Shown here piece by piece: positions 1-64,000 of a stretch of 64,000 nucleotides of DNA; positions within the stretch are counted from its first letter, which is position 1; every line of letters begins with the position of its first letter. Location of the stretch: positions 186,001 to 250,000 of the forward strand of contig CAJXLT010000003.1 in NCBI GenBank assembly GCA_913056365.1, in the 5' to 3' direction. This DNA comes from an uncultured Paenibacillaceae bacterium. Lineage in GTDB: Bacteria; Bacillota; Bacilli; Paenibacillales; K13. The notes beneath the pieces were generated by a model. The model ran no database searches. It saw only the letters and a list, made by a program, of their open reading frames with translations, and had not been told where the DNA came from. Both the position numbers and the translations under genes were made by a program.

Positions 1-80
1 AAGCGGCATCCAGTGATTAGCCGTTTCAGCTTCCGGAAGGCTGTAATCGTGAGGAGGGAAAGATTGGTATAACCATTGAT

Positions 81-392
81 ATGCAAACAGGAAAAAGGGT
101 ATACCTAGATGACATAATTGACGATATGGATGACCTGAAACAGTATTTAGTAGAATATGATGGGTTAGCATCTTCAATAGATGAAAAAGAGGCAGATGAA
201 ATTATTCGCTATAGTTCAATGTCTGAAAAAGAATATATTGAAGAAAAATTTAAGACTTACCCAAATGTATATCAATACATAAAGTCATCTCTTATGTTCA
301 AACCTACTTTCTATATAACAGATGATCAATTAGTAATAGTACGAGGTGAAACCTATATAAGCTCTGTATACTTGGATTTTAAGCATAAATGA
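81..392 (+). CDS. Hypothetical protein, probably the 3' remnant of a longer gene
   Basis: A 103-residue acidic protein from the first ATG; I do not recognise a family. The same frame is open back to position 21, and the codons just before the ATG (…IGITIDMQTGKRVYLDD…) read like normal protein, in the style of phrases such as 'ITIDLKTGKRVYLDD' found near the C-terminus of secreted Bacillales proteins. The ATG at 81 has no good ribosome site, while a GAGGAGGGA lies further up at 49-57 with no start codon at the right distance. A TAG closes the frame at 18-20. The most likely reading is the tail of a longer exported protein whose 5' part is lost or frameshifted. It could instead be a small stand-alone gene. 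Confidence 0.45.
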   Translation: MQTGKRVYLDDIIDDMDDLKQYLVEYDGLASSIDEKEADEIIRYSSMSEKEYIEEKFKTYPNVYQYIKSSLMFKPTFYITDDQLVIVRGETYISSVYLDFKHK

Positions 393-517
393 AATTAGCG
401 GCAGTATTATCCGAAATTTGTCAATAGAACTCAATACAAAAGCGGTGGAATCCTAATCTCAGTCATTCTTTCGCTTTCTTTTTGTTGAGTAGATGGAACT
501 CAAAAAGCAAGATAAAT

Positions 518-540
518 GCTGCCGGAACAAGAACGGCAGC
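518..540 (-). terminator. Hairpin terminator after the 608-808 gene
   Basis: GCTGCCG and CGGCAGC (7 bp) flank a 9-nt loop. Read on the minus strand the stem is followed by a T-rich run (ATTTATCTTGCTTTTTG). It lies about 70 bp past the stop of the small minus-strand membrane gene. The rest of 393-607 shows no gene. Confidence 0.5.
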
Positions 541-607
541 ACTTCTACACAGCCTTATTTGAGCTACAGGGTTGGTTTATCAATGCTCAGGTTTTAATAA
601 TAATTAG

Positions 608-808
608 TTAAAAATTAATACTACGCTCATTTATGATCGTAATAAGAAATAACATGTATAGGATTGTTAACGTAGCTATTAGACTAAATAAATATTTGTA
701 TTTGATGCGTTCTGGACTTTGTTGCACAGTTAACTTGATTGTTTCAAAAAAAAGTTGTGTGCAAAAAAAGACTAGAATCACTAAGATGATAATATAAATA
801 ATTAGCAT
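608..808 (-). CDS. Small membrane protein, unknown function
   Basis: A 66-residue protein starting MLIIYIIIL. The start at 808 was chosen because GGAGGT sits 4 nt upstream of it on the minus strand (complement of 813-818); the longer frame to 820 would begin inside that ribosome site. Two hydrophobic stretches (about residues 2-22 and 40-60) flank a short polar loop (SPERIKYK), so a two-span membrane hairpin is expected. No family recognised. It follows the secreted-protein gene at 879-1706 on the same strand, but a strong terminator separates them, so it is probably transcribed from its own promoter. AT-rich like its neighbours. Confidence 0.55.
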   Translation of the reverse strand: MLIIYIIILVILVFFCTQLFFETIKLTVQQSPERIKYKYLFSLIATLTILYMLFLITIINERSINF

Positions 809-841
809 ATATACCTCCAATGTATTGTTTGATGATAATAA

Positions 842-867
842 AGCTTGGGTGTATTTACACCCAAGCT
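842..867 (-). terminator. Strong terminator after the 879-1706 gene
   Basis: A perfect 12-bp stem (AGCTTGGGTGTA / TACACCCAAGCT) directly after the stop of the minus-strand secreted-protein gene, followed on that strand by TTATTATC. It separates that gene from the small membrane gene downstream. Confidence 0.75.
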
Positions 868-878
868 AAAACGAAAAG

Positions 879-1706
879 CTAGTATGAAAACTCAATCCCA
901 TAATCTTTAATGTCTGTGTAAAGACTTGGAGTAATAGAGAGACCAGCTGGAAATATTGAGATACTTGGGCTTCCAGAAACAATCCTATGTCCATATTCAA
1001 ATTTAATGTTAATTGTACCAGATTCGTCATCATCTACGTAAGCATATTGTTCTATAGAACCTTTATGCAGATAATTTGAAGGATGCATATCTAGATCATA
1101 TCTTGCAGCTACCCCCACACCTGGATCCCAGTCACCATTTTCTACTTGATCATTTTCAATACAAACCCAATTATCAGGAGCGTAATTATCAGGCTTTTTA
1201 CAGTATCGACTACCATGTTGATCAACGTCACCATATTGATCCATTGGCAAATAAATCTCGGATGATACTGGATAACCTATGCTAAATACATCAGTTAGTT
1301 CCCATTGAGGTGAATTCAACCATTCAAATTGCCCGAACAGCAAAATACCTTTTGTGTTTGGTCTGTTGTTAGGAGTGAACCCGACTGCGATTCCATGAAG
1401 CCATAAGTCATCATCACTTATGCTATGTGCTACAAAATCACCAGTTGAAGGTTGAATAGATGCTGAAACTGTTTCTTCATGGTCCCCCAATTTCTTACCA
1501 TTTAGTTTTACTATTTTCTTTAGGGTATCTGTTGGCAATATGTCTAAGTCGTGAGCAGTAAATCCTCCGGTATGAAGCAGATACTCGAGTTCATTTTGTG
1601 ATAGTACAGTCTCCGATTTCATATTGCTTGATGCTGAAATGTTAATAGTTGTTAACACAAAGAAAATGCTCACGATGGATAAAATGGTTACAGCTTTTTT
1701 ATACAT
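879..1706 (-). CDS. Secreted hypothetical protein
   Basis: 275 residues with a clear Sec signal peptide (basic MYKK, hydrophobic core to about residue 22, likely cut near ISA-SS). The start is set by AGGAGG nine to ten bases upstream on the minus strand. The mature part is rich in Asp, Gly, Ser and aromatic residues and has only two Cys (about 187 and 200, RYC and WVC), which could form a disulfide. No catalytic motif or anchor is visible, so I expect a soluble exported protein, possibly a beta-rich surface or toxin-like protein. I do not recognise the family. It is followed by a strong terminator and stands alone. Low GC, like the whole 1-4800 region, suggesting acquired DNA. Confidence 0.6.
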   Translation of the reverse strand: MYKKAVTILSIVSIFFVLTTINISASSNMKSETVLSQNELEYLLHTGGFTAHDLDILPTDTLKKIVKLNGKKLGDHEETVSASIQPSTGDFVAHSISDDDLWLHGIAVGFTPNNRPNTKGILLFGQFEWLNSPQWELTDVFSIGYPVSSEIYLPMDQYGDVDQHGSRYCKKPDNYAPDNWVCIENDQVENGDWDPGVGVAARYDLDMHPSNYLHKGSIEQYAYVDDDESGTINIKFEYGHRIVSGSPSISIFPAGLSITPSLYTDIKDYGIEFSY

Positions 1707-1910
1707 TTCAAAACACTCCTCCTAAATTCAGATCAACTATCGCGCGATTAGTTGGTTAAAGTATAGAAAAAAGTATAGTTGGAGTAAATAGTTCTATTTC
1801 ACTAAATTACCAATTTCCCATAAAAAAGTTTGCGATAAATAGAAGAATTTTGTTGTTTTGAGTCGTTTTTTCTACGACAACACAATTAACATACGTACAC
1901 AGATTTGTAA

Positions 1911-2108
1911 TGGGGCAAACGTAATATAATCTATGATTCAAAAAGTACAACTTATTTTAATTCGCTAGTATTACATGAAATGGGACATGGTCTTGGTTGG
2001 AGGGGACATTCATATAGCGGCTCGGATGTTATGTACCATAACCCGACATTATTATCCCCTACTACATTGTCCAGCAATGATAAAAATCATATTCTTCAGG
2101 TGTATTAA
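1911..2108 (+). pseudogene. 3' remnant of a matrixin-like zinc metallopeptidase
   Basis: The frame contains HEMGHGLGWRGH, an exact HEXXHXXGXXH metzincin zinc motif (codons 1974-2009), followed by SDVMY, a fitting Met-turn, and a tail ending SNDKNHILQVY like the C-terminus of M10-type peptidases. Only 65 codons remain: a TAA at 1908-1910 closes the frame and there is no start codon before the Met inside the zinc motif. The +1 frame just upstream (about 1870-1925) also reads plausibly as protein, which suggests a frameshift plus loss of the 5' end. The stop is 14 bp before the next gene, whose ribosome site overlaps it, so the two were probably one operon. The stretch 1707-1870 shows nothing I can identify. 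Confidence 0.75.
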
Positions 2109-2122
2109 GGAGGCGTGCTTAA

Positions 2123-2980
2123 ATGAGCGGGACTAAATTAAGAGTAAGTATACTTTTAGCTGGATTGTGTGTAATAGCAATTGTTTGGTACTTGCTTGGA
2201 TCACTAGATATAAGTCCGGGGATTATAAACGGCGATCCAGCAGCAGTTGCAATGGAGAAACACTCCGTAGCATCGTTGACTAAAAAGGCAGACAACATTA
2301 TTATTGGTCAAGTTGATAATTCGGAGGACTTTGGGAATGGAAGTCTTACATACTTTGTTGAAGTGAACAGAGATATAAAAGGGAAGATAGATAATAAGAC
2401 ACTAGAGGTCTTTTCACTTACCCCCTTAGAGGTGAATAATACCTATTTTTTGTTTTTGGAATCCAATGAACACGAATACACGCAGCATACACAATATACA
2501 GTCTTAAACCATTCATTCTTGAACCCCATTGCCAATGGCAAGATTACGAAGGGACCGTTTAGGGATAAGCAGACAAAGTTTTTGGAAGATGAAGTGAAGT
2601 CTGCTCCTGGTATTGCTCATTTCCGTGAACAAAGAAAAGTATTGGATAAAGCTGATAGTTTGGAAGCACTGGTCAAGTTGTCCGACTATGTGGTACGGTT
2701 GAAACCAACAGAAATTATCGAGGAGAACCAGAATATTCGATTGTGTGTCGTTACTTTTTTAGAAACATATAAAGGGGATGAACGAATCTTAAATAGAAGA
2801 AACGTTATCCTGCCAAAGTCAGTTGAACTCAATCAAGAATATCTACTGTTCTTTCAAACAGACGATGACAGTCAAACAGAAAACCCAACCCTACTCTTAA
2901 CAACAAGGAACGGAAGCATCGTTGCTAAGGGTGATACGAAACATTGGGAAGACGCCATTTTGTACTTGAACAACTTATAA
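2123..2980 (+). CDS. Membrane-anchored protein with two copies of an unknown domain
   Basis: 285 residues. AAGGAGG at 2107-2113 fixes the ATG. One N-terminal membrane span (about residues 7-26) leaves the rest outside the cell. The outer part holds two related units of about 95 residues: the first (about 48-140) runs ADNIIIGQV … IKGKIDNKTLEVFSLTPLEVNNTYFLFL; the second (about 180-275) runs SDYVVRLKP … YKGDERILNRRNVILPKSVELNQEYLLFF. Both share a '…KG…VxxLxxxVNxxYLLFx' pattern, so the gene arose by internal duplication. No catalytic residues stand out. It sits directly behind the decayed metallopeptidase and may have been its partner or inhibitor; that is a guess from position only. Confidence 0.6.
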   Translation: MSGTKLRVSILLAGLCVIAIVWYLLGSLDISPGIINGDPAAVAMEKHSVASLTKKADNIIIGQVDNSEDFGNGSLTYFVEVNRDIKGKIDNKTLEVFSLTPLEVNNTYFLFLESNEHEYTQHTQYTVLNHSFLNPIANGKITKGPFRDKQTKFLEDEVKSAPGIAHFREQRKVLDKADSLEALVKLSDYVVRLKPTEIIEENQNIRLCVVTFLETYKGDERILNRRNVILPKSVELNQEYLLFFQTDDDSQTENPTLLLTTRNGSIVAKGDTKHWEDAILYLNNL

Positions 2981-3150
2981 CGAGTGCAGATTTCAATGGC
3001 TATGCGAGAAGCTTTTACGGACATACATGGAACAGCACTTATATTGATGATGTAACGTTTAATGTATCATCCTCACCTGGTGTATCCATAAGTTTTGCAA
3101 ACGGGGCGCACGGATGGGATATTACCAACCAATCTGATACTTCATTCTAA
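2977..3150 (+). pseudogene. 3' remnant of a secreted protein gene
   Basis: The frame starting inside the end of the preceding gene gives ITSADFNGYARSFYG … DITNQSDTSF and stops at 3150. It is Gly/Ser/Asn/aromatic-rich with a beta-like pattern (YIDDVTFNVSSSPGVSISF), typical of the C-terminal end of a small exported Bacillales protein. There is no start codon or ribosome site for it other than an ATG inside the preceding gene, so it looks like a fragment left by a deletion. The exact left edge is uncertain. Confidence 0.45.
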
Positions 3151-3163
3151 GGAGGGATAGTCT

Positions 3164-3430
3164 ATCGGCACCTCTGAGTCAATAGTGTCCCTAGTTGATT
3201 TAATTATTGGGGCAATAATTGCCATTGTAACATTTTCTTTATTGCTAAGATATTCAGTATTAATCAAATTAATCTTCTCCATACAATTAATACTTGTAGC
3301 TATTTTACTCATGCTATATGGTAATTTTATTGATGATGGTCTGTTTATTACCATATCAGCAATAGTATTTTGTACGAGTGTATTGTTTACCATTCTCACA
3401 CTATTTTTGAGATTTGGACAGGAGAAGTAG
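3164..3430 (+). CDS. Small membrane protein with an unusual or mutated start
   Basis: The protein has three hydrophobic spans (about residues 8-30, 34-52 and 58-80 counted from 3164) and no recognised family. The good ribosome site GGAGGG (3151-3156) is 7 nt before an ATC codon at 3164, giving xGTSESIVSLVDLII. The first conventional start in frame is GTG at 3185, 28 nt from the ribosome site and with none of its own. So either ATC is a mutated ATG, making this a recently silenced gene, or a rare start is used. If GTG 3185 is used the product is 81 residues. A terminator follows at 3441. Confidence 0.5.
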   Translation: MGTSESIVSLVDLIIGAIIAIVTFSLLLRYSVLIKLIFSIQLILVAILLMLYGNFIDDGLFITISAIVFCTSVLFTILTLFLRFGQEK

Positions 3431-3431
3431 T

Positions 3432-3887
3432 TCAGTAATTAAACTGGCACTGCACTTCAATGCAGTGCCAGTTTTCATCCCGAAACTGGTCAACCTGTCG
3501 AGGGCTCAAGAAGGCTTGACTTCTTGTGGATGTATCATCGTAAGATCCCTCTAATGGTTCATTTGTGAGATCCATTTCCTTACCGCTTTTACTAACAACA
3601 TAAATTTTTTCAGGTGGACTCTCTAAGCTTCTACCCGTGACGATTAGTTCGTGTCCCCCTTCGATTTTATATTTTCGGATATAAAATCCTGATCCGATAT
3701 CTTCAAAAGAATAATTATTAAAATCGTCCCAATTGAGTAATGTGTCCTTTTCAGATAAGGTTATTAGTTCATCCAATGGAATAATATCATTGGGTTTCTC
3801 CCCCTCTTCACTAGCACTTTGGCATGCTGAACAAATCAACATTGTGATTATGAGTAACATTGAAAGTTTAGAACCTTTTGTTGGCAT
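3432..3887 (-). CDS. Lipoprotein, unknown function
   Basis: 151 residues from the ATG of MPTKGSK, which has AAGGTGG about 8 nt upstream on the minus strand; a GTG four codons earlier is less well placed. The signal peptide ends in a lipobox (LICSAC), so the protein should be lipid-anchored on the outer face of the membrane. The mature part is acidic and short with no motif I recognise. Its last codons are written through the stem of a strong hairpin (3441-3474) that serves the convergent gene. A second lipoprotein gene lies just upstream on the same strand with a 41-bp gap, so the two may be co-transcribed. Confidence 0.65.
   Translation of the reverse strand: MPTKGSKLSMLLIITMLICSACQSASEEGEKPNDIIPLDELITLSEKDTLLNWDDFNNYSFEDIGSGFYIRKYKIEGGHELIVTGRSLESPPEKIYVVSKSGKEMDLTNEPLEGSYDDTSTRSQAFLSPRQVDQFRDENWHCIEVQCQFNY
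3441..3474 (+). terminator. 14-bp stem terminator overlapping the convergent gene's 3' end
   Basis: AAACTGGCACTGCA and TGCAGTGCCAGTTT form a perfect 14-bp stem around a 6-nt loop (CTTCAA), with the stem's T's followed by CATCC. It ends transcription of the plus-strand membrane gene. The same bases encode the last residues (…CIEVQCQFNY) of the minus-strand lipoprotein. Confidence 0.7.
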
Positions 3888-3928
3888 CCATAAACCCACC
3901 TTTCTTGCTTATTACATATTTGTAGCCT

Positions 3929-4795
3929 CTACTTAAATCCCACCTCACAAGTCATCCTACCGACAGCAACTTTGCTCTCACTCTCAAACATATAACGACG
4001 TGCCTGCGATTCATCAAGCGAATGAATGTTTTCTAAAATAAAAAGCTTTCCCTTCCCTAGATGTGTATCGAATTCTCCGTTACTCTCGGCTAGTTGCATT
4101 GGAATCTTCATTGCATACCCATCCTGTCTGACGAACCAAGCAGCACCGCTCTCTTCGTATTCATAAAAGTTATTGATGTACACTTCTGTTCCTGACCAAA
4201 GAGTTGGATCTTCTTCCTTCTGAAACTCGGTGCATATCTCCGACACCCGTTGTTCCACAGCTTCTATCATCTTCTCCTTGCGTGGAGAGGTGCCGTAATT
4301 AGGAGGATGTGGCTCAAGTACTTGGACAGTGAATGACCCTGCAGACTCATAGTTGCCTTGTGGATAAGCGCTCTCACCTATATGGACCTGATCTGTACCG
4401 ACGATTGTATCGCGGATCAACTCGTAATGAATCAGCCACTCACCTGCGCTTGTCTTGGCATACACTTGTTGCTCTCCTGAGTCCGTACGATAGACGCGAA
4501 CATCCATATGAAACTTCTTGCCTATATAAGGGTCAAAGGCCTTGCTCTCATCATTTCTTGCCCACACATCTGCAGGATAGAACCAGAGCTGATAGTTGAT
4601 CAATTCCTTGGTGGCTGCTTCTATATTCTCTAATGAATATCCACTTGGCAGTGGCGGATACTTCTCTTGTACGATCTTAGTAGGAAGTTCATCACCTGAA
4701 TTCCCACTAGCATCCATAGGGGAAGCGGAACAAGCACACAGTGACAGCATTAAGCAAAAAACGAAACTAATGTAAACAAATCTGGTTTTCATCAT
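3929..4795 (-). CDS. Lipoprotein, unknown function
   Basis: 288 residues with a lipoprotein signal (hydrophobic YISFVFCLMLSLC, lipobox LCAC at about 20-22), so it should be anchored on the outer membrane face. GGGGATAA precedes the tandem ATG ATG. The mature part alternates polar and aromatic residues (NYQLWFYPADVWARND, WFVRQDGYAMKIPM), suggesting a globular beta-rich domain. I recognise no family or catalytic motif. It is followed at 41 bp by another lipoprotein gene on the same strand. It is divergent from the pectate-lyase operon; 4796-5078 is the shared upstream region. Confidence 0.65.
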   Translation of the reverse strand: MMKTRFVYISFVFCLMLSLCACSASPMDASGNSGDELPTKIVQEKYPPLPSGYSLENIEAATKELINYQLWFYPADVWARNDESKAFDPYIGKKFHMDVRVYRTDSGEQQVYAKTSAGEWLIHYELIRDTIVGTDQVHIGESAYPQGNYESAGSFTVQVLEPHPPNYGTSPRKEKMIEAVEQRVSEICTEFQKEEDPTLWSGTEVYINNFYEYEESGAAWFVRQDGYAMKIPMQLAESNGEFDTHLGKGKLFILENIHSLDESQARRYMFESESKVAVGRMTCEVGFK

Positions 4796-5023
4796 TTATC
4801 CCCTTCCGAATCCAATCCTCAATCCTCATACTGTGTACGTAAGTAACGTATATGTATATTCTACACTTCCTACTTGCACCTTAGAAAGCATTTCACCGAT
4901 AGGGCAACGTTCCTCTCTCGGCCTAATCACCATAATCATTATGTTAGATGACGCTCAGTCCGCGAATGAACGGGGTTAGTAATCGCAAGATGCAATGTGG
5001 TGATTATAGTTGTACTCTCCTTC

Positions 5024-5042
5024 CTTCTCTATGATAGAGAAG
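5024..5042. promoter_or_regulatory. Perfect 19-bp palindrome before the pectate-lyase gene
   Basis: CTTCTCTATGATAGAGAAG is perfectly self-complementary (9-bp arms around one base) and ends 22 bp before the ribosome site of the gene at 5079. It could be a repressor operator or a small leader hairpin; the sequence does not decide between them. Confidence 0.4.
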
Positions 5043-5078
5043 CGTATAAGTAATTACGTGAATGAAGGAGGATGGCAA

Positions 5079-8000
5079 ATGGTACAAGCAAAACGGCTAA
5101 TCTGCACAACGATGGCAATGCTGCTCATGCTGCCAACGATGATGTTGCCGGTGCAAGCAGAGGATGCAGGCAGTCCGACGTCTGACATGATTAGCGTGTC
5201 CGGTGATTGGCATGGCAGTGTGTTCGGGGATGTGGGCGGTCAGGACAAGATTACGGCTGACAATTTCCACATTGTTGAAAGCGCTGCCAACACTGTGGCG
5301 ATGCGAGCAGCCAACAATAGGGGGAAGATTGCTAGCAGCTCGGAAGGAATTGCGTTGTATTACCAGGAGGTTGCGGCTGACCGGGACTTCACCTTATCGG
5401 CTACGGCAACGGTGAAGTCGTTCGATGTGAACAATCAGGTGTCGTTCGGTCTGACGGTACGAGACGCGGTGGTTGAGAATCTGAATACGAAGGTGAATCT
5501 GGGCAACTATCTGGCGGTCGGTCCGATTAATGTGAAGGACGATGTCGCCAAGTACACGTTCGCTCGGACTGTGAGCACGGACGTATACGGTGAGGAAAGC
5601 CATTCGCAGGTCAAACCGGGGGAGATGGTGATCGAGAGCAAGCCAGCGCCGGATCGTGTCTATGATTTGACGATTCGGAAGGTAGGCAGCACTTATATTG
5701 TGACATTCGGGAATGAGGAGCCTTATGTGTATGAGGATTTCCCATTTGTCGGGGATTCCCGTTATGTCGGATTATATGCAGCGAGGAATACAGAGGTGGA
5801 GTTTAGCAATGTTGCATTAACGGTAGCAACGGACCCGACGATCGGTGAGTGGGCATTCCATCGATTCGGTTCGAATACGGGCGATGAGAAGAATCCGGCT
5901 CCTGTTATTCATGATGACGGGTCTGTCAGCATGATTGCCAATGGCGGCAAGATTGCCAGCGATAATGAGGGCATCTCGTTCTATAGCAGAGAGATTATGC
6001 CGGTGGATGCGAATTTTGAAATTTCGGCTGAGGTTGTCGTGGACAGTTTCGCAGCAGACAATAACCAGAAGTCCTTCGGCTTGATGCTGAGAGACTCACT
6101 GGGCGAGCACGGCAGCAGCGATACGACTACCGCCAACTATGTGCTGGTCGGAGCGTTGGACAAGGTGATGAAAGCTGCTTACAAGCAGACATCTCAGACG
6201 AAGCTGGAACCATTCGCAGAGGCTGCCTTGCCTGGCACGGGCGAGGTCTATGACATGAGTATTCGCAAATCGGGGAATACGTATGTGGTTCGTATCGGGG
6301 ATGCCAGCGAGACGATTCAGGCTGACGGCTTGTTCACGGATTCGCTCTATGCGGGCCTGTATGCGGCTCGGGAAGCGTCAGTCACTTTTAGAAACATAGA
6401 GGTCAAGCTGGATACACGGAAAGTGGAAAGTGTGCAAGTAGATGCGACGGATATGCAGACTGTGTATTTGATTGACGAGGCGCTTAATCTCGAAGGGCTA
6501 GAGGTAACGGCCAACTATTCGGACGGTTCGTCGTCTGTATTGGCAGAGGGTGACTATATTGTTACAGGGTTCGATAGCGCAGAAGCAGGAGCGAATTGGG
6601 TAACGGTTCATCATAATGGTGTGACGACTAAGCTGAAGCTGACGATCCAGGCGTTGACTGCCACAGAGCTAAGTGTCCAATATTATCCGGCGAAGACGTC
6701 GTATTATGTGGGAGATACGTTGGACGCTGCCGGACTGACGGTCGTTGCCGCATATAATGACGGGTACAAGGTTGCTGAGATCGGCGAGGAGCTGTTCACC
6801 CTGCAGATTGACGGAGTGGATGTAACGGACAGCTATATATTGCATGAGCCGGGTACTGTCACAGTAACCATACGCTCAACAGAAACACCAACGACTACCA
6901 CTTCCTTCGATCTCGACGTCATCGATGCTGAGATTACGAAGCTGGAGATCCGGCAAGCACCTGAGAAGACACAATATTTTATCGGAGAGGCATTGGATGT
7001 AGACGGGTTGGTTGTCTATGCGCACTATAGTGATAACGAAGCAGTTCGGCTGCAGCGATCAGACTACACTGTATCTGCACTGGATACTTCAGAGTCTGGG
7101 GAGCAAGCTGTCATGATTTCTTTCAAAGAAGAGACTGTCGCGTTCACGGTGAATGTGAAGGAGAAGGAAGTGACAGGCATCCAAGTGACGCAATATCCGC
7201 AAACGACTTATCAGGTGGGTGAAGCCTTCGACAGTGACGGGTTAGTCGTATCCAAGGTGTATGACAATGGCGATCAGGTCGTGTTGGGCAATGATGCGTT
7301 CACGATACTTGCAGAGGGGTACAATGCTGATACACCAGGCGAATACGAGGTGGAGATCGTCCCTGAAGATGCCACGCTGGATTCGATTATCTTGCGCGTT
7401 ACTGTGGTCGAGCCAAGGGAAGTCGAGTGGAAGCAAATCCGCTTCGGGCAATCGATTAAGGATAACCAGAATGTGATCGATGTCCGGGATGATGGCATCT
7501 ATGTAGCGTCGCTGGACGGTGCGGGGAAAGTAACGGGAGACCATGACGGCATTACTTTCTATTATACGGAGATCGATGCGGATGCTCATAATTTCGTATT
7601 GTCTGCGGATATTCAGGTGCTGCAATATGCGAAGTCGCCTCATGACGGGCAGGAAGCATTCGGGATGATGGCGAGGGACGCAATTGGAACGGACGGCGAC
7701 TCTGGCGTGTTCGCTTCGAATATTGCTGCCATTGGCGGTCACAGCGGCGGCACGAAGAATGACAACGGCACGCAATTGTTCATCCGTACAGGGGTAGAAT
7801 CCTCAGATGGAGCCGGTAGCAAGGGCATCCAACGTCAGATGCTGCGCAACGACAAGCCAGATGCAAGTAACACGCATCCAGCAGCACCTTATCGCCTGAC
7901 ACTGGCGAAGACGAACAGCGGGTATGTGGGCCAGCTGAATGATGGTGAGGAAGCGATCTTCTATGAGCCGGATATGCTGCACGTACAGGATGACAAGCTG

Positions 8001-10658
8001 TATGTAGGCTTCTTCACTGCTCGTGTGGCGGAGATCGTAGTCAGCGATATCGACTTCAAGGTGACGGCAGCGGCTACTGATCCGCCGAAGGTAGAACCGC
8101 CTGCGGAACCGGTAGATCCGACGTTAACGATTGCATCACTGGAGAAAACTTCTGAAGCCGATTATGAGCTGATCGTGCGCACGAATGTTGATGGCGTGGT
8201 CACGGTGAAGCAGGGACAGTCTCTCCTAGCAGAGGATCTGGCGGTCGAAGGAGGAACTCCGCTTCATGTACCGGCGGTTCTAGTGCCTGACAGTGCCAAT
8301 CACTTCAGTGTGTCCTTCCTGCCGGATGACACGCAGTATTTAACGTCCTATGATCGTATTGTCCGCAATTACACTGTAACGATGAAGCAATACGAGACGG
8401 ACGGCCATATCTATGCAGCACCGGATGGATCACCGGAAAGTGACGGTTCAGCGGAGAATCCATTGGATCTGGATACGGCTATCGATTATGTCTTGCCGGG
8501 TCAATCGATTATCTTGCTAGACGGCACTTATACGCGCGATCGTGCGTTGGACATTAAGAAATTCAACAGAGGTACGCCAGAAGCAAGGAAGTCTCTCGTC
8601 GCTGCGCCGGGCGCCAGACCGGTAATAGACTTCGACAGAGCCTCAGAAGGGGTGCTGTTGAGTGGCGATTATTGGCATATTAGAGGGATTGACTTCACGC
8701 GTTCTGCACCGAATACGAAAGGATTCACGGTAGGCGGCGATTCCAACATCGTGGAGCTGTGCCGCTTCTATGAGCATGGTGACACAGGGTTGCAGATTAG
8801 CCGTACCGACATTACCGAGACTAGAGAGGATTGGCCTTCACACAACTTGATTCTGAACAGCACCTCCTTCGACAATCGGGATCCGTCTGATAATAATGCT
8901 GACGGGTTCGCTGCGAAGCTGACCGTTGGCGAGGGCAATGTCTTCAGGGGCACGATTGCTCACAACAATATTGATGACGGTTGGGACTTGTATACGAAGG
9001 CGGGAACTGGAGCGATCGGAGCGGTCGTAATCGAGGACAGCATCGCTTATCATAACGGATTCCTGACGGATGGCACTGTAGGGGCTGGTGACAAAAATGG
9101 ATTTAAACTGGGCGGTGAAGGCATTCATGTTCCGCATGTCATTCGCAACAGTATTGCGTTCGGGAATGGTGCTGCCGGATTCACGAGCAACAGCAATCCA
9201 GGCGTCATGGTGGAGAGTGGTATCGCCTACGACAATGCGGGACGGAATCTGGACCTGTCTACCTATGACGGGATAGAGCCGGACTTTACCCTGAATGGAT
9301 TCGTCTCTTATCAGAAGGGTGAGGCGCTCAACGATCAGTATCCGCAAGCTCTGGCTTCGAGAGACAACTTCTTGTTCGATGGGACCCAGTCGGTGAACCG
9401 GTTAGGCGTTGCTCTGACAGATGACAACTTTGCATCCTTGGTGCCTGTATTGCCTTATGAACGGGATGAGCAAGGCAATATTGTGTGGGGAGAGTTCCTG
9501 AAGTTCACAGCGCCGACGGGAACGAGAAGGGGAAGCGGCGGAGCTGGTACGGTTGTGAATGAGGAACTAGTCGTCGTGAACGAATTGCAGGCGAGTGATG
9601 GGCTGATCACTGTGACGCTCTCGGAGGAAGAGAAGCAAGTGTGGCTTCCTGCCGATGCAGTAGCCCTCCATCGTGAGAATCGCTTGCAGATTGTCCGTGA
9701 TGATCTCATTGTCGAAATTCCAGGAGAAGTGCTGGAAGCGTTGAAGGCGCTTGTGACAGAGGATGAATTAGCAGATGCGCAGATTGCTATTGCAATGAAG
9801 ACGGTTGCCTCGGAGCAAGTGGCAGAGCTGTTGAACAAGGCTGCTGAGCGGAGCCAGGCAGAGTTGCGTGCAGCAGGCGCGATCTTCGATGTGAGCCTGG
9901 TGATGATCGATGAAGATGGCCGGCGTCAAGAGCTGGAAGCATTCCCTGAGAACATCAAACTTGCGTTCAACGTGCATCCTGACAGGAACGATGCGTTGTT
10001 AGGTGTCTACTATATAGCGGATGACGGCACACTGGAGTATGTCGGCGGTTATATGGAGGACGACTGGATGGCGGCAGAGGTGTCGCACTTCAGCTTATAC
10101 GCTGTATTGGAGTATGATAAGTCCTTCGCGGATGTGCCGGAAGCACATTGGGCAGCAGCAGCGATCAAGTACGCGGCTGCCAAGCAGATTGCGGCGGGGG
10201 TTACGCACACAGCGTTCGCGCCTGAGCGCGAAGTGTCTCGAGCTGAATTCGCCGCACTGTTGGCGAGAGCTTTGGGCTTGGAAGAAGCGGGGGCGATCGA
10301 ATTTGCCGACGTTGATGCTAACGATTGGTATGCGGCCGCTGTTGCAGCCGTGAGTGAAGCGGGCATTGTGTCTGGTCGGAGTGAAGCGGTATTCGCGCCA
10401 GACGCGGCTATTACTCGGGAAGAGATGGCTTCGATGATCGTGCGAGCGCATCGCTACCTGCAGGGAGAAGCTGCTGAAGCTGCGAGTCCGGTCTCCTATT
10501 ATGCCGATGCGTCTAGTATTAGTGGTTGGGCGCTGGATGATGTGGCGGCAGCGGTAGAGCTGGGCTTCATGCAGGGCAGAGGTGCGCAGATCTTCGTCCC
10601 TAAGGGGCTCGCCAACCGGGCAGAAAGCGTACAGGTCATTTATATGCTGCTGCAATGA
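5079..10658 (+). CDS. SLH-anchored multidomain pectate lyase, PL9-type
   Basis: 1859 residues. The ATG at 5079 is chosen because AAGGAGG (5065-5071) sits 7 nt upstream and a normal signal peptide follows (MVQAKRLI … VQA-ED). Order: two related domains of about 200 residues (38-248, 251-444), each with '…GKIAS…EGIxFYxxE…F.LSA…SFGLMxRD'; four Big-type Ig-like units (about 445-780); a third copy of the first domain (782-1000); a linker; a right-handed beta-helix (about 1109-1450); a regulatory-like segment; three SLH motifs (1681-1859). The helix carries NADGFAAKLTVGEGN and DDGWDLYTK, the calcium/catalytic signature region of PL9 lyases. It should cleave pectate outside the cell while bound to wall polymers through SLH. 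The PL9 assignment is from memory of the family. Confidence 0.85.
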   Translation: MVQAKRLICTTMAMLLMLPTMMLPVQAEDAGSPTSDMISVSGDWHGSVFGDVGGQDKITADNFHIVESAANTVAMRAANNRGKIASSSEGIALYYQEVAADRDFTLSATATVKSFDVNNQVSFGLTVRDAVVENLNTKVNLGNYLAVGPINVKDDVAKYTFARTVSTDVYGEESHSQVKPGEMVIESKPAPDRVYDLTIRKVGSTYIVTFGNEEPYVYEDFPFVGDSRYVGLYAARNTEVEFSNVALTVATDPTIGEWAFHRFGSNTGDEKNPAPVIHDDGSVSMIANGGKIASDNEGISFYSREIMPVDANFEISAEVVVDSFAADNNQKSFGLMLRDSLGEHGSSDTTTANYVLVGALDKVMKAAYKQTSQTKLEPFAEAALPGTGEVYDMSIRKSGNTYVVRIGDASETIQADGLFTDSLYAGLYAAREASVTFRNIEVKLDTRKVESVQVDATDMQTVYLIDEALNLEGLEVTANYSDGSSSVLAEGDYIVTGFDSAEAGANWVTVHHNGVTTKLKLTIQALTATELSVQYYPAKTSYYVGDTLDAAGLTVVAAYNDGYKVAEIGEELFTLQIDGVDVTDSYILHEPGTVTVTIRSTETPTTTTSFDLDVIDAEITKLEIRQAPEKTQYFIGEALDVDGLVVYAHYSDNEAVRLQRSDYTVSALDTSESGEQAVMISFKEETVAFTVNVKEKEVTGIQVTQYPQTTYQVGEAFDSDGLVVSKVYDNGDQVVLGNDAFTILAEGYNADTPGEYEVEIVPEDATLDSIILRVTVVEPREVEWKQIRFGQSIKDNQNVIDVRDDGIYVASLDGAGKVTGDHDGITFYYTEIDADAHNFVLSADIQVLQYAKSPHDGQEAFGMMARDAIGTDGDSGVFASNIAAIGGHSGGTKNDNGTQLFIRTGVESSDGAGSKGIQRQMLRNDKPDASNTHPAAPYRLTLAKTNSGYVGQLNDGEEAIFYEPDMLHVQDDKLYVGFFTARVAEIVVSDIDFKVTAAATDPPKVEPPAEPVDPTLTIASLEKTSEADYELIVRTNVDGVVTVKQGQSLLAEDLAVEGGTPLHVPAVLVPDSANHFSVSFLPDDTQYLTSYDRIVRNYTVTMKQYETDGHIYAAPDGSPESDGSAENPLDLDTAIDYVLPGQSIILLDGTYTRDRALDIKKFNRGTPEARKSLVAAPGARPVIDFDRASEGVLLSGDYWHIRGIDFTRSAPNTKGFTVGGDSNIVELCRFYEHGDTGLQISRTDITETREDWPSHNLILNSTSFDNRDPSDNNADGFAAKLTVGEGNVFRGTIAHNNIDDGWDLYTKAGTGAIGAVVIEDSIAYHNGFLTDGTVGAGDKNGFKLGGEGIHVPHVIRNSIAFGNGAAGFTSNSNPGVMVESGIAYDNAGRNLDLSTYDGIEPDFTLNGFVSYQKGEALNDQYPQALASRDNFLFDGTQSVNRLGVALTDDNFASLVPVLPYERDEQGNIVWGEFLKFTAPTGTRRGSGGAGTVVNEELVVVNELQASDGLITVTLSEEEKQVWLPADAVALHRENRLQIVRDDLIVEIPGEVLEALKALVTEDELADAQIAIAMKTVASEQVAELLNKAAERSQAELRAAGAIFDVSLVMIDEDGRRQELEAFPENIKLAFNVHPDRNDALLGVYYIADDGTLEYVGGYMEDDWMAAEVSHFSLYAVLEYDKSFADVPEAHWAAAAIKYAAAKQIAAGVTHTAFAPEREVSRAEFAALLARALGLEEAGAIEFADVDANDWYAAAVAAVSEAGIVSGRSEAVFAPDAAITREEMASMIVRAHRYLQGEAAEAASPVSYYADASSISGWALDDVAAAVELGFMQGRGAQIFVPKGLANRAESVQVIYMLLQ

Positions 10659-10770
10659 TGACCAACGTCCCAATTTACAATTTCCACACATTCTTTTAAT
10701 ACTCGCTTAACTGTGATTTGCCATTCTAGTAGAGATAGATTGTCTACATAGGAGTGGGAGGAGAATTACA

Positions 10771-12855
10771 GTGAAAGTATGGAGCAAATGGGCAGGCGTT
10801 CTGGTCTTGTCTCTCGGGTTGACCAGTGTGGTCCCTACGGCGTACGCTACATCACCAGTAGGGACAGCGGAGCTGACACTGACTAAGATTGGCGGATACG
10901 ACACGCAAGCTGGCTTGGATGAGGCTGGGGCGGAGATTGTTACGTATGATCCAGACAGCCAAACGGTATATCTGATCAACGGCGCTACACGCGCTATCGA
11001 AATGGTCGATATCTCCACACTGCAAAGCGGGGTAGCTGACCAGACGCTCACAGTAGAGGACGAGCAGAAGCTGTCGATCAGCGCGCATAGTCCAGCGGAT
11101 GAGCCGGAGCTGTTCGGAGATGTCACGAGTGTCGTCATTCATCCGACGTTGGATCTGATCGCAGCTGCTGTCCCGAACGGTACGAAGACGGATAACGGCA
11201 GTGTCGTGTTTTTTACGAAAACGGGGGAATACCTCGGTCATGTAACGGTAGGCGCGCTGCCGGACATGATTACGGTGACGCCAGACGGGACGAAATTTCT
11301 CGTAGCGAATGAAGGCGAGCCGAACGATGATTATTCGATTGATCCGCACGGTTCGGTCTCGATTATTGAGATTATGGAAGCCGACGGTGTGTTGGACTTC
11401 GAGGTGACGACAGCTGTATTCACAGATGAGTCGATCGAGATTGATGACCATGTGCGCTACGCCTCCTTGCTGATGGGATTCGTCGCGGAGCCGACACATG
11501 CGCAATACGCGGCTGATTTCGAGCCAGAGTATATTGTGGTGAGTGAGGACGGCATGCATGCTTATGTGGTGCTGCAGGAAAGCAACGCGGTTGCGGTGCT
11601 CGACCTGGAAGAGGGTTCCTTCACCCATGTGTATGGTCTTGGCTTCAAGAACTATCTGCTGGAAGGGAATACATTGGACCCGTCTAACAAGGATGACGGC
11701 ATTCATATGAATCATTATCCGGTGCTTGGCACGTATATGCCGGACGGCATGAGTCTCAAGACGATCAATGGGAAGACGTATCTGTTCACTGCGAATGAGG
11801 GTGATTCCCGCGACTATGACGGCGGCATGGCGGATGAGGTGCGCTTCGGCGATGTGGATTTGACAGACGGCAATACTGTGAAGCTGAATGCGGACTATTA
11901 CGAAGGCACGACGCAAGCGGAGCTGGACGAATGGAACGTTGCGGAGCTGCAAGCGGAGGACAAGCTCGGTCGTCTGCATGTGATGAATGCGGTGTCCGAT
12001 GCAGTATATACGGATGCTGCAGGTGAGACGTATTACAACGGTCTATTCATGTATGGCGCACGCTCGTTCTCTATCTGGGATGTGGAGAAGCTGGGTACCG
12101 ATGAGCAGCTTGTGTTCGACAGCAAGGATGATTTCGAGCAGATTGTGAAGCAGGAGCTGCCGGAGCTGTTCAATTCGAATCATGACGAGAACAAATTCGA
12201 CAACCGCAGCGATGACAAGGGACCGGAGCCGGAGTATGTGGAGCTAGGTGAAGTGAACGGCGAGCAATATGCTTTCGTCGGACTAGAGCGGCAGAGTGCG
12301 CTCGTCGTGTACAATGTGACGAATCCGGAATCGCCACTGTTCGTTAGCTTCGTGAACATGCGTGATGTGGAGCGGGAAGGAGAAGGCGATCTTGGTCCAG
12401 AAGGGTTGCGCTTCATCCCGGCAGCAGACAGTCCAACTGGCACTCCATTGCTGCTGACTGGCAATGAAGTGTCCGGTACGTTGGCGATCTTCGAGGTTAT
12501 GGTTACGGCTGAACAACCGAAGTTCGATGTACAAGCTGTGACGGACGATGCCCATTACACAGTATCCGATGAGCAGGGAGCAGCTGTCATGACGGTGAAT
12601 GCCGGTGTATCTGGCTGGATGACGTTCGCAGCGAACGTGACGGCAGTACTCGGACATGAGGGTGCTGAGACAGTCGTGTTCATGCATAGCCGAGACGGTG
12701 AACAAGTGGGACTGAGCGCGATTCGCGGCGATTATGACGAAGCTTCATTAGAGGCTTCCGCGCAGTTCAATGTGAGAGCAGGCGATGTCGTGGAAGTGTA
12801 TATCGTCGATGCATTATCTAGCAATCCTGAACAGCAGCCGATCGTGCTGCAATAA
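10771..12855 (+). CDS. Choice-of-anchor I secreted beta-propeller protein
   Basis: 694 residues from a GTG with GGGAGGAG upstream. A signal peptide (WAGVLVLSLG … AYA-TS) is followed by a beta-propeller-like body with phrases such as VTVTPDGTKFLVANEGEPNDDY and LFTANEGDSRDYDGG, which match the 'choice-of-anchor I' group related to YncE-like and phytase-like propellers. The family's substrate is not settled. No SLH, LPXTG or lipobox is present, so it is secreted or held by a partner. The C-terminal 120 residues form a small separate beta domain (VQAVTDDAHYTVSDEQG). It lies 112 bp after the pectate lyase and 18 bp before an SLH protein, suggesting one surface programme. Confidence 0.75.
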   Translation: MKVWSKWAGVLVLSLGLTSVVPTAYATSPVGTAELTLTKIGGYDTQAGLDEAGAEIVTYDPDSQTVYLINGATRAIEMVDISTLQSGVADQTLTVEDEQKLSISAHSPADEPELFGDVTSVVIHPTLDLIAAAVPNGTKTDNGSVVFFTKTGEYLGHVTVGALPDMITVTPDGTKFLVANEGEPNDDYSIDPHGSVSIIEIMEADGVLDFEVTTAVFTDESIEIDDHVRYASLLMGFVAEPTHAQYAADFEPEYIVVSEDGMHAYVVLQESNAVAVLDLEEGSFTHVYGLGFKNYLLEGNTLDPSNKDDGIHMNHYPVLGTYMPDGMSLKTINGKTYLFTANEGDSRDYDGGMADEVRFGDVDLTDGNTVKLNADYYEGTTQAELDEWNVAELQAEDKLGRLHVMNAVSDAVYTDAAGETYYNGLFMYGARSFSIWDVEKLGTDEQLVFDSKDDFEQIVKQELPELFNSNHDENKFDNRSDDKGPEPEYVELGEVNGEQYAFVGLERQSALVVYNVTNPESPLFVSFVNMRDVEREGEGDLGPEGLRFIPAADSPTGTPLLLTGNEVSGTLAIFEVMVTAEQPKFDVQAVTDDAHYTVSDEQGAAVMTVNAGVSGWMTFAANVTAVLGHEGAETVVFMHSRDGEQVGLSAIRGDYDEASLEASAQFNVRAGDVVEVYIVDALSSNPEQQPIVLQ

Positions 12856-12873
12856 CGGATGAGGAGACAAGCG

Positions 12874-14547
12874 ATGACGAATCGATGGAAAATAGCAATC
12901 ATTACGACGATGTTGCTGACAGGCTCTTACGTTGCTGCGACTGTAGTAGATGGGGCGAACAATCAGGTTGCAGCTGCCGCTCCGACAGTGGCTGTTGACA
13001 AGTCAAGTGTGAATCATAGACAGACGATTATTGTGACGGGGACCTACACAGCGAATGAGTGGGTCACACTTCGGGCCATAGACAGCAACGGCGATCTGAT
13101 CGTCTTCGACGGGGTGAAGTCCGATGCTGCGGGTGCTTACACGTTCGAGGTGTCCATTCCAGATCATGCAGCAGCTGGTGTCATGGACATTTACACAGGT
13201 GCGGGTGAAGAGGTAGCACATACTTCCGTTCAGGTGACTGTACGCAGCGGCGGGAGTAATGGCGGCTCCTCTGGCTCCTCTGGCAGCGGTACCCCGGCGG
13301 TGTCGGATACTGCTGGACCGCAAGCTGATAGCAGCGGGATGCTTGTGTATGAGGTCGAAATTTCAGACAATGCAGACGGTCGATCAGAAGCGACAGTAAC
13401 TGTCGATGGCGATGCGATCCAGCAAGCTGTTGAACACAATCCGTCTACGGTGACGATTAAGGTAGATGCAGACGCTGAGCTGATCGATGTTCGTCTGGCG
13501 GGCGAGGCGTTGCAGCAGCTGATAGCTTCAGAGCAAGTGGAGATCGTGAATGTCGTTACACCACTCGGTACTTATGAGCTGCCTATGGCTGTTGTCGATC
13601 GCGAGCTGTTGGCTGCTGAGCTTGGTGTAGATGCAGAGGACATTACACTGCGAATTGTGATTCATCAGGCATCGGATATGCAGCACGATACGGCGAGTGA
13701 GGCAGCAGAGGAGATTGGTGCAGATGTAGTTGCAGCATTCGTGGACTTTCACGTGGAGGCTGTTACGGAAGAAGGAGAAGCAATGGAGGTATTGTTCGGC
13801 AGCACGTATGTTTCACGTACATTGCCTCTGCCTAGTCAGGTGGATACCGATAGGGCTACGGCTGTGCGCTATGATGAGGCTGCTGACAAGCTTGTGTTCG
13901 TGCCTGCACTGTTCTATGGTGAGGGCGACAACTGGTACGCAGAGCTGAAGCGGACTGGCAATAGCCTGTATACCGTTATCGAGCATAGCCAATCGTTCGC
14001 GGATATTCCTGACAGTCACTGGGGCAAGGACGAGATCGAGCTGCTTGCTTCGAAGCTGATCGTCAGCGGAGTGAGCGATGATACCTTCGCTCCTGCGCAA
14101 ACATTGACACGTGCGGAATTTGCCGCACTAATCGTGCGCGGACTTGGTTTGGAGGAGCAAGGCGCTTCTTCGTTCACTGATGTACGGGCAATTGCATGGT
14201 ATGCAGGGGCCGTTGGTGCAGCATATGAAGCGGGGTTGGTCGCTGGCTATGAGGACGGCAGCTTCCGTCCGAACGAGCCGATTACCCGTCAAGAGCTGGC
14301 GAAGCTCATTCACAATGCGCTCGTGTTCACGGGGCAGGCTCCGGCAGATGCAGGCGGCGAGTCCGTAGCATTCACGGATCGCGATGCCATTGCAGACTGG
14401 GCGCAAGCAGCAGTAGCGAGCATTGCCGAAGCTGGCATAACCGAAGGGCGCAGTGTCAATCGCTTCGAGCCGACAGCACTGTCGAACCGTGCAGAAGCCG
14501 CCGCGATGATCAAGCGCTTGCTGCAGCATGTGCGCTTCATCGATTGA
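12874..14547 (+). CDS. S-layer homology domain protein
   Basis: 557 residues from the ATG at 12874. The earlier in-frame ATG (12859) is part of the ribosome site GAGGAG for this one. Order: signal peptide (to about VAAAA-PT), an Ig-like domain (about 30-125), a Gly/Ser linker (SGSSGSSGSG), an alpha/beta domain, then three SLH motifs (about 375-550: SFADIPDSHWG…, SFTDVRAIAWY…, AFTDRDAIADW…) with ITRQE/LTRAE sequences. The domain before SLH resembles that of the pectate lyase at 5079 (both contain a pre-SLH block ending in SLYxVxE). It probably binds secondary wall polymer. Only 18 bp separate it from the gene before, so it is almost surely in the same transcript. Confidence 0.8.
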   Translation: MTNRWKIAIITTMLLTGSYVAATVVDGANNQVAAAAPTVAVDKSSVNHRQTIIVTGTYTANEWVTLRAIDSNGDLIVFDGVKSDAAGAYTFEVSIPDHAAAGVMDIYTGAGEEVAHTSVQVTVRSGGSNGGSSGSSGSGTPAVSDTAGPQADSSGMLVYEVEISDNADGRSEATVTVDGDAIQQAVEHNPSTVTIKVDADAELIDVRLAGEALQQLIASEQVEIVNVVTPLGTYELPMAVVDRELLAAELGVDAEDITLRIVIHQASDMQHDTASEAAEEIGADVVAAFVDFHVEAVTEEGEAMEVLFGSTYVSRTLPLPSQVDTDRATAVRYDEAADKLVFVPALFYGEGDNWYAELKRTGNSLYTVIEHSQSFADIPDSHWGKDEIELLASKLIVSGVSDDTFAPAQTLTRAEFAALIVRGLGLEEQGASSFTDVRAIAWYAGAVGAAYEAGLVAGYEDGSFRPNEPITRQELAKLIHNALVFTGQAPADAGGESVAFTDRDAIADWAQAAVASIAEAGITEGRSVNRFEPTALSNRAEAAAMIKRLLQHVRFID

Positions 14548-14636
14548 TAGAGCAAGCTCAACAGCGATCGGAGTGAGTGATCCGCTGCATCTTTTCGCGC
14601 TATCTCTCACATCTCGCATCACCATTGGCGTCATCA

Positions 14637-14770
14637 CGCGCGCACCATCGCTCGCAGCCCCGCGTGCGCACTCCTACGTGTGCACCCCCCTCGCGGCTCC
14701 ACGTGTGCACCCCACTCGCACCATTCGTGCGCACCGCCGCAAGCGCACCCCCATGTGCGCACCCCCACAT
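14637..14770. repeat. GC-rich degenerate repeat of GTGYGCAC blocks
   Basis: Six or so copies of GTGCGCAC / GTGTGCAC spaced roughly 20-30 bp, separated by CCCC and CGC runs. Reading frames here give only low-complexity Pro/Arg/His/Thr peptides, so it is not coding. It follows the SLH gene and differs in composition from both sides. Confidence 0.5.
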
Positions 14771-14789
14771 GCCGAGATGCGGGAGCTGG

Positions 14790-14935
14790 AAATTACTTAC
14801 CCACTACCCTTCATTAAGGGTAGGAAAGTAAGTAATTTGCGCATATTTACTGAGAAAAGGCTGATTATTTACCCATCTACCTATAATAGTGGAAGCCAGC
14901 GTTCCGATTAAGGGTAGTTGGGTAATAAATACGCC
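14790..14935. repeat. Two adjacent hairpins sharing a TTACCC-CTACC motif
   Basis: The first hairpin pairs AAATTACTTAC (14790-14800) with GTAAGTAATTT (14828-14838), and inside it CTACCCTT with AAGGGTAG. The second (about 14862-14932) pairs TTTACCCATCTACC with GGGTAGTTGGGTAA. A third partial copy (GTAGTTGCTACCTATAATGAAGGG) follows near 14968. These look like members of one intergenic repeat family. The whole stretch 14548-15109 holds no gene I can support. Confidence 0.55.
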
Positions 14936-15109
14936 AATTCGGCGGCAATATCGGCAAAATTATTGTAGTTGCTACCTATAATGAAGGGAAGCAGTACCAC
15001 TAGTAACCTTATTCACGCAGCTACTGAGCCGATTTAGCCAAGGCTATGACGCTGACGCACCCGCGCCGCGCGCCCCCAGTGCTGCTGCAGCAGCCTTCGC
15101 CAATCGAAG

Positions 15110-15133
15110 AAGCGCGCCCGCAAGGGCGCGCTT
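15110..15133 (-). terminator. GC-rich hairpin after the DUF3231 gene
   Basis: AAGCGCGCCC and GGGCGCGCTT form a perfect 10-bp stem around a 4-nt loop, 27 bp past the stop of the minus-strand DUF3231 gene. The following minus-strand bases are CTTCG, so the T-run is short. Confidence 0.5.
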
Positions 15134-15160
15134 TGCTGTGACTGACCGCATTCGGCAGTT

Positions 15161-15679
15161 CTATGCTTCTACGAGCTCACGCTTCTCCATGTGCAGAGGA
15201 GGCGGCAGCAGCCAGCCCTTGTCCTTATTCATGCGCAATATTTGACCGGCTAATGTAAGCAGGATGCCATGATACTTCGTGAACAGCGCGCCGATGTCTT
15301 CACGAATGCTCGAACCGATAATCGTGCTGCAGGCAATCAGCCCTGCTGAGACATCAGCCGAAATGCGCAGCGCAATCTCCGGATCAGTGAAGCGGGCGCC
15401 TGCAGGAATATCTTCGAGCTTCTCTTCCGGACGCTCCGGATAAGCAGGAGCAGGGGTGATCCCGTTATCTGTCAGCAGCTTGTCGCACTCCGTGATCGCC
15501 TTCTGCGACTGGTCGATTAACTGGTCCAGCATGTTGCGCAAATCCTTGTCACCGGCATGGCACTTCAACGCTTGATAGGCGGATAGCATGCCCTTGACTT
15601 TGGTAGAATAGGACCATACTTCGATGATCTCGCCATAGTGCATCGGTTCTTCCTTCGGGTTGCCGCTTAAGATGCCCAT
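15161..15679 (-). CDS. DUF3231 family protein
   Basis: 172 residues starting MGILSGNPKEEPMHYGE, preceded by AAGGAGA on the minus strand. The frame is open 44 codons further up, but those codons lack family-like sequence. Length, the opening MGILSGNP, the central IPAGARFTDPEIA and the closing NKDKGWLLPPPLH match the DUF3231 family of spore-forming Bacillales, which is thought to be a helical, ferritin-like fold. Here only one copy of the unit is present, whereas some relatives carry two. Function unknown; the family is often linked to spore coats or stress. It is divergent from htpG with a 354-bp gap holding the htpG promoter. Confidence 0.8.
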   Translation of the reverse strand: MGILSGNPKEEPMHYGEIIEVWSYSTKVKGMLSAYQALKCHAGDKDLRNMLDQLIDQSQKAITECDKLLTDNGITPAPAYPERPEEKLEDIPAGARFTDPEIALRISADVSAGLIACSTIIGSSIREDIGALFTKYHGILLTLAGQILRMNKDKGWLLPPPLHMEKRELVEA

Positions 15680-15888
15680 ACATCGCGTCTCCTTTTCGTT
15701 GGTGGAATCATCACTGGATTGGTTGTACATATTTAGTGTGGACTTCCTTACGCACAATATGCACATGAGGTAGAGTAGATATCTGGAAATGGAATTGTAT
15801 CCCTTCGACAATCCGCGCGATCGACTGCTGTTGCTTGCCTGAGGAAGCCGTACGACAGCTAGCAGCGGAAATTTCCTCGTTCCTCGTA

Positions 15889-15920
15889 TTGACAGTGTTT
15901 TTTTCAGTATGGTATATAAT
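15889..15920 (+). promoter_or_regulatory. Promoter of htpG
   Basis: TTGACA at 15889-15894 and the TATATAAT stretch at 15913-15920, 18 bp apart to TATATA, form a SigA-type promoter. Transcription would start inside or just before the CIRCE element. Confidence 0.65.
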
Positions 15921-15932
15921 AGTATGGATGCG

Positions 15933-15959
15933 TTAGCACTCTCTTCAACTGAGTGCTAA
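15933..15959. promoter_or_regulatory. CIRCE operator (HrcA site) of htpG
   Basis: TTAGCACTC (15933-15941), nine bases, GAGTGCTAA (15951-15959): an exact match to the CIRCE consensus bound by the heat-shock repressor HrcA. It lies just after the -10 box, where a repressor blocks initiation. Confidence 0.92.
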
Positions 15960-16033
15960 CCTCAGGCTGTTACATAGGTACATAGCAGCGCGACACCTTA
16001 CGTCCATTGTACGAATCGAAAGGAGACGAAATA

Positions 16034-17911
16034 ATGGCGAAGAAGCAGTTCAAGGCAGAGTCCAAGCGATTGCTGGAAATGATGATTAATTCGATCTATA
16101 CACAGAAGGAGATTTTCCTGCGTGAATTAATTTCCAACTCCAGTGATGCGATTGACAAGATTTATTACAAAGCATTGACAGACGATTCTCTAGTGTTCGA
16201 CAAGGAGCAGTACTATATTCAGATTATCCCGGACAAGGACGCCCGCACGCTGACCCTGATTGATACCGGTATCGGTATGACGAAGGAAGAGCTGGAGCAT
16301 AACCTTGGCGTGATTGCGAAGAGCGGTTCGCTTGCATTCAAGCAAGAGAATGAGGCCAAGGAAGGGCATAACATTATTGGCCAGTTCGGCGTCGGCTTCT
16401 ACTCCTCATTCATGGTTGCTGATGTCGTGACGGTTCGAAGCAGAGCGCTCGGCAGTGAGGAAGCATTCCAGTGGGAATCCAAGGGCGCGGACGGCTATAC
16501 GGTGAAAGCTTGCGAGAAGGACAGCGTCGGTACCGAGATCGTGCTGAAGCTGAAGGACAATACCGAGGATGAGCAATATGACGAGTACCTGGACCAGCAT
16601 CGGTTGAAGGCGATCATCAAAAAGTACTCGGACTTCATCCGGTATCCGATCAAGATGGAGATCAGCGGCAAGCGGCCGAAGGAAGGCGAAGACAACGAGT
16701 TCGAGGATTACACCGAAGAGCAGGTTGTTAACAGCATGATTCCGATCTGGCGGAAAAATAAAAGCGAGCTAACCGACGAGGACTACGAGAACTTCTACAA
16801 CGAGAAGCATTACGGCTTCGACAAGCCGCTCGCGCATGTTCATATTAGCGCTGATGGCGCGGCGGTCTACCAGGCGATTCTGTATATTCCTGAGAATACA
16901 CCATTCGATTATTACACGAAGGAATATGAGAAGGGTCTTGAGCTGTATTCCAACGGCGTGCTCATTATGGATAAGTGCGCGGATCTGCTGCCGGACTACT
17001 TCAGCTTCGTGAAGGGCATGGTCGATTCGGAGGACTTGTCGCTCAATATTTCGCGCGAGATGCTGCAGCATGACCGTCAGCTGAAGCTGATTGCCAAGAA
17101 TATCAAGAACAAGATTAAGGGTCAGCTTCAGAGCTTGCTGAAGGATGACCGTGAGAAGTACGAGAAGTTCTACGCTGCATTCGGCAGACAGATCAAGTTC
17201 GGTGTGTACAATGACTATGGCGCGAACAAGGACGATCTGCAGGATCTGCTGTTGTTCACGACCTCGAAGGAGCAGAAGCTCGTTACGCTCGATGAATATG
17301 TATCCGGCATGCCGGAGGAGCAGAAGTATATTTACTATGCGGCTGGTGAATCGATCGAACGACTGGAGAAGCTGCCGCAAACTGAGATGGTTGCAGACAA
17401 GGGCTATGAGATTCTGTACTTCACAGAAGATATCGATGAGTTCGCAATCAAGATGATCGCGAATTACAAGGAGAAGGAATTCCGCAACGTCTCCAGCGGT
17501 GACTTGGGCATCGAGGATGCGGAGTCGAAGGAAACCGAAGCCGAGAAAAATGAGAACAAGGACTTGTTCGAATCGATGCAAGGCGTTCTTGGCAGCAAGG
17601 TGAAGGAGGTTCGCGCATCCAAGCGGCTCAAGACCCATCCGGTCTGCCTGACTACGGAGGGCGAGGTTACGATCGAGATGGAGAAGATATTGAAGGCGAT
17701 GCCGAACGGTCAAGATGTGCAAGCGGACAAAGTGCTGGAGATCAACGTCAATCATGATGTATTCCAGACGTTGAAGTCGGCGCAGTCTTCTGACAAGGAG
17801 AAGCTGGAGCTGTATACGAATCTGCTGTACAACCAAGCGCTGTTGATCGAGGGCTTGCCGGTCGAAGATCCGGTCGCGTTCACGAACGATATGTGCAAGG
17901 TGATGGTGTAG
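16034..17911 (+). CDS. htpG: Molecular chaperone HtpG (Hsp90)
   Basis: 625 residues from the ATG with AAAGGAG upstream; a frame extension to 16007 is upstream of the ribosome site. The GHKL ATPase domain is complete: [12 protein letters not shown] (N box), DTGIGM (G1), [15 protein letters not shown] (G2). The middle domain follows with SREMLQHDR, and the C-terminal dimerisation domain is present, so length and order are those of normal bacterial Hsp90. It refolds or remodels client proteins in the cytosol under heat and other stress. A SigA-type promoter and a perfect CIRCE element precede it, so HrcA should repress it until heat shock. A hairpin terminator follows at 17933. Monocistronic. 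Confidence 0.97.
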
Positions 17912-17932
17912 AGGGTATAAGCTGCGCAAGAG

Positions 17933-17965
17933 AGCGCCACTGCTGGAAGAAGCGGTGGCGCTTTT
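17933..17965 (+). terminator. Terminator of htpG
   Basis: AGCGCCACTGCT, 6-nt loop, AGCGGTGGCGCT (one wobble pair), then TTTT; 21 bp after the htpG stop. Confidence 0.85.
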
Positions 17966-18054
17966 ACGTGCTTCGGTCGATGTTGAACCGTTGTTCGCGC
18001 CACTGGAGGCTCCGGTGGGTCACCCCGGCACGCGCCAATAGTGGATCTGTAAGC

Positions 18055-18243
18055 TCTAACGGAAATGAGAAGCCACTATTGACCTGTTTTGCGCGAGTGT
18101 TACATTATAACGGAAATGAGAAAACTTTATACAGCTATTCACCGACTTTTGGCCTCGAATCCATCAAATAAGGTATGCTCACTTCCGTTAGAAATTACAT
18201 TTGCTCCAAAATGGCTCGTAAGCGTCTCCTACTTCCGTTAAGA
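18055..18243. repeat. Four-arm palindromic intergenic element, copy 1 (AACGGAA type)
   Basis: About 189 bp. Two left arms begin TCTAACGGAAATGAGA (18055) and TATAACGGAAATGAGA (18106), 51 bp apart. Two right arms in reverse orientation end TTCCGTTAGA (18192) and TTCCGTTAAGA (18243), 51 bp apart. Each left arm pairs imperfectly with a right arm. Same layout and length as the element at 24244. No gene fits 17966-18373. Confidence 0.75.
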
Positions 18244-18373
18244 TTACACACAGCCTAACAACACCTGCTTCTGCTAGCTTTCATCCTCCCGTCACGTTGT
18301 CACTTCAACTTTTTACCACTAATTCTTCCTGTGTCTTGCTGTATGATCGTGCTCCATCGGCGGCTAACGGAAA

Positions 18374-18441
18374 GCATAGAATTCTGCTATAACTTTGCGA
18401 TTGTTGTTCGATTGCAGCAGAAGCAATAACACCTATAATCA
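18374..18441 (+). promoter_or_regulatory. Promoter with conserved 42-bp upstream box, sugar locus copy 1
   Basis: A 42-bp box (18374-18415) ending GCGATTGTTGTTCGATTGC stands exactly 18 bp before TATAAT (18434-18439, then CA). The same arrangement occurs at 21864-21931, with 36 of 42 box bases identical, again N18 and TATAATCA. CGATTG occurs twice in the box, 11 bp apart, as expected of a direct-repeat site for an AraC-type activator. The gene at 18614 starts about 170 bp downstream. Confidence 0.75.
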
Positions 18442-18613
18442 TAGTATGTGAACAAGAGCTGCAGCCTTCGATCCGGTTGAGTCCTGTCACTTTCTATGCG
18501 AAGGTCTTGCGTAAGCTAGAGGGGCTACGATAACAAGCGCAAGCTATTCGTGAAAGCGTATCCAATTCATCCGAAGAAGGAACTCTCATTAAATCCACTA
18601 GGAGGAATCGGCC

Positions 18614-19582
18614 ATGAAGCTTGGTGTGTTTACAGTTTTGTACAGTCAGAGGACGCTGGAAGAAACGTTAGACGATCTCGCACAGCAAGGCGTGGAATCC
18701 GTAGAGCTCGGCACAGGCGGCTATGTGGGCAACGCCCATTGCAAGCCTGAGGAACTGCTTGTCGATGATGCGAAGCGGAAGGCATTCAAGAAGGCAATTG
18801 AATCTCGAGGGATGACGATTAGTGCGTTAAGCTGCCACGGCAACACGTTGCATCCGCAGACGCAGATTGCCCAGCCGTTCCACGACGACCTTGAAGCAAC
18901 GGTGAAGCTGGCCGAACTGCTAGAAGTACCGACAGTTGTGACATTTTCTGGACTTCCTGGCGATCATGAAGGCGCGTTGTATCCGAATTGGCCAGTAGCG
19001 CCATGGCCGAACGACTTCCAGGATGTGTTCGCTTGGCAGTGGGATAATAAGGTGATCCCGTATTGGACAGAAATGGGACAGTTCGCAGAGAAGCATCATG
19101 TGCGGATCGCATTAGAGCTTCATGGCGGGTTTTCCGTGCATACGCCGGCTACACTGTTGAAGCTTCGTGATGCAGTAGGCGAGGTGATCGGTGCGAATGT
19201 CGATCCAAGCCATATGTGGTGGCAGGGCATTGATCCGATCGAGGCGATCCGGATTCTAGGCAAGGAGAAGGCGATCTATCATTTTCACGCGAAAGATACG
19301 GCAATCGATCCCGTTAATGTGAACCGTGCCGGGCTGACTGACATGCAGCCTTATACGCAGATGGCCGACCGTGCATGGATCTTCCGGACGATCGGATATG
19401 GCCATGATATGAAGGAGTGGGCAGACATCATAAGCAAGCTGCGCCAGGTCGGGTATGATGGTGTGGTGAGCATCGAGCATGAGGATGGATTAATGTCAGT
19501 AGACGAAGGATTGCAACGCGCTGTTGCCAACTTACAGCAGGTGATCATCAAGGAACCGCTTGGCGACATGTGGTGGGTCTAG
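18614..19582 (+). CDS. Sugar phosphate isomerase/epimerase-like TIM-barrel enzyme
   Basis: 322 residues with AGGAGG upstream. It belongs to the xylose isomerase-like / AP endonuclease family 2 barrels. Probable metal ligands are E168 (LELHGG), D197 and H200 (NVDPSHMWWQG), H225 (HFHAKD) and E288/E290 (VVSIEHED). These barrels isomerise, epimerise or cleave oxidised sugars in the cytosol. The exact substrate cannot be read from sequence. A promoter with a conserved box lies upstream, shared with the gene at 21988, so both belong to one regulon. The divergent-facing AraC gene at 19647 is its likely controller. The gene is monocistronic. Confidence 0.82.
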   Translation: MKLGVFTVLYSQRTLEETLDDLAQQGVESVELGTGGYVGNAHCKPEELLVDDAKRKAFKKAIESRGMTISALSCHGNTLHPQTQIAQPFHDDLEATVKLAELLEVPTVVTFSGLPGDHEGALYPNWPVAPWPNDFQDVFAWQWDNKVIPYWTEMGQFAEKHHVRIALELHGGFSVHTPATLLKLRDAVGEVIGANVDPSHMWWQGIDPIEAIRILGKEKAIYHFHAKDTAIDPVNVNRAGLTDMQPYTQMADRAWIFRTIGYGHDMKEWADIISKLRQVGYDGVVSIEHEDGLMSVDEGLQRAVANLQQVIIKEPLGDMWWV

Positions 19583-19646
19583 ACACTACCGCGATGAGCC
19601 GGGGTAATAGACAGTGGGAGAACCGTGTGTGATGCGATGCCCGGAC

Positions 19647-20537
19647 TTACCCCGCAGGTCCGCTATCCAACGAGCGTGCGAACGCTTGCGGAGTCATGCC
19701 GAACTTGGCTTTGAACAGGCGGATGAAATAGCTGACATTGTCGAAGCCTACGCGAGCAGCTGTCTCCTGCACGGTGAGTTGATTCGTCTGGAGCATGCTC
19801 TGAGCTCGGGTCAGTCGGAGATTGTTCATATATTCAATGGGGCTTTGACCCGTCATCTTGCGGAAAAATGTGTAAAAATGCGCGCTGCTAATATGGATAT
19901 GATCGGCAAGCTGCTGTACGGTGAGCTTCTGCGTTAGATTGGCGTCCATGTAAGCGAGAATTTGCTTCAGTCGCAATGTCTGCCTGTAATCCTTCGGTGT
20001 GTGGGAAGTCAGCTCCTGATGCAAGCTAGCGTGAATCACTTCATAGAAGCTGTCGAACAGCGCAGCCTTGATCTTCAAGGTGTGTCCTGGCTTCTTGTGC
20101 CGGAACTGCTTCAGGATATGCATCCAATGGGACCGCATGCGCTTGGTAGCGGATAACGAACCATCCAGCCGGTTCGGCAGCGCATACGTATTGTTCAAGA
20201 ACGGTGCGAGAAATTGCTCGGTACACAGATCGTCCTGCCGTCCGAATAGCATCGACAGGTCGAATACGATAGAGGCTACTTCGCAGTGCTCGCCGGGCAG
20301 TGATGAAGCGCCGTGGATCAGACCGCTGTTCACGATAATCAGATCGCCCCGCTTCCCGATTACATGCTCCGTATCGATCTCGAAGCGCGCCATGCCGTCC
20401 AAGATGATGATCCACTCGAGATGATGGTGGAAGTGTGTATAGAACAAGCGCTCTTGGCGGTCTGACAGTGCGGGGACGCTATTATAGTAGACGTGCAGCG
20501 GGAAGTCTGTGCTGCCGTGTGTCAATTCATATTTCAT
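19647..20537 (-). CDS. AraC family transcriptional regulator
   Basis: 296 residues; GGAGAGG on the minus strand fixes the ATG. The N-terminal half is a cupin-like sensor (HFHHHLEWIIILDG, GDLIIVNSGLIHG). The C-terminal 100 residues hold the two helix-turn-helix motifs of the AraC/XylS family (LTVQQLADHIHISSAHFYTFFRK and TVQETAARVGFDNVSYFIRLFK regions). Such proteins bind sugars through the cupin and activate catabolic genes at direct-repeat sites near -35. It lies convergent to the gene at 18614 and divergent from the dehydrogenase at 20701, inside the sugar locus. The conserved box at 18374 and 21864 is the natural candidate for its binding site, which is inference. Confidence 0.88.
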   Translation of the reverse strand: MKYELTHGSTDFPLHVYYNSVPALSDRQERLFYTHFHHHLEWIIILDGMARFEIDTEHVIGKRGDLIIVNSGLIHGASSLPGEHCEVASIVFDLSMLFGRQDDLCTEQFLAPFLNNTYALPNRLDGSLSATKRMRSHWMHILKQFRHKKPGHTLKIKAALFDSFYEVIHASLHQELTSHTPKDYRQTLRLKQILAYMDANLTQKLTVQQLADHIHISSAHFYTFFRKMTGQSPIEYMNNLRLTRAQSMLQTNQLTVQETAARVGFDNVSYFIRLFKAKFGMTPQAFARSLDSGPAG

Positions 20538-20700
20538 GCTGCCTCTCCTCAGGTTGCTAGTATTGTATGATGAAGGAATGATCGGAAATCGATAATTTAA
20601 GACCGCATCATACGGTTGGCAATAGTATACTACTATTCACTTCCATGGTGAAGAGGGGCAGGTCAATGGAACACGAAGATCTTACGAGGAGGAGACAACA

Positions 20701-21861
20701 ATGGATCAAGTGAAAGTTGGCATGATTGGCTATAAGTTTATGGGCAAAGCTCACAGCCATGCGTACAAGGATTTGCCAATGTTCTTCCCGGAATCGCCGC
20801 AACCGGTCATGCAGGCGGTCTGCGGTCGTGATCAGAACGGCGTGGAACAGGCGGCCAAGCAGTTCGGCTGGGAGAGCGTAGAGACGGATTGGCGCAAGCT
20901 GATTCAGCGCGACGATATTGACTTGATCGACATCAATGCACCAAGCAATGCGCACAAGGAGATTGCCATAGAAGCGGCGCGGGCGGGCAAGCACTTGTTC
21001 TGCGAGAAGCCGCTGGCCCTGACCTTGGGCGATGCACGAGAAATGCTGGATGCAGCCGAGACTAGCGGCGTGAAGCATATGGTCGGCTTCAACTATCGGT
21101 TCGCGCCGGCTGTGCAGCTGGCGAAGAAGCTAATCGCAGACGGTCGGCTCGGCAAGCTGTATCACTTCCGCGCTTCTTTCCTGCAGGACTTCATTGTTGA
21201 TCCGAACTTCCCGCTCGTCTGGCGGCTGCAGAAGGAAATTGCAGGCTCCGGCTCGCATGGTGATTTGGGCGCGCATCTAATTGACATGGCCCGCTTCCTC
21301 GTCGGTGAATTCCAGGATGTGATCGGCATGAGCGAGACGTTCATTAAGGAACGTCCGTTGGCTGGCGAGATGAGCGGACTAAGTGCATCCGGCAGCGGAG
21401 AAGGGCCGAAGGGTGAAGTCACTGTCGACGATGCGACCTTGTTCCTGGCCCGCTTCAACAGCGGTGTATTAGGAAGCTTCGAAGCTACTCGATTCGCGCC
21501 CGGTCATCGCTGCACGAATTCGTTCGAGATTAACGGAAGCAAGGGCAGCGTGAGGTTCGACTTCGAGCGGATGAACGAGCTGCAGGTGTACTTCACAGAT
21601 GACGCTGAGGATGTGCAGGGCTTCCGTCGTGTGCTTGCGACCGATCCGAGCCATGCCTACATGGATGCTTGGTGGCCGCCAGGCCATACGATTGGCTTCG
21701 AGCACACGTTCATTCATGAAACGTTGGAGCTGCTCCACGCGATTCGCGACAACCGCCAGCCAGTGCCGAATTTCCGGGACGGCGTACAGTGTCAGGAAGT
21801 GCTGGAGGCAGTAGACCGATCGATAGCCGAGCGCCGTTGGGTGAGCATTAGCGAAATGTGA
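20701..21861 (+). CDS. Gfo/Idh/MocA family dehydrogenase
   Basis: 386 residues with GAGGAGGAG upstream. N-terminal Rossmann fold (VGMIGYKFMGKAH), the EKP motif at residues 102-104 (LFCEKPLAL), and the C-terminal catalytic domain (GSGSHGDLGAHLIDMARFLVG). Enzymes of this family oxidise a sugar or cyclitol hydroxyl with NAD(P). It is divergent from the AraC regulator and 126 bp before the second TIM barrel, which has its own promoter. The pairing of such dehydrogenases with xylose-isomerase-like barrels is typical for pathways passing through keto-sugars (inositol, or 3-keto-glycosides). Substrate unknown. Confidence 0.87.
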   Translation: MDQVKVGMIGYKFMGKAHSHAYKDLPMFFPESPQPVMQAVCGRDQNGVEQAAKQFGWESVETDWRKLIQRDDIDLIDINAPSNAHKEIAIEAARAGKHLFCEKPLALTLGDAREMLDAAETSGVKHMVGFNYRFAPAVQLAKKLIADGRLGKLYHFRASFLQDFIVDPNFPLVWRLQKEIAGSGSHGDLGAHLIDMARFLVGEFQDVIGMSETFIKERPLAGEMSGLSASGSGEGPKGEVTVDDATLFLARFNSGVLGSFEATRFAPGHRCTNSFEINGSKGSVRFDFERMNELQVYFTDDAEDVQGFRRVLATDPSHAYMDAWWPPGHTIGFEHTFIHETLELLHAIRDNRQPVPNFRDGVQCQEVLEAVDRSIAERRWVSISEM

Positions 21862-21863
21862 TG

Positions 21864-21931
21864 GCATAGGATTGTGCCATACCTTCGCGATTCTTGTTCG
21901 ATTGCGAACGGCTGCGGAACACGTATAATCA
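21864..21931 (+). promoter_or_regulatory. Promoter with conserved 42-bp upstream box, sugar locus copy 2
   Basis: Box 21864-21905 (ending GCGATTCTTGTTCGATTGC), 18 bp, TATAAT at 21924-21929. It matches copy 1 at 18374 base for base in 36 of 42 positions at the same spacing. It begins three bases after the stop of the preceding gene and drives the operon at 21988. Confidence 0.75.
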
Positions 21932-21987
21932 AGATCACGAAGTGCTTAGGACAACTACCATTATGACAACTGGAGTGTGAGAACAAC

Positions 21988-22875
21988 ATGGGACACGATA
22001 TTCGTATAGGCACATTGGTAGGCGGCGGAGATGCTGTTCGCGTACTGCCGCAAATTATTCCTCACGGATTCGAAAGCTTCGGCATTAACTTCTGGCAGAC
22101 GACAGGCGATGTGGACTTGGTGGAGACAGCGAAGCGTGTGCGCGAGATTGCCGACGAGCACGATATTGTTATCGCTACGCTAGGGATATTCGGCAATCCG
22201 CTGACTGGGACAGGGAACAATGCGGATACGCTGGCCAGCTGGGAACGCTTAATCGATGCGGCTGAGCTGTTCGGCACGAATATGGTCAACGGCTTCACCG
22301 GGCGTCTCGTAGACCAGCCGATCGACGAATCGATTCCGAAGTTCAAGGAAGTGTTCAGCGAGCTTGCCAAGCGTGCAGCGGACCGCGGTGTGAAGATCGC
22401 CTTCGAGAATTGCGACATGCACGGCGACTGGTGGCGCGGCGATTGGAATATCGCGCACAATCCGACTGCTTGGGAGATGATGTTCGATGCTGTACCGGCT
22501 GACAACATCGGTCTGGAGTGGGAGCCTTGCCATCAGATGGTGAGCCTGATCGATCCGATACCGCAGCTGCGCAAGTGGATCGATAAGATATTCCACGTAC
22601 ACGGCAAGGACGCGACGATCGCTTGGGATATCGTGAAGGAGTACGGCGTGCACGGTCCTAAGCCATATGTATGGCACCGGACACCGGGCTTCGGCGACAC
22701 GAATTGGACGGATATCATAACGATCCTGCGTCAGCACGGTTATAAAGGCTCGATTGACATTGAAGGCTGGCATGATCCGGTGTACCGCGATGAGCTGGAG
22801 ATGACGGGTCAAGTACATGCGTTGAATTACTTGAAGCAATGCCGGGGCGGCGAATTCGTGCCGAACCCGAAGTAA
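21988..22875 (+). CDS. Sugar phosphate isomerase/epimerase-like TIM-barrel enzyme
   Basis: 295 residues; ATG with a weak GGAGTGTGAG upstream. Xylose isomerase-like barrel with probable metal ligands E140 (AFENCDMHG), E177/E179 and H182 (LEWEPCHQM), H203/H205 (FHVHGKD) and E259 (SIDIEGWHD). It is distinct from the barrel at 18614 in sequence but has the same ligand order. It is the first gene of a two-gene operon, with the dehydrogenase at 22892 starting 16 bp after its stop. The promoter carries the conserved box. Likely role: isomerise or cleave the keto-sugar made by the partner dehydrogenase; substrate unknown. Confidence 0.82.
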   Translation: MGHDIRIGTLVGGGDAVRVLPQIIPHGFESFGINFWQTTGDVDLVETAKRVREIADEHDIVIATLGIFGNPLTGTGNNADTLASWERLIDAAELFGTNMVNGFTGRLVDQPIDESIPKFKEVFSELAKRAADRGVKIAFENCDMHGDWWRGDWNIAHNPTAWEMMFDAVPADNIGLEWEPCHQMVSLIDPIPQLRKWIDKIFHVHGKDATIAWDIVKEYGVHGPKPYVWHRTPGFGDTNWTDIITILRQHGYKGSIDIEGWHDPVYRDELEMTGQVHALNYLKQCRGGEFVPNPK

Positions 22876-22891
22876 GGAGGCACCCTACATC

Positions 22892-23935
22892 ATGTTGAAG
22901 CAAAAAGTTGCCGTCATCGGCTGCGGCGGTATGTCCAACGTCTGGATTGAATATTTGCTGAAGCGGGACGACGTGGAAATTGTTGCATTGGCAGATATCT
23001 ACGAGGAAGCCGCGCAGAAGATGGCAGATAAGCATAACCTAAGCTGCATGATCTTCACCGATATAGAGCAGGCGATCAAGCAGTCGGGTGCGGAGATCGT
23101 CATCGACGTCACGATCCCGGCGAGCCATTACCAGGTGTGCAAGACCGCGCTTGAGCTCGGCTGTCATGTACTCGGCGAGAAGCCGATGGCTGCCAACATG
23201 GCGGAAGCGCGCAGCATCGTCGAGATCGCCGAGAAGTCCGGCAAGTCATTCACCGTCATGCAGAATCGCCGCTACAACGAGAATATTCGTGCGCTGCGCG
23301 ACATGATCGCCGCAGATACGATCGGGCGAGTCGGGTATATTGGCGCCGACTTCTTCCTTGGACCGCACTTCGGCGGCTTCCGCGAGCAGATGGAGAGCCC
23401 GCTGATCGTTGACATGGCGATTCATACGTTCGACGAAGCGCGGTTGATTTCGGGTGCGGACCCAGTCTCCGTCTATTGCCAGGAATTCAATACGCCGGGC
23501 TCTTGGTACGAAGGCAACGCTGCCGCGATCTGCATCTTCGAGATGTCCGACGGCTCGGTCTTCTGCTACCGCGGCTCGTGGGCAGCGGAAGGCGCACCTA
23601 CATCGTGGGAAGCGTCGTGGCGTATTACAGGCGAACACGGCACGGCGATCTGGGACGGCGACAACGCTCCCTATGCCGAAGTCGTAGCGCCCGGCGACCA
23701 GTCCGGCAAGTTCTTCAAGGACACCGTCCGCAAGGACGCGGCTGTCGAATGGCAGGGACAGCATGGCCACGACGGTTGCCTGGACGAAATGTTCGCTGCC
23801 CTGCGCGAAGGCCGTCGTGCGGAGACAGACTGCCATGACAACCTGATGAGCATCGCCATGGTATTCGGCGCGCTGGAAAGCGCCAAGACCGGACAGAAGA
23901 TCGACTTGAAGGCATTCATCGCTAACGGCGAATAA
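22892..23935 (+). CDS. Gfo/Idh/MocA family dehydrogenase
   Basis: 347 residues; AAGGAGG follows directly after the stop of the preceding gene. Rossmann motif VAVIGCGGMS, EKP at residues 96-98 (LGEKPMAAN), and catalytic-domain motif VDMAIHTFDEARLISG. It should oxidise or reduce a sugar hydroxyl with NAD(P) in the cytosol. Co-transcribed with the TIM barrel at 21988 and followed by a strong terminator. Together with 18614 and 20701 it makes two dehydrogenase-barrel pairs with no sugar kinase or transporter nearby, so uptake must be encoded elsewhere. Confidence 0.88.
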   Translation: MLKQKVAVIGCGGMSNVWIEYLLKRDDVEIVALADIYEEAAQKMADKHNLSCMIFTDIEQAIKQSGAEIVIDVTIPASHYQVCKTALELGCHVLGEKPMAANMAEARSIVEIAEKSGKSFTVMQNRRYNENIRALRDMIAADTIGRVGYIGADFFLGPHFGGFREQMESPLIVDMAIHTFDEARLISGADPVSVYCQEFNTPGSWYEGNAAAICIFEMSDGSVFCYRGSWAAEGAPTSWEASWRITGEHGTAIWDGDNAPYAEVVAPGDQSGKFFKDTVRKDAAVEWQGQHGHDGCLDEMFAALREGRRAETDCHDNLMSIAMVFGALESAKTGQKIDLKAFIANGE

Positions 23936-23957
23936 AGGTTGATAGCTATGCCAATCG

Positions 23958-23999
23958 CCGCCGGCTGCAGTGGGTTAACCGCTGTTGTCGGCGGTTTTT
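23958..23999 (+). terminator. Terminator of the sugar operon
   Basis: CCGCCGGC … GTCGGCGG stem with an inner AGTGG/CCGCT pairing and five T's (23995-23999), 23 bp after the stop of the gene at 22892. Confidence 0.85.
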
Positions 24000-24080
24000 G
24001 CTGTGAGAAGGCGAGGCGAGTAGTCGACCACCGCACAATGTGATGCTTACGGTATTCTGAGGGCTCCATGCGGTGCTAGT

Positions 24081-24232
24081 GGCATCTCCGCACGGAGCAG
24101 CAAGCCTCAGCCCACCGGCACATTGGCATCCCCACACGGTACAGCCATTCCATCAGCCCGCTGGCACATCGTTGCCCCCACACGGAGCAGCAAGCCTCAG
24201 CCCACCGGCACACGGGCATCCCCACACGGCCA
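24081..24232. repeat. 44-45 bp tandem repeat, about 3.4 copies
   Basis: Units start GGCATCTCCGCACGG (24081), GGCATCCCCACACGG (24125), TTGCCCCCACACGG (about 24172) and GGCATCCCCACACGG (24215). A 32-bp segment at 24091-24122 recurs unchanged at 24181-24212. The unit is near a multiple of three, so it leaves an open frame (Pro/His-rich), but there is no ribosome site and I do not call a gene. Confidence 0.7.
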
Positions 24233-24243
24233 CCAGCACAACT

Positions 24244-24431
24244 TCTAACGGAAGTGAGAGACGCTATTTGCCGGTTTTTCGCGTATTTCAATTTCTAACG
24301 GAAGCAGGAAGCGCTTAATCGATGAAACTACAGGGTATATGCCGGATTTCCCCACAATAGTGCCCTCTGGTTTCCGTTAAAATCTCATTCGCTCGCAAAA
24401 ACCGGTTTTAGCGTCTCCTATTTCCGTTAGA
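24244..24431. repeat. Four-arm palindromic intergenic element, copy 2 (AACGGAA type)
   Basis: 188 bp. Left arms at 24244 (TCTAACGGAAGTGAGAGACG) and 24294 (TCTAACGGAAGCAGGAAGCG), 50 bp apart; right arms ending near 24380 (TTTCCGTTAA) and at 24431 (TTTCCGTTAGA). The outer left and right arms match over about 40 bp. Same design and nearly the same length as the copy at 18055. Confidence 0.75.
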
Positions 24432-24533
24432 GCACCGAACCGCCACTTCGTCAGGGTCAGAGGCCGCTGATTGAACTAGGATAAGAGAATCGCATGCTGT
24501 GACAATCAAGGCGAGCGACATCACCCAAGCAGC

Positions 24534-24562
24534 TTGTTAACCGCGGATAACCGCAGTATAAT
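24534..24562 (+). promoter_or_regulatory. Probable promoter of the Nudix gene
   Basis: TTGTTA (24534-24539), 17 bp, TATAAT (24557-24562). The spacer contains the direct repeat TAACCGC … TAACCGC, a possible operator. The Nudix start codon is 167 bp downstream. Between 24432 and 24728 I see nothing else. Confidence 0.55.
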
Positions 24563-24728
24563 GTGCCCGAGTCAATTTTCTAATGATAACTTCTGCACAC
24601 TCCGACACTAGAATTTGTTCGCATGCATACGAAGTGTTCTATATCTGGTGATGGGATCTGCTTTATATCGCATTATGACATTGACTCCGACAAGATTATA
24701 TCATTCAACACATAGAAGAGGTCATCAT

Positions 24729-25286
24729 ATGGAAGCTAAGTTTTGTATGCAGTGCGGTCATGCTCTTATTGAGAAAAAAGTAGATGGTGAAATGCGTCAA
24801 GCCTGCTCCTCGTGCAGTTACGTGCATTGGGGGAACTATAGTGTCGGCGTAGGTGCGCTCGTTATGAAGGACGGCAAGCTGCTGCTCGTTCGTCGAGCTC
24901 AGGAGCCCGGGAAGGGCTACTGGACGAACCCCGGCGGCTACATTGAACAGCATGAGCAGATCGACGACACCGTGCGCCGCGAGGTACAGGAAGAATCCGG
25001 TGTAGATGCCCGCGTGACCGGAATAGTTGCCGTGCGCGACCAGCCGCGAGCCGTACACAACGTGTATATCGCCTTCGCAATGGAATATATTAGCGGCGAC
25101 CCAACTCCGGATAATGTTGAAGTAGATGCGGCGGGATTCTTCAGTCTCGCGGATATGGAAACGATGAATGTGGCTGACTTCACCCGCTGGCTCGTCGATG
25201 TTGCCGTCAAGGCGAAGGACGACGGACTAGAGGCAGAGCCGGAGAAGCCGTCCGCACTTGCTAAGTATGGCTTGTATCGGGTGTGA
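24729..25286 (+). CDS. Nudix hydrolase with zinc ribbon
   Basis: 185 residues from the ATG of MEAKFCMQC, preceded by AAGAGGTC; the longer frame upstream lacks a ribosome site. An N-terminal zinc ribbon uses C6, C9, C26 and C29. The Nudix box is complete: GYIEQHE, seven residues, REVQEESGV. It hydrolyses a nucleoside diphosphate linked to another moiety in the cytosol. The ribbon plus Nudix order resembles NADH/NAD-capped RNA pyrophosphatases, but the protein is shorter than NudC, so the substrate is open. It is 31 bp before a small membrane protein gene, so they may share a transcript. Confidence 0.85.
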   Translation: MEAKFCMQCGHALIEKKVDGEMRQACSSCSYVHWGNYSVGVGALVMKDGKLLLVRRAQEPGKGYWTNPGGYIEQHEQIDDTVRREVQEESGVDARVTGIVAVRDQPRAVHNVYIAFAMEYISGDPTPDNVEVDAAGFFSLADMETMNVADFTRWLVDVAVKAKDDGLEAEPEKPSALAKYGLYRV

Positions 25287-25317
25287 GGGAGGCACAATGT
25301 GAAGGTGGAGGGATCAG

Positions 25318-25725
25318 ATGATCAAACGAAAAATATTGACTGTTTTGCTAGCAACCCCTCTTTCCCTGTTGTTCATTTTTGCTGTGTTCTTCGGCGAGTG
25401 GGAGCAACCGCTTGATTTGATCGTGATGACTGGCGTATTTAGTCTATGGGTATCCCCTATCACATTGTTATACGGCTTGCCCGTTTCATTTCTATCAGAC
25501 TTTGTCGGTAAAAGGTTACAGGGAAGAGTAAGGAGTCTCACCGCCTTATTTGTTCATCTGTTCTTCGCAGTCCTATTTGGTTTCATAGTACCTATGAATG
25601 GGTCGCTTCCTATATTCAGCGGCGAAGTTGATTTCTCTGTAATTTTTGCAACGATTGTTGCGCTGTTCTTCTGGATTGTAGATGAATGGTTGAGAAAACG
25701 AAAAATGAGGAAATTACGAAGCTAA
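25318..25725 (+). CDS. Membrane protein, unknown function
   Basis: 135 residues; GGAGGGATCAG before the ATG. Four hydrophobic spans (about 8-26, 34-54, 72-92 and 104-122) and a basic C-terminal tail (RKRKMRKLRS), which by the positive-inside rule faces the cytosol. No family recognised. It follows the Nudix gene at 31 bp and may be co-transcribed. A palindrome at 25750 lies between it and the DinB gene. Confidence 0.65.
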   Translation: MIKRKILTVLLATPLSLLFIFAVFFGEWEQPLDLIVMTGVFSLWVSPITLLYGLPVSFLSDFVGKRLQGRVRSLTALFVHLFFAVLFGFIVPMNGSLPIFSGEVDFSVIFATIVALFFWIVDEWLRKRKMRKLRS

Positions 25726-25749
25726 TCTCGCATCAGATCCTCTTTCCCT

Positions 25750-25778
25750 ACTTCACTGACGCCAACTGTCAGTGAAGT
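25750..25778. promoter_or_regulatory. 11-bp inverted repeat upstream of the DinB gene
   Basis: ACTTCACTGAC and GTCAGTGAAGT flank a 7-nt spacer. It lies 24 bp after one stop and 42 bp before the next start, with no T-run on either strand, so it may be an operator rather than a terminator. A terminator is still possible. Confidence 0.4.
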
Positions 25779-25820
25779 TCGTGTATGCTGAATAGGAGCA
25801 AACAACGAGGGAGGATTTCA

Positions 25821-26312
25821 ATGTATCAGACGATTGCATCATTCGTAGAAGAATGGAAGAAGGAAGCCGAACTGACCTTGCGGGTGCTGGACAAGCTGAC
25901 AGATGCGTCTCTGGAGCAGAAGGTATGGGAACAGGGGCGTACAGCAGAACAGCTGGCTTGGCATCTGGTAGAGTCTATTCACTACATGACGGCGATGGGC
26001 TTGGAGCTGGAAGCTCCGCAGAAGGGTACGGCACCGAGCGCGTCATCTATCGCGGCAGCGTACCACAAGATCAGCAATGAGCTGGTGACAGCCGTACAGG
26101 GGCAGTGGACTGAGCAGGACTTGCTGAAGCAAGTGGAAATCGGGGGAGAAGCATATACTTACGGCGCATCCTTGCAATTTACCCTCATGCACCAAGCACA
26201 CCATCGCGGTCAGTTGACCGTATTGATGAGACAAGGCGGTTTGCGTGCACCCGATGTGTACGGTCCTACTAAGGAAGATTGGCTCGATCAGGGCATGGAA
26301 CCGTACGTGTAA
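25821..26312 (+). CDS. DinB family protein
   Basis: 163 residues starting MYQTIASFVEEWKKE; GGGAGGA lies 5 nt before the ATG. It is a four-helix DinB/YfiT-like protein: a helical start, the first metal-binding His in LAWHLVESIHYM, and the HQAHHRGQL motif near residue 130, giving the three-His nickel/zinc site of the family. DinB-like proteins act as metal-dependent thiol transferases or related enzymes. The partner thiol and substrate cannot be told from sequence. It precedes a WYL regulator by 110 bp on the same strand, which may control it. Confidence 0.82.
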   Translation: MYQTIASFVEEWKKEAELTLRVLDKLTDASLEQKVWEQGRTAEQLAWHLVESIHYMTAMGLELEAPQKGTAPSASSIAAAYHKISNELVTAVQGQWTEQDLLKQVEIGGEAYTYGASLQFTLMHQAHHRGQLTVLMRQGGLRAPDVYGPTKEDWLDQGMEPYV

Positions 26313-26422
26313 GCAGGAGTGAGACGTTGACGGCACTGGAAGGTGCAGGTAAGCTGATGCACATGACCTTGAAAAGATGCTATTTTTACACGTAGAGACT
26401 TGCTGTACAAGGAGAGGGTAGA

Positions 26423-27409
26423 GTGGCGAAATCAGACAATATGCTGTCGATCCTATGGCTGCTGCTGCACAGAGGACGGATGACTGCTCAGCAGCTTGCT
26501 GACGAGCTGGAAATTCATGTTCGCACTGTCTATCGCTGCATTGACTCTCTATGTGCAAGCGGGGTGCCGATCATTGCCGATGCTGGGCATCATGGCGGCT
26601 ATTATCTGCAGGAGAACTTCGCTGAAGCTCCGCTCTTCTTCGATCTGGACGAGCAGAAGTCGCTCGTGCATGCTGCAGCCTTCGCGCTAGATTCGGGCTA
26701 TCCGTATGCCGATGCTTTGCGGCGCGCGATCGACAAGCTGAGACACTACGCGACCGAAGCGCAGGCTGAAGCGATCGATCGTCATGCGGAAGGTGTCACG
26801 GTCGTCCAGCCTCCGCTGGATGAACAACACCGCGCCCGGTTGGAAGTGCTGGAGCAAGCGGCGGCAGCTGGTCGAACAATAGAGATGACCTACGACAAGG
26901 GCCATCACCGTACTGCCGAGGCACGATCATTAGATCCTTACGGATTAGCATACTGGAAGGGCAGCTGGTACGTCGCTGGTTACTGTCACCTCCGGCAACA
27001 GCTGCGCAGCTTCCGCATTGATCGCATTGTCGAATTGCAACATACGGATAGAAGCTTTCAGAAGCCGAGGGGCTTCTCCGCCGGGCAATTCCTGCTCCAT
27101 CAGCTGCTTCCGTCTGCTAGCGAGACGAATCACCTCATCACCGTAATCGTGCAAGCGCCAGACGAGGTGCTGAACGAGCTGAGCAAGCATTGGCTGTTCG
27201 GTCATGCGCTGACGGAACGCACGCCGGGACAGGCAAGCTTCCAGTTGGCGGAGCATACGATGCGCACTTATGTGCCGTACTTCCTGCTTCCATATGGCCG
27301 GGCGTTGACGATTCGTGAACCGATCCTACTAATGGAACGGATGGCTGAAGTCGCAGCCAACATGGCCGAACATTATCAATCCATGGCGAAAGGCAGGGAT
27401 GCTACATGA
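26423..27409 (+). CDS. HTH-WYL domain transcriptional regulator
   Basis: 328 residues from a GTG with GGAGAGGG upstream. An N-terminal winged helix (MLSILWLLLHRGRMTAQQLADELEIHVRTVYRCIDSL region, about 6-65) is followed by a WYL domain (about 145-225; the core reads DPYGLAYWKGSWYVAGYC, with RSFRIDRI) and the WCX C-terminal extension. Such YafY/PafC-like proteins bind DNA and sense ligands or single-stranded nucleic acid through WYL. It overlaps the next gene by four bases (ATGA), so the two are translated together. No phage or CRISPR genes are nearby that would suggest a defence role. Confidence 0.87.
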   Translation: MAKSDNMLSILWLLLHRGRMTAQQLADELEIHVRTVYRCIDSLCASGVPIIADAGHHGGYYLQENFAEAPLFFDLDEQKSLVHAAAFALDSGYPYADALRRAIDKLRHYATEAQAEAIDRHAEGVTVVQPPLDEQHRARLEVLEQAAAAGRTIEMTYDKGHHRTAEARSLDPYGLAYWKGSWYVAGYCHLRQQLRSFRIDRIVELQHTDRSFQKPRGFSAGQFLLHQLLPSASETNHLITVIVQAPDEVLNELSKHWLFGHALTERTPGQASFQLAEHTMRTYVPYFLLPYGRALTIREPILLMERMAEVAANMAEHYQSMAKGRDAT

Positions 27410-27828
27410 GTTATGTGAATACGTTCATCTGTATTTCAGAGGATTGTCCAGTAGAGACGGGCGTAGTGCCGCAGTCGAACCGTCAGCCCAAGCCGATTCA
27501 TCTGCTGCAATATGAACTGATCACGCAATCGCCATATACGTATACCCATGAGGAATTATTGCTTGAGGTGAACAGGAGGAGAGATGCGGTGGCAGATGAT
27601 GAGCTGGAAGCCTATCGTATTCGCCTGTTCGAGAAGAAGCATCCTTGTCTGCGCGCTTCCATGCTGGCGAAGAAGTACGGTTGGGGTATCCACTATAACG
27701 AGCAGGGGCAAATTGCGATCTATGCAGCCGGCACTGCGGAGTATACAGCGTGGCTAGAGGACAGCGGGACGACAGTGGTTCGAGCTATGCGCAATAGTCG
27801 TGCAGGGAAGTCCGCCACTGCTCCATAG
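27406..27828 (+). CDS. DUF6157 family protein
   Basis: 140 residues. Its ATG overlaps the stop of the WYL regulator (ATGA), which implies translational coupling. The opening NTFICISEDCPVETG, the middle QYELITQSPYTYTHEELL and the closing HPCLRASMLAKKYGWGIHYNEQGQIAIY match the DUF6157 family, whose function is unknown. Small, soluble, with one conserved Cys (CLRAS) that could be functional. It is probably the target or partner of the regulator it is coupled to. Confidence 0.75.
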   Translation: MSYVNTFICISEDCPVETGVVPQSNRQPKPIHLLQYELITQSPYTYTHEELLLEVNRRRDAVADDELEAYRIRLFEKKHPCLRASMLAKKYGWGIHYNEQGQIAIYAAGTAEYTAWLEDSGTTVVRAMRNSRAGKSATAP

Positions 27829-27958
27829 CGCAATCGTGCTCTTCCCGTGACTACTTATCTGCCCTAAATCTACTGAGTACGCAACAGTATCCAAGGAGGT
27901 AAGAGTAGCGGTGATGAGCGGCAAGAATGACTGAACCAGCCAGTTGAAACTATAACGG

Positions 27959-28654
27959 TCACTCCAGCTTCCTCTTCAACACCTCAATCGCCTGTGCACG
28001 GTCTTCTACCTTCAAGCTTCTGTAGATAGCGCTAATGTAGTTCTTGATCGTACCAACAGATAGATGCAGCAGTTCGGCCATCTGGCTGTTCGTTCTGCCC
28101 TCGAGCAGTAAGAAGATAATTTGCTTCTCTCGTGCTGAGAACACTTCCTGCCAATCCCCCCAGGGAAGTCCCTCGGCACTCGCATGAATCTCCTCTTCAC
28201 TTAACTCTTCACTTAAGCTATTCGGTTGCTCGTCTAGGCTCGCTTGCAGCTTAGCTGTGATCTGCGCAGGAAGTATGAGCTGACCGTTCTTAACTGCATA
28301 GATGACACGAATAATCTCTTCTGTATCCCAATCTTTGAGAAGGAAGCCGTTGGCGCCTGCTTGAAGCGCTTGGATGATGCGATCGTCATCCGGCTGTGAC
28401 GTGATGATCAGGATATGGGTATGCGGTACTAACCGGCGTATTTGTCTAGTCGCTGCAATCCCGTCCATACCCGGCATGTGCAGGTCCATCAGCACGACAT
28501 CCGGCTGCTCGCTCTCTGCAAGCTTCACGGCTGTATGTCCATCCGATGCTGTTCCTGTGACACTCATCCCTTCTTGTAGATCCAGAATAGTATGGAAGCC
28601 GTCCCGTACGATCGGATGATCATCTGCTATTACGATCCGCAATGACTGATTCAT
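27959..28654 (-). CDS. NarL/FixJ-type response regulator
   Basis: 231 residues; AGGGGGG precedes the ATG on the minus strand. Receiver domain with D11/D12, phosphorylation site D57 (VLMDLHMPGMDG) and K107 (FLLKD); C-terminal LuxR-type HTH (about 170-231: FSAREKQIIFLLLEG, NSQMAELLHLSVGTIKNYIS). The linker between them is long and acidic (SLSEELSEEEIHA), unlike the usual short one. It lies 44 bp after the histidine kinase gene on the same strand, forming one two-component operon. The pair is divergent from the giant surface-protein operon at 30101, a likely target. Confidence 0.92.
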   Translation of the reverse strand: MNQSLRIVIADDHPIVRDGFHTILDLQEGMSVTGTASDGHTAVKLAESEQPDVVLMDLHMPGMDGIAATRQIRRLVPHTHILIITSQPDDDRIIQALQAGANGFLLKDWDTEEIIRVIYAVKNGQLILPAQITAKLQASLDEQPNSLSEELSEEEIHASAEGLPWGDWQEVFSAREKQIIFLLLEGRTNSQMAELLHLSVGTIKNYISAIYRSLKVEDRAQAIEVLKRKLE

Positions 28655-28698
28655 GCGTGCCCCCCTCTAGTTGCGTATATATGGAATAAAAAAACAGA

Positions 28699-29829
28699 TT
28701 AGACCGGCAAATATATGTTCAGCTGGCAGCCACCGTCCGGGGTTTTGCTGAGCTGGAACGTACCGCCTAGCTTATCTACTCGTTCCTTCATGGTCGATAA
28801 GCCGAAGCCTAGCCTCCATTTAATCGGGAATTGGCCATTATCCTCTAAGCAGAAGCGAACGCCCGGCTGCTCTCTGGTCAGCGTTACGTTGAAGGAAGTG
28901 CTTCGTCCGTGACGAATCCCGTTCGTCAATCCTTCCTGCAAAGCGCGATACAGTGTGAGCTTCTGCTGATCTGTCAACGGCGGCAGCTCACCGAAATCTG
29001 CATCGATGTGAACCCCTGTCACTTGACGTGTTTCCTCTATGAGTGCATGCAGACTTTCGCGGAAGTTAACGAAGGAATGCTCCTCGTATAAAGTGTGAAT
29101 CGATTTGCGCACATTGTGCAAGCTGTTCTTCACTTGTTCCTTGGCGGCATCAAGCTTGTGTACAGCTTCCTGAGGTTTGTTGTGCAGAACGAGCTGCTTG
29201 CCGGTCTCCATCCCGACTAATGCTGTCGTCAAAGAATGTCCAATCGTATCATGGATTTCCCGAGACAGGTTCATGCGTTCCTCCATCATCACCTTTTCCT
29301 CTAGCTGCTGACTCGATTCTTGCAACCGTTCATAGGCACGGTTCAGCTGCTCCTTCTGCATATTCGCTCTCTGTGTAACGACGCTGAATCCGAAGATGAG
29401 CCAATATTCTAGGGCACGCGGAATGACGAAGGTCATGTCCTCGATTGGCGGCAAGCCTTCGTGCGCATACACACCGAAGACGAACCCCAGATAACAGAGC
29501 ACGGTGAACGGCACGCTGAATGCGGCTGATTTTTTGTATGCCGCTTCGGCAAGCAGAATGAAGAAGTACACTTGCGGGACGAAAGAACCATCTATCCATT
29601 GAATGGCGAAGGCGAGACACCATGACCCGAACAGGACGGCTGCACCTGACCGCTTCGTCAAATCCGGGTCGATTCGATGATAGCGAATCAATTGAAGCAG
29701 TACGAAAGCTGAAGTTAGAAGGAACAGCTCGATGCGTGTATCCGGATTGTTGATTAGGAGGAGCGGAATAGGAAGCAGTAAGGATATGTACAAAACTAAA
29801 TCTAGTATCGTCGGCTTTTTGCTAAGCAT
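28699..29829 (-). CDS. Sensor histidine kinase, HisKA_3 type
   Basis: 376 residues starting MLSKKPTILD, preceded by AGGTGATG. The frame continues upstream but without a ribosome site. Five to six membrane spans in the first 155 residues, with little outside sequence, suggest intramembrane or interface sensing. A short coiled coil (about 155-185) leads to the phosphoacceptor H193 (SREIHDTIGHSL), then the ATPase domain with LQEGLTNGIRHG and FGLSTMKERV. Partner of the response regulator just downstream. Signal unknown; the layout resembles DesK/LiaS-like kinases, which watch the membrane or envelope. Confidence 0.9.
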   Translation of the reverse strand: MLSKKPTILDLVLYISLLLPIPLLLINNPDTRIELFLLTSAFVLLQLIRYHRIDPDLTKRSGAAVLFGSWCLAFAIQWIDGSFVPQVYFFILLAEAAYKKSAAFSVPFTVLCYLGFVFGVYAHEGLPPIEDMTFVIPRALEYWLIFGFSVVTQRANMQKEQLNRAYERLQESSQQLEEKVMMEERMNLSREIHDTIGHSLTTALVGMETGKQLVLHNKPQEAVHKLDAAKEQVKNSLHNVRKSIHTLYEEHSFVNFRESLHALIEETRQVTGVHIDADFGELPPLTDQQKLTLYRALQEGLTNGIRHGRSTSFNVTLTREQPGVRFCLEDNGQFPIKWRLGFGLSTMKERVDKLGGTFQLSKTPDGGCQLNIYLPV

Positions 29830-30100
29830 GTCATCACCTAATTCTGTATGAGCACAGGATGCGAATTTTGTCGAATTTATACTTGTTCGGTCCCTATTAT
29901 ACTTGTTCCTCCTGCGGAAGGAAACCGTTAACATGACTTTTCTAGCGTCGAGCTGGATGAAAAATATGACTGTATGGCTGCAAAATGTGACCCCTTGTGA
30001 CCTGTCCATGAAGGGCAACTCCCAGTATCGTGAATATAGGAACTAGTTATGCGTGCGAAGCTATGAATTTATTAGTTCGTAAAGAAATAGGAGGTTCAAC

Positions 30101-33100
30101 GTGAGAAAGTACTTATTCAGTCTAGCGATTTGTTGGCTTGCGCTCTTGATCGTACCGATGCCATCGGCAGAGGCTGACGAAATTGTCAGTATGAACGTAA
30201 GTGGTGGAGACAGCACAGGGTCTACGACCTATTTCAATGGTGGGCAAACCATTCAGGTGACAATCGAATTCGATGCGCCGGTCGCCTGTGCGAAAGAGGA
30301 CTCATACTTGCAGGTGCTGCAGGCGGAAGTGGATGGTGTTCCGCTTGAGATCCCGATGATCGATGCAGAGGAAGGCTTCGATACTTTCAAGACATTCGAA
30401 TACACGCTCCAGACAGGGGATCAGAACGGACAGCTTACCTTCATCGAATTCGACGGCTATTGCCAGGAAGAAGGCGGTGTGAGCGGTTATCAGGGCTATG
30501 ATGACCCGAACGATGCGGACAATATTGAGGAAGATATGGAAATCTTGAACGGTCAATACAACATCGTCATTGATACGTGGCAGATGCATGCAGACAGCAA
30601 TGCTGCTAAGACGCTGTTCAAGCCGGGCGAGGCGATCTCCTTCTATTTGTTTTTCCAGTATCATGAACTCGCGGTGACGACTCCTCCGACGATTATGATG
30701 AATACTGGCGGTGCGGCGACGTATCAAGGCATAGTCTATGAGCATCCGTATACGGAAACATTGATGGAATTTACCTATACCGTACGTGATGGCGATGATG
30801 TGTCTGATCTAGATATTGCCTCAATTACGGGAGGTAATGTGACGGACAATAGTGGTAATTCTGTAGACTTTCGCTTCCATGAGGGGCGGCGATTGGCGGA
30901 CAACGCATCGTTATATGCAGACGGCACGCCTCCCGTTGTAACCGCTGATCCAGCTGTGAATAACACGAACAAGCAAGGGCATCAGATTACACTGAGTGCA
31001 ACGGATCGGCCGGATCATGGCGCGGATGAGTATACGTTGTACTATTTGTGGAATACGAGCTCGTCTACACCTTCTGCGGGATCGGTAACAGGTGTAGGGG
31101 CACATGTAGGACAAGAAGCACCGCAGCCCGATGGACAGCCGACGGGAAGTTACTATCTGCACATCAGAGGGAGTGATGATCTGGGCAATGAGGACGTGAC
31201 GACATTCGGTCCGTATGCGTTCGACAATACACCGCCGACAGTGACGTTCTCTCCGAACAGCGGTACGTTCGCTGAACCGATTACAGTGGATATGTCAGCT
31301 GCCGATTCAATGGCTGGCGTGAAGTCGATCGCTTATCAATGGAAGGATACCGCAGGCGATCCTATAGAGGAGACAGGTGCTTTAGCTGAGGCAACGTTGC
31401 CTCTGAATCAAGGCGAGCATGTGCTGGTAGCGACGGTTGAGGATAACGCTGGCAATGTGGAGACCTATGAAAGCGGCGTACTCTTGCTCGATCAGACTGC
31501 TCCGACAGCGAGCTTCTCCTATACAGCTCCGACTGATGGGGAAGGTGAGCCTGTCCCCGTGCAGTCCGATGAAGTAACCGTGCAGCTTGCTGGCAGAAGC
31601 GGCGAAACAGTCGATGCTTATATGCAATGGACTGATGATGTGCAGACACCTGCTCGGGAAGACAGCAACTGGGTGAAGTTCGTTGATGGCAAGTCACTGC
31701 CGCACAATACCCAAGTGACAACACCGGAAGCAACCGGAACTTGGTATTTGCACGTGAAGACGGCGGATGATGTGCGCAATGTCGAACGATTCACGATGCA
31801 GGACGGCGTATGGCTGGACAATACGGAGCCGGTCGTTGCGCTCACTTTGGACGGGACGAACGGAAGCTTCCGGAAGGAAGCAAGTACACAGCTGCTAGTG
31901 GACGGCGGTACTTCGACCTTGGACACACATACGATCCGTTATCTGATCAGCGATCAGCCGACACCGGAAGGAGATCCGACAAGCTGGGCTTCGTCTGAAG
32001 ACGGTGCCTTCGAGTTAAGCGGTGTGTCGGGTGTGCGCTACATTCACTTGTATGTGACAGACCGTGCTGGTAATGCCGCTGTATTCACAAGTCAGTCGTT
32101 CCACCTTGATCACTTGCCGCCGACAGGCTCGGTCGCTTGGCAGCAGCCGCATACGAACGAGACAGCAGCACAAGCGATTGTAGCAGCGACAGACGATGCG
32201 AGCAGTGTGGAATATACGCATACGCTGGAAGAGGGTGTGTGGGAGGATGACAATTGGATTTCTCTCTCTGTACCGAACATTCCTGTGACGCTTGCGGATA
32301 TCGAGGGAGAGCAGCACATCTATGTCAAGTTCCGGGATGAAGCGGGCAATATGAGCGAGCCGGCTCAAGCTACCGTCATATATGACACTACCCCTCCGAT
32401 AGAAACAGGTGTCGCCTACAGTCCGGCGAGTTGGACGAGCGATACAGTGACTGCAACGGTGTATTATACCGATCATTATTCGCCAGATAGTTACGTACAG
32501 GAGACATTCGATGAGAACGGAGTATTTACTGTTTTGTTCCAGGATTTAGCAGGCAATACAGATAGCGCTGAGGTGACCATCGATAAGATTGAGCGAATCA
32601 AGCCAGAGGTGCAGTTCAGTGTGAACGGTTCGGATCACAGCAGTCAGACAGCGACAACGACCGTAACCGTTACGGATAATATTAGCGATCCGGACAACAT
32701 TGAGCTGTTCAGCACTTGGTCGCTAGACAGCGAGAATGTGCCTGACAGTTGGACGGCTATCGCTTCTGGCGATCCTGTCACGATGGATGAGGGTGACGGC
32801 GAGTATGTGCTGTGGGTGAAGGCTATGGATGAGGCTGGTAATACAGCTGCTGTACACAGTCAGCCGTTCTTGCTGGACAATACGCTGCCAAGCGGATCGT
32901 TTACGTACGATATTTCGAATCGAACGGCAATGCCAGTTACGGCTCGATTGCAAGTATCCGAATCGGTCGAAGTAACGAAGCCGATTGACGGATCGCGAAC
33001 GCATACGTTCTTGGAGAACGGTTCGTTCCTCTTCGAATTCGTAGATGAAGCCGGCAATGTTGGGACGGCAACCGCGACTGTTGACTGGATTGATGACAGT

Positions 33101-35212
33101 TTGCCAACAGCGCAAGTGACCGCGACACCGGATGATTGGACGAATGCTCCAGTCGATGTCCGCGTCAGTGTTCAGGGAGAGCCGCCGCGTGCGCTTAGCA
33201 ACTTCGAGACGCCTGCGGATGCGGAGCTGGTCTATGTGATTACGGAGGAGTATGGGGAAACAGCGGAACCTGTTGCGGGCGCAACGGTGACAGAGGCTGT
33301 ATACCGCTTCTCAACGAATGGCTCTCTTCGATTCACGATTACCGATTTGGAGACGGACATTCAAGCGCAATCGGAAGTGCAGATCGACCAGATCGATCAT
33401 GTTGCACCGACCGGCACATTGCGGTACAACTATTCGAATTGGACGCAGGAGGATGTGACAGTCACGCTTGAGGCTTCTGATGATCGGAGTGAAGTCACGG
33501 TCATCGGCTCCGATCAATACATCTTCACGGAGAACGGATCACATACGTTCCGATTCCGCGATGAAGCAGGGAATGAGGAAGCCTTAACAGCTACAGTGGA
33601 TTGGATCGACCGTGAGCCGCCAGAGGCGGACATTCGATACAGTACGGAGAGCTTGACGAATCAATCTGTGACCGCGTCTGTATACATGACCAATGAACGT
33701 GGACCCGTCACGATATTGAACAATGACGGATTGGATGAAGTCGTATTCGACGATAACGGCTCCTTCACGTTCCGGTTCGAGGATGCGGCAGGCAACCGCG
33801 GACAAGCGACCGCCAATGTGACTTGGATCGATAAGGAAGCGCCGACAGGCAGCCTGACATACAGCACGTTAGGCTGGACGCGGGAGAATGTGACAGTCAC
33901 GCTCGACATGTCGGACAATTCTGGGGTTGCGCCGACGTTAACGAGTGTTGGCGGCAACGAGCATGTCTTCACAGACAATGGGGAATTCACCTTCACATTC
34001 GTGGACGCCGCAGGCAATGAGTCGGCAATTACCGCTGTTGTGGATCGCATAGATAAGACGCCGCCGCAAGCGACGATTAGCTATTCGTCTACAGGAGCGA
34101 CGAACGCTGCTGTTCGGGCAAGCTTAGTGCCGAATGAGGCGGTTACCGTATTGAATAACGGCGGCAGTGCGTTCTACGACTTCGAAGCGAATGGATCGAT
34201 TACGTTCCAGCTTCGCGACCGAGCCGGCAATACGAGCGCGGTGACAGCGACCGTCGACCATATTGACCAGCAGGCACCAATCCCGACGATCACGTACGAT
34301 ATTACAGAACGTACGAATGCTGACGTGATTGCGACCGTATCGGCAGATGAGCCGTTCTATGTGTTGAATAACTATCAGAAGCCGCAGTATGTGTTCAGAG
34401 AGAATGGTAGCTTCTCCTTCATCGTGCAGGACTTAGCCGGCAATACGGCAGAGATAGAGGCTGCCGTTGACTATATAGATAAGTCGAAGGCGACGACTAC
34501 GCTTAATTATAGTGACACCGAACCGACTAGAGACGATGTCACCGTCCATGTCGATGCTGACAGGCCGCTCACGTATTTGAACAACAATGGGGAATCGACG
34601 GTTACCTTCACGCGTAACGGCTTCACCTATTTGCAAGCGCAGGATGAACTGGGCAATGATTATTTGATTCTAATCGAAGTGACGAATATCGACCGGGAAG
34701 CACCACAGCTTGCCTACTTGCAAGGCGAGAATCTCCCGATTCCGCTCGGCAGTCCTGTCAATCCGATTGGCGATGTTGTCGTGACGGATAATCTCGATGG
34801 GGTGTTGACGGACGAGACGACTGTCAGTCACGACATCGATCCGAATACGATCGGTGAATACTCGGTGCAATACACCGTGACCGATACGGCAGGTAATACG
34901 ATGCGTGTCGATCGGGCAGCACAGGTATTCACGACGGATGAATTGACCGTATATATCAACAGCGAGAGCACGCCGAATGGAGAAGCACTCGTACGCGGCA
35001 ATGATCTTATCGTGGAGTACTTCGGCGAGCAGGGTGAGACTGTTGTGAAGTGGGCGCGCGGCAAGCTGGATAAAGGGGCGTTCAAAACAAGCGGACAACT
35101 ACTCGCTGAGAGCGAAATCTCGTTCGACAAGCAAGACTATTACACGTTCCTCGTACAGGATCAAGAACGGAACTATCGTCTCGTTCATGTGTATGTGATC
35201 CCAAGCTATTGA
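30101..35212 (+). CDS. Giant secreted protein of Ig-like repeats
   Basis: 1703 residues from a GTG with GGAGGT upstream. Signal peptide (LFSLAICWLALLIVP … AEA-DE). The N-terminal 260 residues are a distinct region; then come Ig-like domains joined by 'DNTPP/DxxPPTG' linkers. From about nt 32395 to 34690 at least eight shorter units recur, each with a start like YSxxxxTNxxVTAxL, a middle FxENGSFTFxFxDxAGN and an end ATVDxID. The last 170 residues are a DUF5011/HYR-like Ig (VVVTDNLDGVLTDE) plus a tail. No SLH, LPXTG or lipobox is seen, so it is free or held by a partner. It is 30 bp before the SLH giant at 35243 and thus co-transcribed. Confidence 0.82.
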   Translation: MRKYLFSLAICWLALLIVPMPSAEADEIVSMNVSGGDSTGSTTYFNGGQTIQVTIEFDAPVACAKEDSYLQVLQAEVDGVPLEIPMIDAEEGFDTFKTFEYTLQTGDQNGQLTFIEFDGYCQEEGGVSGYQGYDDPNDADNIEEDMEILNGQYNIVIDTWQMHADSNAAKTLFKPGEAISFYLFFQYHELAVTTPPTIMMNTGGAATYQGIVYEHPYTETLMEFTYTVRDGDDVSDLDIASITGGNVTDNSGNSVDFRFHEGRRLADNASLYADGTPPVVTADPAVNNTNKQGHQITLSATDRPDHGADEYTLYYLWNTSSSTPSAGSVTGVGAHVGQEAPQPDGQPTGSYYLHIRGSDDLGNEDVTTFGPYAFDNTPPTVTFSPNSGTFAEPITVDMSAADSMAGVKSIAYQWKDTAGDPIEETGALAEATLPLNQGEHVLVATVEDNAGNVETYESGVLLLDQTAPTASFSYTAPTDGEGEPVPVQSDEVTVQLAGRSGETVDAYMQWTDDVQTPAREDSNWVKFVDGKSLPHNTQVTTPEATGTWYLHVKTADDVRNVERFTMQDGVWLDNTEPVVALTLDGTNGSFRKEASTQLLVDGGTSTLDTHTIRYLISDQPTPEGDPTSWASSEDGAFELSGVSGVRYIHLYVTDRAGNAAVFTSQSFHLDHLPPTGSVAWQQPHTNETAAQAIVAATDDASSVEYTHTLEEGVWEDDNWISLSVPNIPVTLADIEGEQHIYVKFRDEAGNMSEPAQATVIYDTTPPIETGVAYSPASWTSDTVTATVYYTDHYSPDSYVQETFDENGVFTVLFQDLAGNTDSAEVTIDKIERIKPEVQFSVNGSDHSSQTATTTVTVTDNISDPDNIELFSTWSLDSENVPDSWTAIASGDPVTMDEGDGEYVLWVKAMDEAGNTAAVHSQPFLLDNTLPSGSFTYDISNRTAMPVTARLQVSESVEVTKPIDGSRTHTFLENGSFLFEFVDEAGNVGTATATVDWIDDSLPTAQVTATPDDWTNAPVDVRVSVQGEPPRALSNFETPADAELVYVITEEYGETAEPVAGATVTEAVYRFSTNGSLRFTITDLETDIQAQSEVQIDQIDHVAPTGTLRYNYSNWTQEDVTVTLEASDDRSEVTVIGSDQYIFTENGSHTFRFRDEAGNEEALTATVDWIDREPPEADIRYSTESLTNQSVTASVYMTNERGPVTILNNDGLDEVVFDDNGSFTFRFEDAAGNRGQATANVTWIDKEAPTGSLTYSTLGWTRENVTVTLDMSDNSGVAPTLTSVGGNEHVFTDNGEFTFTFVDAAGNESAITAVVDRIDKTPPQATISYSSTGATNAAVRASLVPNEAVTVLNNGGSAFYDFEANGSITFQLRDRAGNTSAVTATVDHIDQQAPIPTITYDITERTNADVIATVSADEPFYVLNNYQKPQYVFRENGSFSFIVQDLAGNTAEIEAAVDYIDKSKATTTLNYSDTEPTRDDVTVHVDADRPLTYLNNNGESTVTFTRNGFTYLQAQDELGNDYLILIEVTNIDREAPQLAYLQGENLPIPLGSPVNPIGDVVVTDNLDGVLTDETTVSHDIDPNTIGEYSVQYTVTDTAGNTMRVDRAAQVFTTDELTVYINSESTPNGEALVRGNDLIVEYFGEQGETVVKWARGKLDKGAFKTSGQLLAESEISFDKQDYYTFLVQDQERNYRLVHVYVIPSY

Positions 35213-35242
35213 CCGAAATTTGCGTAAACAGGGAGAAATCGG

Positions 35243-38200
35243 ATGATTAAAAAACTCGTATTTGCATGGTTAAGTGTATTGTTGGTCGTCACTTCGATGC
35301 CGCACTCGGTTTCCGCTCTTGCGGAATCCGAGCAGATCGAGCATGTGGGCAACGGATATATGGATGTATATGTCGATAGAGAGAGCGGCAGATTCGTGAT
35401 CGAGACGGAGGAAGGTCATCCGCTGAAGGCAGGCGATGACGACAAGTCGCTGCTGTTCGCCGGAGATCAGCCAGACACTTCCTTCACGACATTCCGCATT
35501 AATGGCGAGGATTATATCTTCGGCAATGATTACGGATTTCTCGGCATGGACAGTTATTTCTCCAAGGAGCCGAGAAGCCAAGGACTCATGAATCAGTCAG
35601 TCTGGCATGTAGAAGGACTGGATATCGTCCAGACGTTAGAATTGGTAACGGATCGGGACAATCCGAATATCGGTAATGTGAAAATCTCTTACGTGGTCGA
35701 GAATACTTCGAACGAGTCTGTACAGGTAGGCAGCCGCATCTTGCTGGATACGATGCTTGGCGCAGAGGATGCTTCGCCTATCTCACTATCGGGCAGCAGC
35801 CAGTATGTGCGTACAGAGAGAGAGCTGAATGGCGGACAAATCCCTTATTATTGGCGCGCTGTGGATGATCCGCTAGTACCGCGTGTAATGGCGTACGGAT
35901 TCCTCAGAGGCTGGGGGAGCTTAGAGCCCAATCGTATGACGATCGCGCATTGGGATGGCATATCGGCGACGAAGTGGGATTATGAGACGGATGGGGGTCT
36001 CGACTTCACAACGAGCCGCAATCCGTACGGGACACCGGACAGCGCAGTGGCGTTGTATTGGAATCCCAATCGGCTTGCGCCCGGTGAGCAGGCGGTCTAC
36101 GAGACGTATTACGGGCTCGGCAGCTTCCTGACCGCAGAGAAGCAGGCGAAGTTCAACGCACAGCTGTTCGGTCCACGGGAGCTTGCAGTCAATGAGACGC
36201 GGGACGATTACGTGGAGGATACGTTCGATATTCGGTTGGAGCTGGATAACAGCTTGAGCGAATCCGAGACGCTCCATCAAGTTCAGGTGCAGCTGGGTCT
36301 GCCGGCAGAGCTGGAGCTGGTCGACGGTGCAGATGCGATTACCGAGATTAGTCAAGTGCCGGTGAATGGTACACATACGGTAACCTGGCGCGTGAAGGCC
36401 AAGCCGCAGATGAATTACAAGGCCGCGCGCTATTGGGTGAGCATACAAGAGCCGGGAAGCGAGCAGGTGATGCTCTCCCGCTACATCGTTATGCCGGCGT
36501 TGTCCGGCATGCAGCCGAATGTACAGGTGCTCGACGTGCTTCCGAACAAGAAGTTCATCGAGGATGACAAGCGCGATCTGTACTTGAAGGGCAGAGGCTT
36601 CGAGGCGTTGCGCGGCAACTTCGACTTCGAGATGCACGCAGTTCGCCATCGCGACGGCAAGAGCTATCCTATTAGCAATTACACGGTGTCCGATGATCAG
36701 CAGATGATTGTCCAGTTAGACAGCATGTGGGCGAACGGCATTCTGGAAACCGGCGCATACACGCTAAGCATCGAGGCAGGGGAATACGGCAGCTTCGAGA
36801 AGACATTCGAGCTAACGCGTGAAGCGCAATACCAATCGAGAGACTACGGCATCTTGACTGTAGTGAAGGATAATGAGACGTATAGCATCATGCCTGTGCA
36901 AGATGAGCAAGCACTGCGCGAATTGGAGGACAGGTTCGACGAAGTGCTGCTGCATATTCGCGGTGACATTCGCGAGCTGTCCGCAGACGGGACGACATTA
37001 TATGAGATTCAACCAGGCGCTACGATGAATGCCGTCGTTCTGTTCGAGGAAAGCGTATCTGTCGGACAACGCTTCGATACAGAGCAGGTGCTTGTAGCGC
37101 AGAAGAAGCCGCGGGACTTGTCTCACGGTGATGATTATGTGGAGATTGCCGGGACAGGGGTGCTGTCGATCCCGAACTTCCCATTCGTGCAAGGGGATTT
37201 CACGATTGAGCTTGAGGACGGCAACGATTATGCGCTGGATGCAGATGAGGATGCAGACCAGCAGTCGATTGTTATCGAATGGGACCAGTTGAAGTGGCGC
37301 AATCTTATTCATCAGATGGCGAATTTCCCTGTCACGATTAAGCAGGCGATTATTGGCGACCGCACGGTTTCGTTCGGCGGATCGCTTGCTCTCGACTTCA
37401 CCGGAGCTCCGGAAGAGGAAGAAGAGGAAGATGAGGAAGTGAATCCTGATCTGAAGAAGCCGAAGGAGGAGACAGAAGCGGACGATGAGGACGATCCGTT
37501 CAAGCTGCGGTTAGCGCTCGACGAGGCTCGCTTCGGCTTGAACAGCAAGGACCGCTTCGGCTTTATCGGCTTGCGCGCAGAAGGAGAAATTGGCGTTCCC
37601 GAGAATCTGATGCCGGGCATGGATCTCGGCGCGGAAGCGCGCTTGCTAGTTGACACGCTGGATCGTATCTACGAGCTGGAAGCGGATGTTGAATTCCAAG
37701 TTATCGAGATGCACGGTCTGTTCACGATCCGCTTCACGGAAAGCTCGATTCCGATACTAGACAACTTCGAATTTGCGGTCGGCAATGAGCCGGGCATACC
37801 GCTTGTGCCGCCGTTTGTCGTTGCCTATATTACGCAAGGGGGCGGAGGCTTCCGCAATCTGTACGACACCGCAATGGGCAACTTTGAAGTGCTGCCTCCG
37901 TTGAAGCTGATTGTCATTGGCGGGATGGATATTGCCAAGATCATCTCCGCGGAGGACATGCGGCTGGAAGCATCGCTGCGCGGTATTGAGTTTGAAGGCG
38001 GCTTCGAGGTCATGCAGATTGATATATTCGAACGGGTCTATGGCAGTTTGCTAGTTGAGGATTCGTATCGGCCCACTGTCGAAGCTCTACTCGGGGCGGA
38101 TTTGAACGTCATAGACGTGATCAAAGGGAACGTATACGCTACCGTATCCTATGATCCGGATCTGCGCGGCATTATGGGACCGATCTACATCGCAGGCGGC

Positions 38201-41200
38201 GGTTCCGTAGGGCTGTATATACCGGATGATATTAAGTTCATCGGCGGTGAGCAGCTGGCTGGGGTGGAAGCTGAGATCAGCACGTCCAAGGTGTACGCCA
38301 AGGCGGAAGTAATCAAAATTCCGTTCAGCGTGACGTATCATTGGGGCGACAACAAGCCAGAGGTGGACGTCTTCAGTCTGACAGCGGCTGACGGCAGCGG
38401 TCCGATCGGGCTTGCCAAGCAGAAGCTGTATGCGCATCCGGACGATAGGGGTGCTTCTGGCGTGATGACCTACGGCTCCAACATTCGTGAGGTGTCTGCC
38501 ATTGTCTCCGGCGATACGGCATCTTCTCGTGATCGGTATGCGGTCAAGATCGCCAGTCCGGGATACGCGTATTCGGTCGATGTGGCTGATATGAAGTATG
38601 CGCTGATGGAATTCGCCTACAGAGGCGAAGTGCCGGAGCTGGAAGTCCGGGACCCGCATGGCAATTTGTATGAGCTAGTGGAAGGCGAGAATTACCGGAT
38701 TCAGGACATCCCTGCTGATGTCAGTGCCTCCGGTACCCATGAGCAGCGGGTGTATGTCTCTGCAGTTGACCCCATTGTTGGCGAGTGGACGATTCAATCG
38801 AATCAGGAGCTGACCGGAAGATTGCTGGAAGCCTTGCCTATTCCAGAATTGACTTCTGTCGAAGTAGAGCAAACTGGTGATCATGAAGCGCAGGTGCATT
38901 GGCAGACGGCAAATGCGGAAGGCCAGCAAGTTGCGCTGTATATAACAGAGAATGCAGAGACGGATTCCGGTCGCTTGTTGTTGGATGGACTGGATGCGAC
39001 ATCCGGCAGCACGACGATAGCTCTTCCGGATACGATGCCATCCGGCAGCTATCATATCAAGGCTGTACTGTATGATGAAGAGACGAACTATGACAGTCTA
39101 TATAGCGCGGCAGGCTTGAACATTCATAATATGTATGAGCCGGCAGCACCCGATCAAGCAGAGGTTGCCCCGATCGGCAACGGCTACATGCAAGTGCAAT
39201 GGAGCTACCCGTCAGGTCAATCCGTTGACGGTTTCATGCTTCAGGTGCTGGATGAGGCCGGTCAGCCGGTAGAACAGGCAGGCTTGATTGAAGTAGAAGG
39301 AGAGCGCAGAACTGCGAATATAGGCGGTTCGTATGAGGACTTGGCAACGGGTGAGCAGATTGGCATGCTGCCAGGCGCATCCTACCGTATCGCGATTACA
39401 CCTTATCGAGAGATCGATGGCAACAAGGTATACGGCACTTCTACCGTTACAGACGCAGCACTGCTGCCCGAACCAGCACCTGCTGAAGTGGAGCTGGCTG
39501 TTGAAGGTAATGACGGCAACTTGGCCGTGACAGAGGACGCGGAGGGCAATCCGCTCTACTTGTCCACTGAATCGGATGTGCAGCTGTCGCTGCAAGCGGA
39601 TCAAGACATCGCGTCGACGATTCGTGTCAACGGTGATCGACTGGCAGAACAGAGCGGAGCCGCGTGGGATCAGTCGGTGCCGCTTCGCGAAGGCATGAAT
39701 ATGATCGAGGTTACGGCGGTGAATGAGCATGGCGATCTAACCGTGAGTGGTGTGCGGGTGAGACTCGATTCGGCGGCACCGGATCTGAAGATCGAATCAC
39801 CGGCCCCGTCTATATGGAGTTCTGAACCAGAAATTCGTGTGAAGGGCGTTACGGAGCCAGGCGCTGTTGTGACGGTCAATGGCGAACCGATCACAGTCGA
39901 TGGGGACGGATTGTTCGATACGATGCTGTCGGTCGATGGATATTTGAGCCGTTCGTTCACGATTGTTGCACAGGATGAAGCGGGCAATCGGACGGCATAC
40001 GTATCAGAAGTATTGAACGAGTCTGTCGGATCATTCGAACGGGTGGAAATTCGTCCATCCACAACCCCGTCCATGTTCCGAGCAAGTGCTGCAGTTGCGA
40101 CGGATGAAGACAGGGAACAATATCCGGTATCATTGGATCAGCCTTATGCCTTCGAGCTGGTAGGGATCGATGAAGCTAGTAATGAATCTGTGATCGACCC
40201 TGCGAATGTAGAATGGGAGTTCCTTGTAGGCAATAACTTGGCTGAACTGTCGGAGCAAGGCGTGTTGCAGGCTTCCTACGAAGGCGAGATGATCGTGAAG
40301 GCGGCGTATCAGGTTTCCACGGAATTTGCCTTCGAAGATACGATCTTCGTACAGGCGACAGCCGGTAGCGGCGGAGAAGACAGTATCGATCCCGGCGAGT
40401 ATGAGGATTGGTATGATCCGGATGCGCCGGAGCTCGATGATGGACGCAATCCGCGTGATGATGACGACAATGATTCCGATACGGGAGCAGTGCCAGGTGA
40501 CGGTGAAGATGCGATCGATCGGCTGCTGGAAGACATCCTCCAGTCTATTATCGAGCAGGAGCAGGAAGCCGAGTTCCTAACGTATGCGGAGTTGTCAGAG
40601 CAGGAGCGCACGGTCATATCGATAGATGAACGCGCCCGCTTGACCGTATTTCCGCAGCTATTCGGTGAGCAGACGGGTATTGGTGTAGGCAGAATTCGGA
40701 GTGCTAGCCGGTACTTCGCAGGCACACCGTACAGGCTGATCGGCGACATCTATGAACTGAAGACGAACAAGCCTGTGCTGTTCGAGCAGGAGCCAGAGCT
40801 CCGCATTCGATTTGCGCTTGAAGAGGTAGGAGATGCAGAGAATCTCGGCATCTACTGGTACAATGATCGCATGCAGCGCTGGGAGTATGCAGGGGGCGAG
40901 CTGAATCCGCTGCAAGGTACAGTTACGGCCAAGCTGCCGCACTTCAGCAAGTATGCATTGTTGGAACATCCGAACATGCGCCGCTTTGTGGACATGCAAG
41001 GGCGGTGGTCGGAGCTTGCGGTGAATCGTCTCACATCGATCGGTGTTATAGACGGTATGCAGCTGCCGCAAGGCTGGAGCTTCGCACCGGAGCAGACGAT
41101 TACGCGCGAAGCGTTCATCAAGCTGCTCGTTGCGGCAAGCGGCGCTCAGATGGATGAAGCGGCAGACTTGCCGAAGCAGTATGCAGACCGCGCTGAGGCC

Positions 41201-41569
41201 GGTGTTTGGGCGAACGCTTACTTGACAGCAGCGCTTGAGAAGGGCTGGCTAGCTGGCACAGCGAAGGATGGTCAAGCGTATCTGGAGCCGAAGCGACCGA
41301 TTACTAGGGCCGAAGCTGCGGCGATGATTGCGCGGATGCTTGACGGGCTGCAAGCTGCAGACAGTTCCGCGGCAAGCTTCAAGGATGAGCAGCAACTGCC
41401 TGCATGGGCGGCAGACGCGATTCGTCGTCTGCACAATGCTGGCATTCTGAACGGCTACGAAGACGGCACATTCCGACCGCAGCAAGCGATTACGCGCGAG
41501 GAGGCTGCTGTCATGGTGCTTGGTATACTGGATTGGCTGTACGAAGAAGGCAAATCCTTATCAGAATAA
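35243..41569 (+). CDS. Giant SLH-anchored surface protein
   Basis: 2108 residues; GGGAGAAATCGG before the ATG. Signal peptide (to about VSA-LA). A long N-terminal region (about 30-420) resembles a beta-sandwich; an IPT-like part follows (about 425-530). A strongly acidic stretch (about 724-752, EEEEEEDEE … DDEDD) separates it from a large central region of unknown fold. FN3-like (from about 1200) and Ig-like units (VTVNGEPITVDGDGLFD) come next, then an Asp-rich segment (about 1735-1755) and three SLH motifs (about 1914-2100). It should be bound to the cell wall. Together with the unanchored repeat protein before it, it may build a surface fibre or adhesin. Terminator at 41621. Confidence 0.82.
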   Translation: MIKKLVFAWLSVLLVVTSMPHSVSALAESEQIEHVGNGYMDVYVDRESGRFVIETEEGHPLKAGDDDKSLLFAGDQPDTSFTTFRINGEDYIFGNDYGFLGMDSYFSKEPRSQGLMNQSVWHVEGLDIVQTLELVTDRDNPNIGNVKISYVVENTSNESVQVGSRILLDTMLGAEDASPISLSGSSQYVRTERELNGGQIPYYWRAVDDPLVPRVMAYGFLRGWGSLEPNRMTIAHWDGISATKWDYETDGGLDFTTSRNPYGTPDSAVALYWNPNRLAPGEQAVYETYYGLGSFLTAEKQAKFNAQLFGPRELAVNETRDDYVEDTFDIRLELDNSLSESETLHQVQVQLGLPAELELVDGADAITEISQVPVNGTHTVTWRVKAKPQMNYKAARYWVSIQEPGSEQVMLSRYIVMPALSGMQPNVQVLDVLPNKKFIEDDKRDLYLKGRGFEALRGNFDFEMHAVRHRDGKSYPISNYTVSDDQQMIVQLDSMWANGILETGAYTLSIEAGEYGSFEKTFELTREAQYQSRDYGILTVVKDNETYSIMPVQDEQALRELEDRFDEVLLHIRGDIRELSADGTTLYEIQPGATMNAVVLFEESVSVGQRFDTEQVLVAQKKPRDLSHGDDYVEIAGTGVLSIPNFPFVQGDFTIELEDGNDYALDADEDADQQSIVIEWDQLKWRNLIHQMANFPVTIKQAIIGDRTVSFGGSLALDFTGAPEEEEEEDEEVNPDLKKPKEETEADDEDDPFKLRLALDEARFGLNSKDRFGFIGLRAEGEIGVPENLMPGMDLGAEARLLVDTLDRIYELEADVEFQVIEMHGLFTIRFTESSIPILDNFEFAVGNEPGIPLVPPFVVAYITQGGGGFRNLYDTAMGNFEVLPPLKLIVIGGMDIAKIISAEDMRLEASLRGIEFEGGFEVMQIDIFERVYGSLLVEDSYRPTVEALLGADLNVIDVIKGNVYATVSYDPDLRGIMGPIYIAGGGSVGLYIPDDIKFIGGEQLAGVEAEISTSKVYAKAEVIKIPFSVTYHWGDNKPEVDVFSLTAADGSGPIGLAKQKLYAHPDDRGASGVMTYGSNIREVSAIVSGDTASSRDRYAVKIASPGYAYSVDVADMKYALMEFAYRGEVPELEVRDPHGNLYELVEGENYRIQDIPADVSASGTHEQRVYVSAVDPIVGEWTIQSNQELTGRLLEALPIPELTSVEVEQTGDHEAQVHWQTANAEGQQVALYITENAETDSGRLLLDGLDATSGSTTIALPDTMPSGSYHIKAVLYDEETNYDSLYSAAGLNIHNMYEPAAPDQAEVAPIGNGYMQVQWSYPSGQSVDGFMLQVLDEAGQPVEQAGLIEVEGERRTANIGGSYEDLATGEQIGMLPGASYRIAITPYREIDGNKVYGTSTVTDAALLPEPAPAEVELAVEGNDGNLAVTEDAEGNPLYLSTESDVQLSLQADQDIASTIRVNGDRLAEQSGAAWDQSVPLREGMNMIEVTAVNEHGDLTVSGVRVRLDSAAPDLKIESPAPSIWSSEPEIRVKGVTEPGAVVTVNGEPITVDGDGLFDTMLSVDGYLSRSFTIVAQDEAGNRTAYVSEVLNESVGSFERVEIRPSTTPSMFRASAAVATDEDREQYPVSLDQPYAFELVGIDEASNESVIDPANVEWEFLVGNNLAELSEQGVLQASYEGEMIVKAAYQVSTEFAFEDTIFVQATAGSGGEDSIDPGEYEDWYDPDAPELDDGRNPRDDDDNDSDTGAVPGDGEDAIDRLLEDILQSIIEQEQEAEFLTYAELSEQERTVISIDERARLTVFPQLFGEQTGIGVGRIRSASRYFAGTPYRLIGDIYELKTNKPVLFEQEPELRIRFALEEVGDAENLGIYWYNDRMQRWEYAGGELNPLQGTVTAKLPHFSKYALLEHPNMRRFVDMQGRWSELAVNRLTSIGVIDGMQLPQGWSFAPEQTITREAFIKLLVAASGAQMDEAADLPKQYADRAEAGVWANAYLTAALEKGWLAGTAKDGQAYLEPKRPITRAEAAAMIARMLDGLQAADSSAASFKDEQQLPAWAADAIRRLHNAGILNGYEDGTFRPQQAITREEAAVMVLGILDWLYEEGKSLSE

Positions 41570-41620
41570 TTGAAGCAACCAGTGTCTGTTCATCCGGCAC
41601 ATCGACATAGCGTGCTGCTA

Positions 41621-41660
41621 CAAGCCGCCTGCCTGCATCATGCGGGACGGGCGGCTTGTT
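41621..41660 (+). terminator. Terminator of the giant surface-protein operon
   Basis: CAAGCCGCC and GGCGGCTTG (9 bp) with further inner pairing and TTTG after, about 50 bp past the stop. Confidence 0.75.
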
Positions 41661-41768
41661 TGCGCTAGCAGCAGGGGGAATGGATACTGGATTCACAGAT
41701 GTCCTGGGCGGCAACAAAGACACTAGAGTGAATAAGAGCGGACCATTGCGTAATATTGCTGCAATCGC

Positions 41769-41797
41769 AGGAAATTCCGGCAAGCGGAAGTTCCTGA
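41769..41797. repeat. 12-bp inverted repeat in a gene-free stretch
   Basis: CAGGAAATTCCG and CGGAAGTTCCTG (one mismatch) around GCAAG. AGCGGA blocks at 41737, 41783 and 41819 recall the arms of the elements at 44034 and 46375, but no full element can be traced. 41661-42036 otherwise shows nothing I can call. Confidence 0.4.
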
Positions 41798-42036
41798 AAG
41801 TGTGGAATTACCTTCGAGAGCGGAAATACCCGCATTCGTGCAGGCTTCTTCGCCCAAATCTGTCCACATATGGTGATTGCCTGCGAATATACATCCTTTT
41901 GAAGCTAGGACTGCTTAAACTAGCCATTATCCGAATACAAAGATGCAGATTCGCTGGCATTATAGGAAATCACCTCTTATGTTCTCTCCAAGTCTGCACA
42001 ATTGCAGTAAAACTTCGTTAATACGCATTGGTGAGC

Positions 42037-42284
42037 TTGCTTGCCGCTAATTATGCGGGGTTCAACTCTATGGTCGCCACGCGCGGCAGCAGCTATGCTA
42101 TGATCTATGTGCCGAACGGGCTGCCTTGCCGCGTAGTGCTAGGACAGATTTCTGGAGATCAAGTGTATGTATCTTGGTTCAATCCGAGGACAGGTCAATT
42201 TACTGTTGTCAGGGAGAGCGGAACTTCACAGCGCCTTCACACAGCAGGGACAACGATTGGGTACTTGTGCTTGACGGTAAGTAA
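42037..42284 (+). pseudogene. C-terminal remnant of a DUF4038-type glycoside hydrolase
   Basis: The first part of the frame reads VATRGSSYAMIYVPNGLPCRVVLG, then VSWFNPRTGQF, the hallmark of the 'putative collagen-binding' domain that closes DUF4038 glycoside hydrolases. Near 42215 the sense moves to another frame, which gives NFTAPSHSRDNDWVLVLDGK and a stop at 42284; the ending DWVLVLD is typical of that domain. So the gene is frameshifted and has also lost its catalytic part: nothing upstream encodes the barrel. A relic of another plant-polysaccharide enzyme. Confidence 0.75.
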
Positions 42285-42366
42285 GGGGGACCGCCCTTTC
42301 TTCTTGCTGCGGTTTTGAGTACAATAAGAGGAACAATAGTGCAATGACAGGCGGAGGGACGCAAGT

Positions 42367-42648
42367 ATGAATATCCACATCGAACAAGCAAGTATGGAAC
42401 GCAATGAGGATCAACGATTTATCGGCAAGGTCATTCTCCGAGTAGACAACCACAAGCAGCCTTATGAACTGATTCTAGACAGCAAAAATATGAAGAGCTG
42501 GGGCTATGCGCTGTACTTCCTGCGCGAGTCGGGACCAGAGGATGAGATCGACGCACTGGATGAATACTTAGATGAGCATGATGATGTGTTCGAACGCATC
42601 GTACAGGAAGCGGTGGATGCTTATACAGACGGGAAGGATCGTGAATAA
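42367..42648 (+). CDS. Small acidic conserved-looking hypothetical protein
   Basis: 93 residues; GGAGGGA lies 7 nt before the ATG. The first half reads as a beta hairpin (FIGKVILRVDNHKQPYELILDSKN) and the second as an acidic helix (EDEIDALDEYLDEHDDVFERIVQEAVDAY). No membrane span or known motif; cytosolic. Its stop is one base before the ATG of the mutarotase-like gene, so the two are co-translated. Function unknown; the tight coupling suggests a shared role. Confidence 0.7.
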   Translation: MNIHIEQASMERNEDQRFIGKVILRVDNHKQPYELILDSKNMKSWGYALYFLRESGPEDEIDALDEYLDEHDDVFERIVQEAVDAYTDGKDRE

Positions 42649-42649
42649 T

Positions 42650-43537
42650 ATGGGACAGTCCAAGATGCAATTGATCAACGATCGTCTGACCGTAGATGTG
42701 GAACGTCCCGGCACAGCCTATCAAGGCTCCCGCTTCGATTGGTCGGGCTGGATTTCCAGCATCGTGCTGGACGGCATGCATACCTTCGCGACTGTGGAAT
42801 CTACTGATCCCGAGCAAGGCACCGGCGGGTATGGTCTGTGCAATGAGTTCGGCATTGAGCAAGCGATTGGCTACACGGATTGTCCTGTTGGCGACTCGTT
42901 CCCGAAGCTCGGCGTTGGCTTGATTACGCGGCAGGATGCGGAAGATTATAACTTCTTCAAGCCGCAGCCCGTTGAGCCCTTCATCATGAATGCGGAGCAG
43001 GAAGCAGCAGACCGGATACGGTTCGAGGTGGAGCCTCGGGACAGCCGCGGCTATGCTGTTCGTCTCGTCAAGACAATATCGATTGCCGACAAGCAACTGC
43101 GGATCGATTATGAGCTGGACAATGTAGGGACACAAGCTATTGAGACGGATGAATATTACCATAACTTCGTGCATGTGAACGGACATTCGATAGGTCCGGA
43201 TTACGAGCTGACCTTGCCGTTCGACTTGGAGCAGGTCGGTGAGCTTCAGCCCGTCTTCCAGGCGGAGGGACAGAAGCTGTCTTGGCGCGAACAGCCGGAC
43301 AAGGACTTCTATCTGAGGTTGGATACAGGTCTTGGCGGTGAACAGCAGAGCTGGATGCTGCAACATAAACCGAGCGGTGTCGGGATGAAGGAGACACTCT
43401 ATGCGCCGCTGTATCGATTTGCGTTGTGGGGCAAGGGACATGTCGTGAGCCCGGAGATGTTCGTGCGGATTCAACTCGCTCCCGGCGAGGGCATGAGCTG
43501 GTCGAGAGTATACGAGTTTTCCGACAACGAAGGATGA
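42650..43537 (+). CDS. Galactose mutarotase-like protein
   Basis: 295 residues from the ATG right after the preceding stop (TAATATG). The sequence GSRFDWSGWISSIVLDGMHTF, GGYGLCNEFGIEQ and FPKLGVGLI follows the pattern of aldose 1-epimerase-like (galactose mutarotase superfamily) beta-sandwich proteins, which interconvert or bind sugar anomers. The usual catalytic His/Glu pair cannot be assigned surely; candidates are the YHNFVHVNGH region and E residues late in the protein. Cytosolic, no signal peptide. It lies between the small acidic protein and a thioredoxin gene. Sugar unknown. Confidence 0.7.
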   Translation: MGQSKMQLINDRLTVDVERPGTAYQGSRFDWSGWISSIVLDGMHTFATVESTDPEQGTGGYGLCNEFGIEQAIGYTDCPVGDSFPKLGVGLITRQDAEDYNFFKPQPVEPFIMNAEQEAADRIRFEVEPRDSRGYAVRLVKTISIADKQLRIDYELDNVGTQAIETDEYYHNFVHVNGHSIGPDYELTLPFDLEQVGELQPVFQAEGQKLSWREQPDKDFYLRLDTGLGGEQQSWMLQHKPSGVGMKETLYAPLYRFALWGKGHVVSPEMFVRIQLAPGEGMSWSRVYEFSDNEG

Positions 43538-43604
43538 GCGCAGTCGAGCATCACGCTTGCATAGAAACTGCGATGTAGGAGTAAGGAATAGGAGGAATGG
43601 AAAG

Positions 43605-43946
43605 ATGAAGAAGATCGAAGATGAAACACAATTTGAACAAGTGATCCAAGGCGAGCAGCCAGTCGTCGTTGTCTTCAAGACGACATGGTGTCCGGACTGC
43701 CACTACATTGACCCATTCATGGATGATGTGATTCGCAAATACGAGGGTCAGTTGGAATTCTTGCACGTAGACCGGGATGAACTGCCGGATGTGTGCGAGC
43801 GCCACAACATACTTGGCATCCCGAGCTTCGTCGTATTCAAGCAAGGTCAGGAGCTTGTCCGCTTCGTCAGCAAGCTGCGCAAGACGAGGGAAGAGATCGA
43901 GCAGTTTCTCGACCGTGCTGTTCAAGTCGCGGCAGCGATGGCTTGA
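43605..43946 (+). CDS. Thioredoxin family protein (WCPDC)
   Basis: 113 residues; AGGAGGAATGGAAAG before the ATG. Thioredoxin fold with active site TTWCPDCHYID (C about residues 30 and 33), the cis-proline loop GIPSFVVF, and no signal peptide, so it works in the cytosol. CPDC instead of CGPC, like B. subtilis YtpP-type or bacillithiol-linked thioredoxins, suggests a specialised reductant or de-bacillithiolase; this is by analogy. It lies 67 bp after the mutarotase-like gene. No terminator is seen; a repeat element follows. Confidence 0.88.
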   Translation: MKKIEDETQFEQVIQGEQPVVVVFKTTWCPDCHYIDPFMDDVIRKYEGQLEFLHVDRDELPDVCERHNILGIPSFVVFKQGQELVRFVSKLRKTREEIEQFLDRAVQVAAAMA

Positions 43947-44033
43947 AGGATAGGGGCACATACCGAGCTACACGCACCGAACTGCTGAGCGGCTCCCGGA
44001 TGTGCCAATGAGTCACTTCCGTATGCGGTGCCA

Positions 44034-44291
44034 TGAGATAGCGGAACTATGTGGTTCTATTGCGACTAGCAAGCGAAGTTTGAACAAGGTAAGGGAACAA
44101 ATTAGTCTTATTAGCTGGATTCAATAGGCGTGAGCACGGACTACCAGCTAGTAAGACCACGTATTTCCGCTAATTACCTCTGGCTGCACCGTCACTGCGA
44201 AATTAGACCACTTTCTTCCGCAAATACTCCCGTCTCGCGCCACACATACGAATAAGAGTACCTTCTCCCGCTACGCGCCTAGCAAAGCTCA
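44034..44291. repeat. Palindromic intergenic element, copy 3 (AGCGGAA type, extra arm)
   Basis: Left arms at 44040 (AGCGGAACTATGTGGTTCTA) and about 44090 (AAGGGAACAAATTAGTCTTA); right arms ending at 44170 (TATTTCCGC), 44221 (TTCTTCCGC) and 44271 (TTCTCCCGCT), each about 50 bp apart. GTCTTATTAGCTGG (44105) pairs with CCAGCTAGTAAGAC. It is a near copy of the element at 46375 plus one extra 51-bp unit. 43947-44033 and 44292-44560 hold no supported gene. Confidence 0.8.
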
Positions 44292-44560
44292 TTCGATCCT
44301 TGTGGGGGCACTCGCAACATATCTCACAACACTATACTTCCCAATCGCAAAGCTCACCCACCACATGTAGTGCGTCCCGCATTACTGCTCGTATCATCCA
44401 TCCCACCGCAGATATCAGTAGTACCACTTGCATACCGCTCGCATCACCATTCTCCCAATTCCCAATTCGCAGTGCCGCCCACCACGCGATGCCTGCAGCG
44501 CATCTCGCAAATACCGCTCTCAAACCTAGGCATCAAGCTAGACGAAGCAGCTGTTCGTTG

Positions 44561-45445
44561 CTAGTAAGGCGAGGGAATGTCTAGCACAGTTAACTGCAGC
44601 TGACGAATGCGATCAGGATTGGAAACCAAATCAATCTCGGTGATTGTTCCAGACTTGATCGTGAAGGCAAGGACGTAGAGCAGCGTTCCGCGAGGCGCTA
44701 CGATCACACCTAATGTTCCGTTCACAAGTGCTGGTTGTGCAGAAGTGTGCGCACGTCCCGAAATCTGATTGGCGAGAGCAAGCGCTCCTCTAGATTCCTT
44801 CGGCTCGCCTGTCTCACGGTCGTCCCGCAATACGACATTCGGATCAAGCAACGTTAATAAGCTCTCTAGCCGTCCGGCGTGTGCCGCTGCGAGAAATGCA
44901 TCGACAATCTTCCGTTGTCGTTCCAGATTGGCGTCAGACGGAACTTGCCCGCCGCGTACCCGACGGCGCGCCCGGCTGGCAAGCTGCCGGGTTGCGGCTT
45001 CCGATTTCCCCACGATAAGGGCAATCTCGGAGAAGGACATTGCAAATATATCATGCAATATGAATGAAACACGTTCGGCTGGATTCAGATTATCGAGCAC
45101 GACCAACAGGGCAACGCCAATAGAATCAGCCAGTATAGCTTCTTGTTCGGGGTCCCCGCGGCTATCATCGCTCGCGTTGGACTCGGGGAACTGTGCCTCC
45201 AGCGGTTCCTCTCCTCTTGATTTGCGAGATCGCAGCACATCGAGACATACACGTGAGACCACTGTAGTCAGCCATCCGCCCAGATTGTCGATGTCATCTG
45301 CATTCGAACGGACTAGACGCAGCCACGATTCCTGTACGGCATCCTCTGCCTCGCTCCATGAACCTAGCATACGATAAGCAACCGACTTAAGGTGATCCCG
45401 ATGTGCTTCAAACTGCTTCGCCAATTGATCCTGAGTAGTCATCAT
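44561..45445 (-). CDS. ECF41-type sigma factor with fused SnoaL-like domain
   Basis: 294 residues; AGAGGGATT before ATG ATG on the minus strand. Region 2 (KSVAYRMLGSWSEAEDAVQESWLRL) and region 4 (LNPAERVSFILHDIFAMSFSEIALIVGKSEAATRQLASRARRRV region) are followed by a C-terminal SnoaL/NTF2-like domain of about 115 residues ending NPDRIRQLQ. This plan is that of ECF41 sigma factors, where the extra domain replaces an anti-sigma factor. The usual carboxymuconolactone-decarboxylase partner gene is absent; a divergent azoreductase takes its place. Both this gene and the azoreductase have a TGTCAC-N16-CGTC promoter, so it should activate itself and its neighbour. Confidence 0.88.
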   Translation of the reverse strand: MMTTQDQLAKQFEAHRDHLKSVAYRMLGSWSEAEDAVQESWLRLVRSNADDIDNLGGWLTTVVSRVCLDVLRSRKSRGEEPLEAQFPESNASDDSRGDPEQEAILADSIGVALLVVLDNLNPAERVSFILHDIFAMSFSEIALIVGKSEAATRQLASRARRRVRGGQVPSDANLERQRKIVDAFLAAAHAGRLESLLTLLDPNVVLRDDRETGEPKESRGALALANQISGRAHTSAQPALVNGTLGVIVAPRGTLLYVLAFTIKSGTITEIDLVSNPDRIRQLQLTVLDIPSPY

Positions 45446-45511
45446 CTTTAATCCCTCTTTAATTCTATAATGGGGTATCTCTATCCTACCATGAATCCCC
45501 CTTACTAGGAT

Positions 45512-45538
45512 GACGTATGCAATGACGTCGATGTGACA
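45512..45538 (-). promoter_or_regulatory. ECF41-type promoter of the sigma factor gene
   Basis: On the minus strand TGTCACA (complement of 45532-45538), 16 bp, CGTC (complement of 45512-45515): an exact match to the ECF41 promoter pattern as I know it. It lies 67 bp before the sigma factor start, pointing to autoregulation. Confidence 0.75.
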
Positions 45539-45583
45539 ATTCCCTACCTACTTGTTGAATTCCGTATGTCGTTGTTATCGGTC

Positions 45584-45610
45584 TGTCACGTATTGCCGAT
45601 CCCGACCGTC
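45584..45610 (+). promoter_or_regulatory. ECF41-type promoter of the azoreductase gene
   Basis: TGTCACG (45584-45590), 16 bp, CGTC (45607-45610); one base off TGTCACA. It lies 63 bp before the azoreductase ATG and faces away from the matching promoter at 45512. Confidence 0.72.
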
Positions 45611-45673
45611 ATCATAGTGAATGGTTGATTCAAGGTTTCAGCCAAACCACAATGAAAGGATGGTCCTCTCAAT

Positions 45674-46315
45674 ATGACGACGGTATTATGGATTACAGCG
45701 AACCCGCACGATCACGACACCTCTTATGGTATGGCGGTAGGTCAACAATTTGTACAAGCATACCTTTCCGCAAATCCGGATCATGAAGTGATCCACCTTG
45801 ATCTGTTTGCTATGAACGTTCCACAGCTAGATGCGGATGTATTCCGTGCTTGGAGAAAGTTGGAGGGAGGGGCTTCATTCGCAACATTATCCGAAGTAGA
45901 GCAGGGGAAGGTCGGACGCATTGGCGAACTTGTGGATCAGTTTGTGTCTGCGGACAAATATGTATTCGTCACACCGATCTGGAATTATTCCTATCCACCC
46001 GTTATGAAGGCGTACATCGATGCAATCTGCATAGTTGGGAAAACATTCAAGTACATGCCGGATATCGGTCGGGTCGGTTTGCTGAAGGACAAAAAAGCGG
46101 TGCATATTCAAGCGAGCGGAAGCAGGCTGTCACCGGGCTCCCAAGATGCGGAGCTTGAAATGGGACATCGGCATATGAAGGTCATTGCGGAGTTTATGGG
46201 AATTCCCAGTCTGGCAAGTATTTTCGTGGAAGGTATGGCTGAGTTGCCGGACCAAGCACAGGTCATTAAGGAAAAAGCGTTGCAGCAGGCGCGTGAGCTT
46301 GCCTTGACCTTCTAG
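45674..46315 (+). CDS. FMN-dependent NADH-azoreductase
   Basis: 213 residues; GAAAGGATGG lies about 10 nt before the ATG. Flavodoxin-like quinone/azo reductase of the AzoR family: FMN phosphate-binding start (TANPHDHDTSYGMAVGQQF), the flavin loop VTPIWNYSYPPVMKAYIDAI, and SGSRLSPG. It reduces azo compounds and quinones by two electrons in the cytosol and may protect against electrophile or quinone stress. It is divergent from the ECF41 sigma factor and behind a matching promoter. An 8-bp hairpin (46346-46371, no T-run) follows the stop. Confidence 0.9.
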   Translation: MTTVLWITANPHDHDTSYGMAVGQQFVQAYLSANPDHEVIHLDLFAMNVPQLDADVFRAWRKLEGGASFATLSEVEQGKVGRIGELVDQFVSADKYVFVTPIWNYSYPPVMKAYIDAICIVGKTFKYMPDIGRVGLLKDKKAVHIQASGSRLSPGSQDAELEMGHRHMKVIAEFMGIPSLASIFVEGMAELPDQAQVIKEKALQQARELALTF

Positions 46316-46374
46316 GTAAGCAGAAGTGTAGACGATTGGGGGTGGCTACCGCGCTGTCCGAATCGCGGTAGGGA

Positions 46375-46581
46375 TGAGATAGCGGAACTATGTGGTTCTA
46401 TTGTGACTAGAAAGCGAAGTTTGAACAAGGTAAGGGAACAAACTGGTCTTATTGGCTGGATTCGATGGGCGCGAACACGGATTGCAGGCTAATAGGACCA
46501 CGTATTCCCGCTAATTGCCCCTTACGCGCCACACACACGATATAAGTCCACTTTCTCCCGTTGTGCGCCTAGCAAAGCTCA
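46375..46581. repeat. Palindromic intergenic element, copy 4 (AGCGGAA type)
   Basis: Near-identical to 44034-44291 from TGAGATAGCGGAACTATGTGG through CGCGCCTAGCAAAGCTCA at the other end, but 51 bp shorter: left arms at 46381 and 46431, right arms ending near 46511 and 46562. 46582-46703 shows weak further resemblance to 44344-44400 and no gene. Confidence 0.8.
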
Positions 46582-46703
46582 CCTACCAGATGCAGCGGCA
46601 CCCCATTACTATCATCATCGCTATGCTGCTTGTTTTTCCCGTTACGAGCACAAACGCAACACCCGCAGCACTTCACAACATCCTTCTTCAGTCAGTCTTC
46701 CAT

Positions 46704-46895
46704 TCAGATCAGCCTCCACACCCACAATCCAATACCTGCGAACACATTGATCCAGCCCATGACAGCAGCGAGTCGCTCCTCCTTCTTCAGTTTGAGCGAT
46801 CGGGCGGTACGACGCTCTATTATCAGCAGGAAGCATCCGCAGAATAGCAAGAGCCCGATTGCATACATAACGAAGCCGTAGTGGGATTGATACAT
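46704..46895 (-). CDS. CLC_0170-type small membrane protein
   Basis: 63 residues; AGGAGGTCT before the ATG on the minus strand, 16 bp after the stop of the germination gerC-type gene. Two membrane spans (about 6-26 and 42-62) around a basic loop (ERRTARSLKLKKEER), and the ending GWINVFAGIGLWV, match the CLC_0170 family found at the end of germinant-receptor operons in clostridia and paenibacilli. It is probably a fourth subunit or assembly factor of the receptor (as GerD-like or 2TM 'D' subunits are elsewhere); this is from context. Confidence 0.72.
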   Translation of the reverse strand: MYQSHYGFVMYAIGLLLFCGCFLLIIERRTARSLKLKKEERLAAVMGWINVFAGIGLWVWRLI

Positions 46896-46911
46896 CGCGG
46901 AGACCTCCTAG

Positions 46912-48144
46912 TTAGTTGGCTTTCATGCCGACGAGACGAACTTTCACGGTAACTTGGATATTCATTTTGGCATCCTTGAATATGCTGCGCCAATGATCGG
47001 AAGAATGCACAGACTGTCTCCAATAGGAAGGATGCTTAGCCCGAATATACTCACCGAAGCCGAATATATCGGACTCCTCCTGTTGCATCTTCGCTATAAA
47101 CTTCTCGTAAGTTTTCTTCGCTCGTTGCTCCACTTCTTCCTGGAATGCCTGTACTGTAGATTGGCGGTCGAATTGGATGATTCCTTCCTTCAGCTTCTCA
47201 TCAATACTTCCTTCCAGCGCAACATCGATGGTGAATTCGGGTCTGCCATTTTTGATTTCAGTTGTAATGTTTGTTTGGCGATGGGTAGTTCGGAACAAGA
47301 CGGGATGCGATTCGTCTGGGTATGGTGTGAGTACGGAATAACCGCCACTCGGCACGCCCACGATTGCCATCAACACGCCGATTTCTATTGGGTTTGTCTT
47401 CCCGATCATCTTATCTCCTTGAAAATAGGCTAGTCCAGCTAGCTGGATATTTTCCTCGTCCTTCACTTTTATATAGGGGAGAAATCCATCACTACCTAGG
47501 TTGGAGATCTTCGTCCAGAACTTCCCAAGAAATTCATTCGGGAACTTCCCGAGTTCCACAGCATGGTCCATCGTAGCAAGCAAATAAAGAGCTGGCACTC
47601 TCTCTAATTCCGGTGAAGCATTGATGAGATCTGCTGCCATTCCTTCAGAGACGACGAGCCAGGTCAGTCTGCGAATTTGCGGATTCCGGCGAAAATAGTC
47701 ATTGATATTGTCCAAGCCGTCCTTGGCAATCTCTTCTGAAATGACAATGATGCGGAGGTGGCCGTAGAAGAGCCGATCAGCCAATTCCTGCTGCAGCGTT
47801 ACTAGTGCATCATCGACGGTATACCCGATCGCACTCAGTATCCAAACAGGCTCCATGCTGGGACTGCTTGCTCCGCCGCCTTCACTGGGCCCTAGGGGGA
47901 TTCTTCCGGGCACGGCAATTTGCGCTGTCAGCTTGATGAAGCCTGTTTCAGGAGGAGGGAATTCGTTGATGAGGTGGGAAATTTCTTCTTTCGCTCGCAC
48001 TTCTTCATCTGTAGCCTTGTCGATAGAAATAGCCAGCACAACAGCCCTTTCTTCGATTTCACGCCGGTCCCAGCAGCTTGTTAGGGTAAGCAGCATTACA
48101 ATACCTATACATAGGAGTACCCATCTTCTAACGAGCGGGTGCAT
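46912..48144 (-). CDS. Spore germination lipoprotein, Ger(x)C family
   Basis: 410 residues from the ATG of MHPLVRRWV, with AAGGAGA upstream inside the end of the preceding gene. Lipobox TLTSC followed by WDRREIEERAVVLAISIDK, the standard opening of GerC proteins. The three-domain C subunit is full length. It is lipid-anchored on the spore inner membrane and forms the germinant receptor with the A and B subunits. It overlaps the B-subunit gene by 17 bp, so the two are translationally coupled. The next gene, the CLC_0170-type protein, follows at 16 bp. Confidence 0.92.
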   Translation of the reverse strand: MHPLVRRWVLLCIGIVMLLTLTSCWDRREIEERAVVLAISIDKATDEEVRAKEEISHLINEFPPPETGFIKLTAQIAVPGRIPLGPSEGGGASSPSMEPVWILSAIGYTVDDALVTLQQELADRLFYGHLRIIVISEEIAKDGLDNINDYFRRNPQIRRLTWLVVSEGMAADLINASPELERVPALYLLATMDHAVELGKFPNEFLGKFWTKISNLGSDGFLPYIKVKDEENIQLAGLAYFQGDKMIGKTNPIEIGVLMAIVGVPSGGYSVLTPYPDESHPVLFRTTHRQTNITTEIKNGRPEFTIDVALEGSIDEKLKEGIIQFDRQSTVQAFQEEVEQRAKKTYEKFIAKMQQEESDIFGFGEYIRAKHPSYWRQSVHSSDHWRSIFKDAKMNIQVTVKVRLVGMKAN

Positions 48145-49240
48145 TACTATTCGATTCTCCTTTCGCCCTGCGAATCGAAGCAACTAGCAGCAGGAACGCA
48201 GGATAAGCAATCGTGATGAGCAGTCCGAAGCGGCCAACCCATTCAATGACCTCGTAAAGCTGCGCAACGCTTTGCGGCAGCATAGCAATGACGAAGATGA
48301 CTGGAAGGATCGCAAAGGACAGCGCCTTGTGATCCTTCAACCGAAACAGCTGACTCATAGCCAATATCGTCAAGAAGTAGCTGACATACAGCGTAGTGAA
48401 TACAGCCGCAACCCAGACGGCGATAAAAGCCGCATCCAATCTTTCAAGAATGTTGGCGGGCAGAGATGTAGTTTTGGCGAGTTCTAATGTGGGCCATAAC
48501 AGATTTTTGATTTCCTCGGCACCGAATACGCCAATGGCCGCGATGACGATTAGCAAATACAGGCAAGCTGCTATAGACACGCCCCAGAATCCGGCTGTCA
48601 CACTGCGCTCCGGCCTACGCATATACGGAATGAGGAAGCCAATGATGAAGGAGCCTTGAAACAGGGCAGCAACGGTTAGTACACCAGTCCCCATTCGCTT
48701 CCACTCTGTTCCCCAGATCGGCTGCAAATAGAGCCACTCGGCATTCTTCAATGACAATATGACGATGATTAATCCCGGAGCGAGGATGAATGGCAAATAT
48801 AATAAATGTGTATAGGCAAAAATACGTATGTCCTTACGGGCTTGTTTGGCGGCAAGCAACAGCATGACGATAACGGTAACCTCCAGCGGTGTTTTGCGCA
48901 GCACTGAGGTTACGACTACCGTTCCGAATTCTCTTGCCGCAAGTGAGGTGAGCACCGCGAAGAAGAGGATGATCAGCATACTGCCCGCGAATGCTATCGG
49001 CTTCCCAATGACGCGCGGACTATACTGGATAATCGATTGATTCTGAAATCTCCTGCCGAGGAAGATAAGGATGAATACGCCTAGAAATCCAGCAGCAGCT
49101 CCTCCAGCAGTGATCAAAGGGCCAGCTGATCCGGCGGCACGCGCAGCGAAGAGCGGAAGCGGCAGCACGCCGACCCCGATAATAGAGCTAGTTAGAATGG
49201 CTGCCGTCTGTATGGTCGTCAGTTGCTTCTGGATATTCAT
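48128..49240 (-). CDS. Spore germination transporter, GerAB/ArcD/ProY family
   Basis: 370 residues from the ATG of MNIQKQLTT, for which AAGGAG lies 6 nt upstream; the ATG five codons earlier is itself just before that ribosome site. Ten or so membrane spans of the APC-superfamily fold (TSSIIGVGVLPLPLFAA; SLAAREFG). This B subunit is the germinant-binding, transporter-like part of the receptor in the spore inner membrane. It overlaps the A-subunit gene by 53 bp and the C-subunit gene by 17 bp. The germinant cannot be read from sequence. Confidence 0.92.
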   Translation of the reverse strand: MNIQKQLTTIQTAAILTSSIIGVGVLPLPLFAARAAGSAGPLITAGGAAAGFLGVFILIFLGRRFQNQSIIQYSPRVIGKPIAFAGSMLIILFFAVLTSLAAREFGTVVVTSVLRKTPLEVTVIVMLLLAAKQARKDIRIFAYTHLLYLPFILAPGLIIVILSLKNAEWLYLQPIWGTEWKRMGTGVLTVAALFQGSFIIGFLIPYMRRPERSVTAGFWGVSIAACLYLLIVIAAIGVFGAEEIKNLLWPTLELAKTTSLPANILERLDAAFIAVWVAAVFTTLYVSYFLTILAMSQLFRLKDHKALSFAILPVIFVIAMLPQSVAQLYEVIEWVGRFGLLITIAYPAFLLLVASIRRAKGESNSNAPAR

Positions 49241-50870
49241 CGGCTGCTCCTTCATTCTGATTCTTCATCTTCATCGGGTCCAACGTGTGGTGATGGGAAT
49301 GCTTCATCTGTGTTCCGGTATTGGATGTGCGTTTGTAATTGCTGGCATGCAGAATAGACGGTCGGTATTTCATGCTCCAGAATGGCAGCCGGAAGACGAG
49401 ATCCTTCATCCCCTGGAAGTTGCCAGGAGAAGCTGGCGACATGTACGACACGCCGAAGGACTTCAGCGACAACACGTGATTGGCAATGATAATTAATCCG
49501 ATCATGACGCCGTACAAGCCGAACATCCCGGCCAGCGCGATCATAGGAAAGCGCAGCATACGCAGGGCGAAGGCAGCATTGTAAGCCGGTGTAGCGAAGG
49601 AGCCGATAGTAGTAAGCGCAATGACGACTACCGTAATCGGACTAGCGAATCCGGCTGAGACTGCCGCTTGGCCTATGACGAGTACGCCGACGATGGACAA
49701 GGCCCCACCGACTTGCTGCGGCAGGCGTATCGTCGCTTCCCGCAATACTTCCATCGAAACTTCCATAATAAGCACTTCGACGAACGAGGGGAATGGCACG
49801 CCCGCCCTGCCGCCTGCTACTGCGACTGCGAACTGCGTAGGGATTAATTCCGGATTGTAAGACAATATCGCGACATACAGTGACGGGAAGACTAGCGAGA
49901 AGACAAGGGCGACCACGCGTGCAAGTCGAACGAAGCTTGCTTGGAGGAAGCGGGACGAGTAATCCTCGGCCGTCTGATAAAACTGGCTGAATACCGTTGG
50001 CACAATGAGTGCAAAGGGGGAGCCGTCCATCAGGATAGTCACTCTTCCTTCGACCATATTGGCAACAGCCTTATCGGGACGCTCCGTATTCTGAACTTGT
50101 GGAAAAGGTGAGTACGGATGATCTTCGATCAACTGTTCCAGATAGCCGACATCGAGCACCGCATCTATATCGATTTCGCTCAAGCGCTGCTTGACTTCCT
50201 TGATAAGTTCATCATTGGCAATGCCTTGAATATAACAAACAGCAACCTTGCTCTTCGTAATCTTGCCGACATGAATAATGTCTGTCTGGAAGTCCGGTGT
50301 TTGGACACGATAGCGGATAAGGCCGATATTACGATCCAGCGATTCGATGAATCCTTCGCGGGGGCCCTGAATTACTTGTTCTGTCGGCGGTTGCTCCACT
50401 GCTCGTCGTTGCACTTGTCTGACGCCGATTAAGAATGCTTCTTGCATGCCATCGACGAACACCGCGCACTTCCCTTGAAGAATTTCATGGACAATCCTTA
50501 GCATGCCGGTATCCAGCTGACAGTTCGCATGGTACAAAACTTGATACTGCAAAGCATGCATGACTTGTTCAGGCGAGGTTACGCTTCCCAATTGCCGTGT
50601 CGCGAATAACGGGCGGAGCACGTCCTCATTGAGTCCTTCAATTTCAACCATGTTCGATAAATAAACTAAGAAGGCTGCATGCTGATCGAATACAGTGAAC
50701 CGCCGAATGACAAAGTCGTAGCTGCTCCCGAGCACTTCCTCCAGGATGCGTTCATTCTCTTGAAGGGCTGTCTGTACGTTTTGCTTTTCTAATTGCTCGT
50801 TTTTTTGTCCGAAGGTTGATTGTGAATTTGAATTTACTCTGTTCTGTTCGGTGTTGGGACGCTTAGCCAT
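49188..50870 (-). CDS. Spore germination protein, GerA A subunit
   Basis: 560 residues; TGAGGTGAG before the ATG on the minus strand. A hydrophilic N-terminal region of about 290 residues, starting with a Gln/Asn-rich tail (NTEQNRVNSNSQSTFGQ), then the core with VEGRVTILMDGSPFALIVPTVF and about five to six membrane spans, then a basic/His-rich end (HSHHHTLDP). This is the A subunit of the germinant receptor, which is proposed to form an oligomeric ion channel. First gene of an A-B-C-CLC_0170 operon with overlapping reading frames. It should be transcribed in the forespore (SigG), but I did not find a clear promoter in 50871-51014. Confidence 0.93.
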   Translation of the reverse strand: MAKRPNTEQNRVNSNSQSTFGQKNEQLEKQNVQTALQENERILEEVLGSSYDFVIRRFTVFDQHAAFLVYLSNMVEIEGLNEDVLRPLFATRQLGSVTSPEQVMHALQYQVLYHANCQLDTGMLRIVHEILQGKCAVFVDGMQEAFLIGVRQVQRRAVEQPPTEQVIQGPREGFIESLDRNIGLIRYRVQTPDFQTDIIHVGKITKSKVAVCYIQGIANDELIKEVKQRLSEIDIDAVLDVGYLEQLIEDHPYSPFPQVQNTERPDKAVANMVEGRVTILMDGSPFALIVPTVFSQFYQTAEDYSSRFLQASFVRLARVVALVFSLVFPSLYVAILSYNPELIPTQFAVAVAGGRAGVPFPSFVEVLIMEVSMEVLREATIRLPQQVGGALSIVGVLVIGQAAVSAGFASPITVVVIALTTIGSFATPAYNAAFALRMLRFPMIALAGMFGLYGVMIGLIIIANHVLSLKSFGVSYMSPASPGNFQGMKDLVFRLPFWSMKYRPSILHASNYKRTSNTGTQMKHSHHHTLDPMKMKNQNEGAADEYPEATDDHTDGSHSN

Positions 50871-51014
50871 TATCGCTCACCTCACAATGCTGCTGTTATT
50901 ATTTGTAGACTGATGGAAAATATGCATAGTGTTGCGAGCGGACAATATTGGACAACCGTATGGACTGGTCTTCTTATTGGACTCATGCTACAATGGAACA
51001 GTTCTATGAAGGAA

Positions 51015-51055
51015 CCGCGGTTCGAGACCATCCCGCGTTAACAAAACTAGGAGGA
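51015..51055 (+). promoter_or_regulatory. preQ1-I riboswitch
   Basis: Stem CGCGG (51016-51020) / CCGCG (51033-51037), loop TTCGAGACCATC, then TTAACAAAACTAGG running into the ribosome site AGGAGG. The tail matches the known preQ1-I tail UUAACAAAACAAGG at 13 of 14 bases. Since the aptamer's 3' strand includes the ribosome site, preQ1 binding should block translation of the transporter that follows at 51063. Confidence 0.9.
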
Positions 51056-51062
51056 ATGTAGG

Positions 51063-51752
51063 ATGTATAATTTGTTGTGGGGCGTTGCCTTCGTGCTCGT
51101 CCATTTCGCCATGTTTCTAATCTGTTATCGGCTATTTGGCAAGAACGGACTCTATGCATGGATCGGGGCCGCCACGATTCTGGCTAATATCCAGGTGGTC
51201 AAGACGATCGAGATGGCGACCTTGGTCATGACGCTAGGCAATACGATGTATGCGACGATCTACTTGACGACCGATCTGCTCAATGAGAAGTATGGCTTGA
51301 AGGAAGCGAAGAAGGCTGTCTGGTTCGGCTTCTTCACACTGATCATGACGATCGTCATTATGCAGATGGCGATTCAGTTCGAACCGCAAGCAGACGATGT
51401 AGCACAAGCCTCGTTCGAGACACTGTTCGGTCTCATGCCGCAAATTGCTCTGGGCAGCTTGGCCGCTTATTTGGTCAGTCAATTCCTAGACGTGCGTATC
51501 TTCGCCATGCTGAAGCGTTGGTTTCCTAAGCCGCATCAGCTGTATATCCGCAACAATGGCAGTACGCTGATTAGTCAATTGGTGGACACGGCTGTGTTCT
51601 GCACAATTGCTTTTGCAACCTTGTACCCGTGGGCGATCTGGTGGGAAATCTTCCTGACGACTTATATTATCAAGTTCGTCGTTTCGATCGCTGCAACACC
51701 TGTCTTGTATATCGCGCGAAGCTTCACATTCAAGGATGAGAAGTCTGCTTGA
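51063..51752 (+). CDS. Queuosine precursor transporter (VUT/YhhQ type)
   Basis: 229 residues; AGGAGG at 51049-51054 lies within a preQ1 riboswitch. Six membrane spans with the family's TDLLNEKYGLKEAKKAVWFGF and QLVDTAVFCTIAFATL motifs. The protein imports preQ0, preQ1 or queuine for tRNA queuosine synthesis. The riboswitch confirms the assignment independently and predicts that expression falls when preQ1 is plentiful. Monocistronic, with a strong two-way terminator at 51772. Confidence 0.92.
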   Translation: MYNLLWGVAFVLVHFAMFLICYRLFGKNGLYAWIGAATILANIQVVKTIEMATLVMTLGNTMYATIYLTTDLLNEKYGLKEAKKAVWFGFFTLIMTIVIMQMAIQFEPQADDVAQASFETLFGLMPQIALGSLAAYLVSQFLDVRIFAMLKRWFPKPHQLYIRNNGSTLISQLVDTAVFCTIAFATLYPWAIWWEIFLTTYIIKFVVSIAATPVLYIARSFTFKDEKSA

Positions 51753-51771
51753 TAGATACGCTAATGATCGT

Positions 51772-51817
51772 AAGAAGCTGTCTCGAAGTCACTGCATGAC
51801 TTGCGAGACAGCTTCTT
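51772..51817. terminator. Long bidirectional terminator
   Basis: AAGAAGCTGTCTCG, AAGTCA, 5-nt loop, TGACTT, one bulge, CGAGACAGCTTCTT: a nearly perfect 20-bp stem between two convergent genes, with T's on the plus side (TTCTTCGTT) and A/T on the other. Confidence 0.85.
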
Positions 51818-51826
51818 CGTTCATGG

Positions 51827-52051
51827 CTACAACTGATTCTGATAACGTTCCCAATCTGCATACAAGCCGCTGCCGCTGCACTGCTGACACGTATAAGCAT
51901 CGGCGGATTCGAACGCCATATATTCATTGACCGCTAGCGGGTAGTATCCCTGACCTGTGCATGCCGGGCAAGTGCCGCGCTCGCGGTTTCTCACAATCTT
52001 CTTCTCGCGGCTTGCTTCTCTCCATTCTGCTAATGCGTTGAATAACCCCAT
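51827..52051 (-). CDS. Small zinc-finger-like protein (CxxCxGxG)
   Basis: 74 residues from the ATG of MGLFNALAEW, preceded by GAGGTGAG. Two CxxC knuckles, CPACTGQGY and CQQCSGSGLY, are spaced about 32 residues apart like the CxxCxGxG units of DnaJ, so it probably binds one zinc. No J domain is present. The N-terminal third is a basic helix (REASREKKIVRNRERG). It resembles small Bacillales 'methionine aminopeptidase-like annotated' zinc proteins of unknown role. Monocistronic and convergent with the queuosine transporter. Confidence 0.7.
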   Translation of the reverse strand: MGLFNALAEWREASREKKIVRNRERGTCPACTGQGYYPLAVNEYMAFESADAYTCQQCSGSGLYADWERYQNQL

Positions 52052-52269
52052 CGTGCTCACCTCGTCGCTATTTTGATCTAGTATGGGATACGAAATTACA
52101 GATTATGCGCTTGTCTATGTTCAGAATTTGAGTTAGTAACTAGTTCGGATACAGACAGTGCTGGAATATACTATTCAAGGATCGGTTATTTGGGAAGCGG
52201 CTCGCTTGTCTGCCCTTTTTTTTGATATACTATTGAAATAGTTGAACTGAACATACGGGGGAAGCTGAT

Positions 52270-53298
52270 GTGATATTTTTTAGTAAGTTCATTCGCAAGC
52301 TGGTACGCGCAAGCAATTATTTGGTGTTTGGTATATCTGTCATCTTAATAGCAGGGAGCTCCGCAGTCATTTACTGGTTGGAACCTGATACGTTCGGGAG
52401 CGTGTTCAACGGATTCTGGTGGGTCATGACCACGGTGACTACGGTAGGGTATGGGGATTATTATCCGGAGACAGTTGGCGGGAAAGGCTTGGCAATCTTC
52501 CTCTATATCTTCGGCATCGGCTTGATCTCCATCGTCATTAGCAAAATTGTAGATGGGGTGTCTCTGTACACACAGCTGAAGGAGGAAGGCAAATTGCAGT
52601 ATAAGGGCAAGCAGCACTATGTCATCATTGATTGGAGCAAGCAGGCTGAAATTGCGATTCACGAAATATTGAAGAGTGACCAGACAGCGGAGATTGTACT
52701 GATCGATAATTTGGACAAAACCCCGATCGAAGATGTACGGGTGCATTATGTACGGGGCAACCCTGCCCATGCAGAGGTGTTGGAGCAGGCTAATCTGGTT
52801 GAAGCCAAGTCAGTGTTCATCTTCGCTAATGATGTGACGGAATACAATAATGTCATTCGAGATCCCTCATACATAGACGGGAAGACGCTGCTGATCGCGA
52901 CGACAATCGAAAGACTGTTCCCGAAAGTGTATACAATCGTCGAAATTCGTGATAAGCATAATCTCCATAACTTCGACCATATCCATATTGATGAATTTAT
53001 TCTAAGCTCTGAGATGGTGTCTCAACTAGCTGTTCGCTCCGCCATCCATCCGGGTGCTTCGAAAATCTTCTCTCAGCTGCTTACGACACAGCATGGCGAG
53101 GACTTGTATGAGATACAGGCTAAGCCGCACTGGCGTACATATCGAGATGCGTTCGATGAGCTGCTGCGTGAAGGGGCTACCTTAATCTCAGACGGTGCGG
53201 AACTGAACATTAACCGCCGCTTGGATGATCCGATTCAGAAGGATGCGAGATTGTTCGTCATCTGTGACAAGTCAACGCATGCCAGGCTGCAAGCCTAG
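52270..53298 (+). CDS. Two-TM potassium channel with RCK/TrkA-N domain
   Basis: 342 residues from a GTG with GGGGGAAG upstream; no ATG in frame precedes the first span. Span 1 (about 17-37), pore helix and selectivity filter TVGYGDYYP (about 58-66), span 2 (about 72-94), then a cytosolic RCK domain (HYVIIDWSKQAEIAIHEIL to about 250) and a C-terminal extension. The filter is canonical for K+. The RCK dinucleotide loop is altered (IDWSKQ in place of GxGxxG), so ligand binding may differ; relatives such as YugO of Bacillus share this. It releases K+ and is paired with an antiporter gene 23 bp downstream. Confidence 0.9.
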   Translation: MIFFSKFIRKLVRASNYLVFGISVILIAGSSAVIYWLEPDTFGSVFNGFWWVMTTVTTVGYGDYYPETVGGKGLAIFLYIFGIGLISIVISKIVDGVSLYTQLKEEGKLQYKGKQHYVIIDWSKQAEIAIHEILKSDQTAEIVLIDNLDKTPIEDVRVHYVRGNPAHAEVLEQANLVEAKSVFIFANDVTEYNNVIRDPSYIDGKTLLIATTIERLFPKVYTIVEIRDKHNLHNFDHIHIDEFILSSEMVSQLAVRSAIHPGASKIFSQLLTTQHGEDLYEIQAKPHWRTYRDAFDELLREGATLISDGAELNINRRLDDPIQKDARLFVICDKSTHARLQA

Positions 53299-53321
53299 AA
53301 TAAGGGAGAGGGGAAGGGAAT

Positions 53322-54791
53322 TTGACGTTTACGGTTGACGGTGCGATCTTCTTGTTTTCCACACTGCTCGTCATTGCAGTAATTACAACTAAATTTTCCT
53401 CACGGTTAGGCGTTCCGTCGCTTGTTTTTTTCGTTGCGGTCGGCATGGTTTTGAGCCAATTTATTTATTACGATAACACACAGTTGACCCAGCTGTTCGG
53501 TATTCTCGCACTGATCATTATATTGTTCGAGGGCGGACTGCAGACGAAGTGGACGAATATGAAGAAGGTGATCGCGCCTTCTGCTGTCTTGGCAACATTC
53601 GGTGTCTTGATTACAACTGTAGTGATCGGCGTGTTGGCGAAATATATTCTTGGATTAAGCTGGCTGGAGGGAATATTGTTCGGCGCGATCGTCGGCTCGA
53701 CTGATGCGGCAGCCGTATTCGCGGTGCTCGGCAATAAGAATATTAAGTCCAAGCTGACTTCCACGCTGGAGGCGGAGTCTGGAACGAATGATCCGATGGC
53801 GATCTTCCTCACGGTATCGCTCATTGCGCTAATTCAAGAACCGAATACGAGCTTGCTCTCGCTAGTGTTGAATTTCTTCTGGCAGATGGGCTTGGGCTTG
53901 GTTATGGGCATAGTGTTCGGGAAGATTTCGGTCTGGATCATTAATAAGATCAACCTCGACTCCTCGGGATTATACCCGGTGCTCTCGATGGCGATGGCGA
54001 TTCTTACATACAGCAGCACCGCGATGTTGCAAGGAAGCGGTCTGCTCGCAGTGTATGTGATGGCTGTACTGGTTGGCAACTCAGATCTGACTTATCGGCA
54101 TTCGATCTTCCGCTTCAATGAAGGTTTCGCCTGGATGATGCAAATCTTGATGTTCATTCTGCTAGGCTTGCTTGTGTTCCCGAACCAGCTTCTATCGATT
54201 ATATGGCAAGGCTTGGGGCTGTCGTTGCTGTTGATGCTAGTAGCGCGGCCGATTGGTGTGTTCGCCAGTATGCTCTGGATGAAGTTCAGCTTGAAGGAGA
54301 TTTCCTTCATCTCTTGGGCAGGATTGCGCGGAGCAGTTCCGATCGTCTTGGCCACTTATCCGATGATGGCCGGGATGGAGAACAGCCAGCTCATCTTCAA
54401 CGTCGTGTTCTTCGTTGTCCTGACCTCGGCATTGGTGCAAGGCTCGACCATCTCGCTGCTGGCAGAGAAGCTGGGTCTTGTCGGCGGGAAGAAGCCGACC
54501 GCGCCTCATACGCTAGAGTTGGTCTCCATCGGCAAGACGAATTCAGAGATTGTAGAGATCGATGTCGAGGCCGATTCAGTAATTGCCGGGAAGGAAATTC
54601 GGCATGCTGAGTTGCCTGTCGAGGCGCTTGTGACCGCGATTATTCGCAAGGACAAGATCATTACGCCGAAGGGACATACACGCTTAGAGGCGGGCGATAT
54701 TCTCTATGTGCTGCTGCCGAAACCGCTGCGCGAGCAAATCAAGGGCTACTTCAGCAAGAAGGAGGAGCTGCGAGAGGCTGACGACGACTAA
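53322..54791 (+). CDS. Potassium (or sodium)/proton antiporter with TrkA-C domain
   Basis: 489 residues from a TTG with AGGGAGAGGGG upstream. Twelve or so membrane spans of the CPA family, with the conserved SLGLPSLVFFVAVG-like start, FEGGLQTKW, the GSTDAAAVFAVL ion-site segment with two acidic residues (TDAA, SGTNDP), and WAGLRGAVPIVLA. A cytosolic TrkA-C domain (about 400-475: IDVEADSVIAGKEIR … GDILYVLLP) may sense a nucleotide such as c-di-AMP. It resembles NhaP2/CvrA-type K+/H+ antiporters. Co-transcribed with the K+ channel, forming a K+ export unit. Terminator at 54814. Confidence 0.88.
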   Translation: MTFTVDGAIFLFSTLLVIAVITTKFSSRLGVPSLVFFVAVGMVLSQFIYYDNTQLTQLFGILALIIILFEGGLQTKWTNMKKVIAPSAVLATFGVLITTVVIGVLAKYILGLSWLEGILFGAIVGSTDAAAVFAVLGNKNIKSKLTSTLEAESGTNDPMAIFLTVSLIALIQEPNTSLLSLVLNFFWQMGLGLVMGIVFGKISVWIINKINLDSSGLYPVLSMAMAILTYSSTAMLQGSGLLAVYVMAVLVGNSDLTYRHSIFRFNEGFAWMMQILMFILLGLLVFPNQLLSIIWQGLGLSLLLMLVARPIGVFASMLWMKFSLKEISFISWAGLRGAVPIVLATYPMMAGMENSQLIFNVVFFVVLTSALVQGSTISLLAEKLGLVGGKKPTAPHTLELVSIGKTNSEIVEIDVEADSVIAGKEIRHAELPVEALVTAIIRKDKIITPKGHTRLEAGDILYVLLPKPLREQIKGYFSKKEELREADDD

Positions 54792-54813
54792 CGGTTGCAT
54801 GACGAAGTGGTTC

Positions 54814-54843
54814 AAGGGTTCCCTGTAACGGGAGCTCTTTTTT
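54814..54843 (+). terminator. Terminator of the K+ operon
   Basis: AAGGGTTCCC, 6-nt loop TGTAAC, GGGAGCTCTT, running into a T run; 22 bp after the antiporter stop. Confidence 0.8.
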
Positions 54844-55014
54844 GTATTGAAGTCAGGTTGCTGAATAAAGATTCGTGCATAGAGGCTGAAAGGGGGATTC
54901 TTTTACGAAGATGGCGAATGAGCGGGAAGTTTGTCTGCATAGTGTGATACGATCAACCTACATGCAGAAGCGGCCTGATCGGCTTGGCTTGGGACTCATC
55001 GAGGAGGTTGCAAC

Positions 55015-55905
55015 TTGGGATTAGTATATTTGCTGCTCGCCACGCTGGCTTGGAGCTTCGTAGGTGTATTGGTGAAGACAGCGTCCGGTATGGTGGACAG
55101 CACGGTCATTACGTTTCTCCGTTTCAGTATCGGTGCCTTGTTCTTAGGGTTGTTCTTATATGTACGCAATGGGCGGTTACAGGTGCGCGTTGGGATGAAG
55201 TGGGTCTGGATCGGCGCCTTCGGCAAGTCCTGCAACTACTTCTTCGAGAATATGGCTTTGTCGATTGGTTACTCCTATGGCAACATCATCGTACCTCCCA
55301 TTCAGACGATCGTGCTGCTGTTCGTCTCTGTCCTGCTGCTGAAGGATCGGATGACAGGGCGCGGCTGGGTAGCTGCCGCACTCTGTATGACTGGCGTTCT
55401 GCTGATTAGCTGGAATGGGCAGCCGGTGGACAAGCTGCTCAGCGGCGACGGAATGATTACGGTGCTGTTCGTATTGGCGGGAGTCGGAGCGGCAATTCAT
55501 GTCATTAGCCAGAAGATGCTGATCAAGGATTTGGATACAGGCAACATGAACTTCTCTACCTTCTTCATCGCTTCGCTCATCATGGCGTTGCCGATTCCAG
55601 TATTCGGGGAAGGCTTCGTAGGTCCGTCGAATGGATGGGCTTGGTTCTCCTTGCTGGCATTGGGTCTCATTACAGGCTTGAGCTTCTACTGGTTTGCCGA
55701 GTCGCTGCGTCGGGTTTCCTTTCCCGTCGTCATTATCGTGAGCAACACAACGGTATTGTTCGGTATACTGTGGTCGTACTTAATCTTCCGAGATCCGATT
55801 ACGCAATACTTGATTGCAGGAGCGCTAATCTTCATAATCGGTATGGTAATCTTGAATATGCCAGTGCGTAAGACTGCGCAGAACGAGCAAGCTTCAGGCT
55901 CATAA
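55015..55905 (+). CDS. DMT-family transporter (EamA)
   Basis: 296 residues from a TTG with GAGGAGG 7 nt upstream. Ten membrane spans in two EamA repeats (about 1-140 and 150-290), with the typical first-helix LLATLAWSFVGVLVK and ISWNGQP at the repeat junction. It exports or imports small metabolites (amino acids, nucleobases or sugars); the substrate cannot be told. Monocistronic; a possible hairpin lies at 55971. Confidence 0.88.
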   Translation: MGLVYLLLATLAWSFVGVLVKTASGMVDSTVITFLRFSIGALFLGLFLYVRNGRLQVRVGMKWVWIGAFGKSCNYFFENMALSIGYSYGNIIVPPIQTIVLLFVSVLLLKDRMTGRGWVAAALCMTGVLLISWNGQPVDKLLSGDGMITVLFVLAGVGAAIHVISQKMLIKDLDTGNMNFSTFFIASLIMALPIPVFGEGFVGPSNGWAWFSLLALGLITGLSFYWFAESLRRVSFPVVIIVSNTTVLFGILWSYLIFRDPITQYLIAGALIFIIGMVILNMPVRKTAQNEQASGS

Positions 55906-55970
55906 GTTGTGACGCATGCTACAGGTATTCTGTTAGCGAACTTATACATGTAGCTGATTGAAATTTAGTA

Positions 55971-56011
55971 AAAATCACAGCTTGCAAAAGCAGGACTTTC
56001 GATGTGATTTT
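55971..56011. promoter_or_regulatory. Hairpin between the DMT and PilZ genes
   Basis: AAAATCACA and TGTGATTTT (9 bp) enclose 23 nt that can form an inner GCTT/AAGC stem. It may end the DMT transcript or act in the PilZ leader. The remaining bases of 55906-56155 are AT-rich with no other feature seen. Confidence 0.4.
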
Positions 56012-56155
56012 GGAATAGTATATATAGTGCTTTTGATCGAAGTTACTTGTAGTATCAATGCTCATGATGACGACGAGACAGCATATCTGCAAAGTGGATA
56101 AACATTCCCTGAGTATTGGATCAGTTGCGCAATTTAGAGAAAATATGGTGATGTG

Positions 56156-56866
56156 ATGAACAATACGGAGACGTTTGCTGAACATATATTTCGTCAGCAG
56201 TCGAACTGTCAGTTGATTATCGTAGGCAAGGACGTCAAAGGCGAGGCGTTGTGTTATGAAAATCAATTTCAAATTGTGGAGAGCCGACCTTGCCAATTGA
56301 CAGTCAGCCTTTCAATAGAAGAGGGTCATCCGTTGCAAACTATGGATACGATCGAATTTGTAGAGCTGTCTATCCGTGATCAAGACGTGCCGTACTTTGC
56401 ATTTGTGAATGTGATTGAACAATGGTGTGAGGATCAGACCTTTACGGCAGTGCTGGAAGTGCCCGTGCATCTTCACTCCAGCGAGAATCGGAAGTTTATC
56501 CGGATTGATTTCCCTACCGTATTGCCGATAACTTGTTCGATTGTCGGGGTGCGCGGCCGGTCGACGCATCACGGCGTTCCGTTCGAGGCAGAGATGATTG
56601 ATGTATGCGGAGGCGGGCTGTCTTTCTTGACGAAGAAACGGTTGTTCTCACCCTTGTTCTTGAAGATCGAGGCGGAATTGCCGGCATTCGATGCACCGTT
56701 CGAAGTGTATGGCGATATCGCTCGGATTTCCCCGTACCGTCAGGATACGTATCGGATTGCTGTCACATTCCGTGATGTGGATGACTACCTCGTCCAACAA
56801 ATTGACGACTACTGCAGAACATACCGGGAACGCGCACAGACAGAGAGCGAAGCTTCATCCAACTGA
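56156..56866 (+). CDS. PilZ domain c-di-GMP-binding protein (YcgR-like)
   Basis: 236 residues from the ATG of MNNTETF; GGTGAT lies before it. An N-terminal YcgR-type (flagellar-brake) beta domain (about 15-110) is followed by a PilZ domain with RKFIR (RxxxR) at about 112-116 and DVCGGGLSF, a DxSxxG motif with Cys replacing Ser. So it should bind c-di-GMP and may slow flagella or control another surface process. No flagellar or cyclase genes lie nearby. Stands alone. Confidence 0.78.
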   Translation: MNNTETFAEHIFRQQSNCQLIIVGKDVKGEALCYENQFQIVESRPCQLTVSLSIEEGHPLQTMDTIEFVELSIRDQDVPYFAFVNVIEQWCEDQTFTAVLEVPVHLHSSENRKFIRIDFPTVLPITCSIVGVRGRSTHHGVPFEAEMIDVCGGGLSFLTKKRLFSPLFLKIEAELPAFDAPFEVYGDIARISPYRQDTYRIAVTFRDVDDYLVQQIDDYCRTYRERAQTESEASSN

Positions 56867-56959
56867 CATTGACTTGTTGCGCATGCTAGCAGCTAATCAC
56901 ATAGCGTCACTATACAACCCAGTTACATGCAGGTAACTTATACACATATAGGTTACACA

Positions 56960-56988
56960 TTAACAGCAGTCTCTGAAACCTTTATAAT
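56960..56988 (+). promoter_or_regulatory. Promoter of the hydroxyacid dehydrogenase gene
   Basis: TTAACA (56960-56965), 17 bp, TATAAT (56983-56988), 29 bp before the start codon. GTTACATGCAGGTAAC just upstream (about 56920-56936) and GGTTAC (56951) are inverted and direct repeats that could be an operator. Confidence 0.6.
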
Positions 56989-57017
56989 GAGGAGAAGAGC
57001 AGGGAGGGACTAGACAG

Positions 57018-57986
57018 ATGAAGCAGACAAAAGTGATCCTATGCCGAGGCGGCGACTATTATCCAGATGCAGAGCTGGTCCAACAGCTTGCAGATGCGTT
57101 CCCGAATGTGGACTTTGTAGATACTCGTAAGGAACAGTTAGACGAACAGCTGGACATGCATCAGGATGCGGAGGTGTTCCTTGGCTGGCCAACCCGAGAA
57201 CAGCTTGAAGGCTTACCAAACTTGAAATGGGTGCAATTGCAAAGTGCTGGTGCGAACGGATATACGAATAATCCGTACTTGAGAGACGATGTTGCCTTGA
57301 CGAATGCAAGCGGCGTATTCGATGTGCCGGGAGCAGAGCATTCGTTAGCGTTGATGCTAGCGTTCACACGGCAGTTGCCTGTGTACTTCGACCAGCAGCA
57401 ACGCAAGGTGTGGAAGAGTAATCCAGGCTGTCTGGAAATACAGAGTTCGACAGTCGGTGTGATTGGTCTAGGCGGTATAGGCGGCGAGACAGCGAAGCGA
57501 GCGAAAGCGCTCGGGGCGCGAGTAGTTGCGGTCAAGCGCAATCCAGCTAACAAGCCGACATATATAGATCAGCTCTATCCGATCGATGAGGTGGATACCT
57601 TGTTGGCGGAATCTGACTTCGTCGTGATGGCTCTGCCTTTGACTGGGGATACGCAAGGCTTCCTCAATGCGGGACGAATCGCCAAGATGAAGAAAGGCGC
57701 GGTATTGATTAACGTTGGCAGAGGACCAACGGTAGATGAGGGAGCCTTGATTCAGGCATTGCAAAGCGGTGCGTTGCTTGGAGCAGGGTTGGACGTCACG
57801 GAGGTAGAGCCGCTTCCAGCGGACAATCCGTTGTGGGAGATGTCGAATGTTATCATTACCTCGCATTCGTTAGGGGTGTCACCGCGCAAGGAAGAGCGCA
57901 GAGTAGAGTTGCTTACAGCCAATCTGAAGCGATTCTTGGCAGGGGAACCGTTGTTGAATCTGGTTGATAGGAATGCAGGGTATTGA
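57018..57986 (+). CDS. D-2-hydroxyacid dehydrogenase, NAD-dependent
   Basis: 322 residues; GGGAGGGACT before the ATG. Nucleotide-binding VGVIGLGGIGGETAKRAKALG (GxGxxG), catalytic Arg in NVGRGPTVDEGAL, Glu in TEVEPLPADNPLW and His in ITSHSLG. These are the full active-site set of the family. The residue after the second nucleotide strand is basic (VAVKRN), which may favour NADPH. Its substrate is a 2-keto acid or 2-hydroxy acid such as glyoxylate or phenylpyruvate. It overlaps the next gene by four bases (TTGA), so the membrane protein that follows is co-translated and may move the substrate or product. Confidence 0.88.
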   Translation: MKQTKVILCRGGDYYPDAELVQQLADAFPNVDFVDTRKEQLDEQLDMHQDAEVFLGWPTREQLEGLPNLKWVQLQSAGANGYTNNPYLRDDVALTNASGVFDVPGAEHSLALMLAFTRQLPVYFDQQQRKVWKSNPGCLEIQSSTVGVIGLGGIGGETAKRAKALGARVVAVKRNPANKPTYIDQLYPIDEVDTLLAESDFVVMALPLTGDTQGFLNAGRIAKMKKGAVLINVGRGPTVDEGALIQALQSGALLGAGLDVTEVEPLPADNPLWEMSNVIITSHSLGVSPRKEERRVELLTANLKRFLAGEPLLNLVDRNAGY

Positions 57987-59074
57987 AGGCTTCGATTCCT
58001 TATGCGGGTATTGCCCGCGCAGCCGCTGCCGGCTTGATCGGCGGCGGCTTGTTTCAACTTATCGGGTTGCCGCTTGCCTGGATGCTCGGTCCAGCCTTTG
58101 CCATGATGACGGTCAACACAGCTCGCCCGCAGCTGATTGCTTGGCCGCGCATTCTCGGTGATGCGGGCATCGTAATTGTCGCCTACTTGCTTGGCAGCTC
58201 GATGACGAAGGAGACGGCTGTCACCATACTGCAAGATTTGCCCTTCATGTTGGCGGCCGCAATGTTCTGGATGGTGCTCGGGTTCGCTGTCGGCTGGCTG
58301 TTCGCCAAGCTTGCGCGTATCGACATCGTCAGCGGTATTCTCGGCTGCTCGCCCGGCGGTCTAACACAGATGGTCATCGTAGCAGAGAGCGACAGCCGGG
58401 CAGATGCAGGGACGGTCGCCATCGTCCAAACTTGCCGTATACTGATTGTGCTGTATACAGTGCCGTTCACAGCAGCATGGATGGCGCACACGCAGGCAGG
58501 CAACGGAACAGGCTTAATAAGCGGTCAAGTCGATACGCTTGCTGCGCAGGCAACCGCTGCCCCAACGCTATACAGCTATTTGCTGTTTCCCGTCATTCTG
58601 CTGTCGGCATGGTTGCTTCGGCGTCTGAAGATTCCCGCTGGGGAGTTTCTCGGTCCCGTTATCGTGGTAGGCGGCCTCGCGGCTTCAGGGTTCGTGTGGC
58701 CGGAAGTTCCCACGCTGCTGACCGCTGCAGCACAGGCATGCATCGGCTTGTTCATCGGAAGCAGGGTGCGGCTGCGTATTCTGCTTGAGAACAAGCGGCT
58801 CGCTCCGTTGGCTCTTGCAGCCGGCGTGTTCTTCGTGAGCTTGACGCTGGCAGCAGCTTGGGCAATCTCAGCCGTCATGGAAGGAACGGTGATCACCTGG
58901 TTCCTTGCGCTCTCCCCGGGCGGACTAGGCGAAGTCGCGGTTACAGCGATGCAGCTGGGCGCGAACGACGCTCAGGTCACAGCGTTCCAAATCTTCAGAC
59001 TGATGTTCATCTTGTTCCTCGTTCCCTTCATCGTCAATGTGGCGCGTAAGAAGATCGTGTTGGACGCGGATTAG
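57983..59074 (+). CDS. AbrB-type membrane protein (probable transporter)
   Basis: 363 residues from a TTG overlapping the previous stop (TATTGAAG). About ten spans in two related halves (about 10-170 and 190-355), each ending in a variant of GCSPGGLTQMV / ALSPGGLGEVAVTAM, the hallmark of AbrB-duplication proteins (the old name 'ammonia monooxygenase' is misleading). Probably a transporter of carboxylates, which would suit the coupled hydroxyacid dehydrogenase; this is inference. A short inverted repeat element follows the stop. Confidence 0.82.
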   Translation: MKASIPYAGIARAAAAGLIGGGLFQLIGLPLAWMLGPAFAMMTVNTARPQLIAWPRILGDAGIVIVAYLLGSSMTKETAVTILQDLPFMLAAAMFWMVLGFAVGWLFAKLARIDIVSGILGCSPGGLTQMVIVAESDSRADAGTVAIVQTCRILIVLYTVPFTAAWMAHTQAGNGTGLISGQVDTLAAQATAAPTLYSYLLFPVILLSAWLLRRLKIPAGEFLGPVIVVGGLAASGFVWPEVPTLLTAAAQACIGLFIGSRVRLRILLENKRLAPLALAAGVFFVSLTLAAAWAISAVMEGTVITWFLALSPGGLGEVAVTAMQLGANDAQVTAFQIFRLMFILFLVPFIVNVARKKIVLDAD

Positions 59075-59080
59075 GATACT

Positions 59081-59167
59081 CGAACGGAAACCACTAACCT
59101 TATTGCAGCTAAGTCATCACTTGCTTGCTGTATATTCTCGAATAAGGTGTGCTGGTTTCCGTTTTCG
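59081..59167. repeat. Short palindromic element related to the four-arm family
   Basis: CGAACGGAAACCACTAACCTTATT at the left and the reverse complement of CGAAAACGGAAACCAGCAC … CCTTATT at the right, around 36 bp. It carries the same AACGGAA end but a single pair of arms (87 bp). It starts 7 bp after the AbrB-type stop and may end its transcript. Confidence 0.65.
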
Positions 59168-59232
59168 TTTAAATCTGCAGTAGTTATCTGATGGTTTGCT
59201 TTCTTGATTTATGAGAAAAACACGTATAAATG

Positions 59233-59261
59233 TTATTAAATTAGAGTAATATAAGTATAAT
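59233..59261 (+). promoter_or_regulatory. Weak promoter of the RloA/RloB pair
   Basis: TTATTA (59233-59238), 17 bp, TATAAT (59256-59261) in an AT-rich stretch, 90 bp before the ATPase start. Confidence 0.45.
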
Positions 59262-59350
59262 AATGTTTGATATCGAGAAAAAACCACAAAAATACACTAG
59301 TTAAAAAAGAAAGTTTGGAGTAAAATGAGTGCAGAAGAAGGGTGGTACAT

Positions 59351-60601
59351 ATGCTTATACAATTTAGCTTCAAGAACTTCAAATCGTTTAAGGATGAAAC
59401 CTTATTAGACCTGACGGCATCATCTGTTAAAGAACACCCATACAATGTGATCGAGACTGAGACTGGCGATAAGTACTTGAAGGTTAGTGCGATATACGGA
59501 TCGAATGCGAGTGGGAAATCTAATGTCATCGAAGCGTTCTCGTTCATGAGGAAGTTCGTACTCAATTCCCTTACATCAGCGACCGATGAGGATAAACATC
59601 ACAAGAAAACAATTCCCGTTAAGCGGTTTTTGTTTGATCATACTAGCAAGAAGGAGCCAGCAGAATTTGAAGTGTTTTTTCAGCATTTGAATACAGAATA
59701 TCAATATGGATTTACTGTGGACAGTGATAAAATACACGCAGAATGGCTATATTCCAAAACCCCAAAAGGCAATTCGTTCAGTACGTTGTATGAGAGGAGC
59801 GGGAATAAATTTAAATTCGGCAAGAAAATGAAGCATGCTGAAATATTTGCTAATGCAGTGGATGACAAAACATTGTTCTTAACTTTAACGGCTAGAACGA
59901 AAGTCAAGATTTCGCAAAAAGTAAATGAGTGGTTCTTTGAACAATTTGTTGTCGATTTCGGTGATATTGATTTTGAACAATTTATTTCAAGAGTTTTCCC
60001 GGAGGAAGTGATGGATGATGAAGACTATAAGCAAAGGCTGGAAAACTTTCTATCTGCAATCGATACAGGCATCATAAGCTTGAGAATTGAAAAGACTGGA
60101 GCGAAATCAGAAGAGGGAGAAGAGGCAATTAACGTATATTCCAATCATATTGTCAATGAGCATGGGGATACGATAGAAATTCCTTTTAACGAAGAATCAA
60201 GCGGTACTAGAAAAATGTTTTTATTGTTTTACTTTTTCAATGATGCGCTTCAGAATGGATACACGTTATTCGTTGATGAGTTGAATGCCAAACTGCATCC
60301 TCTGCTTGTGCGATATATTATTCAATTGTTTCACAACCCCGAGATCAATAAGCATAACGCGCAATTTATTTTTACAACACACGACCACTACACATTAACT
60401 AGGGATGTCTTCAGAAGAGATGAAGTATGGTTCACTGAGAAAGATCGTATGGGAAATTCCAAATTGTTTTCACTTGTTGAATATAAGATAGATGAACATA
60501 CTAAGGTTCGCAATGATGCAAGTTACAATAAAGACTACATGGCAGGTCGGTATGGCGCGATTCCACTTCTGAAAGAATTTAATCTTTTGGAGGGGAGCTA
60601 A
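59351..60601 (+). CDS. RloA-like AAA/ABC-type ATPase
   Basis: 416 residues from the ATG of MLIQFSFKNF, with AGGGTGG 6 nt upstream; a GTG three codons earlier is inside the ribosome site. N-terminal Walker A YGSNASGKSN (about 47-55), signature SSGTRK (about 290), Walker B LFVDELNAKLHP (about 317) and His switch FTTHD: a full SMC/RecF-like ATPase (AAA_15/21) without a coiled coil. It is a cytosolic partner of the RloB-like protein encoded next, with stop and start overlapping (TAATG). Such pairs (RloAB, AbiL-like) are reported in phage-defence islands. Markedly lower GC than neighbours. Confidence 0.85.
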   Translation: MLIQFSFKNFKSFKDETLLDLTASSVKEHPYNVIETETGDKYLKVSAIYGSNASGKSNVIEAFSFMRKFVLNSLTSATDEDKHHKKTIPVKRFLFDHTSKKEPAEFEVFFQHLNTEYQYGFTVDSDKIHAEWLYSKTPKGNSFSTLYERSGNKFKFGKKMKHAEIFANAVDDKTLFLTLTARTKVKISQKVNEWFFEQFVVDFGDIDFEQFISRVFPEEVMDDEDYKQRLENFLSAIDTGIISLRIEKTGAKSEEGEEAINVYSNHIVNEHGDTIEIPFNEESSGTRKMFLLFYFFNDALQNGYTLFVDELNAKLHPLLVRYIIQLFHNPEINKHNAQFIFTTHDHYTLTRDVFRRDEVWFTEKDRMGNSKLFSLVEYKIDEHTKVRNDASYNKDYMAGRYGAIPLLKEFNLLEGS

Positions 60602-61290
60602 TGAGTCGTGATCGAGATGAGTTTTTTAGGCGGCGCAAGGGAAGGAAGAAAAAAAGAGGAGAAGCGATCAGACAGCCGGAACCGGACAGATATTTAATTG
60701 TCACTGAAGGAGAAGAAACGGAGACTAACTATTTCGAAGGCATGAAACGTAAGATTAATGCCCAATATGCCAATCGTATCACACAGATCCGTATTGATAT
60801 TGAAGGGACTGGACGCAATACGAATAGCCTTGTCCATTTTGTAGAAAAAATCATGAATCGATCTGTTAATCCATACAGCAGGATATGGGTCGTTTTTGAC
60901 AAAGATGATTTTTCAGATGATCAGTTTAATAGCGCCATTGCGCAAGCTGAATCTAAGGGATATCAAGTGGGTTGGACGAATGAAGCATTTGAATTGTGGT
61001 TTCTCTTACATTTTGAATATTTGAATAGCGGAATAAGCAGAGAGCAGTATATAGAGAAGTTGACCGGATATCTGAGTTCGCGTGGCGTATTGAAGAAAGG
61101 TGATAAGTATGACAAGAATATGGCATATATTTATGAGATCTTGATGGAACATGGTGACATGGAACGAGCCATAGGCAACTGTAAGAAATTAATTGAAATG
61201 CATGAAGCGAACGGTGAACATTCCTATGCGAGAATGAATCCGGCAAGTACGGTTTACAAACTGGTAGAAGAACTAAAAGAATATTTGTAA
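60601..61290 (+). CDS. RloB-like protein with TOPRIM-type motifs
   Basis: 229 residues; overlaps the ATPase gene by one base (TAATG), with GGGGAGC upstream. A basic N-terminal tail (RRRKGRKKKRG) precedes a TOPRIM-like core: LIVTEGEETETNYFEG (acidic Glu site), IWVVFDKDDFSDDQF (DxD) and NEAFELWFLLHFEYL. These acidic residues could bind Mg for a nuclease, as in OLD and AriB-type effectors. With its ATPase it should make a sensor-effector pair acting on nucleic acid, or abortive infection. No other defence genes or integrase are in sight. Convergent with the SDR gene; shared terminator at 61316. Confidence 0.83.
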   Translation: MSRDRDEFFRRRKGRKKKRGEAIRQPEPDRYLIVTEGEETETNYFEGMKRKINAQYANRITQIRIDIEGTGRNTNSLVHFVEKIMNRSVNPYSRIWVVFDKDDFSDDQFNSAIAQAESKGYQVGWTNEAFELWFLLHFEYLNSGISREQYIEKLTGYLSSRGVLKKGDKYDKNMAYIYEILMEHGDMERAIGNCKKLIEMHEANGEHSYARMNPASTVYKLVEELKEYL

Positions 61291-61315
61291 TCATTTTAAT
61301 ATCTACATACAAGTA

Positions 61316-61346
61316 AAGCACCGGTCCCTGCCAGGAACCGGTGCTT
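61316..61346. terminator. Terminator between convergent genes
   Basis: AAGCACCGGT … ACCGGTGCTT (10 bp) with an inner CCT/AGG pairing; serves the RloB gene and, read the other way, the SDR gene. Confidence 0.8.
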
Positions 61347-61366
61347 CATATATAAATACAACTTGC

Positions 61367-62149
61367 TTACAAAGCCGCACCCTTGCCGCCGTCCACATTG
61401 ATGGCGGTGCCCGTGACAAAAGAAGCTGCGTCGGAGACGAGGAAGGTAATGACGTTCGCCGCTTCTTCCGTATCGCCGATGCGTCCGAGCGGAATACCGT
61501 GACGTTCATGCCGTGCGAATTGTTCCCATGTGAGCTCCGGTGCATCACGCTTCCACCACTTCTCGATCTGATCGCTGCGAATGGTTCCGATGCATACTGT
61601 GTTGACGCGGATCTGATCCTTAGCCAAATCCTTGCTCATCGCATTCGTCAAGGCTTGTCCAGCTGCACGACTGACAGACGTTGGCAATGAAGATGCACCA
61701 GGAGTCTTGGCCGAGGATGTCGTAATGTTGACGATTGCGCCTCCACCTGCTTGACGCAAGTGCGGAACGGCTGCCTTCGAGCAATGAATCGCGCCGAACA
61801 GCTTCAGATCGAGATCGTAATGCCATCCGCTGCTCTCCACCTGCTCGAACGGCTTCGCAGCGGATGTACCCGCATTGTTGACGAGTATATCCAGCTTGCC
61901 GAATCGGGCCACCGTCTCGGCAACTGCCCTCGCGCAATCCTCTTCTTGTGTAACATCCGCCTGTACTGTGAGTACCTGAGACTCCGTGTGCGCAGCGATA
62001 GCAGCTGCAGCCTTCTCCAGTGCGTCGGTATCTCTCGCGCAGATCGCGACATTCGCTCCTTCACGAGCTAGTTGCATAGCGGTACCGTAGCCGATTCCTT
62101 TGCTGCCGCCGGTTATGAGTGCTACCTTACCTTTTAGTCCAAGTTCCAT
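61367..62149 (-). CDS. SDR-family oxidoreductase with altered catalytic motif
   Basis: 260 residues; AAGGAGG before the ATG on the minus strand. Rossmann motif TGGSKGIG and NNAG are normal. In place of YxxxK the sequence is PTSVSRAAG, where Thr takes the Tyr position and Arg the Lys position (AYSASKAA in a standard SDR). The Ser of ITTSSAK is kept. The family contains such a group; the change may alter or abolish dehydrogenase activity. The C-terminal half is of standard SDR type (NTVCIGTIRSDQ … TGTAINVDGGKG). Substrate unknown. Confidence 0.85.
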   Translation of the reverse strand: MELGLKGKVALITGGSKGIGYGTAMQLAREGANVAICARDTDALEKAAAAIAAHTESQVLTVQADVTQEEDCARAVAETVARFGKLDILVNNAGTSAAKPFEQVESSGWHYDLDLKLFGAIHCSKAAVPHLRQAGGGAIVNITTSSAKTPGASSLPTSVSRAAGQALTNAMSKDLAKDQIRVNTVCIGTIRSDQIEKWWKRDAPELTWEQFARHERHGIPLGRIGDTEEAANVITFLVSDAASFVTGTAINVDGGKGAAL

Positions 62150-62328
62150 ATTCCATTCCTCCTTTCCTATTAGTATAGCTAAGAGACTTTGCGCGCAATC
62201 ACTGCTTTTTTATGCAGATAAGGCGGTTTTTTTTAACAACCTTCTTACATCTATGAAACATTGTATTAATCCTAGGCTCGTATACTAAGAAGGAAGATAG
62301 AATTCTTCATATTAGGGGAGGACGAAGG

Positions 62329-64000
62329 ATGAAAAGAAACGAGTGCTCGTTATTCGCAGCTATGTTGCTATTGGTTACGCTTCTCATTCCGGGTGTAACA
62401 GCTCATGCAGCGGAAGCAGAAGAAGGACAAACTCAAATTACAATTGTACACGTCAATGATGTGCATTCACGCGTAGAGAGCGGTATCGGCTATGCGAAGC
62501 TGGGCGCTTTCGTCGAGCAGCAGCGCGCAGACAATCCGAATACGCTAGTGCTGGATGCGGGGGATACGTTGCATGGCCAGACGATTGCTACTCTTGTTCG
62601 AGGTGAGAGCATTGTTCGCATGCTGAATGCTATCGGAGTCGATGGATTGACAGCAGGTAATCATGACTTCAACTTCGGCACTGAGCGCTTGCTGGAGCTT
62701 GCTGAGATGGCCGAATTTCCTATCCTTGGCGCGAATGTGGAACGCGATGGTGAGATGATTCTAGAAGACCACTTTATTCAAGAGGTTGGAGGCGTGAAGG
62801 TAGGGATATTCGGTCTTGCAACGCCGGAGACTGCCTACAAGACCCATCCGAACAATGTCCAGGGCATTACGTTCGTCGATCCGGTCGTAGTTGCGCAGGA
62901 GCAGGTGGATGAGCTGCGCGATCAGGTTGATATTGTCATTGCGCTCGCACACTTGGGGACAGATGCCTCTAGTACAGACACTAGTGCGAAGGTGGCGGAG
63001 CATGTTGACGGGATCGATCTTATTGTAGATGGACATAGTCATGAAGAAATTAGCACGTATATCGGGGATACACTTATCGTCCAGACTGGCGAATACTTGA
63101 ATCATGTCGGCCTCGTTCAGTTGACAGTAGAGGACGGAGAACTGACAGATGCTGCTGCAGAACTTGTTGCTGCGGAGGAGCTGGATTCGCTTGAGCCCGA
63201 TGCTGAGGTACAGGCTGTGATCGACGCAATCAAGTCAGAGCAAGATGTCGTACTGAACGAAGTAGTAGGTACAACTTCAGTGGACCTGGACGGAGAGCGC
63301 GAAACCGTGCGCGCGTCTGAGTCGAATCTAGGCAATCTGATTGCTGATGCGATGCTCGCCGTAACAGGAGCAGATGTTGCGCTGACGAATGGCGGAGGCA
63401 TTCGCGCATCGATTGGCGAAGGCGAAGTGACGAAGGGCGATGTGATTACTGTGCTGCCGTTCGGCAACTATGTAGTCACATTGGAAGTGACAGGCGCGGA
63501 GCTCGTGCAGGCGCTGCAGCATGGTGCAGGTGATTACCCAGAGCCGAAGGGTGCATTCCCACAGGTAGGCGGCATTAGCTATGCGATTGATGCTTCCAAG
63601 CCGAAGGGAGAACATGTGCATAGTGTGATGGTGAACGGTAATCCGGTGCAACTAGACCAAACTTATGTGCTTGCCACGAACGACTTCCTTGCAGCGGGCG
63701 GGGACGAGTACACGATGTTCAGCGATAATGCGGTAACGGGGCATTATCAAGCATTGGATGAAGCGCTAATCGAGTACATGCAGACGATCGGAGACGTGTC
63801 TTATTCGCAGGAAGGGCGTATTGTTGAAGCTGCGCAGTTTGAAGAATCTATGGAAGGCGAAGAAGTCGTCCAAGAGACGCCTGCTGAGGATACAGTCCAG
63901 CAAGACGCTGCTGCAGATGATTCCGAATCGGTGACTGATACAGATACGATGGCTGAAGTAGAGCTGCCTGTAGGAGTGGAGAAGCTGTATACGATCCAGC
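62329..64000 (+). CDS. Secreted 5'-nucleotidase/UshA-like protein, runs off the window
   Basis: 557 codons visible, open at the right edge. GGGGAGGA lies 6 nt before the ATG. Signal peptide (FAAMLLLVTLL … AHA-AE). Metallophosphoesterase domain with VNDVHS, LDAGDT, AGNHDFNFG, AHLGTD and DGHSHEE, followed by the 5'-nucleotidase C-terminal domain (ESNLGNLIADAM, LTNGGGIRASI, LPFGNYVVTLE). Then an acidic linker (from about 500, EEVVQETPAEDTVQQDAAADD) leads to VEKLYTIQ, which is how a LysM repeat often begins. It should dephosphorylate nucleotides outside the cell and may bind the wall. Confidence 0.9.
   Translation, partial: MKRNECSLFAAMLLLVTLLIPGVTAHAAEAEEGQTQITIVHVNDVHSRVESGIGYAKLGAFVEQQRADNPNTLVLDAGDTLHGQTIATLVRGESIVRMLNAIGVDGLTAGNHDFNFGTERLLELAEMAEFPILGANVERDGEMILEDHFIQEVGGVKVGIFGLATPETAYKTHPNNVQGITFVDPVVVAQEQVDELRDQVDIVIALAHLGTDASSTDTSAKVAEHVDGIDLIVDGHSHEEISTYIGDTLIVQTGEYLNHVGLVQLTVEDGELTDAAAELVAAEELDSLEPDAEVQAVIDAIKSEQDVVLNEVVGTTSVDLDGERETVRASESNLGNLIADAMLAVTGADVALTNGGGIRASIGEGEVTKGDVITVLPFGNYVVTLEVTGAELVQALQHGAGDYPEPKGAFPQVGGISYAIDASKPKGEHVHSVMVNGNPVQLDQTYVLATNDFLAAGGDEYTMFSDNAVTGHYQALDEALIEYMQTIGDVSYSQEGRIVEAAQFEESMEGEEVVQETPAEDTVQQDAAADDSESVTDTDTMAEVELPVGVEKLYTIQ

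Follow-up and report, generated by a model that had tools for sequence, protein, structure and literature searches.

The repeats A and B of the window, the 64-kb stretch of DNA analysed here (contig 3, 186001-250000, of a 4.65-Mb genome, G000, in 34 contigs), belong to a widespread family of short interspersed intergenic repeats with an anatomy that we did not find in the literature searched. Each element is built from copies of a 25-nt arm, AATAGCGGAAnTAnnTGGTCTTATT in the L sense and its reverse complement in the R sense, and the usual layout is L(25)-26-L(25)-37-R(25)-26-R(25), 189 bp in which the arms point to the centre and stand 51/62/51 nt apart, centre to centre. We give about an even chance to the reading that these elements are phased protein-binding arrays at gene ends, with an architectural job like that of the REP/BIME/RIB elements; both the binding protein and the function are putative.

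Element A (44034..44291, plus strand, 258 nt) lies between the convergent 3' ends of a thioredoxin-domain gene (43557..43946, plus strand; PF00085, E 8e-21), which it follows, and an ECF41-type sigma factor gene (44561..45445, minus strand). Its five arms run L-L-R-R-R, with L arms on the plus strand and R arms on the minus strand: L1 (44037..44061; 25.8 bits on the arm profile), L2 (44088..44112; 21.6 bits, 51 nt from L1), R1 (44150..44174; 28.8 bits, 62 nt from L2), R2 (44201..44225; 25.0 bits) and a weak R3 (44251..44275; 12.6 bits, 50 nt from R2). Element B (46375..46581, plus strand, 207 nt) lies between the convergent 3' ends of an azoreductase gene (45674..46315, plus strand) and a spore germination GerAC-type gene, and has four arms in the order L-L-R-R on the corresponding strands: L1 (46378..46402; 25.8 bits), L2 (46429..46453; 26.0 bits), R1 (46491..46515; 29.5 bits) and R2 (46541..46565; 21.0 bits). 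The profile was built from the 54 inner arms of 27 genome-wide G000 elements, window arms included; eight of the nine window arms score 21-30 bits on it and the ninth 12.6, while no site beyond A and B in the 64-kb window scores above 10.1. The sigma factor and azoreductase genes, for which we keep the names given in the initial annotation, are not part of either element; relatives of the sigma factor in Paenibacillus records are 63-65% identical to it. Upstream of the elements the window also holds three very long plus-strand open frames, at 5010-10658 (1882 aa), 30101-35212 (1703 aa) and 35243-41569 (2108 aa).

A and B had been described in the initial annotation as direct repeats differing by one module, and this description stands: the two match over stretches of 149 nt (88%) and 40 nt (83%), or by blastn over 187 nt (83.5%, E about 1e-50), share the start TGAGATAGCGGAACTATGTGG and, with one mismatch in B, the end CGCGCCTAGCAAAGCTCA, and differ in length by exactly 51 nt (258 vs 207). 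The profile places the three right arms of A and the two of B within a few bases of the end points first proposed; the two left arms of each copy, which are the reverse complement of the right-arm motif, had been overlooked. By alignment, B is A minus one R arm and one spacer, the absent module lying at about R2 of A, which supports the proposed gain or loss of whole modules (51 nt). Because they have in common their spacers as well, which hardly any other pair in the genome does, and about 15 nt of the left flank, A and B are a duplicated pair, and may stem from one past event of integration or duplication around them.

The same anatomy recurs throughout the genome. The pattern GGTCTTATT-N37-AATAAGACC, with up to three mismatches, matched 27 times in G000 as compared to once for a backwards control. 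Among 25 distinct G000 elements, the outer spacing on the left is 51 nt for 18 of 21, and that on the right is 51 nt for 14 of 20 and 50 nt for six; in the remaining elements an outer arm is unrecognisable or has been cut by an insertion sequence. Scanning 400 kb of G000 not picked for elements with the arm profile revealed 18 sites over threshold (six in shuffled sequence of equal length) and four clusters, all of them L-L-R-R at 51/61-62/50-51 and one of them bearing an additional site that overlaps. The initial annotation had stated beforehand that arms out of a fixed pitch in other copies would refute its module reading. In the sister species G001, a single-arm pattern that assumes no spacing gave 97 matches against 54 for the backwards control, about half of the 97 being background by that measure, and 28 of the 29 arm pairs less than 400 nt apart lie at 50-52, 58, 109 or 160 nt, so the module reading withstands this check. 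Pairs at 50-52 nt have the same sense, pairs at 58, 109 and 160 nt the opposite sense, and none of the 29 has the order R-L. Fifteen of 20 G001 loci that we fetched have at least three arms in LLRR register; three show two L arms near a contig end, another shows an L-R pair, likewise at a contig end, and one (L221) has no arm at the threshold used.

The spacers keep their length and little else. The covariation and spacer statistics were drawn from 25 of the 27 G000 elements, all but window copy B and one copy on contig 28. Information content is about 0 bits at spacer positions and reaches 1.8 bits in the arms, and the spacers of different elements are unrelated, with a mean of 9.86 of 37 positions identical. 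The arms are weakly palindromic in this genus and perfect palindromes in some other genera. On contig 28 (L014:1-1000) we also observed a second arm class, TAACGGAACTnACAGnCnCTTA, in LLRR layout with 50/74/50 between arm landmarks, not far from two nearly identical canonical elements, and contigs 28 and 23 (L014, L015) have a GTGGT-rich minisatellite between elements close to their ends.

Spacers of fixed length and free sequence, together with arms that act as separate sites about five and six turns apart, would fit protein binding on one face of the DNA. In the explanation that we propose, each element would be an array of sites, normally four, each 25 bp long and pseudo-palindromic, which one sequence-specific DNA-binding protein would recognise, probably as a dimer. 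Sites 51 and 62 bp apart, about 5 and 6 helical turns, would share one helix face and could be gathered into one compact complex, an argument that rests on these distances being close to 4.9 and 5.9 turns at 10.5 bp per turn. Such an array, placed in intergenic DNA and usually downstream of at least one gene, would be held by selection on its arms and spacing; its most likely role would be architectural, with a nucleoprotein block at the ends of genes serving to mark or insulate units of transcription or supercoiling, and its 51-bp modules may be gained or lost through recombination between arms.

Selfish leftovers and RNA hairpins are the usual explanations for short intergenic repeats, and the initial annotation had called A and B RNA-like. 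Were the elements transcribed as a terminator, an mRNA-end stabiliser or a small RNA folded by pairing of left with right arms, variable arm positions under selected pairing should match better within than between elements. They do not: L2-R1 pairing is 16.6 of 25 within elements and 17.5 between them (below permuted, p 0.002, for which the joint mismatch limit of the element search may be the cause), L1-R2 pairing is 17.7 of 25 and 17.65, and positive covariation is absent for all four arm combinations in the 25 G000 elements, so that the RNA-like label is not supported. Element A does fold better than 200 shuffles (z -5.0, plus strand, 150 nt), but it does so because L and R share one consensus, and copy B folds more weakly (z -2.1) and is unstable on the minus strand (z -0.4). 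Terminator-like sites and promoters are absent from A and B, and fixed lengths would be needless for RNA loops. With no excess pairing within the 25 elements and no Rfam match in the window or at elements of 12 loci from other genera, we rejected a structured RNA family and consider a transcribed RNA structure of any of these kinds improbable.

We then turn to the location of the elements. None of the 27 G000 elements overlaps a called gene. For 20 of them the orientation of the flanking genes could be determined, and 13 lie between tandem, seven between convergent and none between divergent genes; the baseline, G000 gaps of at least 200 nt in 400 kb, comprises 62 tandem, 11 convergent and 21 divergent. 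When G000 and G001 elements were pooled (19 tandem, 13 convergent, 1 divergent) and compared with this baseline by Fisher tests, convergent gaps were enriched (p 0.0013) and divergent gaps depleted (p 0.014), with genes called by a simple hexamer model in place of a standard gene finder and without those elements that miss a called gene on one side (7 of 27 in G000, 3 of 16 in G001). We considered and rejected a pathway common to the neighbours, ten neighbouring proteins being of unrelated families.

Element positions are conserved between the two species. At least 13 of 20 G001 loci adjoin the orthologue of a G000 gene that has an element nearby, the thioredoxin gene of A included; this is a lower bound, since the G000 side of the comparison consisted mostly of stretches chosen for elements plus the unselected 400 kb. 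Six of the 20 loci were unusable, five because the fetched DNA held no matching flank and L221 because it has no recognised element. Three G001 loci have their orthologue within the unselected 400 kb of G000, and an element stands there in two of them; at the third, L210, there is no element near. Across 14 orthologous element pairs (two of them in one locus), identity is 67.6% in the inner arms, 38.6% in the 37-nt spacer and 31.8% in the 26-nt spacers, as compared to 62.2%, 27.0% and 25.9% in non-orthologous pairs (permutation p 0.0004, <0.0002 and 0.001, respectively), the arm identity being inflated by the choice of pairs with recognisable arms in both species. The residual spacer identity indicates common descent of the orthologous elements, and the slower change of arms than of spacers indicates, with the same caveat on arm selection, constraint on the arms.

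These comparisons also bear on the suggestion, made in the initial annotation, that A and B frame the ECF41-azoreductase locus and enable its movement or deletion by recombination. The two elements are indeed direct repeats of each other, spacers included, and in G001 the orthologous thioredoxin gene is followed by a single element whose far side is an acyltransferase (identified by eye from the translation) and not the ECF41-azoreductase pair. However, the same gene pair occurs without elements in two other genomes: in Paenibacillus contaminans the genes are adjacent (L092; 65 and 70% identical, no element in the 12.9 kb read), and elsewhere in G001 they lie close together (L231; 63 and 60% identical, no element in the 3.8 kb read). 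The initial annotation had named such genomes, with the locus and without flanking copies, as what would refute its suggestion, and the elements therefore do not define a movable locus. Moreover, the other elements almost all stand alone and enclose no locus, and we regard the framing of a mobile gene pair as highly improbable. An extra gene of AhpD-type appearance, judged by eye, separates the ECF41 and azoreductase genes at L231 and is absent from the window.

Insertion sequences interrupt the elements at defined positions. End A of one insertion sequence, which from the look of its ends may be IS256-like, is present in 14 copies in G000, at or near contig ends. In ten of these 14 ends the nearest arm starts 53 nt (six ends) or 42-43 nt (four ends) before a fixed point, and the one insertion that could be read on both sides has an 8-nt duplication inside a 26-nt spacer. 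One copy of end A, at the start of G000 contig 25 (L148), lies outside the family, beside another palindrome, GAATTAGTGA...TCACTAATTC. Insertion sequence B is present in G001, with 16 ends, and absent from G000. Of these ends, 14 border on precisely 17 nt of an arm, with scores that all exceed the 99th-percentile value for random flanks (7.2), one of them barely (7.4). Each of the seven insertions of this sequence with both sides available carries a 9-nt duplication, and in six of the seven, the seventh being the exception, joining the two sides gives a full arm, cut 8-9-8 with its central 9 bp duplicated. The 25-bp arm thus behaves as a symmetric unit, and a transposase treats it as one. The family also brings to light two insertion sequences whose natural targets are defined to the base. 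Insertion at fixed distances from the arms in both species is also what would be expected if insertion sequences kept the elements as landing sites, without any host job, but a landing site has no need of four phased arms and would place no selection on unoccupied elements, and insertion sequence B is absent from G000, where the same arms are kept nonetheless. Of all the alternatives, we find this one the hardest to credit.

The family extends unevenly beyond the genus. Searching 392 genomes of the order with the N37 pattern at up to two mismatches gave 19 copies in one species of the genus and 17 in the other (control 0); 61 of the 392 genomes were matched, most of them once and at control level, and higher counts were found elsewhere in G087 (11, control 0), G376 (5), G118 (4), G145 (4) and G144 (3). 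A shorter pattern, CTTATT-N37-AATAAG, had at least one match in 125 of 398 genomes of the class, mostly at chance level, with a clear excess in three genomes from a single genus (15, 20 and 25 against 0-1 in the control) and seven matches each against 0 in G519 and G671, which belong to two further families. When gaps of 33-41 nt were allowed, G376 gave 57 matches (control 4), and among the 50 matches listed the gap is 37 nt in 42, 36 in six, 38 in one and 34 in one; it is 37 nt in 7/7 matches in G671 and 7/10 in G519. Paenibacillus contaminans, with eight matches at gaps of 33-41 nt, none of them at 37, and six in the control, seems to be without the family. In other genera the four-arm layout and spacing are kept and the arm sequences differ (for example, TAACGGACnnnnnnGnCCTTATT), and in some genomes the arms are perfect 25-nt palindromes whose spacing alternates between 51 and 62 nt. 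Four loci of other genera (L033, L025, L048 and L049) contain tandem arrays, probably expanded by recombination, in which the unit measures about 113-115 nt and the 25-nt arms are perfect or near-perfect palindromes. Element A matched no plasmid or phage at E 1e-3; among viral contigs a single exact match of the central pattern (L264), inspected by eye, was taken as chance.

Some of this distribution would suit a non-autonomous mobile element, MITE-like or REPIN-like, in which a transposase binds the arms, the transposition complex fixes the spacing, and old insertions have come to rest at gene ends. In G376, groups of separate loci have near-identical central parts, G087 and G671 contain local near-identical copies, copy number varies widely among genera, and duplicated pairs occur both in the window and on contig 28. 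The variable copy number, the G376 groups, which resemble mobile repeats, and the duplication of A and B likewise count against the phased-array reading. Within G000, however, the unrelated spacers speak against recent spread, the two duplicated pairs aside; conserved positions and arms that decay more slowly than spacers are not expected of neutral old insertions; and the Y1 transposase RAYT (PF01797) is absent from both G000 and G001, while present in G376 and G090. The term mobile, as used in the initial annotation, accordingly finds no support in this genus, where element positions are conserved between species, and we hold a mobile origin to be possible but rather unlikely. Spacer length kept without sequence, the absence of arm covariation, and the persistence of position and arms point instead to DNA architecture under selection. 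Following the phased-array reading, we tentatively suggest, at somewhat less than an even chance, that the family represents an as yet unnamed class of chromosome-organising sites in Bacilli: a helix-phased four-site array with a dedicated putative protein whose preference has diverged between families, constant in geometry, located at orthologous gene ends, and a homing target of unrelated insertion sequences.

No prior description of such elements in Paenibacillales was found in the open-access literature, although an earlier one elsewhere is possible, and the word Paenibacillus does not occur in the text of PMC3733652, PMC2267715 or PMC10969869. Among known repeats, a CRISPR array was rejected because the arms are degenerate, half of them are inverted, and there are at most a few per element. 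The bcr1 repeat of Bacillus cereus and other MITEs are alike in being intergenic repeats of 100-200 bp in Bacilli (PMC3733652, PMC2267715), but a MITE has terminal inverted repeats, a target duplication and copies that are alike throughout, and the copies in this genus are not so alike: the G000 spacers are unrelated, although near-identical groups do occur in G376. The BOX elements of Streptococcus, as portrayed in PMC3049150, are similarly modular, with units of about 50 nt gained or lost whole; BOX modules, however, are conserved over their full length, as compared to 25 of 51 nt here, and the boxA-(boxB)n-boxC arrangement of conserved modules was rejected as a match, since here the arms alone are conserved and in LLRR order. 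REPIN/RAYT systems share a central unit of two inverted arms and a spacer, whereas our elements have four arms, spacers that are unrelated between copies, and no accompanying RAYT gene in the two species of this genus.

The closest likeness is to the REP/BIME/RIB (RIP) elements of enterobacteria, which are short intergenic palindromic modules, in direct and inverted arrangement at the 3' ends of transcription units, with many copies per genome and a role as insertion-sequence targets; their binding by gyrase and IHF is cited in PMC2267715. The anatomy differs in several respects: firstly, the arm sequence is another one, and the GTAG or CGTC tag that marks one unit end in the two REP super-families of PMC3733652 is missing from the arm consensus AATAGCGGAAnTAnnTGGTCTTATT; secondly, the arms do not form strong hairpins here; thirdly, the 26/37/26 LLRR geometry is rigid, the spacer sequence is unconserved, and the hosts are of a different bacterial class. 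In the unit itself a likeness is possible: REP/BIME units are intergenic palindromes of 20-40 nt in both orders, and the arms here are 25 nt long, in LLRR order, in elements that overlap a called gene in 0 of 27 cases, weakly palindromic in this genus and perfectly so in some others. According to PMC1525189, REP sequences are likewise chosen by insertion sequences as targets, in other hosts; here one insertion sequence enters at the dyad of the arm, with a 9-bp duplication, and another in the 26-nt spacer. By analogy, the elements would work most like REP/BIME/RIB, being intergenic, located at gene ends, modular and targeted by insertion sequences. Were the predicted protein to be found, the family would constitute a Gram-positive counterpart of REP/BIME and RIB, with a rigid and testable geometry.

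Follow-up and report, generated by a model that had tools for sequence, protein, structure and literature searches.

The window, i.e., the whole 64,000-nucleotide stretch analysed here, contains an ECF sigma factor gene and an azoR gene in divergent orientation; their start codons are separated by an intergenic gap of 228 bp (45446-45673). The features of the locus are the following:

44561..45445, minus strand: ECF sigma factor of 294 aa (Pfam Sigma70_r2/r4 plus a C-terminal extension)
45512-45538, minus strand: predicted ECF41-type promoter of the sigma gene, an exact match to TGTCACA-N16-CGTC (TGTCACATCGACGTCATTGCATACGTC)
45584-45610, plus strand: predicted ECF41-type promoter of azoR, TGTCACG-N16-CGTC (TGTCACGTATTGCCGATCCCGACCGTC), with one departure from the consensus
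45674..46315, plus strand: AzoR-type FMN-dependent NADH azoreductase/NADH:quinone oxidoreductase of 213 aa (Pfam Flavodoxin_2, E=3.9e-41)

Both motifs reported for this gap in the first-pass annotation, as well as its length, were recovered exactly where they had been placed, and the distance between the boxes and the start codons, proposed as 63-67 bp, measures 66 bp for the sigma gene and 63 bp for azoR when counted from the end of the -10 box to the ATG. The pattern TGTCAC-N17-CGTC has two matches in the 64 kb, both located in the gap, where shuffled sequences lead one to expect 0.15. In the genome (4.65 Mb), this 10-base pattern occurs 13 times, against seven for the reversed control. Three of these 13 matches are clearly promoter-like, namely the two boxes of the window and a third match upstream of another ECF41 locus; the other exact matches are nearly all intragenic. 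A larger regulon was rejected on the grounds that these remaining matches lie mostly inside genes. Since the -35 box of the azoR side departs from the consensus at its last base (TGTCACG for TGTCACA), azoR may be more weakly driven, with a -10 box that is perfect.

The sigma factor consists of the sigma2 and sigma4 domains only, followed by a SnoaL-like C-terminal extension of ~100 aa, which is the ECF41 architecture. Residues 9-279 align with SigJ of Mycobacterium tuberculosis (PDB 5xe7; E=4.9e-41), SnoaL_2 domain included. The best NCBIfam models, SigJ (249.6 bits), SigX4 (217.7 bits) and SigI (203.4 bits), all score below their cut-offs (271 for SigJ), followed by PRK08241 (102.1 bits) and SigX5 (85.7 bits). 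No anti-sigma gene adjoins the sigma gene at the locus. The genes next to ECF41 factors encode a carboxymuconolactone decarboxylase (CMD), an oxidoreductase or an epimerase (PMC3426412); we found AzoR here, and CMD and/or AzoR in relatives. The ECF41-type assignment is one by domain layout, promoter boxes and neighbour gene. The WLPEP linker motif was not found in this sigma factor, whose sigma2-sigma4 linker reads EPLEAQFPESNAS. WLPE is absent throughout the clade, and among 84 aligned sequences only a canonical paralogue on contig C9 of the same genome has it; a partial form, LPDP/LPEP, persists in some relatives from outside Bacillota. Of the C-terminal motifs, NPDKL is degenerate as NPDRI, and the DGGG position reads DDRETG. 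Because WLPEP makes up half of the presumed locking contact in canonical ECF41 factors, the C-terminal domain may work differently in this protein. SnoaL-like extensions also occur in groups ECF56, ECF205, ECF294 and ECF295; for ECF294, we found passing mentions only in the literature.

AzoR matches characterised azoreductases over its full length. The top-scoring PDB entries are FMN-dependent NADH-azoreductases (E=4e-79), one of them described as an NADH:quinone oxidoreductase, and the AzoR score of 147.6 bits is below the NCBIfam subfamily cut-off of 188. Relatives belonging to several families of the order likewise have an AzoR orthologue, 60-73% identical, beside the sigma gene. The genome has another azoR gene, a paralogue with 46% identity, at C1:350201, near which no exact motif match was found. 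The azoR gene of the window is the predicted sole target of the switch and is probably controlled by the sigma factor. A quinone or electrophile signal is plausible, being consistent with the enzyme family, and is offered as a guess. Beside azoR, on the minus strand (46912-50870), lie three genes encoding proteins of 560, 375 and 423 aa, which by eye resemble spore germinant receptor subunits.

Relatives of the sigma factor (E<=1e-60) were detected in 71 of the 395 genomes of the order. For the motif survey, we scanned 420 bp upstream of the sigma gene in 36 loci, window included, whose sigma factors are at least 61% identical. Exact boxes were found on both sides in 20 loci, on one side in 15 and on neither in one; in nine of the 15 one-box loci, it is the sigma-side box that is missing, the sequence reading TGTCGC-N17-CGTC, one base off. 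Among the 20 two-box loci, 17 have a -35 to -35 distance of 41-45 bp (45 bp in the window), and the others have 32, 32 and 33 bp. In 25 other related loci, 36-51 bp separate the sigma-side box from the start codon, compared with 66 bp in the window. A conserved operator between the -35 boxes was considered and rejected, given that, by eye, the length of the spacer is kept and its sequence is not.

Upstream of the 36 related sigma genes, the motif has 55 matches and the reversed motif none. Because of this difference, and because the spacing is near-constant despite the divergent DNA between the boxes, we regard the conservation as strong evidence for a functional box pair. It also bears on the alternative that the boxes match a short consensus by coincidence, in an intergenic region like any other, a reading that the 13 occurrences in the genome, mostly intragenic, could be taken to favour. 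Nevertheless, two divergent copies in a single 228-bp gap beside a SigJ-type ECF gene, conserved as a pair across related genomes with no control match, already contradict chance, and we assign this explanation a negligible probability. The proposal made at first pass, of divergent ECF41-type promoters with a sigma factor that regulates itself and has AzoR as local target, gains support from the layout, motif, spacing and gene pair, all of which are kept across related genomes.

The target side of the locus varies among relatives. Among the 41 loci placed on the sigma tree, CMD is followed by azoR in the same direction in 12, CMD occurs with no azoR in reach in nine (where the flank covered was 1.5 kb, an azoR further away would escape detection), azoR occurs without CMD in nine, including the window, azoR is accompanied by a CMD fragment in five, and neither gene is present in six more distant loci. 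In a genome of the same genus (G001), the locus has both genes, with CMD between the promoter and azoR. The fragments correspond to the N-terminal 18-21 residues of CMD in L086, L098 and L099 (best E-values from 6e-8 to 8e-10), to residues 1-35 and 131-150 in L094, and to residues 116-151 in L103. The sigma tree requires CMD to have changed state at least nine times, and two of the loci with fragments, L098 and L103, have as sisters loci in which CMD is intact (L095 and L101, respectively). From these state changes, the fragments and their sister loci, we conclude that azoR as predicted sole target is a reduced state that has arisen repeatedly, through CMD deletion where fragments are left. 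No CMD remnant was detectable by tblastn in the window's own gap, so we infer, rather than observe, the loss in this line. A likeness of positions 45605-45640 to the same-genus CMD was rejected as such a remnant, since tblastn aligned 14 residues with E=0.26 or worse and the orientation is wrong for the ancestral layout. The earlier view that AzoR as sole neighbour is something special finds no support in this form: the relatives have CMD-azoR, CMD alone or azoR alone, with CMD repeatedly deleted, and Flavodoxin_2 oxidoreductases were already among the ECF41 neighbours in 2012 (PMC3426412). In a distant subclade of the same sigma factor (L120, L122, L142 and L148), neither CMD nor AzoR is found beside the sigma gene, which is followed in the same direction by a gene for a conserved protein of ~160 aa (MSNYRVEEKDAFRFIGYPTLL...), possibly another target or partner.

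In a second alternative, the sigma-side box would be the only working one, with TGTCACG left over in decayed form from the promoter that once served the lost CMD, and azoR would be expressed from a housekeeping promoter. The one-base departure from the consensus on the plus strand, the absence of CMD from the window and the few loci without a recognisable target-side box (L096, L101, L103, L106, L117 and L119) are compatible with such decay. However, the position of the box and the 45-bp spacing between the -35 elements are kept, the -10 element is perfect, and in L104, L117 and L119 the box on the sigma side is likewise TGTCACG. In our judgement, a relic is unlikely, and two working promoters are the favoured reading.

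All ECF41-linked CMDs have been stated to carry a CxxC motif, from which a role in oxidative stress was argued (PMC3426412). In contrast, CxxC is missing in all 17 CMD proteins examined beside this sigma clade (L014 and 16 loci among L080-L108), which have D-x-x-C instead, mostly as NGDSVC where NGCxxC is expected. Since the CMD partners here lack CxxC, the oxidative-stress argument is not transferable to them.

Taken together, the motifs, their geometry and conservation, the gene identities and the erosion of CMD in relatives, as read from the sequences, point to a local, self-contained ECF41-type switch that would control its own sigma gene and azoR, a reading to which we assign a probability of about 0.85. 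By analogy with characterised ECF41 members, the sigma factor would recognise its own promoter (-35 TGTCACA, -10 CGTC) in two copies arranged back to back. The copy before the sigma gene would provide positive feedback, i.e., autoregulation, and the second copy, before azoR, would drive the FMN-dependent NADH azoreductase/quinone reductase output. The fused SnoaL-like C-terminal domain is expected, again from the characterised members, to keep the sigma factor inactive until a small ligand or a condition releases it. In many relatives, a CMD-family gene adjoins the promoter in the target unit; the window has no such gene, and its promoter is followed directly by azoR.

The same genome has two further, canonical ECF41 loci:

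C9:91103-91963: second ECF41 sigma factor, canonical, locus L072 (G000:C9:89603-93463) and L011
C24:8917-9792: third ECF41 sigma factor, canonical, locus L073/L110 (G000:C24:7417-11292)

In the C9 locus, a flavin amine-oxidase-like gene and the sigma gene follow one another in one direction, and TGTCACA-N16-CGTC (TGTCACAAAAAGCTACGGTGCCTCGTC) is located before the former, near its start; the sigma factor has YVGPWLPEP. In the C24 locus, the genes for the sigma factor and a carboxymuconolactone decarboxylase are convergent, both preceded by TGTCACA-N16-TGTC, and this CMD does carry CxxC (GCSFC). Both loci resemble the window in their near-identical promoter boxes and in the C-terminal extension of the sigma factor. 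Nevertheless, their sigma factors are ~30% identical to that of the window and keep WLPEP, DGGG and NPDKL/NPKKL, and the adjacent genes encode an amine-oxidase-like flavoprotein (C9) and a CxxC CMD (C24), whereas the neighbour in the window is AzoR.

Because these two loci use near-identical boxes, their sigma factors could read the boxes of the window, and cross-talk is a real question. As a rival to the local switch, the boxes may be genuine ECF41 promoters that are read by, or shared with, the paralogues, the three loci forming one cross-talking network, in agreement with the identity of the -35 boxes across the window, C9 (-N16-CGTC) and C24 (-N16-TGTC). However, the association of the box pair with this sigma clade holds from genome to genome, the spacers and -10 flanks differ between loci, and the ECF41 factors that have been characterised regulate nothing beyond their own locus (PMC3426412). 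We consider a shared network rather unlikely and a switch confined to its own locus the better account. In any case, a genome in which three ECF41 sigma factors have near-identical boxes would test how such systems are kept insulated.

The repeated deletion of CMD, the presumed partner enzyme, while the sigma factor, the promoters and AzoR stay suggests that AzoR chemistry is a core output of this subtype, and the retention of AzoR offers a testable signal class. As a tentative extension, to which we would give clearly less than even odds, the clade may represent a distinct ECF41 subtype of the Paenibacillus-containing order, with a WLPEP-less sigma factor, a target unit of CxxC-less CMD and AzoR from which CMD has been repeatedly deleted, a non-peroxide signal, e.g., a quinone or aromatic compound, and a different inactivation of the sigma factor.

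Judged by its sequence features, the locus belongs to a known switch type. The ECF41 promoter was mapped by 5'RACE and reporter fusions in Bacillus licheniformis and Rhodobacter sphaeroides, and Wecke et al. reported in 2012 that the gene neighbouring the ECF41 factor was its only detectable target (PMC3426412); likewise, Sinorhizobium RpoE9 has a single target, a CMD (PMC6180224). The window shares with Ecf41Bli-ydfG of B. licheniformis and Ecf41Rsp-RSP_0606 of R. sphaeroides the bipartite promoter, the target gene next door and a C-terminal extension in place of an anti-sigma gene, whereas their targets are CxxC carboxymuconolactone decarboxylases and its own is AzoR; moreover, ECF41 factors are described with WLPEP, which the window sigma factor lacks. 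M. tuberculosis SigJ, in spite of its near full-length alignment, SnoaL_2 included, differs in its linker motif, and the window sigma factor remains under the NCBIfam SigJ cut-off.

The arrangement itself was already described by Wecke et al. as the divergent <ECF< >COE> class, which comprises 15% of 373 loci and in which both promoters are often present (36 and 41 of 55), with Flavodoxin_2 among the oxidoreductase domains of ECF41 neighbours (PMC3426412). The window has this gene layout, both promoters and this neighbour domain; however, no azoreductase was singled out in that study, in which the linked CMDs were said to be of the CxxC type, and we found no paper on ECF41 together with an azoreductase in the literature searched. 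The ECF41 tree of the same study has a mixed cluster of Firmicutes, Proteobacteria, Chloroflexi and Acidobacteria inside the actinobacterial branch (PMC3426412), and, given its resemblance to the taxonomic spread of the matches to the window sigma factor, we infer that it is the same clade. To this known picture, the present analysis adds the loss of CMD, a sigma factor and CMD partners that lack WLPEP and CxxC, respectively, and three ECF41 loci with near-identical boxes.
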